From Calonectria ilicicola (lineage: Eukaryota; Ascomycota; Sordariomycetes; Hypocreales; Nectriaceae): a DNA stretch of 64,000 nt. The DNA lies in assembly GCA_020809705.1 (NCBI GenBank), contig CP085834.1, positions 682,001-746,000 of the forward strand. The letters are read 5' to 3'. The notes beneath the pieces were generated by a model. It saw nothing but the letters and a program-made list of their open reading frames with translations, was not told the DNA's origin and ran no database searches. Positions 1-64,000 of the stretch are shown piece by piece (the stretch's first letter is position 1; each line of letters opens with the position of its first letter). The position numbers and the translations under genes are program-made.

Positions 1-1291
1 TGATACCACCACCTACGAGCTAGTTTCTGGGGAACAGAATGCCTTCAAACAAGAAGGTTATGCAATACTCTCACATCGTTGGGTCGGGGTAGAAATCACC
101 CTGGACAGACTACCGACACGTCTGCCAGGACTCAGAACGGGTGCATGCCCCCAGGCCACCCCACAGCTAGACAAAATCCGCGGCGCATGCCAGACCGCAC
201 GAGATCTGGGATTTAGGTGGATGTGGATCGACTCTTGTTGCATTGATAAAACGAGCAGTGCTGAATTGTCCGAGTCAATCAACTCCATGTTCAAGTGGTA
301 TCTTGATGCTGAAATTTGCATCACGTACCTCCAAGATGTGGAAAGAAGAGCGAGTGTGTCGACACAAGGACCTGAGGTTTTTACAGATGTCAAGACTAGG
401 AAGCCATCCGAGTGGTTCACACGTGGATGGACGCTTCAAGAGCTCATAGCATCGCGGAAGATGCAGTTTTATGACAAAAATTGGCAATTCCTCGGCGACA
501 AGACTGCCCTCGCCAAAGTACTCGAGAACATTACTAGGATAAGCGCAAACTATCTCAACGGCACAGAAGACTTCAGACAAGCTTCTATTGCGGCAAGGAT
601 GAGCTGGATGGCCGGACGGGAGACTAGCCGCATAGAGGATATTGCCTACAGTATGTTGTGAATATTCGACAAAAACATGACACTACAGTATGGAGAGGGA
701 ATGAGAGCTTTTTCAAGATTTCAAGAAGAGCTCCTTAAATCTTCAACCGACGAATCCTTATTTGCGTGGCGGATGCCCGAAGTTGGTGCTGGAGTCAAGT
801 ACAACCTTCATCAAGAAGGCTGGGACTCAGACGAATGGGGGATCTTAGCGGCCTGCCCAGAATGGTTTCGAGATTCGGGCGACATCCGGCCGGATCATTC
901 GCTTACCAGGAAACGAGGGGGTTTCTCCATAACCCAACGGGGCGTGCAGGCGGCAATGCCAGAACTTGGCTCTGTGAAAGAGGCCCTTGCTGCGTTCTGC
1001 GCTGCGATGACCTTGATTTTACTCCCACTTGCGTGCATCTATACATTGAGAAGTCGAAAGAATCCAATCGCTCTGACGCTCAATTGCTACGTCGAGGATG
1101 GGAACGGACGAAAGGAGTTCGTATACGTCTGCCTAAAAGTATTAAATCCTCACCCGGGTAGAACATTGAGACGATTTAGATGTAATGAGCTGGTGTTCGG
1201 ATTCGCTGAATTCACTAGCGGGGAGAATGTGTCACAGGGAAATCCGGATGTCGGAACAATATTGCAGCCTGAACTCAGACGAATGGATTAG
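1..1291 (+). pseudogene. HET-domain protein, 5' end outside window, one in-frame stop
   Basis: The first bases read in frame 2 as the beginning of a heterokaryon-incompatibility (HET) domain: ILSHRW, then WMWIDSCCIDK, then FTRGWTLQELIA, the three classical HET blocks. The start codon lies before the window. A TGA at 659-661 interrupts the frame exactly where relatives read AYSMLGIF, here AYSML-stop-IF. The same frame then continues with YGEGMRAFSRFQEEL, the usual post-HET segment, to a stop at 1289-1291. HET proteins trigger death after fusion of unlike hyphae. The intact reading on both sides of a single stop suggests a recent nonsense mutation. The product could still be a truncated HET domain. 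The gene is convergent with the hybrid synthetase, whose stop is only 265 bp away, so it marks the left edge of the metabolite cluster. Confidence 0.85.
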
Positions 1292-1555
1292 AGATTATGT
1301 TCGCCTTTATCAGCGTTAATAGACCCAAGTCAAGTAACACTGCGTCTAAATTCCATTTTCTTGTTTATGTTACTTTAAATGATAGTGGTTAAGTAGTATA
1401 TCAATGTTGAATAGTGTTCAGCCAATGGTTTGCAATATGTATGTTTCGATTACCTACTTCAATCATAGCACACAGTCTAAATCTAAATAAAAAGAGAAAG
1501 ACCACATAATCGAAACAAAATCCCTTCAAATTCGACTACAGTACGTTGACAGTTA

Positions 1556-4500
1556 TTATGCAGTCTGGATGCGGTCTACATATCTGCGAACAAACACCTC
1601 GTCAATCGGAGGCGCGGGATAATCGTGACCCCCAAGAACATTTTGTCCAGGTGGCAACGCCTTGATCATGGACGTCGTATTTTCATCAGTGTACCCATCA
1701 ATTACAGCCGTAATACGAGCCAGCGAGCTCTTTGGATGTGCGGAAGTATACTCGAGGGCATGTTTCTGCCACTCACTAAAGCATAAAATCCTCTTTTCAT
1801 CACTGCTGGTCGCGCTCAACAAATTGAAAAATTCATCAAAAGTGGGTGGATTTCGGTTCACAAAGTCAAAGTCCTTCCCAACGCGATGTCTTTCATGCGT
1901 CATAATTTCAACAATTGTCTTGGATAGATAGTCGACTGGCAAAACAGACGATAAATCGCCATCCAGCGACGGGAAAGCACCAAGTTCAAGACTTCCAGTG
2001 ATCAAATTATGCAAAAAGTCACCGCGGTCACGTCGAAAGTAACCATTTGTTGATGCAGTCACAAATGGTAAGCGGTAAGTTGATGCCATGGCACCGCGCC
2101 AACGTGCCGCTGCCACCATCCTCTCCGCAAGATATTTTGAAGTTCCGTAACCATATTCTTGGTCCTCTTCAGTTAGATCATAGCCCATATGCTTGGGAAG
2201 TGTTGATATCGTGGATATAAGATGAATAGCTTTTCTTTTGCCGTATGACGCCAATCGCAAGATTTCATGAGTACTGACAATGTTGGGGCCAACATAGTCC
2301 TCCAGCGGGCGCATCCAATCAACAAGTGCTCCCGAATGGCAAATTGCATCAACCTGGTCGGCTAAGTTGTAGAAAACCTCTTCTGAAAGACCAAGCAAAG
2401 GTTGGGCAAGGTCACCAACTACGATACTGAGTAACCGATCGTGGTAATTTTTCCATAGACCAAAACCATTCAGGGTTTCCACCAATCGTTGTCGGGCGTG
2501 AGATTCAGACGAGGCGCGGACAAGGCAGTACACGGAAATGCCCTGCTTGAAAAGTTCACCAACCATAAAAGCGCCAACAAATCCAGTGGCACCGGTGACC
2601 AGGACTGAGTGCGGGCAGCGTGGAGAGATGGATGACTCTTGCAAGACATTCTGAAATGTAAAGCTAGGGTCAAGAACACCCTTGCGAATGGCAGCCATAT
2701 TGAGACAAATCGAAGTGGCTGATGCACTTGTTGTTGGTGTTTCCTTGCCAGATTCTGAGGTTCCAGAGGAGGTACTAATCCAAACGTCTTGCAGTTGGAG
2801 TAGAAGCGACTCACTGAGAGCCCTTAGGTTCGGTTGAACGAGGACAACGTTGGCTGACAACGTCAGGCCTGTCAGGGTTGCCAGATGATTACGTATCATG
2901 ACCGCAGTTAAGGAGTCAACACCAATATCTTGCAAGGGTTGATCGACATTGACGTCATCAGGCTGCCCAAACCCTAGTGCTTTGGCCACTGTTTCTCGAA
3001 CCATTCGTAGGATAATACCGGAATGTTGGTCAGAGTCATTATCACGCAAAGTTTGATGGAGATCCCAGCCTCGCTGCACCGCAACTTGGGAACTACTGGG
3101 ACCCAGGATACCTTGAAGCAATGGCGGTATACCTCCCCGTTCTTCTAAGTAGGCACGGTGCTGTTCCAGATCCAACGCGGCAGCCATTGTGACAGCGCGA
3201 CCACTGCACACGGCCTGCTCGAGTAGCCGTAGCCCATCATCCGGCTCAAGCATACCAAGGCCAAATTGAGAGAGATGTGTCTGGGTTGTTCCCACCAGGG
3301 TGGATGCCATGCCGCCACCTCCCCAAGTTCCATATGCCACAGAGGTGGCTAGAAGGCCCCGGGCGCGTCGCAGCTGCGCCAGAGCATCAAGAAAGGTATT
3401 TGCGGCAGCGTAATTGCCAAGGCCCGGCAAGCCCATAATGCCGGAGATGGAGGAGAACATCATAAAAACGTCCAAGTCTAGTTTTTGGGTAAGCTGATGC
3501 AAATTCCAAGCACCTTCTACCTTGGGACCAAGAGGATTGACACACTGCTGCGGCGTCATGACCGAGAGAATGCCCGAGTCGACGAGGCCAGCGGCATGTA
3601 TGACACCGCGTAACGGACGGGTTTGATTGAACATGGTAAATATTGACGCGACGGCATAAAAGTCGGCTATATCATTAGCCACGACTGTTACTCTAGCGCC
3701 AAGTTGAGAGAGTTCGGCTACCAAGTCGTCGGCACCAACAGATTCCATGCCACGGCGCGAGGTCAGCACTAGGTCGCGAACGCCGTGAACCTTTACCAAC
3801 CAACGAGCCACGCGAGATCCAAGATCCCCTAACCCTCCCGTAATAAGCACTGCGCCATCGTTCCGGAGCAGAGGCTTTTTGATCACAGGGGTATTGGCAC
3901 GTTGCAATCGCGGCACCAGGACTCTCCTCCCACGCACAGCGCATTCTGGTTCGTTATGTAAGACCAATGTGGCGGCCATAGAGCCGATATCTATGTCTTC
4001 GCCAGCATCGATAAGTCGGAGTCGCAGTTCCGGGTGTTCACTCCGTGCAGTGCGCATGAGACCCCAGAGTGCAGATGCTCCGAGCCCGGTAGGTGCATCG
4101 TCTGCACCAGTACCGATCGATTGACGAGTGACCCAAATGATGGGTGCTGTAATTGAAGCTTCAGCAGCAGCCTGTAGCTGGACAAGGCCTTTTGTGAGTA
4201 GTTCACTCGTATGGCTTGGAGCATCAACGTCCGGTTCGGCATTCCACAATGACAAAAGACCGTCTAGTTTCTGAGCCTCCATGATGTCAGAGACAGGGAC
4301 CAGTTCTATGCCAGCGTGGGATAACGCTTGCCTAATGTCATCCGCCCAGTGCGTCGTGACTGTGTCGCCGAGCACTCCCCATAAGCCACCGGAGTGGAAG
4401 TTGTCAGTATTCATTTCCCCCCAGTTGACTTCAAAGCTGAGCTGGTCTACGCAGTTTTCAGTTTCTTTAACAGATAAAACATCATTTTGAGACATGTTGC

Positions 4501-7500
4501 TAGAGTAAAGCCTGGGCTTTCGCAACTGCTTGAAGCATTCTCGCTGGAAGGCGTAGGTCGGGATGTCCACGCGTCGGCAACCGAAAGGCTCAAAATAAGC
4601 AGACCAGTCAATGTGAACGTGATTTAAATGCAAATCTGAGAGACTGTTTTGGATAACTGAGATGCTGTCTTTTCTTGGGGCAAGCGACGGTAGCCAGATC
4701 GCCGAGCTGCTGTTGCTAGTGTTTGCAAGGCATGTGGCACCAAGGCCGCACAGCACGGGACCTGGGCCTAACTCAAGGAAAACATTAATCCCTTCGCCAT
4801 GAAGGGTCTGAATGGATTCACTGAAACGAACAGTTCGACGTGCCTGTTGGACCCAGTACGCGGGTTGCTCAAGCTCACCTGGCCGTGCAAGCTTCCCTGT
4901 CAGACTGCTGACCATGGCCAACGATGGTGATCTAAAGCTAATAGTCTCGGCTACAGCGTTGAAATCATCTAGCATGCCGTCCATGTGATGTGAGTGGAAC
5001 GCATGAGATACCTCGAGCCTCTTGCACTTGCGGTTCTGTGTGGTAAAATAGGTGACCAAGAGGTTGACGGCGCCAACGTTACCGGACGCAACCGTTTGAG
5101 TGGGCGTGTTGTAACCAGCAATGTCCACTTGGTCAGCCAAACGAAGTGCCTCTATTGCTTCAAGTACCTCGATACCACTCGCTTCGAGCGACACCATGCA
5201 GCCACAGGCGGGTATTGCTTGCATCAACCTCCCGCGTGCTGCTACGAGTCGACAGGCATCATTGAGATCCAGGATTCCCGCAATATGTGCAGCAGCGAGC
5301 TCACCAACGCTATGGCCTAGTAAAACGTCGGGCTTCACGCCCCAGCTTTGCCATAACCGCCCGAGCGCCACTTCCAGAGCGAATAGGGCTGGCTGAGCAA
5401 AGTCAGTGCGGTTCAGTAATGTTGCAGCTGGTCTGTTAGAATCAGTCCACATGACATCAAGCAGTGGTGCCTCTAGTTCTGTGAAAGCCGCTGCGATCTC
5501 TTCAATGGCATTCCGGAAGACGGGGTAGACTGAGTATAAGTCTCGCCCCATCCCAAGCTGTTGACTGCCTTGACCAGTGAAAAGCATCGCAAGACGCGGC
5601 TCCTCTGAAGTTGATGCGGGAGATTCGACGAGCGCAGCTGATTCTAATTTGTTCAAAAGTTCAGCCCGATCTACTGCCATCAACACTAATCGTCGCCGGA
5701 AATGAGTGCGAGTAGTCGCTAGCGAGTTGGCCACATTGTGGAGATGATCCTGATCCGTAACGTTGTTGCTCACATGCTGCTGGAGCTTCAGAGCTTGCTG
5801 GCGCAAGGCTGGCCATGTATTTCCGGACAGCAGAAAAGGCATAACATGCGGCAACTGGACAAATGGCTTGATAACACCTGTCTTGGTGGTATCATTTGAG
5901 TATTCCTCTAGAATGACATGTGCATTCGTGCCGCCAATGCCAAATGCACTAACACCCGCTAAGCGTTGACGAGATGCATTTGGAAGCCACGGGCGGTTCT
6001 GCTGCACTAGTGCAATTCTAGCACCCTCCCAATCCACGATTGGAGTAGGTTCAGCAGCATGCAGGGTTTTGGGGAGTGTGTTATGCTGCATGGCCAGGAC
6101 CACTTTCAAGAGGCCTACGAGACCAGCGGCAGCCTGAGTATGGCCAATGTTCGACTTGGCTGAACCAAGCCAGAGAGGCTCTGTCATGTCAGAACGGCCG
6201 CGGCCAAAAACCTCACCCAGTGCAGTGGCCTCGATTGGGTCACCCAGCTTAGTGCCAGTGCCGTGCGCCTCGATGTAGTCAATGTCACTGGGCATTAATT
6301 GAGCATCACTTAAAGCTGCACGGATGAGGCGCTGCTGTGCTGGGCCACTTGGCATTGTGAGTCCAGCGCTGCGACCGTCGTGATTGATTGCAGTGCCGCG
6401 AAGAACGGCATGGATTTTGTCACCGTCTCGCTGTGCATCTGACAGGCGCTTGAGAACTACGACGGCGGACCCTTCACCCCAACCCGTGCCCTGTGTATCG
6501 GCCGAGAAGGCCCTACATCGTCCATCGGCCGACATGCCACGAAGCCGACTGAATTCTACATGCAATCCCGGATTGAGCATGAGACTAATGCCAGCAGAGA
6601 CAGCCATGTCACATTCACCTTGACGCAATGCGCTGCACGCCAGATGAGTCGTGACTAATGAGGAGGAACAAGCCGTATCCACGGTCATAGTCGGGCCTTC
6701 AAGGCCCAAGACGTATGAAATGCGACCGGACAAGGTGCCGCCAGCGGACCCAGTCGTCGTGTACCCATCAAGTTCCGATAGATCCTGAGTCGCTGCGGGA
6801 TCAAGACGGAAATGAGCGGGGATGGTGCTGGTACCAATGAAAACTCCAGTCCGACTACCACGGAGCTGGTCCATCGTGTAACCCGCACGCTCGAAGCCTT
6901 CCCAGCAGGTTTCGAGCAGTAAATGTTGTGAGGGGTCGAGTGAGCGAGCCTCTCTAGGTGAGATGCCGAAGAAGGATGCATCAAAGGAGTCGATAGAGGA
7001 CAAGAACCCACCTTGACGACAATACGATTTACCGCTAGCGGTGGCATCAGCAGCATACAGTTCATCGGCATTCCAGCGATCCTTGGGTATGTCAACAATG
7101 GCATCTCCGCCACTCTCGAGCAGCTCCCAGAAATCTTCCGGGGTGTAAATACCTCCGGGAAGTCTGCATGCGAGTGACACTATGGCGATGTCTTCCTTGG
7201 TCGCGATGTGAGGCTGTCGAGCAACAGCTACTGGTTCCGAAGTCGTGCCGTCAGCTGAATTGAGGTATGTGGCCAGCGTTTTGATGGTGTGGTGCTCAAA
7301 CAACTTGGCTACCGGGACCGCTCTTCCAAGAAGCTCCTGCAACTCCTTTTGAACTTTGACAATGCGAACAGAATCCCCACCGATCTGAAAAAAGTTGTCT
7401 TTAGAGGAGATTCGATCATGTCCGAGAACTTGTGACCAGATGGCCAATATTTGATGCTCCAGGTTAGTCGTAGGTTTGATAGTGATGCTGGACACCGGAG

Positions 7501-9133
7501 ACGCGTCCTTAAGGTCTGGGAGTGCTTTGCGATCAATCTTTCCATTGAGAGTCAACGGGAGAGCGTCCAGAAGAACAAAGAATGCTGGGACCATGTAAGA
7601 GGGCAAACGCTCGGCCAGCCACGGGCGCAGCAGGCTGTCCAGGACGTTACTGGCAGTATCCTGATCCACAGGCACCTTAGCATTGCGAACACAATACGCA
7701 ATGAGCTGCTCGTCGCGGCTGACTACAACGGCCTTAGAGACGAACCAGTGGTCAGTAATGACTGCCTCTACCTCGCCAGGCTCGATTCGGTAGCCTCGGA
7801 CCTTGACCAGACTGCCAATGCGGCCCAGCACGCTCAGCTTCCCAGGTTCCGTAAAGCAGGCTAGGTCCCCAGTGCGATATAAACGGCCGGCATGAAATGG
7901 ATTATCAAGAAATACCGATTGTGTGAGCTCAGGCTTGTTACGATAGCCACGGGCCAAGGTAGCCCCGCCAATGTAGAGTTCGCCAGAAGCGCCAAGCGGC
8001 ACTGGCAACATGTCCTCATCAAGCACATAGAATCGGTCATTAGCAACGGGCCTGCCGATAACCACTGCTTCCTTCTCCGTCACTCTCCAACAACTGCTGT
8101 ATGTAGTCTCGGTAGGCCCGTATAAGTTCCACAACGCATCGCCGCAGGCAAGAAGGCGATCAGCAAGATGGCGAGAGAGAGCCTCACCAGAGGACAACAT
8201 TTTGTGAAGCCGGGGTTGGCCTGCCCAGCCTGAATCAAGCAGCATCTGCCAAGCCACTGGAGTACCCTGCATCATATTCACGGCATATTCATTCATGAGT
8301 CTCATGAGAGCACTAGGATCCCGGACCTCATTAGCCTGTGCAATGACAATCGAGGCGCCACAGATCAGAGGTAAGAATAGCTCCAAGAACGCCATATCGA
8401 AGGAAATGGTAGTGATGGCCAACATGCGATCTTCCCTGCAGCACCCGGGATCTTTTTCTAGCGAGAGCAGAAGATTGGACATTGCTCCATGGCTCAGCTC
8501 TACCCCCTTCGGCTTGCCTGTCGAGCCGGAGGTGTACATAACATAGACGAGATCTTCCGGCTGAACTCCTATATCTAGGAGATAAACGTCATCATCCAAA
8601 GCCAAGTCATACTTCTCTTCTGTTAGGACTTCGTCAGTGTTCAAGCACTGCCCTGTCCACTCTTTCAAGACGGACTTTGTCCCAGTGGTAGCAAGAACGA
8701 GACTCGGAGTTGCGTCATGAAGCATCTGTGCCATGCGCTTGATGGGAAATGTAGGGTCAATGGGTACGTAGGCAGCACCAGTCTTCATCACCGCCAAAAG
8801 TGCAACGACAAGGTCGACTGACCGATCAATGACCACGCCAACGAGGTCACCTTGTTGAACTCCCTCGTGAATGAGGGCGACGGCGAGGCGGTTGGCAAGA
8901 ATATCGAGATGCTGGTAGGTGACGTGTGTGCTTCCGCAAATCAAGGCAATACGTTCTTGGTTTGTTTTGGCGCATTGCTCAAACAGATGATGAACACAGT
9001 GATTGAGTGTTGTGTCATCATCAGTATTATTGAAGTCGTCGCCAAGCGCCATGCCATTGTCAGCTGAGATCTCATCCGTGATCCCATCGGACTGCATGAT
9101 GATTTTGGGGGTCTCGGGTTTCTGAATAGACAT
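1556..9133 (-). CDS. swnK: SwnK-like NRPS-PKS hybrid synthetase (A-T-KS-AT-KR-ACP-R)
   Basis: Intronless, 2525 residues. Domains in order: adenylation (about 50-560, YTSGSTGKPKG, YRTGDLA); carrier (GGDSV, Ser about 586); ketosynthase (about 648-1075, DTACSSS with Cys about 822, EAHGTGT, NIGHT); acyltransferase (about 1180-1480, GHSVG with Ser about 1275, and HAFH, usual for malonyl-CoA); ketoreductase (about 1755-1940, TGGLGDLG, Tyr about 1908); second carrier (GVDSL, Ser about 2074); thioester reductase (about 2175-2420, GATGFVG, YGTSK). There is no condensation domain: the KS must join the aminoacyl group to malonate. This matches SwnK, which activates pipecolate, extends it by one malonate and releases it reductively to an indolizidine. 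A hand-read adenylation code (D-M-L-Q-L-S-L-Y-S) is tentative. The reductase and PhyH dioxygenase nearby support the call. All catalytic motifs I could check are intact. A diverged homologue using another cyclic amino acid remains possible. Confidence 0.82.
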   Translation of the reverse strand: MSIQKPETPKIIMQSDGITDEISADNGMALGDDFNNTDDDTTLNHCVHHLFEQCAKTNQERIALICGSTHVTYQHLDILANRLAVALIHEGVQQGDLVGVVIDRSVDLVVALLAVMKTGAAYVPIDPTFPIKRMAQMLHDATPSLVLATTGTKSVLKEWTGQCLNTDEVLTEEKYDLALDDDVYLLDIGVQPEDLVYVMYTSGSTGKPKGVELSHGAMSNLLLSLEKDPGCCREDRMLAITTISFDMAFLELFLPLICGASIVIAQANEVRDPSALMRLMNEYAVNMMQGTPVAWQMLLDSGWAGQPRLHKMLSSGEALSRHLADRLLACGDALWNLYGPTETTYSSCWRVTEKEAVVIGRPVANDRFYVLDEDMLPVPLGASGELYIGGATLARGYRNKPELTQSVFLDNPFHAGRLYRTGDLACFTEPGKLSVLGRIGSLVKVRGYRIEPGEVEAVITDHWFVSKAVVVSRDEQLIAYCVRNAKVPVDQDTASNVLDSLLRPWLAERLPSYMVPAFFVLLDALPLTLNGKIDRKALPDLKDASPVSSITIKPTTNLEHQILAIWSQVLGHDRISSKDNFFQIGGDSVRIVKVQKELQELLGRAVPVAKLFEHHTIKTLATYLNSADGTTSEPVAVARQPHIATKEDIAIVSLACRLPGGIYTPEDFWELLESGGDAIVDIPKDRWNADELYAADATASGKSYCRQGGFLSSIDSFDASFFGISPREARSLDPSQHLLLETCWEGFERAGYTMDQLRGSRTGVFIGTSTIPAHFRLDPAATQDLSELDGYTTTGSAGGTLSGRISYVLGLEGPTMTVDTACSSSLVTTHLACSALRQGECDMAVSAGISLMLNPGLHVEFSRLRGMSADGRCRAFSADTQGTGWGEGSAVVVLKRLSDAQRDGDKIHAVLRGTAINHDGRSAGLTMPSGPAQQRLIRAALSDAQLMPSDIDYIEAHGTGTKLGDPIEATALGEVFGRGRSDMTEPLWLGSAKSNIGHTQAAAGLVGLLKVVLAMQHNTLPKTLHAAEPTPIVDWEGARIALVQQNRPWLPNASRQRLAGVSAFGIGGTNAHVILEEYSNDTTKTGVIKPFVQLPHVMPFLLSGNTWPALRQQALKLQQHVSNNVTDQDHLHNVANSLATTRTHFRRRLVLMAVDRAELLNKLESAALVESPASTSEEPRLAMLFTGQGSQQLGMGRDLYSVYPVFRNAIEEIAAAFTELEAPLLDVMWTDSNRPAATLLNRTDFAQPALFALEVALGRLWQSWGVKPDVLLGHSVGELAAAHIAGILDLNDACRLVAARGRLMQAIPACGCMVSLEASGIEVLEAIEALRLADQVDIAGYNTPTQTVASGNVGAVNLLVTYFTTQNRKCKRLEVSHAFHSHHMDGMLDDFNAVAETISFRSPSLAMVSSLTGKLARPGELEQPAYWVQQARRTVRFSESIQTLHGEGINVFLELGPGPVLCGLGATCLANTSNSSSAIWLPSLAPRKDSISVIQNSLSDLHLNHVHIDWSAYFEPFGCRRVDIPTYAFQRECFKQLRKPRLYSSNMSQNDVLSVKETENCVDQLSFEVNWGEMNTDNFHSGGLWGVLGDTVTTHWADDIRQALSHAGIELVPVSDIMEAQKLDGLLSLWNAEPDVDAPSHTSELLTKGLVQLQAAAEASITAPIIWVTRQSIGTGADDAPTGLGASALWGLMRTARSEHPELRLRLIDAGEDIDIGSMAATLVLHNEPECAVRGRRVLVPRLQRANTPVIKKPLLRNDGAVLITGGLGDLGSRVARWLVKVHGVRDLVLTSRRGMESVGADDLVAELSQLGARVTVVANDIADFYAVASIFTMFNQTRPLRGVIHAAGLVDSGILSVMTPQQCVNPLGPKVEGAWNLHQLTQKLDLDVFMMFSSISGIMGLPGLGNYAAANTFLDALAQLRRARGLLATSVAYGTWGGGGMASTLVGTTQTHLSQFGLGMLEPDDGLRLLEQAVCSGRAVTMAAALDLEQHRAYLEERGGIPPLLQGILGPSSSQVAVQRGWDLHQTLRDNDSDQHSGIILRMVRETVAKALGFGQPDDVNVDQPLQDIGVDSLTAVMIRNHLATLTGLTLSANVVLVQPNLRALSESLLLQLQDVWISTSSGTSESGKETPTTSASATSICLNMAAIRKGVLDPSFTFQNVLQESSISPRCPHSVLVTGATGFVGAFMVGELFKQGISVYCLVRASSESHARQRLVETLNGFGLWKNYHDRLLSIVVGDLAQPLLGLSEEVFYNLADQVDAICHSGALVDWMRPLEDYVGPNIVSTHEILRLASYGKRKAIHLISTISTLPKHMGYDLTEEDQEYGYGTSKYLAERMVAAARWRGAMASTYRLPFVTASTNGYFRRDRGDFLHNLITGSLELGAFPSLDGDLSSVLPVDYLSKTIVEIMTHERHRVGKDFDFVNRNPPTFDEFFNLLSATSSDEKRILCFSEWQKHALEYTSAHPKSSLARITAVIDGYTDENTTSMIKALPPGQNVLGGHDYPAPPIDEVFVRRYVDRIQTA

Positions 9134-10427
9134 GGAGTCGACTGTTGAGTGTCGGGATGTGACCGTCTGCCAAGCCCCAACTGCGATGCCTAGTCACAGT
9201 AGATGGAGAATCGATGACAGCAAGGTCAGGCGTGTTGAATCCAATGAACAATAAAAGAGTAACTCGAAAGTGATATCTTGTCTAATCCTTCTCTCGATTG
9301 AGCGGGTAAAGTTGTATTTAAGTACAATGAAATGAATTCTCTCCATCGCAGTGCCACCTGGATTCCATGTTAGCATATAATTCACTCAGTCATCTTTCAT
9401 AACGTTATCCAAATCCTACCATCACCTCATTATTTTGTGACTTTGAATCCTTGACTGGCTTAGAACCCCTCCTCGGATCGGCGTTATGCCTTCTCAGAGC
9501 GAAAATCCATCTACCAAGTCTACGATGCAGTTTTCATCGCTGCTCGCTCCTTGCTGGGAACAATTCATTGGCCTCATCAAGGCCCACCGTATATTCCAAA
9601 TGTATTGTCTCAATACGACAGCATGCACCTTGTTCCGATCCAATATCTACATCGGGATTCTCCTCTTTGCATGTCTCAGGTTTGTGCTGCGGAAGAAATA
9701 TTTATTCCCTCAGATGTAATTGCAAACTCGGATCTAGACACAGATCGAACGATTATTTTGGACGTGTTCACACTGGTAAACTAGTTATGTTGTACCCGGC
9801 TCCCAGGATCCGATGTACCACGAAGATATTTTTCTCGGCGCCGATAAGTGATTCTCGTATGCAATGCATTTATCCTATCTCTGTATTTCTCCCCTTTGAG
9901 ACGTAGAATCCTGCAATAGGATAACGTTGTGTTGGGGTCAGTGGAGTACATCATGCTGTGGTAAACATCCAGAGGATAAACTGCGTATCTGCCTTCTCGG
10001 CCGACATACGCCCGTAACCGAGCCCCGCCTGTATCACAGCTCGGCTCGTGTACGTTTTTACTTACACGATGTTACACTGTAAGTACAATCCTGCCGGCCG
10101 TGCTATAGTTGTTCAGCCAGTGCTGCCAGATCATCCTCCTGAAATAATTTAGTATTACTCAAAATCCAGCACCGTACAAGGTAAATTCATACAAAGTTAT
10201 TTTTTTAATTATAGTATCGCTAGTGCTAGAATTCTGCTTTGGCATTGATTTATGAGGCAAGCTCGGGGTATTGTTATTTGTCTACTTACAAACCAACCAC
10301 ATTCACAGCATCAGAAGGCAAACTACGAAAACATGAGACTGTAAAAAAAAACGGAAATTCAATTTAAACAAGGTACATCAAAATGCGGAGAACTAAATAA
10401 ATCAGTGTCCTTCGCGGTCACCTTTCC
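9134..10427. other. Spacer upstream of the hybrid synthetase, one unexplained open frame
   Basis: This holds the synthetase promoter and the 3' side of the reductase gene. On the + strand the frame from 9464 to 9784 is open for about 106 residues (after a TAG at 9461). It has a protein-like composition (YAFSERKSIY, ARSLLGTIHW, IPSDVIANSD) but matches no family I know. It could be an exon or a gene relic. The rest shows only AT-rich tracts and no recognisable gene. Confidence 0.35.
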
Positions 10428-11342
10428 TCACAAGATCATCTCAGGATCATGATCGAGCTCTGCAAAGCCGTCTCGCAAAGTCCGAAAACCAACATCCCGG
10501 AAAAACTTTTGCCGTTGCAACATAAACTCGACCTGCGGGATCGAGCTTGACTGGCTCGCGGAGAACAAGTAGTAGTCCGCCAAAACCTTCGAATCTTCGT
10601 CATTGGCTGCCTTAAAGGCCTCTGCAACCTGATAAAGCGAAATGTGTTCAGGCTTGAGTTCCGGGCGATACTTCTGTATGATGATCTTGGCGACATCATT
10701 CCAGCACGAACGCTGCCCAGAAATGTAAGTGTATGGTTCCCAGGTCAATTCGCTATCAACAAGCACAACCAAGGCCTTGGCAACATCCCGTGCCCAAGTG
10801 AAGTCCACATTCTCATTCCCTGTTCCAGGAATCAGGACCTTACCATTAGTAAGATCAATAGGGTGGCAGTTACCAATGTCTTTGATATACCGGTTCTTGG
10901 ACGGCACCAAATAATCAGCAAGCCAGCCGCAGCAGACGATAGTCCACTCAAGATCCCTCTGTTCTCGAAGTGCCTGGCGGATAGGCTCTCGAGTGCGATA
11001 ATAGAAACCTGGCTCCTCCGGGAAATTCTTCGCATCACCAGCAAACTCAGATGGTATAAAGCGTTTGCAAGTAAGACTCTGTTGACAGGCTCGGATCAGA
11101 GTGCTGTGGACATCAATGTATGATGGAGAAATGTCCGAAATTGTGGATATCATGGCTCGACTCCCCACCAACGCTTCGTCCAGGGATTTCAGAGAGTAGT
11201 CGGTAATGAATTGGGTCACGCCCTTTTGATCAAATTGGGCCTTATGGCTCCGAGTGAGGATGACAACTTCATGGCCGGCCTGAGTGAACTCCTCGCAAAT
11301 GTATCGCGCCAGATCACCAGAGCCAGCAATAACCACGCGCAT
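10428..11342 (-). CDS. NmrA/isoflavone-reductase-like oxidoreductase (SwnN/SwnR type)
   Basis: 304 residues from the Met at 11342. An upstream in-frame Met at 11396 would add 18 residues, but the Rossmann fold begins directly after the second Met (MRVVIAGSGDLARYI), so the shorter form is preferred. The dinucleotide-binding GSGDLAR loop, RFIPSEFAG and FTWARDVAKAL are typical of the NmrA-like atypical short-chain reductases. In swainsonine clusters two such enzymes occur: SwnR, assigned to pipecolate supply, and SwnN, assigned to reduction of the indolizidine intermediate. I cannot tell which one this is. It lies on the same strand as the synthetase and divergent from the dioxygenase across 1.3 kb. 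A soluble NADPH-dependent imine or ketone reductase is the likely role. Confidence 0.8.
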   Translation of the reverse strand: MRVVIAGSGDLARYICEEFTQAGHEVVILTRSHKAQFDQKGVTQFITDYSLKSLDEALVGSRAMISTISDISPSYIDVHSTLIRACQQSLTCKRFIPSEFAGDAKNFPEEPGFYYRTREPIRQALREQRDLEWTIVCCGWLADYLVPSKNRYIKDIGNCHPIDLTNGKVLIPGTGNENVDFTWARDVAKALVVLVDSELTWEPYTYISGQRSCWNDVAKIIIQKYRPELKPEHISLYQVAEAFKAANDEDSKVLADYYLFSASQSSSIPQVEFMLQRQKFFRDVGFRTLRDGFAELDHDPEMIL

Positions 11343-12683
11343 GGTGATGAGGTAGGTTTCTGATTGCGTGTCGTAGTAACAATAGTGTTTAAGCAATCAA
11401 GGACATAAAAAAAACAGACTAATGGAAATTAATTTATCTCCACCCACAATACAGTCTTAAGGATAATCAAATAAAAGGTTTTTTGATCAAGTATGCACAG
11501 AGTATAGTCCTTGGCGTCTGAGCCTTTACCTGTTAATCGGAAACAATGGTCAAGCTACTGCAACTCTGCGGGAGATTTGTGTTCACCAAGGCGCTTCGTT
11601 CGGGCCTACTTGGCAAGCCGGCATCAAGGAGTGGATTTGTGATCAATAATCAACCCTGTTTTCCCATGCGGGCAATCCCGGGGGTTCGGTCGCAAGAATA
11701 GCAAGTTTCGGAAGCAAGGAAAAGATCTATCCCAGACAGGGCAGGTAGTGGGGTCCGGAGTCCTATCTGTGAGCCAATAACAATAAATCCCGAGGTCTCA
11801 CATAACACTACAGATAGGTCGTGTTACTTCTCGTATTCAGGACCGTAACATGTTGGTCTTTGGGGCTGCATTTTTGAGGTTTTTTTCTTTTTCCAGGGAC
11901 GTCCAATCGCATTTTGAGTTCTGAATCGAATGACACAACTTTCACTAATCCACAGTGAGTGTATCATTACAGATCAACTGTCCCCACCGCCACTTGTTAC
12001 GCTCGCACTGCTTTGTTCCCAAGTGGTGGCGAGTGTTGTTCAACATATGCAGAAAGCCCATCCATTTTAAGGTAAATTTCCAACCAGTCCCATTGACTCC
12101 GATATCTATCGGATGTCTCTACCTCTATCTGGGGCCAGTTTATGCAGGAGGATCAATATATTCAATCATGAAACATGCTTGATAAAAATAGTAGCAACTC
12201 TCTCTTCCGTGTTGGATTGCATAACTTGCGCGAAATAAATCCGATTCTGAGCGACAAAGGTGTATGCCTGTCGGGTAGTACCTCTCTAATTCGGAATTTC
12301 TAAGAATGATGAAAAGACTACTTGGTGGCGGCATGGCCAAGACATCTACCTCCAAGGTGGGCACATGAAGCCATAGTGCGATTATTGTTACCTTGATGCG
12401 TCAGTCCACGGCAGCTTTTCCAGATATTGACGAGGTTCTCGTGTCTAACCCTGCTTGAATTTCGATTTTTAGCTCAATACTACCGGGCTGTTCAATGATA
12501 TGTGCGACACCGACATCATCAGACACCTTGTTCCTTGAGGCAGAACTGACAGCTTCACCTTGCCTTGGTTATGCTACTTGCTCAATCTTCTATTAGAAAT
12601 AGCTCGATCTTTCACTCTTCCTATTCAAGACAGCTTTCCAACTTTCACACATCCTAGACACATATTCTTCCTTTTTGATCCCA
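11343..12683. promoter_or_regulatory. Divergent intergenic region between reductase and dioxygenase
   Basis: About 1.3 kb separate the two start codons, so both promoters must lie here. A CCAAT box occurs near 11774. Short AT-rich and pyrimidine runs (around 11880-11895 and 12590-12680) resemble fungal core promoters. No convincing coding frame was seen. A pathway regulator site cannot be identified without relatives to compare. Confidence 0.45.
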
Positions 12684-13553
12684 ATGCCTACCGCAACTCC
12701 TACCAGCGTCCAACGCGTCCCAGCTTCTGACGGCGCTGATGCCATTCTGAAAGCCCTTCATGAGGATGGTAGTGTCGTCATTAAGAATCTCCTGACACCA
12801 GATCAAGTTCGTCGGATCAACGAGGAGATTCAGCCGGCAATGGACAAACTTGAAGTCGGTTCCAAGGTCCCTGACAATTACATCAAATCGTTTCACGGGC
12901 ACAACACAAAGCGACTGACTGGAATGATCACACTGAGCAAGACATTCCGTGAGGAAGTCATGGACAACGACCTGCTCCACGAATTGTGTGAGAAGATATT
13001 CGTCGAGGACTCGGGTACCTATTGGCTGAACACGGCTCAAGTCATTGAGATCGGGCCCGGCAGCGCCGCCCAAGATTTGCACCGCGACCAATGGCAGTAT
13101 CCTGTCTTCACCCACTGCGGGCCAAATGCTCCAGAAGCACTCATCAATTTCATGCTAGCTTTGACCCCATTTACTGAAGAGAATGGCGCTACTAGAGTCA
13201 TCCCAGGGAGCCACAAGTGGGAGGACTTCAACGAGAATGGAACTCCAGAGGACACTGTTCCTACTGAAATGGATCCAGGTGACGTTTGCTTTTTGAGTGG
13301 CAAGGTGGTTCACGGTGGAGGAGCCAACAAGACGGCAGACTTTTGGAGACGAGGGATGGTAATCATTTACCAGCCGTCGTATCTGACTCTCGAAGAGGCG
13401 CACCCATTCCTTGTTAAGAAGGAGCTTGTTGACACGCTGAGTCCACGGGCTCAGTCAATGATTGGTTTTCGCAGTCAGTTCCCCAAGAATAGTCCTGGAG
13501 TATGGAAGCGTGACTACAGCGATGCCAGTGACGTTTTGCACACTTGGGTTTAG
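12684..13553 (+). CDS. PhyH-family Fe(II)/2-oxoglutarate dioxygenase (SwnH1/SwnH2 type)
   Basis: 289 residues, no intron. The start is the ATG at 12684; an earlier in-frame TTG at 12675 is not needed. The iron facial triad is visible: H133 and D135 in DLHRDQW, and the distal H210 in VVHGGGANK, followed by Arg (RRGM) for 2-oxoglutarate binding. FMLALTPFTEENGAT and VIPGSHKWEDF are hallmarks of fungal phytanoyl-CoA-dioxygenase-like tailoring enzymes. Swainsonine clusters normally carry two of these, which act late on the indolizidine ring. Only one copy is present here. It is divergent from the reductase and co-oriented with the NRPS, 790 bp upstream of it. Confidence 0.85.
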   Translation: MPTATPTSVQRVPASDGADAILKALHEDGSVVIKNLLTPDQVRRINEEIQPAMDKLEVGSKVPDNYIKSFHGHNTKRLTGMITLSKTFREEVMDNDLLHELCEKIFVEDSGTYWLNTAQVIEIGPGSAAQDLHRDQWQYPVFTHCGPNAPEALINFMLALTPFTEENGATRVIPGSHKWEDFNENGTPEDTVPTEMDPGDVCFLSGKVVHGGGANKTADFWRRGMVIIYQPSYLTLEEAHPFLVKKELVDTLSPRAQSMIGFRSQFPKNSPGVWKRDYSDASDVLHTWV

Positions 13554-14342
13554 TAGGTGAAGTCTCACATTGTTTGGATTTCAGACTAGTTAGTTACCGT
13601 AACCGAATGGTACAAAAATGCCTCGTCTATTTTTGTCGTTCATTTTTAAACCTTTGTAACCTAGAGCTCACCTTTGTCAGTAATGCTGTTAATGTTCCGC
13701 TCGGGTTTCCATTATTCTGTTGACGAGTTTCACGAATTTTTTTCCATGCCAATATTTGTAACAAAAATAGAATATCCCTCTTCTTGTCTCCTCGTGTCTT
13801 GATCTCGCTAATGCTTGTCTTACAGCCTTGGTCAAATTGCCTCTCCCGTGCCACTACGTATGCATATCACAGCATGTCTCAGGTCAGGTCTTTCCTATTC
13901 TTTCCGATCCCGCTAATTTTTCACTAGCTACTATGACACAGCAGCTCGTATACTCCTCATACCACTGCATACATGTCCCACAAGGTGGAGTAGACCAGTG
14001 CATTCTATTCCTTTCTATTCAATTATTCCCGATTGCACAATGGCGTAATATGATCCTTCCAGCTGAAAGCCTGCTTTGATCTTCACCAGATCGGTCCGAT
14101 TAAATTCCCGTTTAGTCTGACTATCAGGACATGACTAGCTTCTGAAAGAGCGATTCTTAAGTGATGCATGAACACCTGTCAACTATATGGAGGGGTCCTG
14201 AAATATCCAAGAACCTTCTGATCCTGAAACATCTTTGCTTTATTTCATTCTATCAACACTCCAAAAATTCCTTTTTAGGCATTGTGCCCCGTTCAACTGC
14301 ATTTCCACCTTGCTAAACCAAACAAGCGAGGCACAACGCAAA
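13554..14342. other. Spacer between dioxygenase and NRPS
   Basis: 790 bp containing the 3' region of the dioxygenase and the NRPS promoter. Both strands have only short, compositionally poor open frames. No RNA gene or repeat was recognised. Confidence 0.5.
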
Positions 14343-17300
14343 ATGGTACCTGGATTCATCCAAATGCCTCACCAGACACACCGTCAGTTACAAAAGTCTG
14401 GTGTTGGAGATGCTCCAAAACTTGAAGATTGGATTTCGTCCCTGACAGCATGTCGGCCAGCAGAATTTCCTTGTGACAGGCCTCGAATCGGCGCACTCCC
14501 ACACAAGACGGATGCGTTCGACTTCACGATTCCCGCCGAAGATTCTCATGCCTTGCAGTCCTTTTGTGAACAGTCTGGATTCGCAAACTTTGTGGTGCTT
14601 TTGGCTGTATTTCGAGCTGCGCATTCTCGCCTCAGTGGTGCTGTAGATGGGACACTTGCCGTCAGCACAGACTTATGCTCCTCGTCGCTGTCGAGCAATG
14701 GAACCTCAGCCACCAACAATCTACAGGTAGTTCAAATTACAGTTGACGAAGAGTCGCTCGAGGATGTGATAAGTCAAGTTCAACAAGCACTGTTTGGTTC
14801 CAAGCCCACTCCGAATATCCCATTCGGAAAGGTCATTTCTATGATCGACACGAATAAAGAGATATCAGGGCCCCCTCTTTTGCCCATTCTATTCAATTTT
14901 AACTCGGACACGAAACATTGGTGTTCTTCCTCAGGACATAACTTAGAACCCGCTGCCTCTGCCATGACATCCATGTTTGACATTGAATTTCATTTGCTCA
15001 AAGAGGCAGAAAGCCTGAGAGGAAAGATACTTTTCTGCTCCGAGATGTATGAGCGCGAGACCATCAACAGCATCATCTCTGTGTTTAAAAGTGTTCTCTC
15101 GGCCAGCGCTCTTCAAATGGATGTCCCCATAAAAGCGCTCCCGTTACTCACCGAGGACGATTACGCAGCTTTGAACACCAAAGGTTTGGTTCAAACCGAC
15201 CAAACAGACTATCCACGTGACTCAAGTGTGATTGACATCTTTCGCCAACAAGCCGCTGTTTGTCCATTCAAAGTTGCAATCAAGGACTCAACCACTGAGT
15301 TGACGTACTCTCAGCTGGACTGCCTGTCAGACGCGATCGCTTTGTGGTTGGCAAAACAATCGTTTCCTCCCGAAAGCATGATTGGTGTTCTGGCCGATCG
15401 GACTTGCAACACAGTTGCCGTTTTTCTCGGCATTCTGAAGGCGAACCTAGCCTATTTGCCCTTTGATGTTCGGTCTCCAGTCAACAGGATTGAGGCTATT
15501 CTATCTTCTATTTCCGGGCCAAGGATGGTTTTGGTTGGTCAAGGCATCGAGCCTCCAGCTCTTCAATTAGAAGATGTCCAGTTTGTTCCTTTCCACAAGG
15601 CTTTTGCCGACTCGGCCCAGATAGGGCTCAACGGCCAGACCTCAGTGAAAAACTCACCCTCAGCTACGAACTTGGCATACGTTATGTTCACATCAGGCTC
15701 GACTGGAGCACCAAAAGGAGTAATGGTGGAACATCGCGGAATCGTTCGGCTTGTGAAAGAAAGCAACATGGCACACCAACTTCCCCGCCCGCTAGTCATG
15801 GCTCATCTCTCGAACACTGCTTTTGACGCCGCCACATGGGAGATATATGGCGCCCTTCTCAATGGGGGAACACTTATCTGCATCGACACTGCGACTGTGC
15901 TAGATTGCGAGGCTCTTGGCCGTAAATTTGCCGATGAGTCGGTTCAGACCGCCTTCTTCACTACTGCACTTTTCAAGCAGTATTCTCGTGACTACCCTTC
16001 TATCATTTCCGACCTTGAAATGATATGTGCTGGTGGTGAAAGACTTGATCCACGTGATTTGGCCGCCGCGTTGGACCTCATGAACGGTCGATTTGTTCAT
16101 GTTTACGGGCCTACCGAGAATACTACTTTCAGCACAATGTATCCTGTTCTAGACACGGATTCATGTCGCGCTGCAGTACCTATCGGTCACGCAATCAGCA
16201 ATTCTGGAGCCTTTGTAATGGATCCGCAGCAGTGCCTTGTTCCTCTAGGAGTTCTTGGTGAGCTTGTAGTCACTGGCGATGGCTTGGCGCGAGGCTATAC
16301 AGATCCCAAACTGGATCTGGACCGTTTTATCTGCATTAAGATAGGCGGGAAGCAGGTCAAAGCTTATCGAACGGGAGACCTTGTTCGACACCGGCCATCC
16401 GATGGGCAATTGGATTTCATTGGACGACTGGATGGGCAGGTCAAGATACGAGGCAACCGAGTTGAGCTTGGTGAGATTGAGCACATTCTATGCAGCCATG
16501 ATTCTGTACGCGACGGTGTGGCAATTTTGAAGCAAGAGGGTCGTAATGAATCTCAGCTTGCTTGTTTTGTTACAATCAATTTTGATGCAAAACTCGAACA
16601 ACAAACGCACCATAACGGTGAAGAATCGAAGAGGGTTCAGGCATGGAGCCATCTTTATGATGAAAATATCTACTCTCAGATGAGCAACATGTCGCCAGAA
16701 AAAGTCGGGCGCGATTTCATGGGATGGACGTCCATGTACGATGGTCAGGCTATTGATAGGGACGAAATGAGCGAGTGGTTGGATGATACAATTGCAGCCA
16801 TCCTCAACGGAGGTGCACCAGGGCATGTTCTTGAGATAGGAACTGGGTCTGGAATGATTCTTTTCAATCTTGGAAAGGGACTGAAGAATTATGTGGGCCT
16901 AGATCCATCTGAAGCCGCCTTTGCCTTTGTAGCCCGGATGTCCAAAGCGCACCCAGTCTTGGCTGACAAGGTACATCTATACAAAGCTACAGCTTTGGAA
17001 ATTGGTCATTTGGACACTGTGCTCGCTCCCAACGTTGCGATCTTGAACTCTGTTGTTCAATACTTCCCCAGTCAGGAATATCTATTTCGGGTCATTCAGG
17101 ATCTTTTACAGCTTCCTGGCCTCAAGTCGATATTTTTTGGTGACATCCGGTCTCAAGCATTATACCAACAATTCAGGGTTACAAGAGCATTGAAAGTGTT
17201 TGGGACAGATCTCCATAAAAACGACATGCTATCTCAAATTGAGGCAGAGGAAGGGGAATTGCTTCTTGATCCAGGTTTCTTTACTTCTCTTGTCGATCGG

Positions 17301-19649
17301 CTTCCGGAGCACGTTGAACATGTCGAGATTTTGCCTAAGCGAATGAAAGCAACAAATGAGTTGAGTTGCTATCGTTACGCTGCAGTTGTCCAGATAAAAC
17401 ATCAAGGCCTACAAAAACAGCAGATCCGTCGCATTGATGAAGAGGAATGGATTGACTTTAGAGAATGTGGCCTCGATCCTGAGTCGCTTTTGCAGCTGCT
17501 CAAACGTTCTGCCAGTTTGTCTGCAGTGCCTGTGTGCAATATCCCATACAGCAAAACTGTTTTTGAAAGATTTGCTGTAGACTGCCTATTAAGCAAATCT
17601 ACAGCGGCGGATGCGAATTGGTTCCAATCTGCATGTCGGCGGGCCGAACAATGTCCTTCTCTTTCCCCTGCCGACTTGATAGAAATATCCAAAAAGTCTG
17701 GCTTTCGAGTTGAAATCAGCTGGGCTCGGCAATATTCTCTCAAAGGAGGTTTTGATGCCATATTTCATCGCTACGAGCATACCAATGAAAGTGCCAGGCT
17801 CATGTTTCATTTCCCCACCGATCATCAAGGCCGAGAGCTAGCTTCATTCAGCAGTCAGCCGTTACGCTTGCAAGCCAAGCAGGAAATACACAAACAGCTA
17901 CAGGAGACATTGAAGGCCAACTTGCCGTCATATATGATCCCGAAACAAATTAAAATTCTCGATGAGATGCCGGTCAATCCTAACGGCAAAGTGGACCGTC
18001 GACTCCTCGCCCAAATGATCCAAGATTCAGCCGCTCCAAAGGGGTTCTTGAGACAACCAACAACAGACGCTGAAAGACAAATGCGAATTATTTGGGCTGA
18101 AGTACTCAACATTAATGTGAACACTTTCGGACTAGATCATAGCTTTTTTGACCTCGGCGGAACGTCAATTGATGCCATGAGGATTGTGGGCCTCGCTCGC
18201 AAAGCCGGCTTCGATCTGACGGTGCAAGAGATCTTCCGTCGAAAGAAACTCGGGGACCTTGTCCCAGAACAAATTATCGACTCTAACAATATCTACGAAC
18301 TACTTGACTCGGTTGAACTGATTGATCCTGTGACGAAGAAAAATGTTCTTGCGAGTGTTGACACCTTGAATCTCAAGATCAATTCCCAGACGATTGCCGA
18401 CGTTCTACCCATCACATACATCCAACACGAGTTCTTATACTGTCCCACCGCGTGGCGACAATACATAGACTATTTCTACATGGATCTTGAGAATAATCGT
18501 CTAGACCTTGGCGATTTCAAGCAAGCCTGTGATCTGACACTGGAAAGGCATCCCATCCTTCGCACATGCTTTCTACGCGTCATGGGCAAGTATTGGCAGT
18601 TTATTCTACATCAATTAGATTCGCCCCTTCGTATCGAGGATGTGGAAGGAGATTTTGATTCATTCTTTCACACATATATCCTGAATGACTTGCATCAGCT
18701 GAAGGAGTTTGAACCTCCTCTGGCCATTATCCTTTTTAGGCATAAAGATCATGGTATTCGTTTGACTGTGCGTATGCAGCATGCTCAAAATGACGCGCTT
18801 TCAATTCCGATCATTTTCAAATCCCTGCTGCAAGGTCACGATCAGACACCGTCATCATCCGACGCCCCGACTTTTTCGCAATTCATGTCGTATGTTTCTC
18901 AGAAACGCCCGATGGCAATTGAATATTGGAAGAATCTACTTCAAGGAGCTTCCATCACTCAAATAAAGCCCAGGATTCGCCCCAGCATGGCAGTTGCTGA
19001 CCCAAAGCCTCTGGCTGTGCATGCAGAGACAGATCTACCAGCCCTTCCCGACAATACAATCATGATTTCAACTCTAGTCAATGCAGCGTGGACGGTGTTT
19101 TTGGCTCGTGCCACTGGAAAAGATGACGTTGCTTATTGGCAGTTTGTTGCTGGCCGTAACTCCGCCATTCGAGGAGTGGAGGACATTGTGGGACCATGCA
19201 TGGCCTCTGCCCCTACCCGTGTGATTCTATCAACTCTCCAAACACCGCTTCAACTACTTCGTTTCATTCAAGACCAGCTCATGGCAAGTGGAGAAGCAGA
19301 TTCTCTCAGTAATGAAATCGTAGAACAGTGCACTAGTTGGCCATCTGGGATAATGGATTCGGTCATCCAACACCAGAGCTTTGGTGAAACTCCATCACTC
19401 GAGTGCTTTGGAGCTGAACGCCAAATCCGATTTTTCGAAAACCCATATCTACTAGAGCCATATCCGTGGATCGCGTCTTTTATCAAAGGCAACCGTCTAC
19501 ATATCAGTCTCTTTACGACTACTGGGCTTGTCACCGTCAACAAGGGAGGTTGCATGGTTAAGGACATTTGTAAAATTGCGGAGGAACTTATAACTGGCTG
19601 CGATATGCCTTTGCAGCAATGGTTGCAAAAGATCGAGCTGAGCATCTAA
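14343..19649 (+). CDS. NRPS: half C - A with inserted methyltransferase - T - C
   Basis: 1768 residues from the ATG at 14343; the frame extends 36 codons upstream but only to a TTG. Order: the C-terminal lobe of a condensation domain without HHxxxDG (about 45-280); adenylation (about 295-760: FTSGSTGAPKG, FDAATWE, YGPTE, YRTGDLV); an SAM methyltransferase inserted before the last adenylation motif (about 764-1165: EIGTGSG); the rest of adenylation (NPNGKVDRR, about 1211); carrier (GGTSID, Ser about 1270); and a terminal condensation domain (about 1350-1760) with QHAQNDA in place of HHxxxDG, keeping the second His and the Asp. This layout predicts loading and N-methylation of one amino acid, then transfer by the final C domain to a nucleophile. 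A hand-read code (D-A-W-F-I-A-V-T-F-K) does not identify the substrate for me. It is co-oriented with the dioxygenase. I know of no such gene in described swainsonine clusters. Confidence 0.88.
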   Translation: MVPGFIQMPHQTHRQLQKSGVGDAPKLEDWISSLTACRPAEFPCDRPRIGALPHKTDAFDFTIPAEDSHALQSFCEQSGFANFVVLLAVFRAAHSRLSGAVDGTLAVSTDLCSSSLSSNGTSATNNLQVVQITVDEESLEDVISQVQQALFGSKPTPNIPFGKVISMIDTNKEISGPPLLPILFNFNSDTKHWCSSSGHNLEPAASAMTSMFDIEFHLLKEAESLRGKILFCSEMYERETINSIISVFKSVLSASALQMDVPIKALPLLTEDDYAALNTKGLVQTDQTDYPRDSSVIDIFRQQAAVCPFKVAIKDSTTELTYSQLDCLSDAIALWLAKQSFPPESMIGVLADRTCNTVAVFLGILKANLAYLPFDVRSPVNRIEAILSSISGPRMVLVGQGIEPPALQLEDVQFVPFHKAFADSAQIGLNGQTSVKNSPSATNLAYVMFTSGSTGAPKGVMVEHRGIVRLVKESNMAHQLPRPLVMAHLSNTAFDAATWEIYGALLNGGTLICIDTATVLDCEALGRKFADESVQTAFFTTALFKQYSRDYPSIISDLEMICAGGERLDPRDLAAALDLMNGRFVHVYGPTENTTFSTMYPVLDTDSCRAAVPIGHAISNSGAFVMDPQQCLVPLGVLGELVVTGDGLARGYTDPKLDLDRFICIKIGGKQVKAYRTGDLVRHRPSDGQLDFIGRLDGQVKIRGNRVELGEIEHILCSHDSVRDGVAILKQEGRNESQLACFVTINFDAKLEQQTHHNGEESKRVQAWSHLYDENIYSQMSNMSPEKVGRDFMGWTSMYDGQAIDRDEMSEWLDDTIAAILNGGAPGHVLEIGTGSGMILFNLGKGLKNYVGLDPSEAAFAFVARMSKAHPVLADKVHLYKATALEIGHLDTVLAPNVAILNSVVQYFPSQEYLFRVIQDLLQLPGLKSIFFGDIRSQALYQQFRVTRALKVFGTDLHKNDMLSQIEAEEGELLLDPGFFTSLVDRLPEHVEHVEILPKRMKATNELSCYRYAAVVQIKHQGLQKQQIRRIDEEEWIDFRECGLDPESLLQLLKRSASLSAVPVCNIPYSKTVFERFAVDCLLSKSTAADANWFQSACRRAEQCPSLSPADLIEISKKSGFRVEISWARQYSLKGGFDAIFHRYEHTNESARLMFHFPTDHQGRELASFSSQPLRLQAKQEIHKQLQETLKANLPSYMIPKQIKILDEMPVNPNGKVDRRLLAQMIQDSAAPKGFLRQPTTDAERQMRIIWAEVLNINVNTFGLDHSFFDLGGTSIDAMRIVGLARKAGFDLTVQEIFRRKKLGDLVPEQIIDSNNIYELLDSVELIDPVTKKNVLASVDTLNLKINSQTIADVLPITYIQHEFLYCPTAWRQYIDYFYMDLENNRLDLGDFKQACDLTLERHPILRTCFLRVMGKYWQFILHQLDSPLRIEDVEGDFDSFFHTYILNDLHQLKEFEPPLAIILFRHKDHGIRLTVRMQHAQNDALSIPIIFKSLLQGHDQTPSSSDAPTFSQFMSYVSQKRPMAIEYWKNLLQGASITQIKPRIRPSMAVADPKPLAVHAETDLPALPDNTIMISTLVNAAWTVFLARATGKDDVAYWQFVAGRNSAIRGVEDIVGPCMASAPTRVILSTLQTPLQLLRFIQDQLMASGEADSLSNEIVEQCTSWPSGIMDSVIQHQSFGETPSLECFGAERQIRFFENPYLLEPYPWIASFIKGNRLHISLFTTTGLVTVNKGGCMVKDICKIAEELITGCDMPLQQWLQKIELSI

Positions 19650-20299
19650 AATATTAATTAACATATGGTTACAGAAGAAAAATATCGAAGCACGAGACCT
19701 GTAATAGTATTAATATCTAGTTACACTACAATCTAGTCCCAGGTTTAATTGGCGTAAGATTTAGACAGTTACTTCTACAGTATTTCCATGCATAGTAGAT
19801 TTTTTTCCTTACCCACAGGTCTAGCTACATAAAGGGATGAACTTTCAGAGGCCAGTCATTAAGACAACAGTCCAAGAGCCAATTGCCAGATATCAGCACG
19901 CCAAAGCAATGTACGAGTGTAAAAAAACAAAGAGAACTGCAAAAAAACATACAACAGCGAGGATTCCCCGGTCGTCACCGACCCGAGTACTAATTCACCG
20001 CTTCTCAGCTTGACTAAGGGAGAGCGGACGGGATCCCGTACTTTCTGAGAGCTATGGTCGTATGTACCAGTAGCTGAAGCTGATTGCATTATAATTGCAG
20101 GTTAGCATTATTAAGATGAATTTACGGTTGTGGCATTAGGTGCATCCAAATAAATGAAATATTAATAGTTAAATTATAAAAAGAAAACAAGATTTCGAGG
20201 ATTGTCAAGAAAGACAACACAAATGCGGAGGAAGAGAGTCACAAAGATGCGGTAGAAAGCAAAGACTCTCCACCGAAAGCCAATGTCCATTTCTTGTAG
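19650..20299. other. Intergenic region, left copy of a 36-bp dispersed repeat
   Basis: No gene seen. It contains AT-rich tracts and, at 20030-20065, the left copy of a 36-bp sequence that recurs at 23930-23965. Confidence 0.5.
20030..20065 (+). repeat. 36-bp direct repeat, left copy
   Basis: Begins GGGATCCCGTA and ends AGAGCTATGGTCGTATGT. It matches 23930-23965 in the same orientation at 34 of 36 positions. The two differences are C/T and G/A transitions. Flanking sequence does not match, so the unit is short. Confidence 0.85.
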
Positions 20300-20640
20300 A
20301 ATCACATAGGCAGGACAACGGCCAGAATTGATACTATAGACACGCCGTTTTATTGGCGACAGGGTCATTACTTTTGCACTCTAAAGATGCAGTGGGTTGA
20401 CCCGGAAATGTAGGACAATGTCATCGACTTCATCCGGGAATGCAAAACTGAGCTGCTCCCTCATGCCATCGAGAAAAGTCCCGCTCATGCCAACTATATT
20501 GATGGCACGGTGTACAGCTGGAAACAGGCATACTATGGTAGCAACTACCATCGCCTCCAAACGGTCAAGACGAAGTGGGATCCCAGAAACTTCTTTCACA
20601 ATCCGCAATCCATCAGGGTACTCGATGATACTGTCCCATC
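20300..20640 (+). pseudogene. FAD-linked (berberine-bridge-type) oxidase, C-terminal relic
   Basis: One frame reads TPFYWRQGHYF, LKMQWVDPEM-stop-DNVIDFIREC, then YGSNYHRL and TKWDPRNFFHNPQSI. These are the closing blocks of fungal FAD-linked oxidases with a BBE C-terminal domain. A TAG at 20411-20413 interrupts the frame, and nothing upstream (flavin-binding domain, His/Cys flavin attachment) can be found. So this is a truncated, mutated remnant. It is on the same strand as the NRPS and about 650 bp downstream, suggesting a lost tailoring oxidase of the same cluster. Confidence 0.82.
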
Positions 20641-21193
20641 CCCGTCTCAGGGTGTCTCGAGCTATGAAGAAATGTCGAACTCGCCCAAGGTGAAGCAGTC
20701 CAAGGAATCGTGGCAAACATCTTCATTTAGGATTCAAACAGAGTAATTTTCCCGGCCTCCAACAGCTGAGGAGGTCTGTGAAACTGATGCGAGAGTTCGG
20801 TCGGGCGTACTCGATAACTCAGTGTGGTTAGATATATGTGAATTGATAGTATTCTGGGAACCAAGTTTGTCGCGTTGGTCCATTTACATTGCTCATTCTC
20901 AATAAAAGTCAAGATAAGCAACATCAGGTCTGTTGTGTCCCCTATAAATATAAGATAGGGGACGGCTGTTCGCTGGTACCAGAAGTTTGTGAATCTTTTG
21001 AACCATTACAAACAATAAACCTGAGCATGAGTCCCAAACAGCCCAGAAAAATGTCAGCCTCAGTCACAGAGAGGGTCGATTCACTCATGGAAAGATATAC
21101 AGGCCCAAATTCAGAGAAACAATAGCCAAACAATCCTCACGTTCCTTAGATAGCAAGTTTGTAAGACATTCACCTCAAGCTTGTGTCGCTCCG
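20641..21193. other. Intergenic region
   Basis: Sequence between the oxidase relic and the lectin stop codon. Open frames are short and unlike any family. No repeat or RNA gene recognised. Confidence 0.45.
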
Positions 21194-22292
21194 CTAAGCT
21201 AGCTCAGCAAGCGTATGATTTCCTAGAGCCGAGACTGGCGGGAACTTCTCCTGGCAGACGTAAAGCGCTCCATCCGTTCCACGAGCAAACACTTGAGGAA
21301 AGGCTCCGCCTCTTGGGTGAACGACGGGCGTATCGGTGATGATCCCGCCCCAAGATGTCCAATCCTTCCAAACACCGTTCTCGAACTTCTTGACGAACAG
21401 AGCATTATTGATGCCCTGAACTGCCAACGTCACTTTGTCATTATCCGCACCTACTGCCGAAATTTCCGAGACCAACGTTCCTCCGAGGCTTGGCCATTTG
21501 TTTGCAAAACTGCGGTTGGGTTCCCTGTATTCTTGATACACCGCATTGTCGGTGCCTCGCACCCAAATATCCAGCCGTTCTGGGCCCCAGGAAGAGAGGG
21601 CAGCGTCGCCCATACTGATACCACCCATTCTATCCCAGCCATCCACGCTAGGGAACCATGTCATTCCACTTAACGTCTTACGGTAGATGGCATTATCAGT
21701 TCCTCGCACAACCACGTCGAATCGATCGTTGGCCCAAGTAAGGATCTTAGGAGACCCAAGGATTATACCACCGATCCTGGTCCAATCTGATTTCCCGGGG
21801 AGCCAGCCTTTGGTAGGATCAAAGGACTTATAAAAAACAGAATTGTTCATGCCTCGACCAACTAAATCAATACGATTCGGGCCCCGGGTAACACTAGCGA
21901 CATCACCGATGAATTCGCCACCAAGGTTCTCCCAGTCAGACCATCCATTCTCCCACCACTTGTGGTAGCAAGCATTGTTAGTGCCAATGCCGAAAATGTC
22001 AATGCGGCCAGGGTTCCAAGAAACAGCCGTCACGTTGGAGTATAGTTTGCCGCCCAAGCTGGCGTACTCGTCGCCGGCTGGGGCCCAGGCACCGTCTTTG
22101 GCGCTCTGCCATTTCTGGTACACACCGTTATCAGGACCGACAACGAATACATCTGTGCGGCCGGGTGCCCAGGAAACGACGGTTGGGATTCCTGGTCGTA
22201 CCTAGTTAGTACTAAAATCAATATTTAATACCATCATATGATTAACCTTCGAAAGAACTACCGATCCGGGCCCAGGTAGGCTTGCCAGACAT
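21194..22292 (-). CDS. PLL/DUF346-type seven-bladed beta-propeller lectin
   Basis: Two exons: 22247-22292 (starts MSGKPTW) and 21194-22191. The 55-bp intron 22192-22246 has GT, a CTAAC branch site and CAG; the product is 347 residues. Seven repeats of about 46-50 residues each contain a variant of [11 protein letters not shown], followed by W-x-W-xx-LGG. Examples are [56 protein letters not shown] and GTDGALYVC. This is the pattern of the Photorhabdus PLL lectins and related fungal proteins, which bind fucose or other sugars. No signal peptide is present, as is usual for cytoplasmic fungal defence lectins. Sugar specificity cannot be told. It sits inside the segment bracketed by the 36-bp repeats and need not belong to the alkaloid pathway. 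Confidence 0.85.
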
Positions 22293-22630
22293 GATGTGTT
22301 GATAGAGGCAAGGAGTTCGGAAGAGTTAGATAGTTGGCTTGTCTTTTTTTTTTTTTTTCCCGAACTGTGAGAAAGGGTTGTTGAGAGCAAAATTGCTCGG
22401 CAATGAGGAGGTCAGCAATTTATATTCTAGAGATTGTAGTGCAATGCTCCAATAAACCCTTAGTCCGGCTATTAAGTTCGAGCCACATATTGACTGCCTG
22501 CCTGAACCCAAACCCTAGATTGGAGGACGTGTCTTCGCCCACCAGCTATTAGCCAACGTGGAACCTCCCGTGTTCTAGACTTCTACCTTGTCATCGCCGA
22601 TTGCCAAGGTGGGTTCAGCTGGCCAAACAT

Positions 22631-22722
22631 TTGCGGCTAGTCACAAATGTGCAGCCAACCACAAATGTGCAACTAGCCATGGTTTAATAGCTAGCCACAG
22701 ATATCCAGCCAGCCACAAATTT
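22631..22722 (+). repeat. Minisatellite, about five 18-bp units
   Basis: Imperfect tandem units built on AGCCAnCCACAAAT. Read in one frame they give a six-residue periodicity (ASHKCA, ANHKCA, TSHGLI, ASHRYP, ASHKFP), but no surrounding gene is evident. The repeat is more likely non-coding. Confidence 0.65.
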
Positions 22723-23929
22723 CCACCAGATGTCCCATATAGAGCGAAAGGGCGAGGAAACATGAGCCGTGAGAAAATAACAACCCTAGTTTAAGACATA
22801 GTGTCGGATTGATAACCTCAGTCACACTCTGCGTTGGCCTCCTACATGATGACTTATGGTATTTGAACATGTTAAGGTGGATGGACATCATTATGGCAAT
22901 AGTAAATGATTACAAATGGCCAGAAAAATATATTTATAAGGGCAATACTGTGCAAAAAATGGCAATAGAGTTCCTGAAGTCGCAGGTCATCTATTCACGC
23001 TGTAGCTTTCCGGGGCTTTCTTATCACACTTGGAAAAAGAAGGTCGGTACCAAGCCAATCAGGAGAAAACAGACACGATATATTCCACACGAAATGGTTT
23101 ATTTATTACGTAAGATTTTAGCGTCTTGTGTTTCACACCGCATATTGTTGCTAAGAACCAGTGGCTGTATGGCGTTGTGGCGGAAGTCCTGTGGGTCAAT
23201 GAGATGTATTGCACAAGTACCTCTGGTTGTCACCTGGTCTTTGCTAGTGTGGCAATGTACAAGTAAAGCAGAATGCTATTCACGTACACCAATAAACCGC
23301 TTTCCAAACTACACTGCCGGAACATTGTATTTGAAGAAAAAGATTATATTCATTAATAGATCAAGCCGTAGACAGATAATATGTCACATTGACGGCTATG
23401 GCAAAAGTGAAGTGACACTCCGCTGATGCGTAGTGCAATGGTGGCCTATACCCTGTTTGACAGATCACAAAATTCGCATCACGTGACCCCGAAACCACCA
23501 ACTTTACCCCGCGATCGCAAGCTTCGTTGGGACAGAAAAAGAACAAATAAACAACGAAGACTACTAGCAGAACCTGCTATTTGCGTAATATTAACTGTGT
23601 TAATTAGACCCTCGGGATAAACGCACACAAACTATCGGAATACCTGAAGAAATATGCTGGAATCAGTAAATAAGGTAATCCTAAGTACTATTATACTACT
23701 CAAAAAGGGTTTTCTTTTTTTAAAAAAAAAAAAGCTTATTATTATATGTGCAATTAGTTATATAGTAACCTAATATCTCAGAAACCATATTACTTATCAC
23801 TATTAATTTTCTTAAGTAAGTAAGAATAAGTAGTTCAACAGCCACGGATCTTGGAGGTCAAGACCCCCCGGTCCTGGAGGTTAAGACCTCCGAGACAGAC
23901 TTCTTTTGAACTCAAAGAGAGAACTTGAT

Positions 23930-23965
23930 GGGATCCCGTATTTTCTAAGAGCTATGGTCGTATGT
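23930..23965 (+). repeat. 36-bp direct repeat, right copy
   Basis: Second copy of the unit at 20030-20065, same orientation, two transitions. It ends about 160 bp before the permease stop codon, so the pair encloses 3.9 kb with the oxidase relic and the lectin. Confidence 0.85.
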
Positions 23966-24125
23966 GAAAGAAGGCGGCGCTAGCACAGCACATGACTGCA
24001 TCCAGTATGAGTTTGCATATTATGTCAATTCATTCTTTCGTAGGCAGGATCAGATTTGCAGATCAAATTCTCCTTGGCATTATTTACCGCCATGGCGTAT
24101 TCTTAGATCCCCACTTCATTGCGGG

Positions 24126-25667
24126 TCAATTAATCATTTCAACTAGGGCAAGTTCTGCACCTTCTCCCTTGCTCCTATGACGAGCAAAGAACATCCAGTA
24201 AAAAACAAGAAAAACGACACAACAGCCCAGAACAACAATAGAATAGTTCATAGTCGAGCCTGTAGCAGGCAAATACACTGGAAATAGAGACATGATGATA
24301 ATGAAAACACCCCATACAACGGTGAGAATATTGATCATGTACCCTAGGCCTGGGACCAGGCCGAGATTGAATGAGCGTTCAGGCAAGGTTGACCGGCCTC
24401 TGATCAATAACATGATTACTGGAGCAATGTACGTTGCCTGATACGTTGATACGACACAACTAACGACAGCATTCCACGCCGTCTCGCTCGCTATGTAGAG
24501 TATACCGCAGAGCATACTCAGAAATATCGTAAGGAATGTGGCATTGACTGGGCAAGTCGTCTTTGGATCAGTTTTCGCAAAGGTCGGGGCAAAAGGAACC
24601 CATCCTAGACGACCAAGAGCCCAAACAACTCTAGCAATAGCAGTGAGGCCTTGAGCACCAGTAAACTGAGTCATGACAACCATAAGCACGGTGGCAACCG
24701 CTAAGCCCCCACCACGGCCGGCTGAATTGACGTAAAGCTGGAGATAGATTTCGCCGAGGGATGAGTTGACCAGTTCATCGAGGTTCCCCAATGAATAAAG
24801 CATAAGTATCGAAAAAGAGAAGCACACGAGCGCGGAGAAAGCAACAGCTGACATTAAAACACGTGGAATGGTACTCCGAGGTTTGATGGTTTCCAGTGAC
24901 ATGTGTGTTGCTGCCTCAAGACCAGTGGTGGCAAAGGTGGCCTGAACCAGAGAGAGGAGAAAGGCCATTGCTGAGTTTGACCAGCCGGTGTTGTTGGTAA
25001 ATTTTAAGAAGACAAATTCCGCAGACTGGGGCTCAATATGCGAAGACCAGAGACCAATCGTCACAACAAGCATACCCAAGAGGAAGATGACCGACATCAA
25101 GCTCCACACTGGCATCCAAGATGGACGAAGACTAGCTGGTACATAGGAGAGTGCAAAGCCCCAGAACACCAGACAAAGCTGCCAGCGCTCCCATTCGTAT
25201 CCATTTAGGATGGTAACAAGTGCCGTGACTGCCTGTGTCGCAGCAAAACCCACGGCAGCCACCCCTGTAGCGTACGACATGACGTTGATCCAACCCATGA
25301 AGAATGCGAACGTGCGGCCCTTACCAGTGGGAGCAAGTTCTATGATCCAGAACAAGGCTCCTCCAGGGTGCGGCCAGACTGAGACCAGCTCAGACAGGGA
25401 CATTGCAGTGAGTAATTGGAAGAAGCCGACGACTAATGTTCCGTAGAGAAATCCCACTGGGCCGCCCACATCGATGGAGACACCGATGGTTAGGAGGTAA
25501 TTGGCCCAGCATGATGTGATTGTTATTTGGTAGCCAAGAAGTGTCCAAAAGCCAAACTTGGGCTGATGACCAACATCTTCTCCATCGATCGTCGTGTGTG
25601 TTTTTGTCGTAGGTTTGATCTCGGCTGGGTGTTCGTTCGAAGTCACGGTATCGATCGGAGAGCCCAT
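24126..25667 (-). CDS. ACT-family amino acid/choline permease (SwnT-like)
   Basis: 513 residues, no intron. A hydrophilic N-terminus of about 45 residues is followed by about 12 membrane segments. Conserved blocks of the amino acid/choline transporter branch of the APC superfamily are present: FGFWTLLGYQIT, SVWPHPGGALFW, a GLEAATHMSLE segment, and the C-terminal PERSFNLG before the last helices. Yeast Hnm1 and fungal GABA permeases belong here, as does SwnT of swainsonine clusters, thought to export or import pathway compounds. It would act in the plasma or vacuolar membrane. It lies 4.5 kb from the NRPS across the repeat-bracketed segment. A general choline/GABA transporter unrelated to the cluster is the alternative. 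Confidence 0.85.
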   Translation of the reverse strand: MGSPIDTVTSNEHPAEIKPTTKTHTTIDGEDVGHQPKFGFWTLLGYQITITSCWANYLLTIGVSIDVGGPVGFLYGTLVVGFFQLLTAMSLSELVSVWPHPGGALFWIIELAPTGKGRTFAFFMGWINVMSYATGVAAVGFAATQAVTALVTILNGYEWERWQLCLVFWGFALSYVPASLRPSWMPVWSLMSVIFLLGMLVVTIGLWSSHIEPQSAEFVFLKFTNNTGWSNSAMAFLLSLVQATFATTGLEAATHMSLETIKPRSTIPRVLMSAVAFSALVCFSFSILMLYSLGNLDELVNSSLGEIYLQLYVNSAGRGGGLAVATVLMVVMTQFTGAQGLTAIARVVWALGRLGWVPFAPTFAKTDPKTTCPVNATFLTIFLSMLCGILYIASETAWNAVVSCVVSTYQATYIAPVIMLLIRGRSTLPERSFNLGLVPGLGYMINILTVVWGVFIIIMSLFPVYLPATGSTMNYSIVVLGCCVVFLVFYWMFFARHRSKGEGAELALVEMIN

Positions 25668-28600
25668 TGCAAATTTTATTAGGGCAGGGTATGTGTAAAT
25701 TGTTGGGAAACTTGTCGGAATTTAGAATGGTGAAAACCAGCATCTGATGATGGATGTGTCTTCTGGCGTTGTAAAATTCCGAGAACACGACACGCGTCAC
25801 CCTTCAAACCTGGGGCACAGCAGGGTATCCAACTTTTGGCACAACATTACAATAATCCCGCAATCTTCCTGCTCCTTGCTAATTGTACACAGAAGGTCAC
25901 ACCCAGTGACTTTCAGTGGGTGACACAACTTGTAGTGGTTGCGCCGCAAATTTATGATAAGCCAGTGCTGTAGCCAGCGCGCTCTGTGGCGATGGAAACT
26001 AAGGAGGGCCTCGATTCTAGATTAAATTTATTTTGAGAAATACCCATAAGGCAAAGGTGCAGTCAAATTCTATCATACACAAAGTTGAAACACCCTAGTT
26101 CTTATTCTAGCGTAGGCATCAAAAAGACCATCGCAAATACCCCAACGCAGTACCCTTCTCTGCAAATTATATTCACGAACATGATGTGCTTGGTAAGTGT
26201 CATAAGTTATTACACTCAGTGTTCTTATCCACTATGAGCGGGAAGGATCTTGGCATCTTGCACACAAGTCTCAGAAATAATGTCGGCGGCAAAGTTAGCG
26301 TGGTCGGATTCGAGCCAACAGCCGAGTAAAAAACAACTTGATTTGACAGGTTTCGGAATACTATGCAACAGAGCTCTAGCGCGATAAGCCATCGATGAAT
26401 TCAAGTTAGTGTCTGCGCCACGATGAGAAAGAAATATGAGCACGCGCATCTGATAGGCTAGATTAAGAGTCAGCCCATCGACGGGTGGTAGTACAAGACA
26501 AATATTCCGGATTAGTTTGTGAGCGAGTGAACATAAGCAACCCAATGCATAAAATCTGTCTCTGTATTATCCTCATCACTGCCTAGCCAAATTAGTACTA
26601 TGATCGACGCCTCCAACAGCAGTAGTATCCTGTACCAGCAAGTTTTGTGACTTCTTGACGCCCTTCTCAACTTACGAATATATCCAACAACGTCAAATTC
26701 GCCCTACAGCGTGATATAAGCCTCGAGCAACGAACTTGTCTACGATATTCCCATTTACAGTCTTCTTGTGTGATCCTCACTACATCAACGCAAATCTCAT
26801 CATGAATGTCCCATTACACGCCAATTACAGGACAAAGGTCTACTTGTTAATCAGGTGAATAACTTCAGTAACCAAGTTTTTTATCATGGCTCCAATCGGT
26901 TCCGCAAATTAATACATGGCCAAGAAATGATAGTGCATATCTTGAGTCTATTTCCAAAAACTTGGGCATGGTTAGACTGGGGTCCTTCCATCTTTCATCG
27001 ACAGTCAACTCGTCAAAACCCATCTCACTTGCAGAAGATCCCCAACCAACAAAATAACCCTTTTTTTTTCTTCTCTTTTTCGAAAGAGTGAATACAAACA
27101 CATCTGTTTGGTCTAGCAGTGAGATTCCGCAGGGTCAAAAGATGCGGGCCAACAAAGACCAGGCTAATACCAAAGTTCTAATAATCATCAACACACAACA
27201 CACAATATGTCCCCTAACCCTGTACCTGCCAGAGCTGAAATGCAACTGAGGCAGCATGCAGATACGCCTCAGCGCGTCATATTACGCAAAGGGTAGATCA
27301 CATTATGCAGTGAGACCGACATGTCGGGTTTGTTGGGGACAATGGACTTTGCCCACCAATTACAAACGACTTGGTGGAGAAACATAGGGGAGACAAAGGC
27401 GGAGTGGCGACAAATGAGGCTGTGGCTACGCGACAGAGTGACGAAATTCAGCCTTGGCAAAAATACCAAAGGTCCAATAAAACGGTTATCAGAGTCCTGC
27501 GTTATTATGGAGAATTGGCAACAAATAATTGCTACACGAGAATACGTGTGGGTAAACAGCAAGGTCAGCAGCAAATGCTAGCAACTTGCAGCAGAAGAAG
27601 TCCATGCTGGGCTGTTAACCGAGATGTTCCATAATCCGGTTGTCATATTGTCCCTTTTTTTTTATCAGATTACTGAAGAGAACACATCACAAGTTTGTTC
27701 GTGGTTGCAAAACCAGGTGCCGAGTCACCATGGATTTCATGCAGCGATTATCCCTGTGACGTATAAGATCGGCATTCAAAGCTAAACGTTATCCGCCGAC
27801 TACGCGATCTTACCGCATGTAGCGCGGCCACAGACCATTTTGGCCGTTGCGCTGTCTTCCCCCTAGCACGTGCATGTTGAAACTGTAGGGCATGATATGG
27901 ATCACGTCAACAGGGAAATTGAACGTTGCAGAGTTGTATTTTGACATGATAGTTGACTCGTGGCATGAAAAAGCAAAACGTTAGAGCGTGGTACTCGAGG
28001 TGGATCGTCCGTGCGGTGATGCTACCCTGGACCAGACGAGCTAGCCTTGTTCTTGAAACAAGTAGTTAGAGCTCGCATCGCATTGACCTGCTGCTCGCCG
28101 GGGCGATCCATCTCGGCAGTGTAGCAAGACAAGGGCCGTGTTCCAATCTTATCGGCATTTTGGCATCGGAGAGAGAGGGAGGAATGCCGATTTTGAGCGC
28201 TTTGTTCGTCGGTTTGTTTTTTTTTTCTCCTAGGGAACTCACACGATGGTCCAAGCGACGAAGCTACGCAAGCGAGGACGAAACTATCGGGTCTAGGCTG
28301 ATCATTTGCTCATCCATGCAAATCACATTGGTAAAAAAAGACTAAAAAAAAAGGTGCAAGGGTTATGTGCTGGATGAAGATAGATTAGGGGGAAGCACTA
28401 GGATAATGATTCACACGAGAGAATAAATTTGCTCGTAGTGTGAGGCACAGAGTTAGTTGTAGGGCTGACTGACCAAGGGTATATTAGAGGCGGTGTATTA
28501 TTTCCTAGACATACATATGTATTGCTTACTTGGCACGTGCTGCAGCAGCACCTCGTCGTCATACGGTGCCATTGCCGTGCTGCAGATTCTCGATAGACGC

Positions 28601-29797
28601 AGCCATCCGCTGTGGTGGTGGTGGTGGCGAGTTGAAAGGGGGCCGGATCGATCGGACACTCGTATAACTAGCAAATTTCCTCCTGTAGCGAAATGGGACA
28701 CACAGCCCAAGGCGGCCCTAGACAGCAGGGCTAGGTCGCCACACACACCACACTAGCACCCATTAGGGGCATTCAAGCGCTATCGATATCGACTCCAGCG
28801 CTGATTCGGCGCTTTGTGGGCGGAGAATATGCAGTCGATCAATAGTCCTGTTCCGCATTCCGCGTTCTCAGGGGCGCCATCGAGGTCACATGGTCAGGTG
28901 ACAGATGCGCAAATCCCAGCACCGCCCAGAACCGTGGTCGCCAAGGGTATAAGACAATTGGAAATGGTAAAAGTTGGTTCGCCAGACAAGGTCTCGCTTC
29001 GGCAGCCACACTACCTGCTTTGCCGAATTCGCACGTCTGTGCTCTCAAATGCAGTGCAGGGGAGTTGATCTGAGCAATCACTTCATAATTTTCACGGCCA
29101 TGCCCAAATGCCATGTCAAACAAATACCATGTCAAAGACCCTGGGAATGTCAAGGATTGTTCGCTCGACACGGGCTGCTCGCTCTCGGGTCCCCTCCAAA
29201 AAGCAAGCCTTGTTTCAGTGCAACATCGCATATATAAGCTCCTCTCTCGTGGTGAAAAGCAATGTGCCCCCCCTCCCCCTCCCCCTCCCGTGGGTACGCG
29301 CCCCTTTCTTTGCCCACGTTCTGCTGCTGCTGCTCTCCCCATATGTACCATGGGCGGCTATTATTTGGCTTCTTCGAATAATACGTGGATCCCGTGAGGA
29401 TAGACAATGAGGCCGCCGCTGGGTGCCATCTCCAATCAGTCAATAGTTCAGCGCCTCAAGTGCAACAACAGGTAATAGGCGCCAAGAGCCATCTGTGAGT
29501 GGGAAAATTTCATCCGCACTGCCCAATCCAACGTGTGGCCCATCTAGCCTGGACCCTGGCCCATTCCCAACTTCGCAACGTATGTACCGGACATTGGGTA
29601 GCTCTGCCGTCCCCCCCACATCTGCCTGCAGCCTGGCTTGCATGAAGGCTGTTCTAGCCAGAAAATGTGATAACGCTGCGCGTGCTACCCCATCCCATGC
29701 TGGCAGTGCCAGGTCGAAGCTGACATTTAAATAAGGACCTGTCGATCCGCGCGCAACTATCCTTAGTAGGTTTTTATTCACCCTGCAAGTATCAAGC
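25668..29797. other. 4.1-kb gene-poor region
   Basis: No gene could be supported on either strand. It contains the permease promoter, short A/T runs (27061, 27655, 28218), a GGT-rich run near 28612, a C-rich pyrimidine tract near 29267-29290, a CTG run near 29320, and the P450 promoter at the right end. Longer open frames in 28.8-29.5 kb are low-complexity and unlike known proteins. Confidence 0.5.
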
Positions 29798-31771
29798 ATG
29801 GACCTCTTTGCCCCAAGCTTTGGCGTGACTCCGGTCTTGGGAGCGTCCTTCTGCCTTGGAGGATTGCTCCACGCCACTTGGTTTCGATTCGGAGAATGGG
29901 ACCTCTGGCTTCCTAGACTCATTGTCATTTTTTCTCTTCTATATACACTCCTTGCATTTTCATTTGTATTTCTTCTTCCAAGCACCGATGGCGCCTTCAG
30001 ATCCGTGGTGGAGGCCTCGAGGTTATTCTTCGCCTTCTTGGGAGGCTTATTCACGAGCATTAGCCTGTACAGAACTGTTTTCCATCCTCTACGGAAATTT
30101 CCTGGACCCTTTCTTTCTCGAGTATCTAATATTCATATTACTCAATTGAGTGTCCGAAAGCTACACGCTTATGAAGAAGTTCAGAAATTACACCAAACTT
30201 ATGGAGATATTGTCCGAGTTGGTGAGCTTACTTGTCCCCAATTTGAGTGAGCCATGTTCATGACTGTGTGACTAGGACCTTCCGAACTGTCTATTTCTAG
30301 CTCTTCAGCACTTCACGCCATTCATTCATACCAGTCTCCTTGCCTAAGAGGGCCATGGTACCATCTACTTTTGCCGATGAAGTCTCTCCAAACAACGAGA
30401 GTCAAAAGCGAGCACACACATCGACGTAAAACGTGGGATAGAGCATTTAATGCAAAATGTAAGTTTTGGTTGAATGAGTTGGTTATATACATTGGCTCAT
30501 AATAAGCACAGCTCTCCGAGAATATGAGCCCCGCGTCCGACATTATACAGATCAACTATTAAGTCGACTACATGCCCAAGCCGGAAAGCGCGTCGATGCC
30601 ACTCTCTGGTGCAACTTTTATGGCTTCGACATCATGGGAGACCTTGCCTTGGGCAAGAGCTTCAACATGCTGAAGGATGGAGCGGCGCACCCATATATGG
30701 TTCAAATGCATCAAAATACGACATCTACCAGCGCTCTTGGTCGATTTCCATGGGTGGCGTCGATTTTGAAAAACGTCCCTGTGATAAACGGCGTATACAA
30801 GGGCTTTCACAGGTGGCTTGCTGAGCAAGTAAAGCAACGAATGGAGGTATGTCAACCCACACGAGCGCATATAGCAGCCATCTGACGCACCTTTAGCACG
30901 AGCCGGCGATGCCAGACATTTTCTCTTGGGTTCTCGACGCATATAGATCGAACCCGAACCCCTCCCACCAGGACACACTCGATCTCCAGGGTGATGCAAA
31001 CTTGATCGTGGTGGCTGGAAGGAAAGCCTTCACCTCCTCTAATATGTAGAAGGCTGACTAACTTCTTTTAATAGTGATACGACAGCAACAACACTCACGT
31101 GCATCCTATTCGAACTTGCCCGTAATCCTCACATTGCTCGCCAACTTCAACAAGAAGTCGATCAGTATTACGCCGAGAACGAGCGTCCCGATCACATGGA
31201 GCTGTCCAAGCTTGGCTATTTACAAGCGGTCATCAACGAGGTTCTTCGACTGTATCCACCCGTTCCTTCAGGCGTACAGAGGATCACACCCCCCGAGGGT
31301 TTGCAAATCGACGACACTTTTATCCCAGGGAACACCCTTGTTCAAGTTCCGACTTACACATTGCATCGCGGTAAATATAAACCAAGGCGCGTAAAAACCA
31401 GTGAGCTTTATGGCTAATGATCTGTTAGATGAAAGGGCTTTCCCTCGTGGATATGAGTTTATTCCAGAAAGGTGGACTTCCAAACCAGAACTGCTAAGGG
31501 ATCCATCGGCATTCTCTGCATTTTCAATGGGTAAGTAGTGCTGCTGAGCTTAATCTGTTCGTTCCATTGACGCAATATAGGACGTTATTCTTGTGTAGGG
31601 AAGCAGCTCGCATTGATGGAGATTCGATATGTCATTAGTCAGATTCTTTTTGGATATGACATCAACTTCGCACCCGATCAGACTCCAGACGCGTTTTTAG
31701 ATGGATTAGTGGATGGATTTGTAATGGTGTGTCCAAAACTACACCTGGTTTTTACACCACGACAAGGTTGA
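29798..31771 (+). pseudogene. Cytochrome P450 with a lost splice donor in intron 4
   Basis: Seven exons: 29798-30221, 30276-30458, 30512-30846, 30897-31021, 31075-31370, 31429-31530 and 31581-31771. They give one continuous frame of 551 codons. Landmarks: two hydrophobic N-terminal segments, KFPGPFLSR, the I-helix AGSDTTATT, the ExxR motif in NEVLRLYPP, the PERW block, and the haem loop FSMGRYSCVG with Cys493. All introns are 50-58 bp with GT-AG except intron 4 (31022-31074), which starts GA instead of GT but keeps its CTGACTAAC branch site and TAG acceptor. Read-through meets a stop at 31048. The only alternative donor gives a 29-bp intron, too short for fungi. So the gene is probably dead or mis-spliced by one base change. 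It resembles fungal secondary-metabolism P450s; substrate unknown. Confidence 0.85.
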
Positions 31772-32629
31772 ATGCTGGCATCAACCTAAACATAATCAAC
31801 AGTGTCTCCTTTCAGTATATTTATGCACCACGATCATTTAAAAGAAAAGAAATACATTTAGATAATATGAATACACTACACTGTATACCAAACAACTCTC
31901 TTCCTCTATTCTCTACTGTAATTTATGGCCTGCTTTCGCCACGTGCTCACCCCAGTGTGGGTGAATGTCACGCTATTTTCTGTCCCCGCAACGGTTCCCC
32001 ACGCAGATACACGTTTATTTAAGCCTGTGAGCTAGTAATAGGGCTGACTGATAACCTTCAGTCGACTTTCAATTTAGATCGATTTCCGTAAATGAGATGC
32101 GACTACTCCTTTATTAGTTTGTTGATGTCGAGTCATGTTTGTTGCCCCAAGCTCAATAACTCGTATCATTCAAACCTTACAAAATTCACTGCCAGCTAAA
32201 ACCAATAAAAGAAGCAGAAAAAAAAAGAAAGAAAAACCTCAAAATTATAAACCTCAAGTATTTAATCTTTCTATATATTTATTCTCTAGCGACATACCAA
32301 CAGTAAAGTGGCCTTTGATCCAAAATGGCGGTGGCGAATGACATCTGTGTGTTGTTCAGCCTCCGCTTAAACAGGGTCTAGACTCTCAAAAAAGGCTACT
32401 TTGGGCTCGTGTCGTTGGTTGACTTGCGCACGACTATTGGCGCTAAAAACTTCACCACCAATTTTCCTAGGCTAGAATCAGATCTGGACTCTCTAGTGGC
32501 TGAGCTGGCACCCGACTATTGAGGGAGAAATTGCGCCACTCATTTATCTGGCCCGTCTCCAAATCAATAAAGCATGGCTGTGTCCCGGAATTCCTTGTTC
32601 ATGAATCTGCGACGCCAGAATCAAGAAAG
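31772..32629. other. Intergenic region
   Basis: 3' flank of the P450 and promoter of the next gene. It contains an A-rich run near 32215-32235. No gene recognised. Confidence 0.45.
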
Positions 32630-33823
32630 ATGCGCATATCTACTCTTTTGACTGGTGCCCTGGCACTCTGCGCAAATGCATTGCCAGAGCTGTCTGGCCG
32701 AGAGTACCCTTGCAAGGCTTGCAAAGATGCCGTGAGATGATCTCTTCGCTTCGTCATTGCAATTGCTAACTCATTTGATTAGTTGACTAATTGCCCCCAA
32801 GCCAAGGCTGACTGCGCGTCTATTCTGAGAGCTACAGTCACTCCCCACGCCAAGTTGGTTCTTCTGTACTCCGCACTCACATTGATCATATGCTGATAAA
32901 TAATCAGAACCGTCACCAAAACTGTAACGGCCAAAAAGACGATTACCAAGCCAGTCACTAAAACAGTGGCTACCGTGACGAATATGAACGTAAAGACAGT
33001 GACAACGGCGACTTCCACGACAGAGATATGGCTAAACGCCTCACCAAGGGCAGTTGAGGAAGAGCGCGAAGTCGAAAATTTGCCTCGTGGGCAGACCAAT
33101 GTCCCTGACTATGCCCGTAAGGGGTGCAAAGATTCCAAACAGTACGCCGCAGCCTGCACTGCTCTTGGATTCAAGCCAAGCACCACTACCTTGCCTGCGC
33201 GGACTGTTACAGAAACGAAAACAGTTTCTCTAATCTTCACGGCAGCCCCGGTCATTCCCGCGACAGAGACAGTGCAAAGGAGCTCCACCGAGGTTGATGC
33301 GTCTGTTGCTACAGAGATAGTCTACCTTCTACCTGGTTGCCAGGGTCCTGGACTATACTCAGACAACTATGGGACTGTTGTTATATCGCCTATGGGAGAT
33401 GAGAATGTAGTCAGGTTTACTGGCACTGTTGACAATAGCCCATTGTACAATTTTGCGCTCACAGATGACCGCAGCTCGTCAGGTTACCTTGTCGCGACTG
33501 CGGATTCAACGACCTTTTATCTGACATATCTGTCCAGCTCTACAAGCACGAAGAGTCTTGACTCGTCTGTTCAAGTTGTGGAGTTTACGACTGACTTTGG
33601 AGACAAGACAAAACAAAATCTTGTTTGTTTACAAGCAAGGGGCTCAGGTAGTGGTGGTCCAGTAACTTGCAAATCCAAGATACAACCTGAACTTGACACC
33701 TTCTTTTACTGTCAATGGCCTGATGGCGTATCCGCCTCTAGTCTGGCCTTGGGCCCCTCTGGCCACTCATCACAATATTGCAGCCCTGTCACCATCAATA
33801 TCAATGGCTGCGGGCAAAAGTAG
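32630..33823 (+). CDS. Secreted Cys/Thr-rich protein of unknown function
   Basis: Three exons: 32630-32731, 32783-32853 and 32908-33823, 362 residues. The N-terminus MRISTLLTGALALCANAL is a signal peptide, followed by two short cysteine blocks (CKACKDA and the later CKDSKQYAAACTALG), which look like duplicated motifs. Between them lies a Thr/Val/Lys-rich stretch (TVTKTVTAKKTITKPVTKT), a likely O-glycosylated spacer. The C-terminal half has beta-rich sequence and more cysteines but no family I recognise. No GPI-like C-terminus is seen. The introns (51 and 54 bp) fit the phase exactly. A cell-wall or extracellular role is likely; nothing more can be said. Confidence 0.7.
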
Positions 33824-34529
33824 GAATCGACTGGCACAAAAGAATTATGTTTCTCAAGTTCTGCATTCGTGTTACTGAGTCAATACATGAGGGCGTGAAT
33901 CGTGGCAACCGAAGCTGGTAGTTCCAATGGCGTTTAAGGCAGAAAGCTATATATACAAAGGCGTGAGAGGACTCAAACTTTTGAATATGAAGTCTGGACA
34001 ATCCCAATCGAATAGTAATGATGAATTTCGCTCTTTGAGTTATCTTCATGGTAGTTTGCTCCTGCATTATATTGCGTAATATTAGTTGCCGTTACGCGTT
34101 TTGGTGATTTCTTCTGCACTATTATCCCATGATTTGAATATGTAGGCTTAGAATACAAATGTTTCTCAAGCTTCCGTGTTATTGGAGTTGCTAATCAACA
34201 GACTGATACGTGAAATATGGTGGTAGCCCCTAGCCGCTACACCAAAGGTCTACCTGTGCCTCGGTTATGAGTAACACAGGATATTTGGGTCTATATGGCA
34301 TCGATCTGCATCACAGACACGCACTTGTCAAAAAGTTCCTAAAAATAGCAGAGCTCTCCACATCTTAGACCCTCTATATCTAGTACCAGGAATAATTTAC
34401 CCATTTTTCGCATTACTCAACAGGTTTTCTTAGTCTGAAACCTTGCGACTAAATACTATATCGGAAGTGCTCCTATCGCTGGTTGACTTCTTTGCATCTT
34501 TTTGCCACCTTAACGTTGACTAGCTTGAT
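33824..34529. other. Intergenic region
   Basis: 706 bp between convergent genes. AT-rich, no gene or repeat recognised. Confidence 0.45.
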
Positions 34530-35047
34530 CTAAACAGTCTTCTTGTTTCGGTTTGTCTTACCACCGATATGTCCAAAGACGCCCAACACGGTTAACCATC
34601 GGTTGATATTGAGAAACGCGCTCACGCCCACGTTTCCCCAGGTCATATCATTCCAAGCGGCAACATCCCAAAAATAATCAGGGCCAGCACGATAAATCGC
34701 GTGGATGTGACCAAAGTCTGCTAATCCTACTGCAATCAAATACCAAATGGCAATCTCACGATGGTTTGTCCAGGAGCAGATGAGCGCGATTGGTGCCAGC
34801 AACAGCAAGACATTGGTCATTGCCAGGACAGCGCTACCGCTGGTGGTGTAAAATTCTCGACTGCTGTAGGATAATTGGGTGCTTGATCAGCGTAGTATTG
34901 GAATGGATTCCGCAAAAAGTTCACATAGGCGCAAACGCTGTTTCTGTGAGCGGAGCAACGAATTATGATTGATATCATGACTCACAGCAATAAAGGCTCA
35001 ATTACTCCGAAGAGAAGAAATGGCCACTTTGGAAGACAAGACGGCAT
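34530..35047 (-). pseudogene. Small four-helix membrane protein (DUF7704-like), frameshifted
   Basis: Exon 1 34986-35047 (starts MPSCLPKWPFLLFGVIEPLLL), intron 34938-34985, then one long exon to 34530. Exon 2 first runs in a frame ending VALSWQ-stop near 34821. The homologous continuation MTNVLLLLAPIALICSW lies one base out of phase, so the change is most simply a lost A where the sequence reads CAATGACC. Downstream blocks IAVGLADFGHIH and WNDMTWGNVG are typical of small fungal membrane proteins of the DUF7704 kind, usually about 150 residues. It may be a real frameshift or a base-calling error in a short A run. The C-terminal 96 residues alone are open from an internal Met. Confidence 0.62.
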
Positions 35048-36899
35048 ATTGCAGTTTAAAGTAGACTGGTTGTATAACGAGGGAGAAATTTGGGATAGAG
35101 CATCCGGATTTAGGAGAATGGTGAGAGCGTCAAAGTGCGCATAAGCCGGCTGATGGGACTTTTGTCGACAATTTCCGCCCCGGTAATTGCAACAAGCTTT
35201 TTTTTTTTTTTTTGAGATCTGGAGGATTATACAATTAGACCAAAAAGCTTATTTTGCACACACGTGTCAACTTCCAAATATATCAAAAAGAAGTCCCCTT
35301 GTCTCTTATGCAAGTGTAATATCTGGTTCGGTGCACTCTTTGGGTTTTAATAAATAATAAAGAATTGTGAGGTTAGATATGATACCACTGTTACTACACT
35401 CTTTGAATTAGCTTCCGAGTAGAGAGTATCGAGATCTAGTGGCCAATAGGTCGCGAGGTCGACATGGATGTTGGGGAGGTGCCAGTTCGGCGTTGGAGGC
35501 TAGCAACCAACTTGCATCTTCAGCACGCTAAGCTGATCCATTGGTCAGCTGATGCGTACAAGCGACGCCATCATCTTCAAGCAGGTCAATAGTGTCAATT
35601 GCATTGGTCCCACGAAGCGCCCATTATTACGTAGCGTCTTGCAAAGCAACCCTGTTGGGTCCTGTACGGAAGGTAGCTTGGGTGACCGACGAAAAAGACT
35701 TGAAATCAGGTAGCAATTAGGTACCATGAAAGGTTAGAATTAGTTCGTTCTCACCGTGCTGCTATAGATGGATTTTAATTATGCAATAAAATGGCTTTAC
35801 TAATGCACCAAATTATCGTCTACTCTACTTGGAAGGAAATATCTGCAAAAATAATTAACATACATAAAATAAAGTTCTACTAGACCGTTGATAATCACCG
35901 CAGTAAGTTGGCTATGAATCAGCGGGGAGTTATTTGTCCGGTACAGAAACTTTACTAAACGTTGCCATGATCGTGGAATGCTATTTGTATTAAAAGTGTC
36001 CTCTAACACCTACCAGGTCGGGCATACTCCTTCCTTCAATTTGATTAGAATAATCTCAATTCTCTTTTGATTTATGCCGTGATGTGTGTTAGATAATAAA
36101 GAACGAATTGGAGAACATTTCTATGCTATCACAACGTTTGGTAACTTTCTTGTTTTGGATTTGTATCTGCAAGCCTTATTTGGTGTTATTGACTTTGCTG
36201 GCTAGTTAGACTTGTGTACAAGTAAAAAGAGAATCACTACATCGAATTTAATTTTCAATCTTGCTATTTAGATTGTTACCCTGAATCCCCTCAGATTTGC
36301 TTTGGTTCTTCTGTTCGCTTTATGGAATGTGTTGGTGTTAAGACTATAATATAAACTTCACAGTTGGACTCCATTTCCTGTTTGAAATGGTAGCTTTTTT
36401 TTTTTTAGCTGTGGCCTGCATTCTCCTAGCGCCTACCACCACCTCTCCTTTTTCGAGCTGCCGCTGCTGCTGCGTTTGCCCTTTGGACACAGACACTGCA
36501 TGTTGTATTCATAGGAATTGTACAGGGCCATCTTTCGGTTTTAACTGGATTGCATTGTGTCCGAGTGCTTATGCTTGCTGCACACGGCGAGATGCCACGT
36601 GGGGATTCGTACCATTGACGCCGGCATGTCAAGCAGCGCATCAGCATGTTGGTGTAGTAGCTACACATGGCTGGGATATGGAGCTGATGATATTGGTATA
36701 AGATAGAGTTGCTAAAGGCCTTTAATATGAAGCTTTTTAATCCGCAACCTTACTTCTGTCTGATGATTTGAATGATTAGGCTCCAACAAGGGATTTAGTC
36801 ACGTGATGACCATCTTCTCCGCTTGAAATTACAATTTCTGTTTTGAGTAACCGGGCAATACACGTCAGCAATTAGTTCGTTGGGCATCAATGCATGAAA
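35048..36899. other. Gene-poor region, one small Cys-rich open frame
   Basis: Contains a poly-T run at about 35199-35213. At 36387-36701 (+) lies an open frame of 104 codons that starts with a hydrophobic stretch (MVAFFFLAVACILLAP) followed by many cysteines (CRCCCVC, ACC, ACC). It could be a small secreted protein, but it begins in a T-run and has no support from a family or intron. A TCACGTGA palindrome lies near 36798. Confidence 0.35.
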
Positions 36900-37640
36900 A
36901 TCACTTTACAATTAGAGAAAGGTATATATTTATGAGTTGTAAGCTAAAAGAAAAGTATAATAAATCGATAAATTATTATCTTTGTTATATAATAATTTTT
37001 AATATAATATTAAAAAAAAACTATATTAAGAAATTTATAATTTATTAAAATATATAACGTACATGATAAGCATGCGGCGCAAACAAGCATGCGGCGCATT
37101 TCAATATTCACCTTAAATTAATATTTTTAAAAAATCATTAAAAATCCAAAATTAGCTTAAAATAGCTAAAATCTTTAAATCATACTATTTAAAAATAAAT
37201 AAATGTATATATTTATTATAAGCTTATTATTATTTAAATATAATTATTTATTAAGAAAATCTAAATTCATACTGTACAAATTGCTATTTAAATATAAAGA
37301 AAAATATTTAAAAATAAAAGAATTATATTATACAATAGAATTTATTCTTAATAACCTATATTAATTTTTTTAAATTATAATTACTAAAATTATAGATTTT
37401 AGCTTTTTAAAAATTGATATTTTCAGGCGCACAGTATGGTGCGCCGCATGCTTGTTTGCGCCGCATGCTTATCATGTACGTTATAATATTTAATAATTTA
37501 TAATTATTTAATATTAATTTAAATTATAATATTCATTTTGAAAAATATTTTATATTATATAAATCTATTATTATATATTAAATTTTTATAAATCTATTTT
37601 TAAATATAAATATAAAATTGGGATCTCTGAGTATTTCTAA
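36900..37640. mobile_element. AT-rich MITE-like element with 46-bp perfect inverted repeats
   Basis: The arms 37053-37098 and 37440-37485 are perfect reverse complements of 46 bp. Each arm holds two copies of AAGCATGCGGCGCA in tandem (17-bp period). The 341 bp between them and about 100 bp on both outer sides are extremely AT-rich, and the outer sides are also roughly palindromic. No coding capacity. The GC-rich arms in AT-rich surroundings suggest a non-autonomous transposon or a RIP-mutated larger repeat. I could not fix the outer ends or a target duplication, so the given span is approximate. Confidence 0.7.
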
Positions 37641-37747
37641 TACCGGATTTGTACATGTTGTGATTTACCAACTAGCTTTCATAAACACTAACTCTATCTT
37701 CCACTCCAGCGACCCAAGAGTTTCCCAACCCGCCACTTGATGCTAAG

Positions 37748-40066
37748 ATGGCTTCAACTTCCAAACCGTATGGCGGTACCTACATCCAGCTCCCTGACGT
37801 GCGAGTAGCATACCCTGATTTTGCGGAATCCAGGAGAGACGGGCAAACATTTGTAGCTTATATTGTCTCCTCGTGAGGTTTAAACCACTGACTTGATGTG
37901 TAGAAATGTCGCATTTGTTATAATGTCATGTGTGCGTTTGAAAATATTCTTGATGATCAAGACAAGGAGCAACGCACTTATCTAGGCACCGCGAATGAAG
38001 TCATGGACCCCAAGCTGTGTCAGATGCACCAAGGCCTATTCTCAAAGTTTGTTTCTGACACACCTCTTGAAGAACGGGACATTATTGTCTTCGAGGCCCG
38101 CCGAAATGTTGGAGAATCCTTTATCAAAATTGAGATGACATACCAGCCTCAGAGCGAACCTAGAGAGTTTCGCGAGTCATCCAATCGTCTATTTCTTGTA
38201 TCAAAGGACGATGCAAGCATATACCTCTCTACAGGCACCCGTCTTGACAATGAGTGGATAAATCCCCAACTTCCCCGCCAATGGAAAGAACTATGTGATC
38301 AAGAACATCAAGGCCCTTGTAAGGACCCTCTGGCTGTCTTCGATGGGATTCAGCCGCACTGGCTCATTGATGTAGAGGGACAATGTCTTGTTAAGCCATC
38401 TAAAGGAGACCAATATGTGGCACTTAGCTATGTATGGGGCGGGGTTCGGTCTCTGAACACTTTGAAGAACAATGTGATGGATCTACAGGAAAAAATGGGC
38501 TTGTCTGTAGCAAAGGTACCATTGCCACTTGCAAAAACTGTTCGAGACGCGATCGAAGTCACCAAGCTTCTTGGCGAAAAATACTTGTGGGTTGACTCAC
38601 TTTGCATTGTCCAGGATGATGCACAGTTGAAGCACTCCGAAATCCAAAGGATGTCAGCGATTTACGCGAATGCGACACTCACTATAATAGCTTCCGGGGG
38701 TGAAAACGCAAATACCGGGCTACGCGGCTTCAAAGGCATCACAGAGCAGCGGAAGCATCTTCAAAGGTCTTTAGTCCTAGATGGTGACCACCAGATCGTC
38801 TCTTTTGCCGAAGTACCTCATAACGAAGTAACGACTTATCAAGAGAGAGGTTGGACTTATCAAGCGGATTACTTTTCGAGAAGAAAACTTATTTTTCAAA
38901 GCGATCGGATCTTTTGGCATTGTTCGGAAATGGAACGAGCTGAAGGAACGTATGAGAAGAGACATTACACAGCAGGAATCCGGGCGACGCGAAAATATCC
39001 CATCGATGCTCCAGTCTTGGAAGATCTGTCTCGCATCATTTGTGAATTCAACAGTAGGCAACTTACGTTCCCAGAAGACAGCCTGGCAGCGTTTTCTGGG
39101 ATTGCTTATGCATTCTCCTCTGCGTACCCTGGCGGCTTCATATCGGGACTCCCCGTTACATTCTTTGACGTTGCGCTTCTATGGCAGCCCAACACTGAAA
39201 TGAAACGCCGTGTGCCAAAGAATAAAAGTGTGAATCATTGTCTGCCAAGTTGGAGCTGGACAGGTTGGACTGGAAAAACACATGGAATGCCATGGGTTGG
39301 AGCGGGTCAAGAGAGACAAGAAGACATTGGTATGTTTTCCCCAGAAGATCGTCACCTAGTAATTCCTTTGGTTCGATGGCATTACCATTACGATGTCAAA
39401 ACAACAAAGCTTCCAATTGATGCAAATTGGCACTCTCTTCGAGCAAAGTACCGCAACACCCTAGAAAAATGCCCCTCGGGTTGGACGCGCTATAAAGTGC
39501 CAGGAGCCGAGGTAGAAAACGACAATAATTGGGGCGCTTCATGGTATTACAGACATAATTCAATTATTCCTTGGGGTAGCGGTCACTGGTATCCAATTCC
39601 TCAACCCCAAGATCTGCAAGAGTCTGATAGAGTGATGAAGATGGCACCGTACATATCCGGCATTACAAAGAGCGGTTGGCTTTATGGAGGAGAGAGGATA
39701 TCCGATAGGCAAGCAATGGTTTCCATCCGTGATGACTCAGGGTCATGGGTTGGCATTCTTCAACTTCACACCTTCTCGGAGCGCGACGATATTGTTGGAA
39801 AGCGCTTGGAGCTCGTGGAGATTGCTCAAGGAGTCATACGCGTTCCTGAAGCTGCGCTGCTGCCACTTTTGGCGCCTCATATGTCAGCGCAGGACCTGGT
39901 ACACCCAGAAAGGCCGGTAGGAGAGTCATCAGATGAGTATCACTTCTATTGGGTCATGTATGTCGAGCGCAGTGGTGATATCGCTAGCCGAAGAGGTCTT
40001 GGACGAGTGTCCAAGGAATTATGGGAATTGCAAAGTAGATCAACAATGGACTTGATTCTAGGCTAA
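37748..40066 (+). CDS. HET-domain protein, 755 residues
   Basis: Exon 1 37748-37852, intron 37853-37903 (51 bp, GT-AG, CTGAC branch), exon 2 37904-40066. The splice creates KCRICYNVMCAF, a Cys-pair block often seen before HET domains. The HET domain starts about residue 195: VALSYVWGG, LGEKYLWVDSLCIVQDD, then YQERGWTYQADYFSRRKLIF. The C-terminal half (SWSWTGWTGKT and beyond) is the usual variable HET extension. It is a likely heterokaryon-incompatibility or general self/non-self factor acting in the cytoplasm. It begins about 110 bp right of the AT-rich element. No disabling change seen. Confidence 0.88.
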
Positions 40067-40705
40067 ATTTATTTTTATTATTAATTATTATTATTTATTT
40101 TTTATTAATGAATTCAATGATTATTCAAATTTTTATAAAAAATATTAAAATTATATTGCAGAAAGTTCTTATCGATGAAAAATAAACAAAATGAATTAGT
40201 TGCTAGAATCTTTTACCTAATAATAGCTATATAAATGAAAGTGGTAGCTTGAGCGAGGATAAATACTAGGTAGATCTTAGTGTCCTCATCCTTTTGGCTT
40301 GCTTTCACACCACAGAAGTCGTTAAAAAGATCGGAACGGATGACAGGGTCAAAAAGCGCAAGAAAGAGTTTAGAGGCTCTGCCTGTGATAGAAAAGGACG
40401 GGGATTATCAACACGAAACATGGCTTTTGAGCGACAACAACATTGATTTAAGACTGAAAATTCATATACCTACCTGACTCTTGCCACTCTTTTACTTTCA
40501 AAGATATAGTGTCCGGTTCAACGGCCAGGTTCGTTGGCACAAATGGCAGCTCTCTTTTCTCAAGAGGAAGAGCGTGTTCGAGCAAAAATCTCACCATCCA
40601 TCCATCTAGTCTATGCGATTCAGTTGATAGAAGACAAATATCTTGGAACGCCATTAGCCTGTGTATCTAAAACAAGTCAGTTGTGCTTTGAGAAATCGGA
40701 CTAGT
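40067..40705. other. Intergenic region
   Basis: AT-rich 3' flank of the HET gene, then the 3' flank of the Zn2Cys6 regulator. No gene recognised. Confidence 0.45.
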
Positions 40706-42128
40706 TCAAATCACCATAGATGATACGCTTGGCCAACACTTTTCAAACTCCACCAGTGCCTCGAAATTAGAATTGAGCTGCTGGCGCGCCTTTTCAACCT
40801 CCTCAAGACCACCAAACAATAGAGTGTGCAGCAAAACTGACGAAGAAACAGTGGCCATGTGGCCAACCATGGGGCAACTGATTTCGCATCCGTTTGTTTG
40901 ACGAGAAAGGTGGAGTAAGCTGCTAAACGACGAGGCGTGATGTTTGCAGCGAGAAGCAAATACCGGATTAGTTTCCTGGTCCTCCAGAAAATGGAAATAG
41001 AGCAGTGTTGAATAATAATGAAATGCCGAATGTAGCGAAATAAGAGAACTTGCCAAGCCATTTTTTACGTGTCTGTGGAAATTCTCCAAAGTCATGTGGA
41101 GGTTTGTTGGCAATATATTGCTCCATGTGTCAAGTTCTTGAGCAATATTCTGAAGAGCCTGGTCACGCTCAGTGACATTCATACCACCCTTTGCGATGCG
41201 GCGATTCAGATTCTGGATTGGAGCATAGAGACGCACAAGCGACAGAAAATGGCCCCACATTCCAGGTTTCCAAGGCTTGTCGACTTTTATTTGGTTTGGT
41301 AAAAGGGAATGAAAGGCAAGTTCATCCATGGGCAGGTTACATGTTCTGCTAAGGTAATCTATACGACCAGGCATTCCTAGTCCCAGAAAGTACCAGCAAT
41401 CTATGATATATAGAGAGCACTGTATGCGTCGAACGACTTCACGCACAACGATAGATTCGTGCATGGCAAGAGAATCTAGGTTTATAATCTCGGCCATGCT
41501 AGCAGCGATGCCTGCATCATATCAGTATTTGCTCCTCATGGTTCAGCCCAGCAGTCGAAGAGTAGCGCTTACGGGTAAAGAGCGCCTCGGACGCCATTTC
41601 GCAGTTGCCAGTGCTCAGGGTTGCAATCAAAATGCATGCCTGGATGTTTTCTAGGCAGATGTTCTCCAGGTCCGCCTGCACCAGCCGCTTTGCTTCTGTG
41701 GTCAGCCTCGTTTCCAAGGTGCGCCTTTGGGGGTTTGACGAGAACTTGGATCCGAGAGCGCAAATGGCACACAACAACGCCCCGTTCAGGGTGCCTTCAT
41801 ACAGTTCAGCACGTAATGTGGCTGGGTGGACGATGCTGTGAGCGCCAAGATGGAGCTTGTCTAGGTAATGGTCAACAAGCTCCACGGTAGTTTCCCAGGG
41901 TAGATCTGCCGAGTTTCTGTACTCGCAGCCGTTGACCGGCTTTCTTGTCCGTTGGTTGCTCAGCGGCGGCTGGGCCAGGGAAAGCTCACGGGTCCGAACT
42001 CGGGTCCTCAATTCAGCACCACACATGATTCGTCTCCTTTGACACGAGTCACACGGCTCACCAGGCCCAAGACGGATGCATTTCCTCTTGGACTCCCGGC
42101 ACTGGCGGCACGCCCTCGGAGCCTTCAT
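40706..42128 (-). CDS. Zn2Cys6 transcription factor
   Basis: Exon 1 41573-42128, intron 41512-41572 (61 bp), exon 2 40706-41511; 453 residues. The N-terminal binuclear zinc cluster is CRQC-x6-C-x8-C-xx-C-x6-C (residues about 7-36). It is followed by a linker and a Fungal_trans-like middle region (LVDHYLDKLHLGAHSIVHP, LLCAICALGSKFS). The splice joins ALFT to RIAASMAEIINL, a conserved stretch of that region. It is a nuclear DNA-binding regulator. It is divergent from the Old Yellow Enzyme gene across 494 bp, so it may control it. Confidence 0.88.
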
Positions 42129-42621
42129 CGTTAAATTTGAAGATGCAAAGATTTCACATTACCACCGAATGCCAAGCGGCATGGGATGACCGGAGCCAGA
42201 GCGCTGATTAAGCCGGCCAAGGTTCGGAAATGGATGTCTCCCATTGGTCTATCTATGGGCCTTGACTGCTCCATCTTTTAGACTCCTGACAGGGATCGGA
42301 ATAGGTGCATTATCATTGGCCAGATGTTGTCATTTTGGGATTCAACTGCGGACTTGTACAACACCATGATCGACAATTCAATCCTTACCGTGTCATCTAG
42401 TCTAAGTTTCTGTCTCTAGATTTTCGCCATGGCCCGCCCTCATTCTCGTATTTCTAATCATTCTAAACACCGACAATCGGTCAACCTAACGAGTATAAAT
42501 ATATGGCCTACCTGGACTGCAATTATTCAATCAACTCATTCCTCTACATTTTTAGATTCAAATTTAACATCATTTTCATACCTTTTTTTTATATATAAAA
42601 AACCATTTCACTATCTTCATC
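42129..42621. promoter_or_regulatory. Divergent promoter, Zn2Cys6 regulator / Old Yellow Enzyme
   Basis: 493 bp between the two start codons. A TATA-like GTATAAATATA lies near 42490, about 130 bp before the Old Yellow Enzyme ATG, followed by a pyrimidine-rich leader. CGG half-sites for a zinc-cluster protein could be present but cannot be assigned. Confidence 0.45.
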
Positions 42622-44070
42622 ATGTCAAGTCTTCTCCAACCCATCACCATTGGAAACCAGCTTCCACTGAGAAACCGCATTGTGATGGCTTCCATGACAC
42701 GAAACCGCTGTGTGGATGACAACAAACCAGGTCTACCACAGGTACAGCATTACGCTGACAGGGCCAGAGATGGAACCGGGCTCATTGTTAATGAAGGAAC
42801 ATTCGTTGATTGGGCCGGATCCGACTGGACACATGCACCCTTTATGATTACTCATGACCATGCAGAGGCTTGGCGAAAGGTTACAGACGCAGTCCACAAA
42901 GAAGGCGGAATGATCTTCTTCCAAGCGTGGCATGCAGGTACATATGGCGACTTGATGAGTATAGGAACAAAGTACTGATTCAGCCTAGGCCGCGTCCAAC
43001 ATGATCAGATGCCTCTCATGAAAGAGAAGGGGGGGCGTGTTTTAGCACCATCGAATATTAAAGCAGAGGGTGGCAAATATCGTGATCTCCCTGGGTCTCC
43101 TGCATGTTCGCACCATCCACAGTCAGCACAAGCATGGAGCTAACATGGCTCCACCTAGGGACACACAAGCAACATCGAGGTTATTCAGGACCCACGCGAA
43201 GTTGTGGAAACATATCGCCAGTCTATTATGTTAGCAAAAAAGGCAGGATTTGACGGCGTAGAGCTAATGGCTCAAGGGTAATTATTCTTCAACCCCCCAT
43301 AAAGAAGCTAAATGGACATTAATGATTTCATAATCTAGCGGCTATCTGCCCCATCAATTTCTCAATTCGTAAGCAGTCGTCAACGAGCCAGATTCCACGC
43401 TGACCACAACACAGGCGCTCCAATAAACGAACTGATTCATACGGCGGCTGCGTTGAAAATAGATGCCGTTTTGTGCTCGAACTTGTCGACGTCATCAGTC
43501 AAGTATTCGGTGGCCCGCAGTTCATCTCTGTAAAGATCAGCCCTACCGACTTTTCTAATGATTCTGTGGTTGGTTCTGATGAAATGAAAGAGACATATAC
43601 CTACTTGATTAAAGCTTTAGTCTCTCGCAAGGTCGGAATCATCCATCTTTCCCGCCGTGGAGTTGAATTCAAAGCAGCTTCTGGGGGGTGGGTAGGTGTC
43701 CCTGAACGCCCAGATGACTATCCTCTTCCTCTAGGTTTTGACATGCTGGATGAATTTGGGCCCCTTATCAAGTACCCCGGCAGCCCTTCGATGCTGATGG
43801 TCAACGATGGGTATACGGTGGAGGAAGCCGATAGCTTGATCAAGGAGAACAAAATTGACTTGATTACATTTGGTCGGCCATTTATTTCCAACCCTGTTAG
43901 TACAGATGACTATTTTCCGATTCCCACATCAGCTAACTCATTAGGATGTTGTATTTCGTATCAAACACGGAATCCCATTTGCTGAGAATGATCGGGGGCA
44001 CGCAGTGTACTACGGGCCTTACGAAACCCCGGATGAAAACTACAACGACTGGCCTTATGCCACCGTCTAG
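42622..44070 (+). CDS. Old Yellow Enzyme family FMN ene-reductase
   Basis: Six exons: 42622-42937, 42989-43101, 43159-43277, 43339-43368, 43415-43895 and 43945-44070; 394 residues. Typical blocks: LRNRIVMASMTRNRC; GTGLIVNEGTFV; the FFQAWHAGRV active-site turn; GFDGVELMAQGGYLPHQFLNSRSNKRTD across three splices; YGGCVENRCRFVLELVD; and DLITFGRPFISNPD. The family reduces activated C=C bonds with NAD(P)H and FMN. The usual catalytic HxxH/N pair lies near the exon 2/3 junction as GHTSNIEV. Intron 2 starts with GC rather than GT (GCATGT), a rare but used donor class, and its acceptor and CTAAC branch site are present. All phases close. Fungal members act in alkaloid and polyketide pathways or in stress detoxification; the role here is unknown. 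Confidence 0.87.
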
Positions 44071-44123
44071 AATTTGAATCGACGACAGCCTCATCTCCAA
44101 CTAGCGTCGGGTAGTCTGTGGGG

Positions 44124-44132
44124 CAAAAAGAA
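44124..44132 (-). terminator. Pol III T-run terminator of tRNA-Pro
   Basis: Directly after the tRNA 3' end the minus strand reads TTCTTTTTG, giving a five-T stretch that ends RNA polymerase III transcription. Confidence 0.7.
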
Positions 44133-44223
44133 GGGTCTGGCCGGGGATTGAACCCGGGACCTCTCGCAGGCTATGCTGTAGGGTTTTCCCTAAGCGAGAA
44201 TCATACCACTAGACCACCAGACC
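44133..44223 (-). tRNA. tRNA-Pro (anticodon AGG), with intron
   Basis: The minus strand folds as a cloverleaf: acceptor GGTCTGG/CCAGACC, D arm with box A (TGGTCTAGTGGTAT), anticodon stem TCTCGC/GCGAGA, and T arm with box B (GGTTCAATCCC). The anticodon AGG is at 44189-44191. An intron of about 19 nt sits one base 3' of the anticodon, the canonical place, making the gene 91 nt long. It is a nuclear tRNA requiring splicing. It lies 63 bp downstream of and opposite to the Old Yellow Enzyme. Confidence 0.93.
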
Positions 44224-45172
44224 GATGATTCTTGTGTGATGTTCATGGGCAGCACAGAGGCATCATGGAACGAGGGTTCTATTGTCGAGAATAATCGGGG
44301 AGTCGAGCAGACTCCTTGGGAAGGGCACTTTAAAGGAGTGGGACAGGGATCCTCCTCCGTACCAACACTCACACATTCTCAAGTGTCTAAACTCCTCCGA
44401 GCCGAAAGAACTAAATTAGAAGTTATCTAAATCTTTTACTCTAAAATCGATATCAGTGTTCTGAATCAGTCTTGCTTTTTGTTTTATGTTCGAAGAGAAA
44501 GGAAGATGTGAAATGCAGCGGCGTTTCAAATGGCAGAAAATCCGGGAAATATTTTGACTTGCAGTTGTCGTACCACAGACAAGAGACGGCGAGCGCACCA
44601 TCTCCACTGGCCGCGTTGAATAGATCAAATCCGATAAGCACCTCGCCTGATTTACAGAAATTAATTCCATTTACGTTATGAAATGCAAGGCAAAGCGTAG
44701 CCTGTATGTCGATGCCCACTCCTAAGTTGCCTAACTTAAGCCCCATCTTGAGTCGTTCTCGCTAGGGTCGAGCCGAGCCAATCCTACAAGAAAGAGTAGA
44801 AGGCCAATGCATTTATGCAATACGCTAGATCTGTCTTTAAATTTCTGGTCGAATATTTGGCCTCGAGCTATGATCCGGCGGTTGCATATCCAATAGAACT
44901 TTTTCAGTGAGCGGGCTGGCGTCGAAGAATCAGGCTGTGGCGCCGCCACCTGTATTTCGGGCCTTGCGAACGTATCAAATATCAGATTTGCTCTTCACCG
45001 ACTTTGAACCCAAGCGCCCTGAATTATTTCTAATTTTAGAGTCTTTCTTTTTGAATATAAAGGCTCACTGGAAGCGAAACCCGATCAAGTAGTCAGCCCA
45101 GCAATTCAACCCTTCCAATCTTGATTTAATCACCCTCCTTACGCAATTATCGAACTCAAGTTGGCAGCAGGA
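44224..45172. other. Intergenic region with TATA box for the next gene
   Basis: No recognised gene. An open frame of 97 codons on the minus strand (44453-44746) has no known relative. A TATA-like ATATAAAG lies near 45055, about 118 bp before the next ATG. Confidence 0.4.
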
Positions 45173-46615
45173 ATGCATGCATCATACTTTTCATACAAAG
45201 TTAGTAGACCATATCCTTTTAAATGGTTTACTCCAGCCGTGGTGGTCGGAGGGCTATTCGCACTCGTGTTAATCTCGTTTGTCGGTATTGCAACACAAGG
45301 ATACGAGATGACCACTGTCTATTCTTTCAATCCAAATTCAACGGATGGAGTCCCCAATTTCTTTGCGGGGTGGCCATCCTTTCTAACAGCAAATATAAAG
45401 TCTACCTGTTCCCCAACCACCATTCCGCTAGGTACCAAGTTCTATACCAACAATACAGCTCTCAAATACACCGTGTCAAATATCTGGAAGCTTGACTCCA
45501 AGGACGCACAGCCAACTCTCGTTGGTTCATTTCCGTACCAGAATAACTTTCTGCAACAATGCTCGGTCACTGCAATTGCGATAGACTTCCAGGGTATTGA
45601 GCGTAATGCAATCCAAATTGCAAATCAGCAATGGGGTGGTGTACTGAACGCCTGGGTTACTTGCGGCATTGAGACACCCGATGGCTGGTTCGACGTTAAT
45701 TTAACTACGACATACGAAGCAAACCCTCGAGACCGATACGGAGTAAATTACGCGTTTGTTGGTCGTAACAAAACCAGCAAGGCCAGCCTTTGGTGGGGTG
45801 AATCCCTTTTAGCTTGGTATTCTATAGCAGTAACCAACGATATACACATTGCAAACGAAAAGTTTACGACAGACAATACCCCAGCAATTTATAAGGGAAC
45901 TGCCCACTTCCTTCGCAGTACATCCGATGCGTCTTCCGCGGAAGGTATCAAGTCACTCGAATTCTTCAACGCAGGCTGCTTTTTCGTACCTTTCAGTGAT
46001 AATGGCGTTGAAAAGCCTATATATTATTGTCATCGAGATGGTCTTGGCAACTTTGACTTGATCTCCAATCTTGTGCACGCCAACGAGAGCGACCCAAATA
46101 CTCCACTCCCGGGAATTTGGATCTCCGCGGATAGCTTGGCCAAGTCATTCTACTTTACCATGCTAGCTGACCTCGGACAAGACTCATCCGGACCAAATAT
46201 TCTGGTGGATCCAGATTTATTATCCTACTTTAGTGACAATTTTACGGCGATTAATACGAGAGAGCCAACATGGGGCGATAACATGAGCATCAGAAATTTT
46301 ATCGGTTTGGCAACGGTCCCGTTCAGAAATCTAGATGCCTCAAAGTCAAATTTGGAGATCCGGCCCTCTGTAATCCGAACAACCTACTTGTGTCAGGTTC
46401 CGAAAAAGAAGAAAATACCCACGCTTGTTGTGTCTGTGTTGATCAATGACATAGTCTTGCTTTCAAGTATTTGGAAGATATTCCAACTCATCATAGATTA
46501 TTTTCTTGGTCGCAAATATTCAGACTTGAGGTTTTGCGAGGGCTGCTTGAAAGGCATGTCCGGCCAAGATGACGAGGATGCTTCTATAGCGCACGAGAAC
46601 TGTTCTAGCAGGTAG
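45173..46615 (+). CDS. Two-pass membrane protein of unknown function
   Basis: 480 residues from the ATG at 45173 (the frame opens 12 bp earlier only with a TTG). A short cytoplasmic N-terminus is followed by one membrane segment (FTPAVVVGGLFALVLISFV). Then comes a large ectodomain of about 370 residues with several N-glycosylation sites (NST, NNT, NLT, NKT, NES) and cysteines. A second membrane segment follows (TLVVSVLINDIVLLSSIW), then a short acidic tail. Such proteins occur in many fungi without assigned function. No intron is needed. It is convergent with the RTA1-like gene. Confidence 0.72.
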   Translation: MHASYFSYKVSRPYPFKWFTPAVVVGGLFALVLISFVGIATQGYEMTTVYSFNPNSTDGVPNFFAGWPSFLTANIKSTCSPTTIPLGTKFYTNNTALKYTVSNIWKLDSKDAQPTLVGSFPYQNNFLQQCSVTAIAIDFQGIERNAIQIANQQWGGVLNAWVTCGIETPDGWFDVNLTTTYEANPRDRYGVNYAFVGRNKTSKASLWWGESLLAWYSIAVTNDIHIANEKFTTDNTPAIYKGTAHFLRSTSDASSAEGIKSLEFFNAGCFFVPFSDNGVEKPIYYCHRDGLGNFDLISNLVHANESDPNTPLPGIWISADSLAKSFYFTMLADLGQDSSGPNILVDPDLLSYFSDNFTAINTREPTWGDNMSIRNFIGLATVPFRNLDASKSNLEIRPSVIRTTYLCQVPKKKKIPTLVVSVLINDIVLLSSIWKIFQLIIDYFLGRKYSDLRFCEGCLKGMSGQDDEDASIAHENCSSR

Positions 46616-46801
46616 CTCTGTAATAATAGATCAAACTTAATTATACCTATGAGGGATTATCTCATTATAGGTCTTGTATGGAGCCAGCCTATTTCCCTCC
46701 CATCCCAACTTTCCAGGGAAACAACACCAGGAATAAAGTGCTTCCTCCCATGACCCAAATCCGGGTCTAGTCAGTATCACAAAAGAATTTTTCTATATTT
46801 A

Positions 46802-47762
46802 TTATGCCAATTCTATACAGTTTGAAGCAGTGTTGTTTGTGTCTTCTGTGAATCCCTTCTCGTAGGTTGATAGCGGCACAAGACCATCTACATACCATAC
46901 AAGGAAAACAGTCATCACCACTGCCATGAGAATCGCATCAAAGATATACAAGAAGATTTCGTGGGAAATAAGATACCCATCATTCCCTTGCGAATATTCG
47001 ACGACTCTAAAGATGCTTCGAATGAGAATGAGAAGGCTGGCACCGTACTGCACATACAGGTACCGATGCCAAGGGATCTCAACATTTCTGGCCATCGTTG
47101 TGGGATTTCGGCGAAGTCGCAAGTGGAAGGTGATAGAAACTGCCATGAAAATCCCAAACATGACAATTTGAACCCAGAGGCCGGCAATGATGGTTGTTTT
47201 CCCTGTGTTAAACAAATCCTGAGTGCCGATTGACTGCATGCTAGCACCGCCAGCTTGCATAAGCAACGAGACGACATCGCCGGCGACAAAAATCTTGCTG
47301 AGCCATCTGACGGGTATGAAAGAAAGGCGATCTGCTTGAAGCCTTCTGATTAACCGAGCGAGGATCATGTAAATGGATGCTGCGTAAAGTGTGGGTGCAA
47401 CAAGGATCAGAAGCGCTTGCATAATGTAACCACCAAGGGCGTCTGGGTTGTAGTGGGAGTAAATGCAACCAGCGTAGCCAATAACTTGAACTGAAATTAA
47501 TAAATCATCATTAGTGTCTCTAACCTTAAACCAAATTTAAAAGAGCAGTGTATGCGTCCTTACAGAGGCCACCAATGTTGAATGGTAAAAAGTACCAAGT
47601 GTGTGCTCGCCACATGCGCCATGCGTGAAGAATTGTCAAAATGGCAAAGATTACAACCGCAACTATTGCAGCTTCAAGAGATGGTGTGTATCGGTATAAT
47701 TGAAAGTCGCTGAGATCGGCCTCGGTAGCTCGAGAGACGAGGTTTGGTGATATTCTTTCCAT
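46802..47762 (-). CDS. RTA1-like seven-helix membrane protein
   Basis: Exon 1 47564-47762, intron 47491-47563, exon 2 46802-47490; 295 residues. Conserved RTA1 features: YRYTPSLEAAIV at the start, GGLFQVIGYAGC across the splice, LLILVAPTLYAASIYMIL, AGDVVSLLMQAGGA, and IRSIFRVVEYSQG. Yeast relatives (Rta1, Rsb1, Rtm1) confer resistance to toxic lipids or drugs, or move sphingoid bases. It is likely a plasma-membrane lipid-translocating or stress protein. The extracted splice sites are GT-AG and phases agree. Confidence 0.9.
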
Positions 47763-48558
47763 GATGAAGTTCGTTGGTGGTCGCTCAGTATTGGAGCGTG
47801 AACGGAGGGATTGCTTTTGTCTTTGATGAGGATCACATTGACAACAATGAGGATGCGAGATGTCACATTATATCTTTCATCATGTACGATATTTATAAAT
47901 AATCTGTGTCTTATTTGGACATCGCCGGACACTCTCGCATAGATCCGAGACGTTTCGTTTATTCTCGGGTGGATTCAAAACCAGGTCTTGTGCAGGCTGG
48001 TGCTGTGGCGCATGGCCTCCATAAAACGGGGCTGAAAGGACAATTCGGGCTCTGTGCAAAATGTCCGAATTTCTGTGGAGTCGTCTGACGCCAGGAGACG
48101 CGTCAACATCTGCGCTGGCATGCACCCCGACGAATAAGTGCAACAGAGTTAAGCTGCTCCATCTGTGGTATTAATTACGTGTAAAATGACATTAGTCTAC
48201 TGTTGGGATCAGAATTTCATCAATCACCTATCCAATGAATATTCAATTGCCACTACAACAAGATCTCAAAGCACGAGAAAAAGCCGTACTCACTCGATGA
48301 TGTCACAAATTCAAGGATGAGCAATGATAAATTCCCAAACTAGAAGACGTCGAAAAGGAAGTAAAACCCTCGGAATCTAAGCCATTTTGGAAAGTAGTTT
48401 AAAGGGAAACGATTTCTACTTCTAATCGCAGTACTTCTACTTGCTTCTCATACATTTTTCGCTTCAGGGTAGGAAGAGCACCAGTGGGAAGAGGAGGCTG
48501 CTGACTAAGCACATCTAACCAATGAGAAGCGCTATTTCTATGCCATAAAAAGAAACGA
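47763..48558. other. Intergenic region
   Basis: Promoter of the RTA1-like gene and 3' flank of the next gene. No gene or repeat recognised. Confidence 0.45.
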
Positions 48559-49907
48559 TCAACATTTAGCACCTGACGGTGGTGGAACCCACCCGATTTC
48601 TTCCAGCGGCCACTGAATCCATAGCCTGTGCTCCGCGTCTAGAATTTCCCACACTCTTGAGATGAGAAACGTGTCCCATCCTTGAAGCCACCAATTACGC
48701 TGAGCCCGACTGAGCATGATGCAAAAATGAGCAAATATGGCCACTGCTTCTTGTGCCGGGGCTTGCAGAAGCGCGATGAACTCGTCGTCCAACGTGTAGT
48801 GCCACACAAACGCATCAGTTGTATCCAGGGTTTGGTTTGGAGCCAGCAGGGTATAGCTGAGGTGAGGTCACAACTCGTCGATTGCCCTGCAGTATATCTC
48901 AACTAGGTGTTGATCATCGACAGTAGATCTGATACATGACTCGAGATCCTCAAGGATGGTGGACTTTGCGTATTGTGGTGCATGTGAAGCCTCCCATCTT
49001 TTCCTCCCCCGATCAAGGATTGGGTGCAAAACACCCGTGTAGGATTCGGATGAGAACGTCTCCAGTAGAGGACGGATACCGTCAAGAAGAAATAGCCAAT
49101 CAGGGAACAGCTTGGCCCCCGTCATTAGCTTGGCATTGTCCTCTTTCGGATTTCCTAGGGCTACCTGCAATTAGTGCCTGGAAATATGTGTGTTCGTCTG
49201 TCAGAGAAGAGAAATGGTCTTACCGTAGTATATTGTCAAAATGCTAAAGACCCAAAGGGCCTCGCAGTTTTCTAGCTTGATATCTGCCATGAGTTCTACC
49301 GCCATCTGACTCGCGATCCGGTGCTGTTGAACAGCATACGCCACGTATAGATGTTTCTCCTGTGGGCGATGATGGGCCATGTGAAGTGCGGAAACGGCAA
49401 GGATGCCACGCATGAGGTACTTGTTCTCCACGGCCATGCGCACGATGCCAAACTTCCACAGATTCCGGATGACCGCATTTTCGACCATTGTATTACAAGT
49501 CATGGTTGTAAAATTGTGAAGGAGCTCTAGATCAGTCAAATTAACATCTGGTTCCGCGTTTGGGCTGGACCGAATCGAAAGCTGATGGGTCATTTCATAG
49601 TTGCATTCTACTCCACGTTTAATGCAGTTCCGACAGCTGGGGTGTTGTTCGTCGCACTGCAAGCACCTGAGTAAGCAATCGTTGCGGAAAATGAGCGGAT
49701 TAAATACAAAAAAGTGGAATGCAGCAATTAAGCAGGTGAATCTCAGACCTTTACTTTTCGCCTTTTGCAGACATTACAGCCAGTTCGTGTCTTGGCATGG
49801 AATCGCCTCGGAGGTTTGGCTGGCTGGGATGTAGATGCCAAAGTTTCCCTACCATCATGGCCATCTAATTGGCTATTTTCGTGCGAGCTGTATTCACTCC
49901 CTTCCAT
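48559..49907 (-). pseudogene. Zn2Cys6 transcription factor with an in-frame stop
   Basis: Exons 49749-49907, 49224-49656 and 48559-49160 give one frame of 398 codons. The zinc cluster CNVC-x6-C-x6-C-xx-C-x6-C is assembled across intron 1, with KTRTGCNVCKRRKVK in exon 1. The rest (LELLHNFTT, YLMRGILAVSALHMAHHRP) is the common C6 protein of the Upc2-like kind. A TGA at 48868-48870 follows AIDEL. Beyond it the same frame continues with conserved AFVWHYTLDDEF, QEAVAIFAHF and LWIQWPLEEIGWVP. No intron can remove the stop (the only GT-AG pair there spans 15 nt). The protein would lose about 100 residues but keep its DNA-binding part. It is divergent from the NACHT-ankyrin gene. Confidence 0.8.
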
Positions 49908-50398
49908 TTCTCTTTAGTGATCGGGCCATGTAGTACGTTGGGCCCTGATTACTCTCAAGTTATTCGATGTCCGTCATGACCGAGCCAAAGTAATTGGTTT
50001 CAAGTAAGCACGGATATTTGATGTTCCGGACCCAGTTAATGTCAAGCTGTGCAGGGGGTCATCGTCGCAGGTGTTTTGGGGGCTAGATGGATCCGGGCGT
50101 GGAGGGGTTGCTAGACTCTCAGGCCTAGCAAATTTCTTACCACCATCAAACTGATGGGATGATTTTGAGTCAAGCTTTCTATAACCTCCATGAATATACT
50201 CGGTTTCGTGAGTTGGTATCGAAGGCCATGTAGACTTTGCACGCCATGAGCGAGACAAATTTCCGTGGGCCGATTCTTGGCCAAAATATCCTCGCAGGTG
50301 TGAGTGTATCGCAAGGCGGGATTTTGAACGCCAATTTTGGTACGGGTCACTCAGAAGAGTCGTCTGAACAGAGGGGTAGAGTTTGAACGCCCATATTG
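49908..50398. promoter_or_regulatory. Divergent intergenic region, regulator / NACHT-ankyrin gene
   Basis: 491 bp between start codons. No effector-domain exon for the NACHT protein could be recognised here. No promoter element stands out. Confidence 0.4.
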
Positions 50399-53300
50399 AT
50401 GATCGATTCTTCACTGACCTGTTCAACAACAGAGCTTGACACCTTTCTTGAGCTTCTCTTTACCACAGATCCACATGATGATCTCTCTCGCACAAATAGA
50501 CAAAGCGGCGGCCGAATTGAGGGAACTTGCAACTGGATCCTCAAGCGACCAGAATACGTGGAATGGTTGCATGGGCACCATCTGCAAATTCTTTGGCTTA
50601 TCGGCGCCCCTGGTAGCGGAAAGACGGTTGATGCATGCTTCCTCATCGAAGAACTCCAAAAATTGGTTTCTACAAACTCGAACATGATGCTCGTATATCA
50701 CCTCTGCGATTTCAAAGATGAATATAGAAGGTCAGCAACTAATATTCTACGAAGTATTCTATTCCAGATCTTAAAATCTAGACCAGACTCCTTTAGCATC
50801 ATTCAGCAAGATTATGCAAGAAGAAAAGGCGATGCTGTCAACAATTTGGATATACTATGGAGAACGATACTGCAGATTATCGAATTCACCAATTTGCGAG
50901 CATATTTTGTTATTGATGCTCTTGATGAGTGTGATAAATCCTCTCAGTCTCAACTGCTTGACTTGATGACTGAACTGGATTTGTCGAGTAATCTCCGAAT
51001 CCTCATCACTGGTAGACCAGAACCAGAATTTCTGGAATACGAGCATGCAGCGGAACGACTCTACATTGAACCTACTCGTATTCATGATGATATAAGCAAA
51101 TATATTGACAGTATGGTTGATAATATTGGTAAAAGGAAAAAATATCCACTCAAATTCGCCAACGACATTAAAAACAACCTGAAGAACCAAGCCGGTGATA
51201 CATTCTTATGGCCTTCTCTCATCCTCAAGGATATCGCAGCGGCCAAGACAATTAACAGAGCCAAAGAAAAACTACAGAAAATTCCTTCTAGTCTATTTGA
51301 TGTATACCAAAGAATTCTCGATAGCATCGTTGAAGAGGACCAGGTCGATGCTGCATTGGTACTCCAGTGGATTGTGACATCTCGCCGGCCTATGACCGTG
51401 ACAGAGCTCTCTACGGCATTTGCGCTTAGCAGTGGCGAAGCAAGTGACGGAATGGTGCCTTCTGAAGAAATTTTGACTGGATTCGCAGATATATTCAAGT
51501 CTTGTGGCCCTATACTCTACCATGATTCCCAAAACGACACGATTAGTCTCATTCACCAAACTGCAAAGGAATTCTTATCGAGACTGGATCATACATCTCC
51601 ATACCATGTTAACCCACAAAATTCGGGCATGCAGAGCTTGAAGGTGTGCTGGAATTATCTGGCCCTGGAGGGATTCGACCAAGGGGATGTAATCATGTCT
51701 CGAAATCAAGAAAATCGCCTTCGACCAACTCAACTATCGAAACGAATCCTACAAAGCTACGAGTTCCTTCGCTACGCCACTGATGAGCTTCTTTATGGCG
51801 ACACAGAAGAACGATTTAAAGTCATTAGTACGTTCATTAGTCAGACGAGCGACCTTGATCAACTTCCAGTTATACGTGACTATTGGCTTCTATGGGCTGC
51901 TGCCGTTGGCAATGTGAAAGTTGTGACAGATCTTCTCAGTCAAGGTGCAAGTCGAGAAATCAGTATTGACGGTGACGCTGGGATGACGCCTCTACAACTG
52001 GCTGCATATAACGGCCACTTAGAGGTATGCGAAACACTCCTCTATACTGATGATGAACTCGAAATTGGAGAAGCGCAAATAGCGCTCGACCTTGCTGCTG
52101 ATGGAGGACATCGAACTTTAGTTGAGATGCTTTTGGAGAGAATACGTGAAAAACATGACGGCGTATACAATATTAAAACCCCGTTTATGATCGCTGTGGC
52201 AAACAAATTTGAAGATGTTGCGATTCTGCTTCTGGACTCAGAATCGGACATACACTGGAAAGCAACGGCCCTGGGCTGGGCCGCTGTTCATGGATGCTGT
52301 CGTGTCATCAAAAGATTAGTGGACCTGGGGGCTGATGTTCACGCATATGATGGTCTTAGATTTACTCCCCTTGCCAGGGCGGTGGATGGTGATCACACTG
52401 AAACGGCGAGATTTCTCATAGATGCCGGGGCCGATATTAAATGGAGAGAGTTGGGCACAGGGAGAACTCTACTCCACCTGGCCATACATAGAAATCGACT
52501 CGACATGGTTACTCTTCTTGTGGAAAAGAGGGCTAGACTTGAAGACACCCCTGAAGGAGACTTTTCTACATCTATTGGAATAAGTGAGTCACGGTTCAAA
52601 TACTCTGCCCTCGATTTGGCTAGTATGCTAGGAAATAAGGCTATTGTCGAGCGCTTAATCCAGGCCGGAGCGCCGCTGCTAGTTTCAACCAATTCAGGAA
52701 CGACATCACTTCATTTGGCTGTATTGAAGAATCATGTTTCAATTGTTCGAATTCTTCTGAATAAGGGTGTTGATCCAAGCATCACAGACAATGACGGGCA
52801 GACTGCGTTACACATTGCCGCCGGTCTTGGTCATGACACCATCATCAATCTACTTCTGAGTCGAGCACCAGGCGTTGAAAAGCAGGATAAATATGGGTGG
52901 ACACCCTTGCACCATGCTGCGTATGGTGAACGAATATCCACCATATTGCTGTTGGTTACAAAGCATGGCGCCAATGTCAACTCTCGTGATTTTAATGAAC
53001 AGACACCAATCCATGTTGTGGCTGATAATGCTATTGAAGATGGAAGGGATAGCTTGGACTGGCCATCTCGCACTCGATTAGGCAACGAAAGACTTCAGAG
53101 GATGGGGGATGTGGTGCGGTATCTACTCAGCCACGGTGCAGACATACACGCAACAGATTCAAAAAGTCAAACGGCCTTGCACATGGTGTCATCTGGGTAT
53201 TTGCGCACTCCCAAAGATGAAGGCGACTGGCTTGCTTCGGGAGTGGATGCCTCCGTTGCAATTAGCCAGGTCCTCTTGGAACATGGTGTGAATGTTGCAG

Positions 53301-54778
53301 CAAAAGATGTAGAGGGTCAAACTGCACTCATCAACGCTATAAATATCAAGCACTGTAAGCTTGTCCGGCTTTTGGTGCAAAGGGGCGCTGATGCGTCTTT
53401 TATGGAATACATCGAGAAAATCAAATTCCCCAAGCCAGATGTGGTCCAAGAGGCTCTCGAGAGTTTCAAAACGGCTGGTAGCGATGGTCATTCGAACAGA
53501 GAAGATCCTATGCGCGGTTCTGAGATGATACACTGCTTGGTTGAGGTACTTGACTATGCGAGGGTCATGAAAGAACCTTCACTCGAAAACCTTTTTAATG
53601 CTATTAAAAACCACCAAACGAGTATTGCTTCATTGCTTTTGCAAAATCTTACGGCTTCAATGTCTGGAGAGGATATAAAAATGACATACACTCTGGCGGC
53701 TAGGTCTGGGCATGCAGATACTCTACGTCTGATTCTTGAAACGAAGCTGCACGCTAGATGCGAAGAATATCTTGCTGAAGGCTTGGTTGCCGCCGTCTCA
53801 GAAGGTCATGAGCCTATTGTGAGACTGATTACTGAGTATTATGAAGGCTCTGGTGGTATTTCTCCTCAAACATTAAAGGTTTCTGTTATTACAGCAGTTC
53901 GTGAAAACAGAGATGAAATTCTTAGACTTCTATTAGAAAAGGGAGCAAAGATTACGGAGCGAACGGAAAATGAGGAGTCCCTGATACAAGTCGCAGCTAT
54001 ACACCGTCGAGCCTGCACTTTTCGAATACTCATAAACTTGGGAAGCCAAATATGGAGTCTGGATGATTATAAATCAACGTTTATTTACGCAGTACGCGAA
54101 GGAATGGTTGATATCGTCCAGAACATGATCGAGTACGGTGTACAAGTCCGCGGATTTGACAATGAAAATCCGTTGTTTGCCGCAATCCCTACCAAGGATG
54201 AGGCAATGGTCGAGCTTTTATTGAGCCGCGGATGTGATACTCGCGGGAAGAACAAAGATGGTAAAACACCATTGGATGTCGCATTTGAGCTTTCCAATCC
54301 GATGCCCATCCTGAAACTGCTGGTGCAGTATGGTGCAGACCTTGGCGCTGCGATCATAGAGATGAGACCATTGGATGCACTCCTCAGGCGATTCTCACCA
54401 TCGGACATCATTACATTCCTAGAATGGGAACCGGAATATTTTGATTTAACTCATGATGAGGGACAAGAATTAATGACATGGGCAATAGAATCTGAATACG
54501 GAGATGTTGTCGACACTTTAGTTCACAAAGGCGTAGAGACGAATGTTCGACCAAGTGAGATGGCCATGGGCCATATAATTGGGCAGCCAGTCAACCGCAC
54601 CTTGAAAGAGCCTTGCTTGACTTATCAAAAACGAGATTATACATCACGATTTCCAAGTCGAGATATATCGATGGGGCCTGGAGTCAAAGTGCGAATAGCA
54701 TTGGTCGGGAATATCATAGGTTGTCAGATAGTGCATCTCAATAGTTTTGGGAAACGGCTGCAGTATATTGAATGGTAG
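50399..54778 (+). CDS. NACHT-ankyrin STAND (NLR-like) protein
   Basis: 1459 residues from the ATG at 50399, no intron. NACHT NTPase: Walker A GAPGSGKT (about 69-76), Walker B YFVIDALDECD, the ILITGRPEPEF sensor, then the winged-helix part (VYQRILDSIVEED, TVTELSTAFALS). From about residue 520 to 1400 there are about twenty ankyrin repeats (e.g. TPLQLAAYNGHLEVCETLL, TALHIAAGLGHDTIINLLL, TPLHHAAYG), the later ones degenerate. Such proteins oligomerise on ligand binding to the repeats and trigger incompatibility or defence. Unusually, only about 25 residues precede the NACHT N-terminal block (TDPHDDLSR), so no HET, PNP, patatin or Goodbye effector is attached. The protein may be truncated, have an unrecognised upstream exon, or act through a partner. 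It is neighboured by a HET gene. Confidence 0.88.
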   Translation: MIDSSLTCSTTELDTFLELLFTTDPHDDLSRTNRQSGGRIEGTCNWILKRPEYVEWLHGHHLQILWLIGAPGSGKTVDACFLIEELQKLVSTNSNMMLVYHLCDFKDEYRRSATNILRSILFQILKSRPDSFSIIQQDYARRKGDAVNNLDILWRTILQIIEFTNLRAYFVIDALDECDKSSQSQLLDLMTELDLSSNLRILITGRPEPEFLEYEHAAERLYIEPTRIHDDISKYIDSMVDNIGKRKKYPLKFANDIKNNLKNQAGDTFLWPSLILKDIAAAKTINRAKEKLQKIPSSLFDVYQRILDSIVEEDQVDAALVLQWIVTSRRPMTVTELSTAFALSSGEASDGMVPSEEILTGFADIFKSCGPILYHDSQNDTISLIHQTAKEFLSRLDHTSPYHVNPQNSGMQSLKVCWNYLALEGFDQGDVIMSRNQENRLRPTQLSKRILQSYEFLRYATDELLYGDTEERFKVISTFISQTSDLDQLPVIRDYWLLWAAAVGNVKVVTDLLSQGASREISIDGDAGMTPLQLAAYNGHLEVCETLLYTDDELEIGEAQIALDLAADGGHRTLVEMLLERIREKHDGVYNIKTPFMIAVANKFEDVAILLLDSESDIHWKATALGWAAVHGCCRVIKRLVDLGADVHAYDGLRFTPLARAVDGDHTETARFLIDAGADIKWRELGTGRTLLHLAIHRNRLDMVTLLVEKRARLEDTPEGDFSTSIGISESRFKYSALDLASMLGNKAIVERLIQAGAPLLVSTNSGTTSLHLAVLKNHVSIVRILLNKGVDPSITDNDGQTALHIAAGLGHDTIINLLLSRAPGVEKQDKYGWTPLHHAAYGERISTILLLVTKHGANVNSRDFNEQTPIHVVADNAIEDGRDSLDWPSRTRLGNERLQRMGDVVRYLLSHGADIHATDSKSQTALHMVSSGYLRTPKDEGDWLASGVDASVAISQVLLEHGVNVAAKDVEGQTALINAINIKHCKLVRLLVQRGADASFMEYIEKIKFPKPDVVQEALESFKTAGSDGHSNREDPMRGSEMIHCLVEVLDYARVMKEPSLENLFNAIKNHQTSIASLLLQNLTASMSGEDIKMTYTLAARSGHADTLRLILETKLHARCEEYLAEGLVAAVSEGHEPIVRLITEYYEGSGGISPQTLKVSVITAVRENRDEILRLLLEKGAKITERTENEESLIQVAAIHRRACTFRILINLGSQIWSLDDYKSTFIYAVREGMVDIVQNMIEYGVQVRGFDNENPLFAAIPTKDEAMVELLLSRGCDTRGKNKDGKTPLDVAFELSNPMPILKLLVQYGADLGAAIIEMRPLDALLRRFSPSDIITFLEWEPEYFDLTHDEGQELMTWAIESEYGDVVDTLVHKGVETNVRPSEMAMGHIIGQPVNRTLKEPCLTYQKRDYTSRFPSRDISMGPGVKVRIALVGNIIGCQIVHLNSFGKRLQYIEW

Positions 54779-55047
54779 ACGAGAAAGGTATATTTTGAGA
54801 TGGTATTCAGACAAAATATCCTATCCTGTTGTGAATTTTAACTAAGCCTCGAAGCAACAGTTAAAGCCATGAGCATATGACAAATAAATGCGTGTTGTGG
54901 CAGCTCAGCACAATTTCTTACCTAGCTAGATAGCTTTATTTATTTTAGGAAAAATTCTTGATTTGCTAAGACTCGGACAATATTTAGATTCAATGGCCAA
55001 AAAGAGAAAGAAAAAAAAAACAACTTTTGATGATAGATCTACTAGTT
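54779..55047. other. Short AT-rich spacer
   Basis: 269 bp between the convergent NACHT-ankyrin and HET genes, with an A-run near 55010. Nothing else seen. Confidence 0.4.
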
Positions 55048-57002
55048 CTAGATTATTTCAATTACCTCCTCTTGCTTACCCCACCACAAAAGAGAAGACT
55101 GGCTTGCCCCAAGCCCTACTCGTCGATATTTTCCAGGTTCACCAACAACCTTACATAATAGGAGAAAGTAGAATAGAAAATATACGGACTCCCGTGGTTT
55201 GTCCTCATCTTCCCAAAAGAAGCGCTCTGTTTCCTTGTTCTCCGTTATGAGGGCAAGAGTTAATTGAGGAAAGTGAACTTCTCCTATCCGTTGATGATCC
55301 AATGAGATCCATGTGTTGCCCCGTTTAGCTTCCAGAGAGTCGAAGGTAAAGAGTTGTGTGAGCTGCTCATTGAAATCCAAAGCTCGGCGAGACCTGACTG
55401 ATGTTTCATGAAGGTGGACATCAAGCATTTCCAGAATATTTAGTTTTAGAAACAAGGAATGCCCTAGGTCCTGGGAGCTGATGATTTGATCTGCGGCTTC
55501 CAAATGAGTATCAATTTTCATGACCTCAAATCGTGGCGTGCAATTTAGAAGACGTCTCGGATAGCTTATGCGACCCTGCCATCGTGCCCAGGACCAAGAA
55601 GGAGGTGGATTTGTGTTCATGTATCCCGCCAAATTCTCTCTGGGGGTGGTGCTGGTTGCAACCCATAAAAGTCCCTGATGAAGACTCTTGCTCCATACTC
55701 CCCACATGAATTGGTTTTCCATGTCCAACTGGACATAGTATTTAGCTAGACCTGCTATAGCCGGGATTCTGTCGGTTTCATATGTAAGTTGGCAGCTCGA
55801 GTACGCCTCCACAATTTTATACCATCCGGATGAGATTGCAAAGTCTTCCAAGTCGGGCTTGGGTCCCTGTAGTGGATAATATCCCGAGTGAAGCACCTTG
55901 AATATATCTGTAGTGCTGCACCAATCAGTGGTGCAAATACCCGAAGCATCTTCGAAGAATACTTTGGCGGCACAAAAATGAAGAATGCGCCTGGACAATG
56001 CCCTTTCTTGAAATACCCACCCTCTAGTATTTAGATGGCTGTACCTTGTGGAATTTGGTTTGTAATAAAAGGATTCAAAAAGAAATCCATCATTGTCATC
56101 CTTTGCACTGTGAGCCGCAATAGTGCAACACGAATTATTGTAGACCGCCGACATTCTTTGTGATTCTTGCAGCCAGTCGTCTGAGTCATCTTGCACGATG
56201 CATAGGGCGTCAATCCACAAATACCGAAAGCCTAACCGCCGAACAAGAGTTACCGCATCTCTATACGTTCTGGGTAGGGATTTGAAAGATATACGATTCT
56301 GGAATGATTCTATAGTGGAACGAGTAAGCCGTAACTTGTGATATTCGCCCCAACGATGACTGAGAGTCATATATCGACCTTTCGTATCGGGTTGAGGGAT
56401 TTTCAAGCGCAGATCTGAATCTGAGGAGTCGGTTGGTAATAGATCAAGAATTCTGGTTGGTAGCGGCACATCTTCCAGATTTTCTGGGTTGGCATTCTGT
56501 AGCTGCTTATAAATTGGTCCGACGTGTTTATCAAAGCTATTTTGTAACCATAATTTTAGAATGTGAATTTTTTCTTCATGTGATTGCCCTATGTAGAAAA
56601 TGTCTTGTTAGAAGAGTCAATGAAAGGCTGGGATACAAGACTTGGTATCATACATAGTGGGTCGATGCTGGGAACCTTGGAAAATCTGACCTGGATAGAC
56701 TTTCGGTTCAGTGTAGCAATTGCCTTGATTTTGCAAGGAAGGGTCCGGAAGTTGGTTATCTCCAAGGGTAGCATGAGCTCTTTCAACTCAGGTAGGCGAA
56801 TCATCTCTCTGATGTGCGAAATTGATACTTGTGATGCCAGCTCATTATGAACATTGATGTTGTTATAGGCGAAATCCAACTGAGTGATGGTGCGTAGAAG
56901 GTCGCAAGTCGGACATGCGACAACATCCTGGCTGGTTGAAGTAGGGTCATCGTGAGGGCAGTGCTCGACACCCGTGAGATTGATGTTGCAAACGAGAGGC
57001 AT
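55048..57002 (-). CDS. HET-domain protein, 629 residues
   Basis: Exon 1 56654-57002, intron 56589-56653 (GT-AG), exon 2 55048-56588. Exon 1 holds a Cys-containing N-terminal region (HCPHDD, CPTCDLL), and the splice gives DPLWQSHEEKI. The HET domain lies at about residues 195-340: YMTLSHRWGE, RYLWIDALCIVQDDSDDW, LNTRGWVFQERALSRRILHF. The C-terminal extension has PPSWSWARW, then beta-rich sequence. It is a likely incompatibility factor. It is convergent with the NACHT-ankyrin gene, an arrangement in which the two could act together in allorecognition. No disabling change seen. Confidence 0.88.
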
Positions 57003-59733
57003 GGCCGAAGTTTTTCATCATAGTGAGATGAAAAACCACAGCTCAAATCTGACAGACGACTTCAATAAAAGGGTTTCCCCTGAGGTGGCGCAGTTAGCCA
57101 TACCAGGTTCATGCAGTCAGCCACACTAGTCATGCAAGACGAGGCGCATTTTGGAATTTCGCTCTCAAAAGCATCAAATGGAGAGCTATGTTAATAAAAA
57201 AAAAAAAGAAAAGAAAAAGAAGGAAATCAGACCGAGAGAAAGATTTTAGCAAATTACACAGATTGCAGCCTTGCATCCATTAATTCTTCAAATGTTTGAT
57301 TCGTCTTATCTTTTGGATTTGATCACGGGCTGGCCACCAATTCGAATCTGCCTGATGTTGTTTCACTTCCACGTACCTAATTGGGTGAACGCGACATGGT
57401 TTTGCGCCACTAGGGCCAATGTTTGATGAGCTGCACAACCCCAGCTGTCCGCTGAAGTCTTGGCCTTTGACAGGGCAAAGAACCATCAAACTTTTGATTT
57501 GGCTTGCAAAATGGATTTAGTAATGGCGGTTATTATAAATTGAATAAATCTTCATCGTCATTGCATACTTGGTAAATGATGATGCTGTATATCTAGGGAA
57601 GTTTAGCAAATCCCCATCTTTTGCAACGCCATGTCCCCGAATGTCACGAAATTTGGTCTCGTTATGGATTGTAGCCTGTGGAAGCCGCCGCAAATCAAGC
57701 ATGAGAGCGGTATCGGCGTGGAGATATTGCAAAAGATTTTCGAGAACGGCATGGTTAGCATGGATCGGTTCGATAGTGGTGGCAGGTACTGTACAAGCAA
57801 CCATTGCGATGGTTGCCGCATCGGAGCTGGGCCCATGAACTTCGAAAGTGGATTTTAGTTATCCCTACCCTGTAGAGAATGCGATATCCGAGAGGAATTC
57901 ATTCTCTGGTAGCTTGAGCAATGCGCAATGCTTGTTGGCCAGTCTGAACAAGATTGGGAAATAACAAAAACAAGCTCGTAGCTAGTGCTTTGTGTGAATA
58001 TTCTGGGCAAGCTTAGCTAAAAGGTTGCTCAGTCAAAGATGTAGATTTGAGCTACTGTGATGACACACACCAACGCATAGCTACAAACCTAGCCTTGAGC
58101 TCGAAAAGGTGTGCCACCTTTCACCTCAACTAGCCGGTCATAAATGTAACTGTCGCTGCGCCATCAGCCACAGGGGGGGCCAGTGCTAAAGAAAACACAC
58201 CCAATGCAATTTTGGCTAGCGCAGCACGTCGATGCCAGAAAAAAACCAAGGCTGTGGTATTCCATGTCAAAACTCTCCTCGTGCTAGTATTGGCTGAAAC
58301 TAGGGCTCTGGAATCTGCTAGCTCTGGCTTGCTTAGGAGATTTCTGTGACAGTGGTCTAGAGCTCCGCCGCGCAGTAGTTCATCAAGCTTTTGGCGCTAA
58401 TGACACCATAGTGTGCGCCTTGCAACGGATTTTTAATATGGATGTGCAGGAAGTCGGAAATGGATATTGGTCCAAATTCATGATCGACATCTCCAATATT
58501 TACTACTAGGCACGAGTGGGCTAGTTCCGTCAATACTGTGTAACCAAGAGTACGCAACTCGTTTCTTCCACCTTGGATCAACGGGAGAGTATAGATAGAA
58601 CGATAGCGACTAATAAAGATGGCGACTTTTTTTCTCATCGCGACTTCAATTAAAACTAATGATGCGACACCCATCAAAGAAGTCGTATGATAGGATAGCG
58701 CAGGATTCAGACAGGTGCAAAGTCCATCAAGTAGGCGATTAGGCTAAGAATACATGCACGGGATAGGTTCCCCGTGGAACGCGTGCGCGTGCACGAGCAG
58801 AACATGTTTTTCTTCCGAAGGGCGTTTTAGTGTGTTTTACTTTGGACATCTGGGCTAAAAGTAGACACCACCCCCATCGGTCAACACTTAGCTGTCACGG
58901 AGCTTCAGGGGCTGCTACATTTCTTCCACTGCTACGGAAATGTGGTTTACTCTTCGCGTACTATTACGAGTCTCAGAATGAGGATTAGAAACTGATTGCT
59001 GACCCAACTCTCTGATCTGCGACAGCTGGTGTGTAGTACGAAGAATTAGAAAGGAGTAAGTCAGCAACTAATTTATGTTTGTATTTAGCTCAAGAAAGCT
59101 CCTATTTGGATCTACACCTGAAAAGTGCCATTTTAGTCATGGAAACCTAAACCGTATCTCGACTGAAAGGATGCGGTGACTAGCAAGGCCCAGGCCGAGC
59201 ACACGGGTAAACAACGCCCGTGCCCTGTAGCTCGGACAGAGCGCCAAGCTTCCGCTAGGTTGACAGGCGATTTACTGAGAAAACTCTCCGCTAGCATCAA
59301 TCCGGATAGATCGACTGATGGCTCAAACGCCGTCGTCTTGGAATCCTCCGACAGCCGCTGCGGTTGGCTGCTCGTGGAGCTGTTGCCCGCTAGCCGCTAG
59401 CACCACCCCGAAATCAAGTTAAGGCTATTTTCTGAGCATGGACACTTGCGACGGTGACAAGTTCAAGTGGCTTTGTCCATTGATTCAGGTGAGGTGTTTG
59501 CTCGTCATGATCCATCCCTCCGTGCGGGAAGTGCCGACTTTTGCCCACAAATACATACCTCACAGCCCGCTGCCTCGTTGATGGTGTCAGGATCTCCCTG
59601 TCCTTGCTGCTCCTACTTCTTCTCCTGCATCGGCATTGCTGAAATCCATTGATGGGGGTTTTTTTTCTCCATTCTGAGTCCTCCAGCAATATTGCCCAGA
59701 TGCCATGCAAGCCCGTGCCCCGCGCCCAGCTAA
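57003..59733. other. 2.7-kb gene-poor region
   Basis: No gene could be identified. A poly-A run lies near 57196-57225. Two open frames on the minus strand (57517-57804 and 58357-58677, 95 and 106 codons) look moderately protein-like but match nothing I know. They may be relics. Confidence 0.4.
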
Positions 59734-61273
59734 ATGTCCTCCGATTATAGCTTTGTATTCATCGACGGGGTCGCAGTACTAGCTGGCCCCCCCGGTTACA
59801 AGGTCAACTTGGCCCATCCGACTCAACAGCATTACGCGATCGCATACTTCTTGTTCGGTTTTACTGTCACCCTTTCCAGTCTCTGTTTGGCACAGTATAT
59901 ATATGTCAAATTGAGAATACTGCATAAAATCGATGCTCAATTAGGTAAAACCTCTCCGTGTTGTACCGCTTGACTCATATTCAACGGCTTTAGTATTCCT
60001 TATACTTGGATATTTAAGTTCGATGGTCATAGCCATCGAGCATGTTAGTAGGCCTTCACTGAGAAACTTGTCCATCGTGGCCGATTCTGACTGATTCTCT
60101 TTTAGGAGGCTACGCAACGAAGGTCACTGGAGTGCATATATGGGAAATGCCGATTATGAGGGCCTTACATGCAGCCAAGGTAGAGCCCATCACTCTTTGT
60201 GTACTGCGAGTTATAGATAAGTTAACAAGGATCATAGATGCTCCTAGTAGTCAGTGCTTTGAATGCTTTCACAACTGGCCTTTGCAAAACATCATTGGGA
60301 TTATTTTACTATCATATTTCACCCAAACGTTGGTGGAAATGGGCCAACGGGATATCAATCTTTCTAGTAGCCAGCTACAACGCTATCGTGTTCATCATAG
60401 TTTTGCTCAACTGCCGACCTATCCAGAAAACTTGGATACCAACTCTACCAGGAGTTTGTATCAACCAACCGGCCCTTTATATCGCCAGGGCCGCCTTTGG
60501 TCTTTTTACTGATCTAGGGCTTCTTATCTTGCCGATTCCGATGATTGTTAAGCTGCAAATTCCAACGCGGCAGAAAGTTGCTCTTGTACTATTCTTTTCC
60601 CTTGGTGCAATGTGAGTAATTCGCCTGGAAGCCGATAATGACCCAGTCTTCACTTCTAACATTTATATTAGAACCATGATTACTGCAGCCGCACGAGTGG
60701 TTACTTTACTTCCTAGCCTCCACACTATCGATCGCACCTGGGAATATTCGAGCACTGGTCTAATAACGTGTGTCCTCCATGAAAATTGTGCATTTACTCC
60801 GGCTAACTTGGCATAATAGTCTTACAGAGTCACAGCTGGTTGTTATTTGTGCGGCCCTTCCAACAATGAAGCAATTCATCGCGCGCTTTGCTCCTAGTCT
60901 CCTTGGCGAGAGCCACTCATCGAAAAGCTCCAAGTCTTTTGAACGGATACAAAAAATTCTTACAGACTCTTTCAAGACGATTGGAGGCAAATCAAGCCGA
61001 AGGAGGGTGGATGAGTTTGGGTTCACTATTGATGATGATGCGTCCGACCTAAACATTGTATCGGCGGCAGCATACCAGTCCCAAAATGATGGCACGAACC
61101 GAACCTCTTCGGTATATAATGATGTATGGGTAGAAATGGATGAATTCTGCGAAATTGTGATAGCAGCACAGCAGGAGAGTCACCGTGGTGATGGTCAGCG
61201 GGAGCCACGGATATATGATACCAGTTGGTTAGAAGTAATGTGCGATGAGTCTTTTAATAAAAGTTTTGTCTAA
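59734..61273 (+). CDS. Rhodopsin-fold integral membrane protein (PTH11-related)
   Basis: Six exons: 59734-59944, 59994-60047, 60106-60179, 60238-60611, 60672-60767 and 60820-61273; 420 residues. Seven hydrophobic segments are predicted, with the fungal rhodopsin-domain blocks ALNAFTTGLCKTSLGLFYYHI, the CRPIQKTW loop, CINQPALYIARAAFGLFTDL and LPIPMIVKLQIPTRQK. These are followed by TESQLVVICAALPTMKQF and a hydrophilic cytoplasmic tail. The family includes PTH11-like receptors, whose ligands are mostly unknown. All junctions are GT-AG and in phase. Exon 2/3 needs the donor at 60048, because the one 4 bp earlier breaks the frame. Confidence 0.87.
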
Positions 61274-61494
61274 ATTTTGCGTATTATTTGGTAAAGTTGT
61301 TTTTGTTTAAAATTTAGACAAGATCATGACGTGGTTGGCGGATGAAGAAGCTGCCGACCTGCTTTTACTGAACATTCTACATTATGGAGTGGTGGGACTG
61401 GCCGAGCATGCTCGAATGCAAGACAGGAAGAGGCATTTTTAGACTCGCACTTGACAGATGACAACACATAATAAATATATTAATCTTTTCAAAA

Positions 61495-62304
61495 CTACAG
61501 CCAATCCTGACCTCGCCGCTCCCGGGCGGGGGCAGCGGGTCGATAGACACCCGACTTGGCCGTGGAGAGGCCCTGGCGGACAAGCCCGGCCAAGAAATGC
61601 ACCCCGGCCGCGACGCCGTCGACAACCATGACTTGGCCGTCCTTCATCCCCACAGCTTCCCCGCACGCTTCGTACATGCCCGTCATGCCCGCGCACCCGA
61701 GACACACGCAGTCGGCTCCCCGGGCCACTAGCTTCTTGGCCGCGCTCGTGAGCCCGGCGTACACCTCTTCCTTGGGCTTGGACTCGAGCTCCAGCACCGA
61801 GACGTGGCCTGTCTCGCAGCCCGCGAAAAAGTTGCCCAGGCCCAGGTCCATCGCCGTATGGGCGTGTCGTCCGCTGGATCGCTCGCTGGTGGTGAGGATT
61901 CCCAGGCGGTCACCGCACATGCGGCTTGCGTACAGCGCGGCCTCCATGATGCCAATCGTCGGCTGTGTGTACTCCTCGCGCAGCATTGGTGTGAGAGGGT
62001 GTGCAGAGAAGCAAGCCACTAAGAAAGCATCAATCCGCGGGGTGTCGGGCTCCCGAAGAAATGAGGCTAGCGCCCTAAAGCATTCGGCTGCTGAGAGCAC
62101 CGAGTCTACATTGTTCTCAATCGCGCTCGGTCCCGGCTTGGGGCAGGTGAAGCCATAAACAGTTGTATCGGGAGTTAAAGTTGATTCGATGCTGCGCAGG
62201 CAAGCCTCCGTCATGTACTCGGTCGAGTTTGGGTTGATGAGTAGAATATTGACCTGCCTTGGGGAAGGGCCGGATACGGATAAGAGACCCATGATTTGAT
62301 TCAA
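61495..62304 (-). CDS. Asp/Glu/hydantoin racemase-family protein (Dcg1-like)
   Basis: 269 residues, no intron; a second in-frame Met lies at codon 5. The two catalytic cysteines of the superfamily are present: C98 in LVACFSAHPL and C204 in CLGCAGM. ILLINPNSTEYMT near the N-terminus is the family signature. Hydantoin racemases and yeast Dcg1 are the closest types; the substrate is unknown. The coding sequence is clearly richer in G and C (long GGCC/CCCGG runs) than the genes around it. It is divergent from the dioxygenase across about 500 bp. Confidence 0.85.
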   Translation of the reverse strand: MNQIMGLLSVSGPSPRQVNILLINPNSTEYMTEACLRSIESTLTPDTTVYGFTCPKPGPSAIENNVDSVLSAAECFRALASFLREPDTPRIDAFLVACFSAHPLTPMLREEYTQPTIGIMEAALYASRMCGDRLGILTTSERSSGRHAHTAMDLGLGNFFAGCETGHVSVLELESKPKEEVYAGLTSAAKKLVARGADCVCLGCAGMTGMYEACGEAVGMKDGQVMVVDGVAAGVHFLAGLVRQGLSTAKSGVYRPAAPARERRGQDWL

Positions 62305-62814
62305 TTGGACTCGGTACGGCGGGGTGTGTTTTGGTGGTTCGGTTTGAGGGCCAACTAAGATGGTGCCAAACCGTCTCAGTGTGGTAATTTCTTATCACTA
62401 TATATCCATAGGTGCAGCGGGACTAATGTTACCCAAGGAAAGCCATCTTTGCTGTTTTCAATTGCCATGCTACGGCGAATTGTTCATGGCCGAACGGCCA
62501 GCCGACATTACCCTACACCACCACTAACGCGCTCAGCCCCGCTGATAAGCCCTGGCCAGTGGCTTGCCATCATGGTCACCAGACGCGATGCACGTACCTG
62601 GGCGCTAATCGTGCAGACTGATAATGTCACGTACACGCACATTCGTTCGCGACGACGTTCGCTAATCGGATAGAATATCCCTGGTAGTAAGAAATTGCCG
62701 CATTCAGATAGACGAAGATAGAGGCAACTCACCATCGCAAAATTGATTTCATTTCACCAGGCCGAATTTTGGTATTTTCTCGTGCCTCTACTTTTGTCCA
62801 AAAAAGCACCAAGT
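62305..62814. promoter_or_regulatory. Divergent intergenic region, racemase / dioxygenase
   Basis: 510 bp containing both promoters. A TATATA tract lies near 62398. No gene or repeat recognised. Confidence 0.4.
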
Positions 62815-64000
62815 ATGGCTGCTGTTGCTGCAACCCCTCTCGTGGAACCGCCCAAGGAAGGTGTCGCTGGCGTTATCAATGGAAAACTTGTGCTCTCACA
62901 AGGTCTGGAACGCACCCTAGATCCCAATAGTGTCAGCGGCAAATTTGATCAGATACCAATCATCGACCTCTCTCCATTGACTGCTGAGGATGCCAGGCCC
63001 GGGGATATGGACAAGTTGATTGAAGATTTACGCGATGCATGTACCCGAGTAGGCTTCTTCGTTATAAAAAACCACGGCATTGACTGGGCCATTGTGGAGC
63101 GTGCATTTGCTGGGCTGAAGGAGTTCTTTTCTCTGCCCTTAGAAACCAAGAAAAAGGTGCATCAGTCCTTGTCCAGATCATTTATGGGATACGAAGAGCC
63201 ATACTACACAAATGTTGACAGACTTAAGAAGGGTGGTGAGTGACCCGATCATGCTCATACGGACATTCAATTACTTACTAGGGTTTTAGACCTCAAAGAG
63301 TCCACGACTACTGCTTATGAACCTGAGTTTGACCCCGATGGAGCGGGATTTCAACCTGCCGTCCTTCTTCGTGGAAATCTATGGCCCGAAGATGCAGACA
63401 CCCCCCTCTTTAAGCCCGCGATGCGCGAATACCGCGCTGCATGTTTATCTTTGATGCGAAAACTTACCCGAACCATGACAAGCGTCATGGGCATTAATTC
63501 AAATTATTTTGACAAGAAGTTTACGTACCCCGTTGCTGGTATCCGAGGTCTTTACTATCCACCACAGGCTCCCGATGACAATGATTCAACTGGTCTTGGA
63601 GCCCACACTGATGTGCAATGTACGTGAGACAAGTATGGGAACCACACGAAAGACACGAGAACTAACCATGGGAAAATTAGTCATGACCATGATCGCCCAA
63701 GACCCATTTGATGTTGAGGCTCTAGAGGTTTTAAACGCTGCTGGCCAGTGGATCAAACCCAAGCTGGAGCCCCAGACTTTCGTTATCAATCTTGGTGATA
63801 TCATGTCTCGACTGACCAACGATGCCTACCTTAGCACAGTACACCGAGTGCGTAACCAAACTGGGAGAGAACGTTACTCGCTGCCTTTCTTTTTCGGGTT
63901 GAACAATGACGAGCTAATGACGACCCTTCCCTAATTTATTACCCCGGAGACGCCCCTTCGCGAATATTATGCGAGCGGCATGACTGCATATGAGCACTAC
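62815..64000 (+). pseudogene. Isopenicillin-N-synthase-like 2-oxoglutarate dioxygenase, stop near C-terminus, runs off window
   Basis: Exons 62815-63235, 63290-63619 and 63681 onward; the start is the ATG giving MAAVAATPLVEPP (an upstream Met adds a hydrophobic, unconserved stretch). DIOX_N part: IPIIDLSPL, GFFVIKNHGID. Catalytic part: H246 and D248 (GAHTDVQ), H305 (STVHRVRN), and the Arg/Ser pair in RERYSLPFFF. A TAA at 63932-63934 ends the frame, but the same frame continues without break to the window end (FITPETPLREYYASG, then YEHY), which looks like the usual C-terminal helix. The stop removes only the tail, so the enzyme might survive. Family members hydroxylate, desaturate or cyclise small molecules; the substrate here is unknown. 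Confidence 0.8.

What the first reader, a model, noticed from the sequence alone, without database searches (positions are those of the whole stretch)
14343..19649. Methyltransferase-containing NRPS joined to the SWN-like core
A half C - A(MT) - T - C NRPS sits directly beside and co-oriented with the dioxygenase. Described SWN clusters lack such a gene. The two synthetases together could make an indolizidine carrying an N-methylaminoacyl ester or amide, a pathway I do not know to be described.
Basis: inference. Interest (0 to 1): 0.85.

Follow-up and report, generated by a model that had tools for sequence, protein, structure and literature searches.

The report
Single-module N-methylating synthetase beside alkaloid genes
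A fungal chromosome carries, next to a small alkaloid-type cluster related to the swainsonine genes, an intact one-module enzyme that looks built to N-methylate an amino acid and hand it to another molecule; the neighbours may make one product together, but this is not shown, and relatives of each part also occur without the other.

Summary
The gene is real and intact: 14343-19649 (+), 1768 aa, half C - A(MT) - T - C. TqaA's terminal C_T domain is the nearest solved structure to its terminal C, whose active site, QHAQNDALS, fits the QHxxxDxxS motif of AneB, a single-module NRPS shown to esterify free alcohols. Most likely it loads a hydrophobic amino acid, N-methylates it and transfers it to a diffusible OH or NH.

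The 'SWN-like core' needs correction. The hybrid synthetase is a SwnK-like paralogue (best 64% over full length; SwnK orthologues share over 70%). With its NmrA and PhyH neighbours it resembles a described orphan cluster type. Among listed hits, SwnK-like and PhyH share 17 contig lengths; the NRPS list shares none with either. The closest kin found for both the half C and terminal C is an MT-less half C-A-T-C enzyme in the same genome (C7), beside a paralogue of the window's permease and with no SwnK-like gene in the 30 kb examined. NRPS plus permease may thus be a unit that joined the alkaloid cluster. A joint product (alkaloid with an N-methylaminoacyl ester or amide) is plausible but unproven.

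The parts
14343..19649 (+). Single-module NRPS, 1768 aa: half C - A(MT) - T - C
   Evidence: Open frame, Pfam; of the 120 listed hits the best near-full-length ones (98-99% of query covered) are 42-44% identical, e.g. P0026
14457..15173 (+). N-terminal half condensation domain (C-terminal half of the profile only)
   Evidence: Pfam Condensation profile 208-455 of 456; grouped with the half C of the C7 paralogue, support 0.975, long branches
15240..16298 (+). Adenylation domain; pocket residues read by eye as D A W F I A V T F
   Evidence: Pfam AMP-binding 1.6e-60; alignment; 56% to P0066
16830..17108 (+). Methyltransferase core (VLEIGTGSG) inside the A domain
   Evidence: PF08242 2.4e-5, below its cut-off; MT stretch 59% to P0058 of Pyrenophora teres; within one stretch on 5wmm
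18084..18263 (+). Thiolation (T) domain with LGGTS
   Evidence: Pfam PP-binding 1.7e-11
18318..19646 (+). Terminal condensation domain of the C_T kind
18777..18803 (+). Active-site motif QHAQNDALS (QHxxxDxxS)
   Evidence: His and Asp invariant in the 10-row alignment
12684..13553 (+). PhyH Fe(II)/2OG-type dioxygenase (SwnH-like at family level), 289 aa
   Evidence: Pfam PhyH 2e-41; best relative 70%; shares 17 contig lengths with SwnK-like hits
10428..11342 (-). NmrA-like reductase (SwnN-like at family level)
   Evidence: Pfam NmrA 1e-14
1556..9133 (-). SwnK-like hybrid synthetase A-T-KS-AT-KR-T-R, 2525 aa
   Evidence: Pfam; 64% to Ilyonectria, Dactylonectria and an unnamed contig, 59% to Slafractonia SwnK-like protein 1; tree
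24126..25667 (-). Amino acid permease family transporter; a paralogue lies beside the sister NRPS on C7. Possibly part of the unit
   Evidence: Pfam AA_permease_2 1.5e-39; two close paralogues found in the genome, 62% and 53%, next 28-32%

Best explanation
The NRPS is a stand-alone aminoacyl transferase. Its A domain activates a hydrophobic amino acid, the embedded methyltransferase N-methylates it, and the terminal C_T-type domain uses His and Asp of QHxxxDxxS to let a free hydroxyl or amine attack the thioester, releasing an N-methylaminoacyl ester or amide. The half C is a non-catalytic remnant. The most likely acceptor is the compound made next door: the SwnK-like hybrid extends an amino acid by one malonyl unit and releases it reductively, the NmrA reductase closes or saturates the ring, and the PhyH enzyme adds the hydroxyl that the NRPS caps. 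Shown: gene, domains, motif, predicted fold. Inferred: substrate, N-methylation, chemistry, acceptor, joint pathway.
Against: No contig length shared between the NRPS hits and the SwnK-like or PhyH hits among those listed. The sister enzyme on C7 has no SwnK-like gene in the 30 kb fetched and keeps company with a permease instead. No shared promoter words beyond shuffles. GC3 of the NRPS (0.468), like that of the C7 copy (0.463), is below SwnK-like, NmrA and PhyH (0.519-0.564), though other window genes vary as much (0.416-0.557). AneB works with H in place of its Q, so the Q is no proof. The MT families stay below Pfam cut-offs.
Confidence: 0.43

Rival explanations
1. NRPS and permease are a separate two-gene unit that landed beside an unrelated SwnK-like cluster. 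The NRPS works the same way, but on another acceptor, and the permease moves its substrate or product.
For: On C7 a half C-A-T-C enzyme lies about 2 kb from a permease 51-53% identical to the window's. Only two such close permease paralogues were found, which puts a chance neighbourhood within 5 kb at about 0.0004, or 0.014 if all 70 other matching stretches are allowed. Half C and terminal C of the two NRPSs group together (0.975, 0.999). A berberine-bridge-type piece at 20414-20743, with no FAD-binding part seen upstream, hints at a break next to the NRPS.
Against: In the window the NRPS is adjacent to PhyH, while the berberine-bridge piece and a DUF346 gene lie between it and the permease, which is on the other strand. 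The permease's closest paralogue (62%, C7:2952976) has no listed NRPS match nearby, though only 27 of 344 NRPS candidates were scored. No acceptor pathway was recognised around the C7 copy in the 30 kb scanned.
Confidence: 0.3
2. The NRPS works alone: its terminal C cyclises two N-methyl residues or hydrolyses the thioester, giving a cyclic dipeptide or a free N-methyl amino acid.
For: The nearest structural relative, TqaA CT, cyclises. Terminal C domains can release free acids (IvoA; proposed for Fda1; PMC12751119, passages). Relatives in the tree end proteins that sources name destruxin synthetase (P0002, P0004, P0037).
Against: Only one module, so cyclisation needs two rounds. The motif begins with Q, whereas the other terminal domains in the tree begin with S, T, A or N, and H in the C7 sister; Q fits the ester-forming AneB, although Q is not essential there.
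Confidence: 0.17
3. The gene is a decaying fragment of a multimodular destruxin-like synthetase.
For: Half C at the start; many relatives in Pyrenophora teres look like fragments.
Against: Full-length open frame with catalytic motifs and a well-predicted terminal domain. Some other listed proteins also start with the half C, their match beginning at residue 8 (P0068, P0069, P0075, P0084).
Confidence: 0.05

Closest known systems
AneB / ThmA / FlvI single-module NRPSs (PMC10720950)
   Same: One module ending in C; QHxxxDxxS as in AneB; a small-molecule acceptor is proposed here
   Different: Those are A-T-C; here a half C in front and an MT inside A; acceptor unknown. Their sequences were not compared directly
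SubK of the subrubine pathway (PMC13107220)
   Same: Single-module NRPS in an alkaloid cluster, proposed to esterify the alkaloid
   Different: Described as A-T-C, no MT; acceptor is a tryptophan-derived propellane; sequence not compared
TqaA C_T domain
   Same: Best sequence and fold match of the terminal domain
   Different: TqaA cyclises a tripeptide; its motif reads SHSQWDG, here QHAQNDA
SwnK-like1 clusters (PMC7864672) and SWN clusters (PMC5473758, PMC9030584)
   Same: Hybrid synthetase of the same domain order, NmrA and PhyH genes beside it
   Different: Not a SwnK orthologue; one PhyH gene instead of two; an extra NRPS
Destruxin-like and Fda1-type N-methylating modules (PMC12751119)
   Same: A domain with embedded MT; related terminal C in destruxin-like proteins
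   Different: Those are multimodular; Fda1 was not compared by sequence

Membership tests
SWN cluster with SwnK orthologue | SwnK orthologues share more than 70% identity (PMC5473758) | tested here: not met
   Best 64% over full length (bacterial proteins 65% over 42%); 59% to Slafractonia SwnK-like protein 1; no Metarhizium, Arthrodermataceae or Alternaria among the named rows of the 120 listed. A proven SwnK sequence was not compared directly
SWN cluster with SwnK orthologue | Domain order A-T-KS-AT-KR-T-R | tested here: met
SWN cluster with SwnK orthologue | Two dioxygenases swnH1 and swnH2 | tested here: not met
   One PhyH gene in the window; no other match on this stretch in the genome search, the best full-length one elsewhere 29% identical on C4
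SWN cluster with SwnK orthologue | Two reductases, swnN (NmrA) and swnR | tested here: inconclusive
   One NmrA-like gene; no second reductase recognised in the window, but no swnR sequence was available
SwnK-like1 orphan clusters | SwnK-like gene with SwnN and SwnH genes in its flanks (PMC7864672) | tested here: met
   NmrA and PhyH beside it, at family level only; SwnK-like and PhyH hits share 17 contig lengths
SwnK-like1 orphan clusters | Place in the SwnK-like1 subclade of the published tree | not tested
   That alignment was not available; the window lies apart from Slafractonia SwnK-like protein 1
AneB-type single-module ester-forming NRPS | One A-T-C module with QHxxxDxxS and T-domain Ser | tested here: met
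   (plus half C and MT as extras)
AneB-type single-module ester-forming NRPS | Close kinship of the C domain to AneB/ThmA/FlvI | not tested
   Their sequences were not held
AneB-type single-module ester-forming NRPS | Ester formation with a free alcohol | not testable with these tools
   needs an assay
Fungal C_T domains | Terminal position, C fold, catalytic His and Asp | tested here: met
N-methylating A-MT modules | MT inserted in the A domain with SAM motif | tested here: met
   Pfam MT scores below cut-off; activity not shown

The most novel reading that the evidence does not exclude
A SwnK-like alkaloid pathway has recruited a dedicated one-module synthetase with built-in N-methyltransferase that caps the hydroxylated bicyclic alkaloid with an N-methylamino acid as an ester or amide: a class of conjugated alkaloids, and an N-methylating variant of the AneB/SubK type, that I did not find described (listings).
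Probability: 0.35. Interest if true: 0.75.

Novelty: new variant of a known kind. Interest (0 to 1): 0.5.

Why it matters
SwnK-like genes paired with this PhyH type turn up in many named Sordariomycetes among the hits, and I found no product reported for them; PMC7864672 says its SwnK-like1 and -like2 groups had no member backed by experiment. A neighbour that should add a mass shift of a known kind (an N-methylaminoacyl group) gives metabolomics a concrete handle. If true it would also extend single-module NRPS chemistry on diffusible acceptors to N-methylated donors. The mixed kinship of the enzyme (half C and C_T with a local paralogue, A-MT with other modules) hints at how such enzymes arise.

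Tried and rejected
SWN cluster proper: rejected on identity and gene content. Missing N-terminal half of C upstream: none recognised in 13550-14345. Shared promoter words of SwnK-like, NmrA/PhyH and NRPS: 7-mers 28 against a shuffled mean of 25.11, 8-mers 2 against 2.13, 9-mers 0. Another complete SwnK-like gene in the genome: apart from the window only a relative on C6 at 59-60% whose matching stretches skip the KR region; 19 of 370 candidates were scored. NCBIfam gave no specific name. GC3 is only a weak hint. The A-domain code, read by eye, gives no firm substrate. The eight paper searches showed in their listings no paper on an NRPS beside SwnK or on an A-MT-T-C single module; open-licence library only, most listed papers not opened. 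Contig matching compared the longest contig length per hit among the 120 best of each search, so a weaker NRPS relative on such a contig could be missed, and equal lengths on long contigs show the same chromosome, not adjacency. The NRPS search drew words from the first 500 residues and scored 7988 candidates. The terminal C of the C6 paralogue was not in the tree. The host could not be named.

Full report
WHAT IS THERE. The frame 14202-19649 (+) is open and has an ATG at 14343. The 1768-aa product is half C - A(MT) - T - C. The half C covers only profile positions 208-455 of Condensation, and nothing like the missing half was recognised upstream. Residues 256-1223 align in one stretch to 5wmm, recalled as the interrupted A domain of TioS, so the MT sits inside A. 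The motifs I looked for by eye are present (SAM motif VLEIGTGSG, LGGTS, YGPTE, NGKVDR). Pfam's MT scores stay below their cut-offs.

WHERE THE NRPS COMES FROM. The protein search scored 7988 candidates and listed 120 of 4152 hits, ranked by total score, which favours multimodular proteins. The best near-full-length identity listed is 44% (for example P0026, Cladobotryum, 99% covered). By parts, A reaches 56%, MT 59%, the terminal C 40%. In the host genome (69.9 Mb, 12 contigs, unnamed fungus) the kin of both the half C (0.975, long branches) and the terminal C (0.999) is one gene, C7:3237169-3241107, half C-A-T-C without MT. The A domain does not follow this: it falls with P0012 beside Pleosporales modules, several of which carry MT (support 0.71 and 0.87; MT). 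This suggests that an A-MT core was swapped into a local single-module enzyme; inference.

THE PERMEASE. The window's permease (24126-25667) has two close paralogues among the 71 matching stretches of the genome: 62% at C7:2952976 and 53% at C7:3243233, the latter about 2 kb from the sister NRPS. Chance neighbourhood within 5 kb is about 0.0004 for two paralogues and 0.014 for seventy. So NRPS and permease keep company in two places, though in the window 4.5 kb apart with other sequence between. This favours a unit of their own and counts against a tie to SwnK.

THE ALKALOID CORE. The hybrid synthetase is A-T-KS-AT-KR-T-R. It is 64% identical over its length to its best hits (an unnamed contig, Ilyonectria, Dactylonectria) and 59% to Slafractonia 'SwnK-like protein 1'. 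Cook et al. report more than 70% among SwnK orthologues and 53-55% between SwnK and the Slafractonia paralogues (PMC5473758, results part 1 of 2). It is therefore a paralogue. A described orphan group, SwnK-like1, has SwnN and SwnH genes in its flanks (PMC7864672, passages); the NmrA and PhyH genes here fit that at family level. In my tree the window lies with Nectriaceae, Xylaria, Ophiocordyceps and Purpureocillium proteins, not with Slafractonia's. The hybrid family has been traced to a bacterial donor (PMC3226686, abstract). The pocket residues, read by eye, differ from Slafractonia's (window D M L Q L S L Y S; Slafractonia D I L Q L G M V W), so pipecolate as substrate is not shown.

SYNTENY TEST. 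I compared longest-contig lengths of the three hit lists (120 rows each; 109, 117 and 120 distinct lengths for NRPS, SwnK-like and PhyH). SwnK-like and PhyH share 17; the NRPS list shares none with either. Locus tags support real closeness in two: PFICI_07789 and PFICI_07791, CDD81_2029 and CDD81_2032. So the SwnK-like/PhyH pair is conserved, and the NRPS is a local addition as far as these lists reach. Other SWN surveys seen (PMC9030584; PMC8403587, passages) mention no extra NRPS in what I read; Cook et al. note unnamed additional biosynthetic genes beside two clusters.

HOW IT MOST LIKELY WORKS. A single-module N-methylaminoacyl transferase acting on a diffusible acceptor (general mechanism, my estimate 0.7), with the neighbouring alkaloid as acceptor (overall 0.43). 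Precedents: AneB; DrcB making an amide (named in PMC10720950); SubK, proposed to esterify an alkaloid (PMC13107220, passages). Fda1 and IvoA warn that terminal C domains may also release free acids (PMC12751119, passages).

NOVELTY. Single-module ester- and amide-forming NRPSs are known; SwnK-like clusters are known. In the listings of eight searches (open-licence papers only) I saw no description of the combination, or of an embedded N-methyltransferase in such a single module.

Noticed in passing
20414-20743 (+): C-terminal piece of a berberine-bridge-type oxidase (Pfam BBE 7.9e-20) with no FAD-binding part recognised between it and the NRPS; looks like a remnant.
   Followed up: partly
21194-22201 (-): Repeat protein with DUF346 (lectin-like by look, recalled) between NRPS and permease.
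   Followed up: no
about 29798-31768 (+): Cytochrome P450 in several exons (one exon tested, Pfam 9.1e-24; the rest by eye); possible further tailoring gene.
   Followed up: no
G000:C6:1630554-1635020 (-), L038-L040: Second SwnK-like hybrid (59-60%) whose matching stretches skip residues 1531-2031, which hold the KR region, near a frame with a VNGING-type repeat.
   Followed up: partly
G000:C10:621523-625545 and C10:796211-798298: Two more large NRPS frames (5480 and 3293 aa) within about 100 kb on either side of the window's NRPS.
   Followed up: no
2-1291, 37928-40066, 50396-54778, 55048-56469: HET genes (37928-40066 and 55048-56469 by Pfam; 2-1291 by look only) and a NACHT-ankyrin gene around the cluster; 36-38 kb is AT-rich (GC 0.33).
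   Followed up: no
rows P0149-P0240: Bacterial hybrids of about 3700-4100 aa, many from actinobacteria, share 62-65% identity over about 42% of the SwnK-like protein; the published donor guess was Burkholderiales (PMC3226686, abstract).
   Followed up: no
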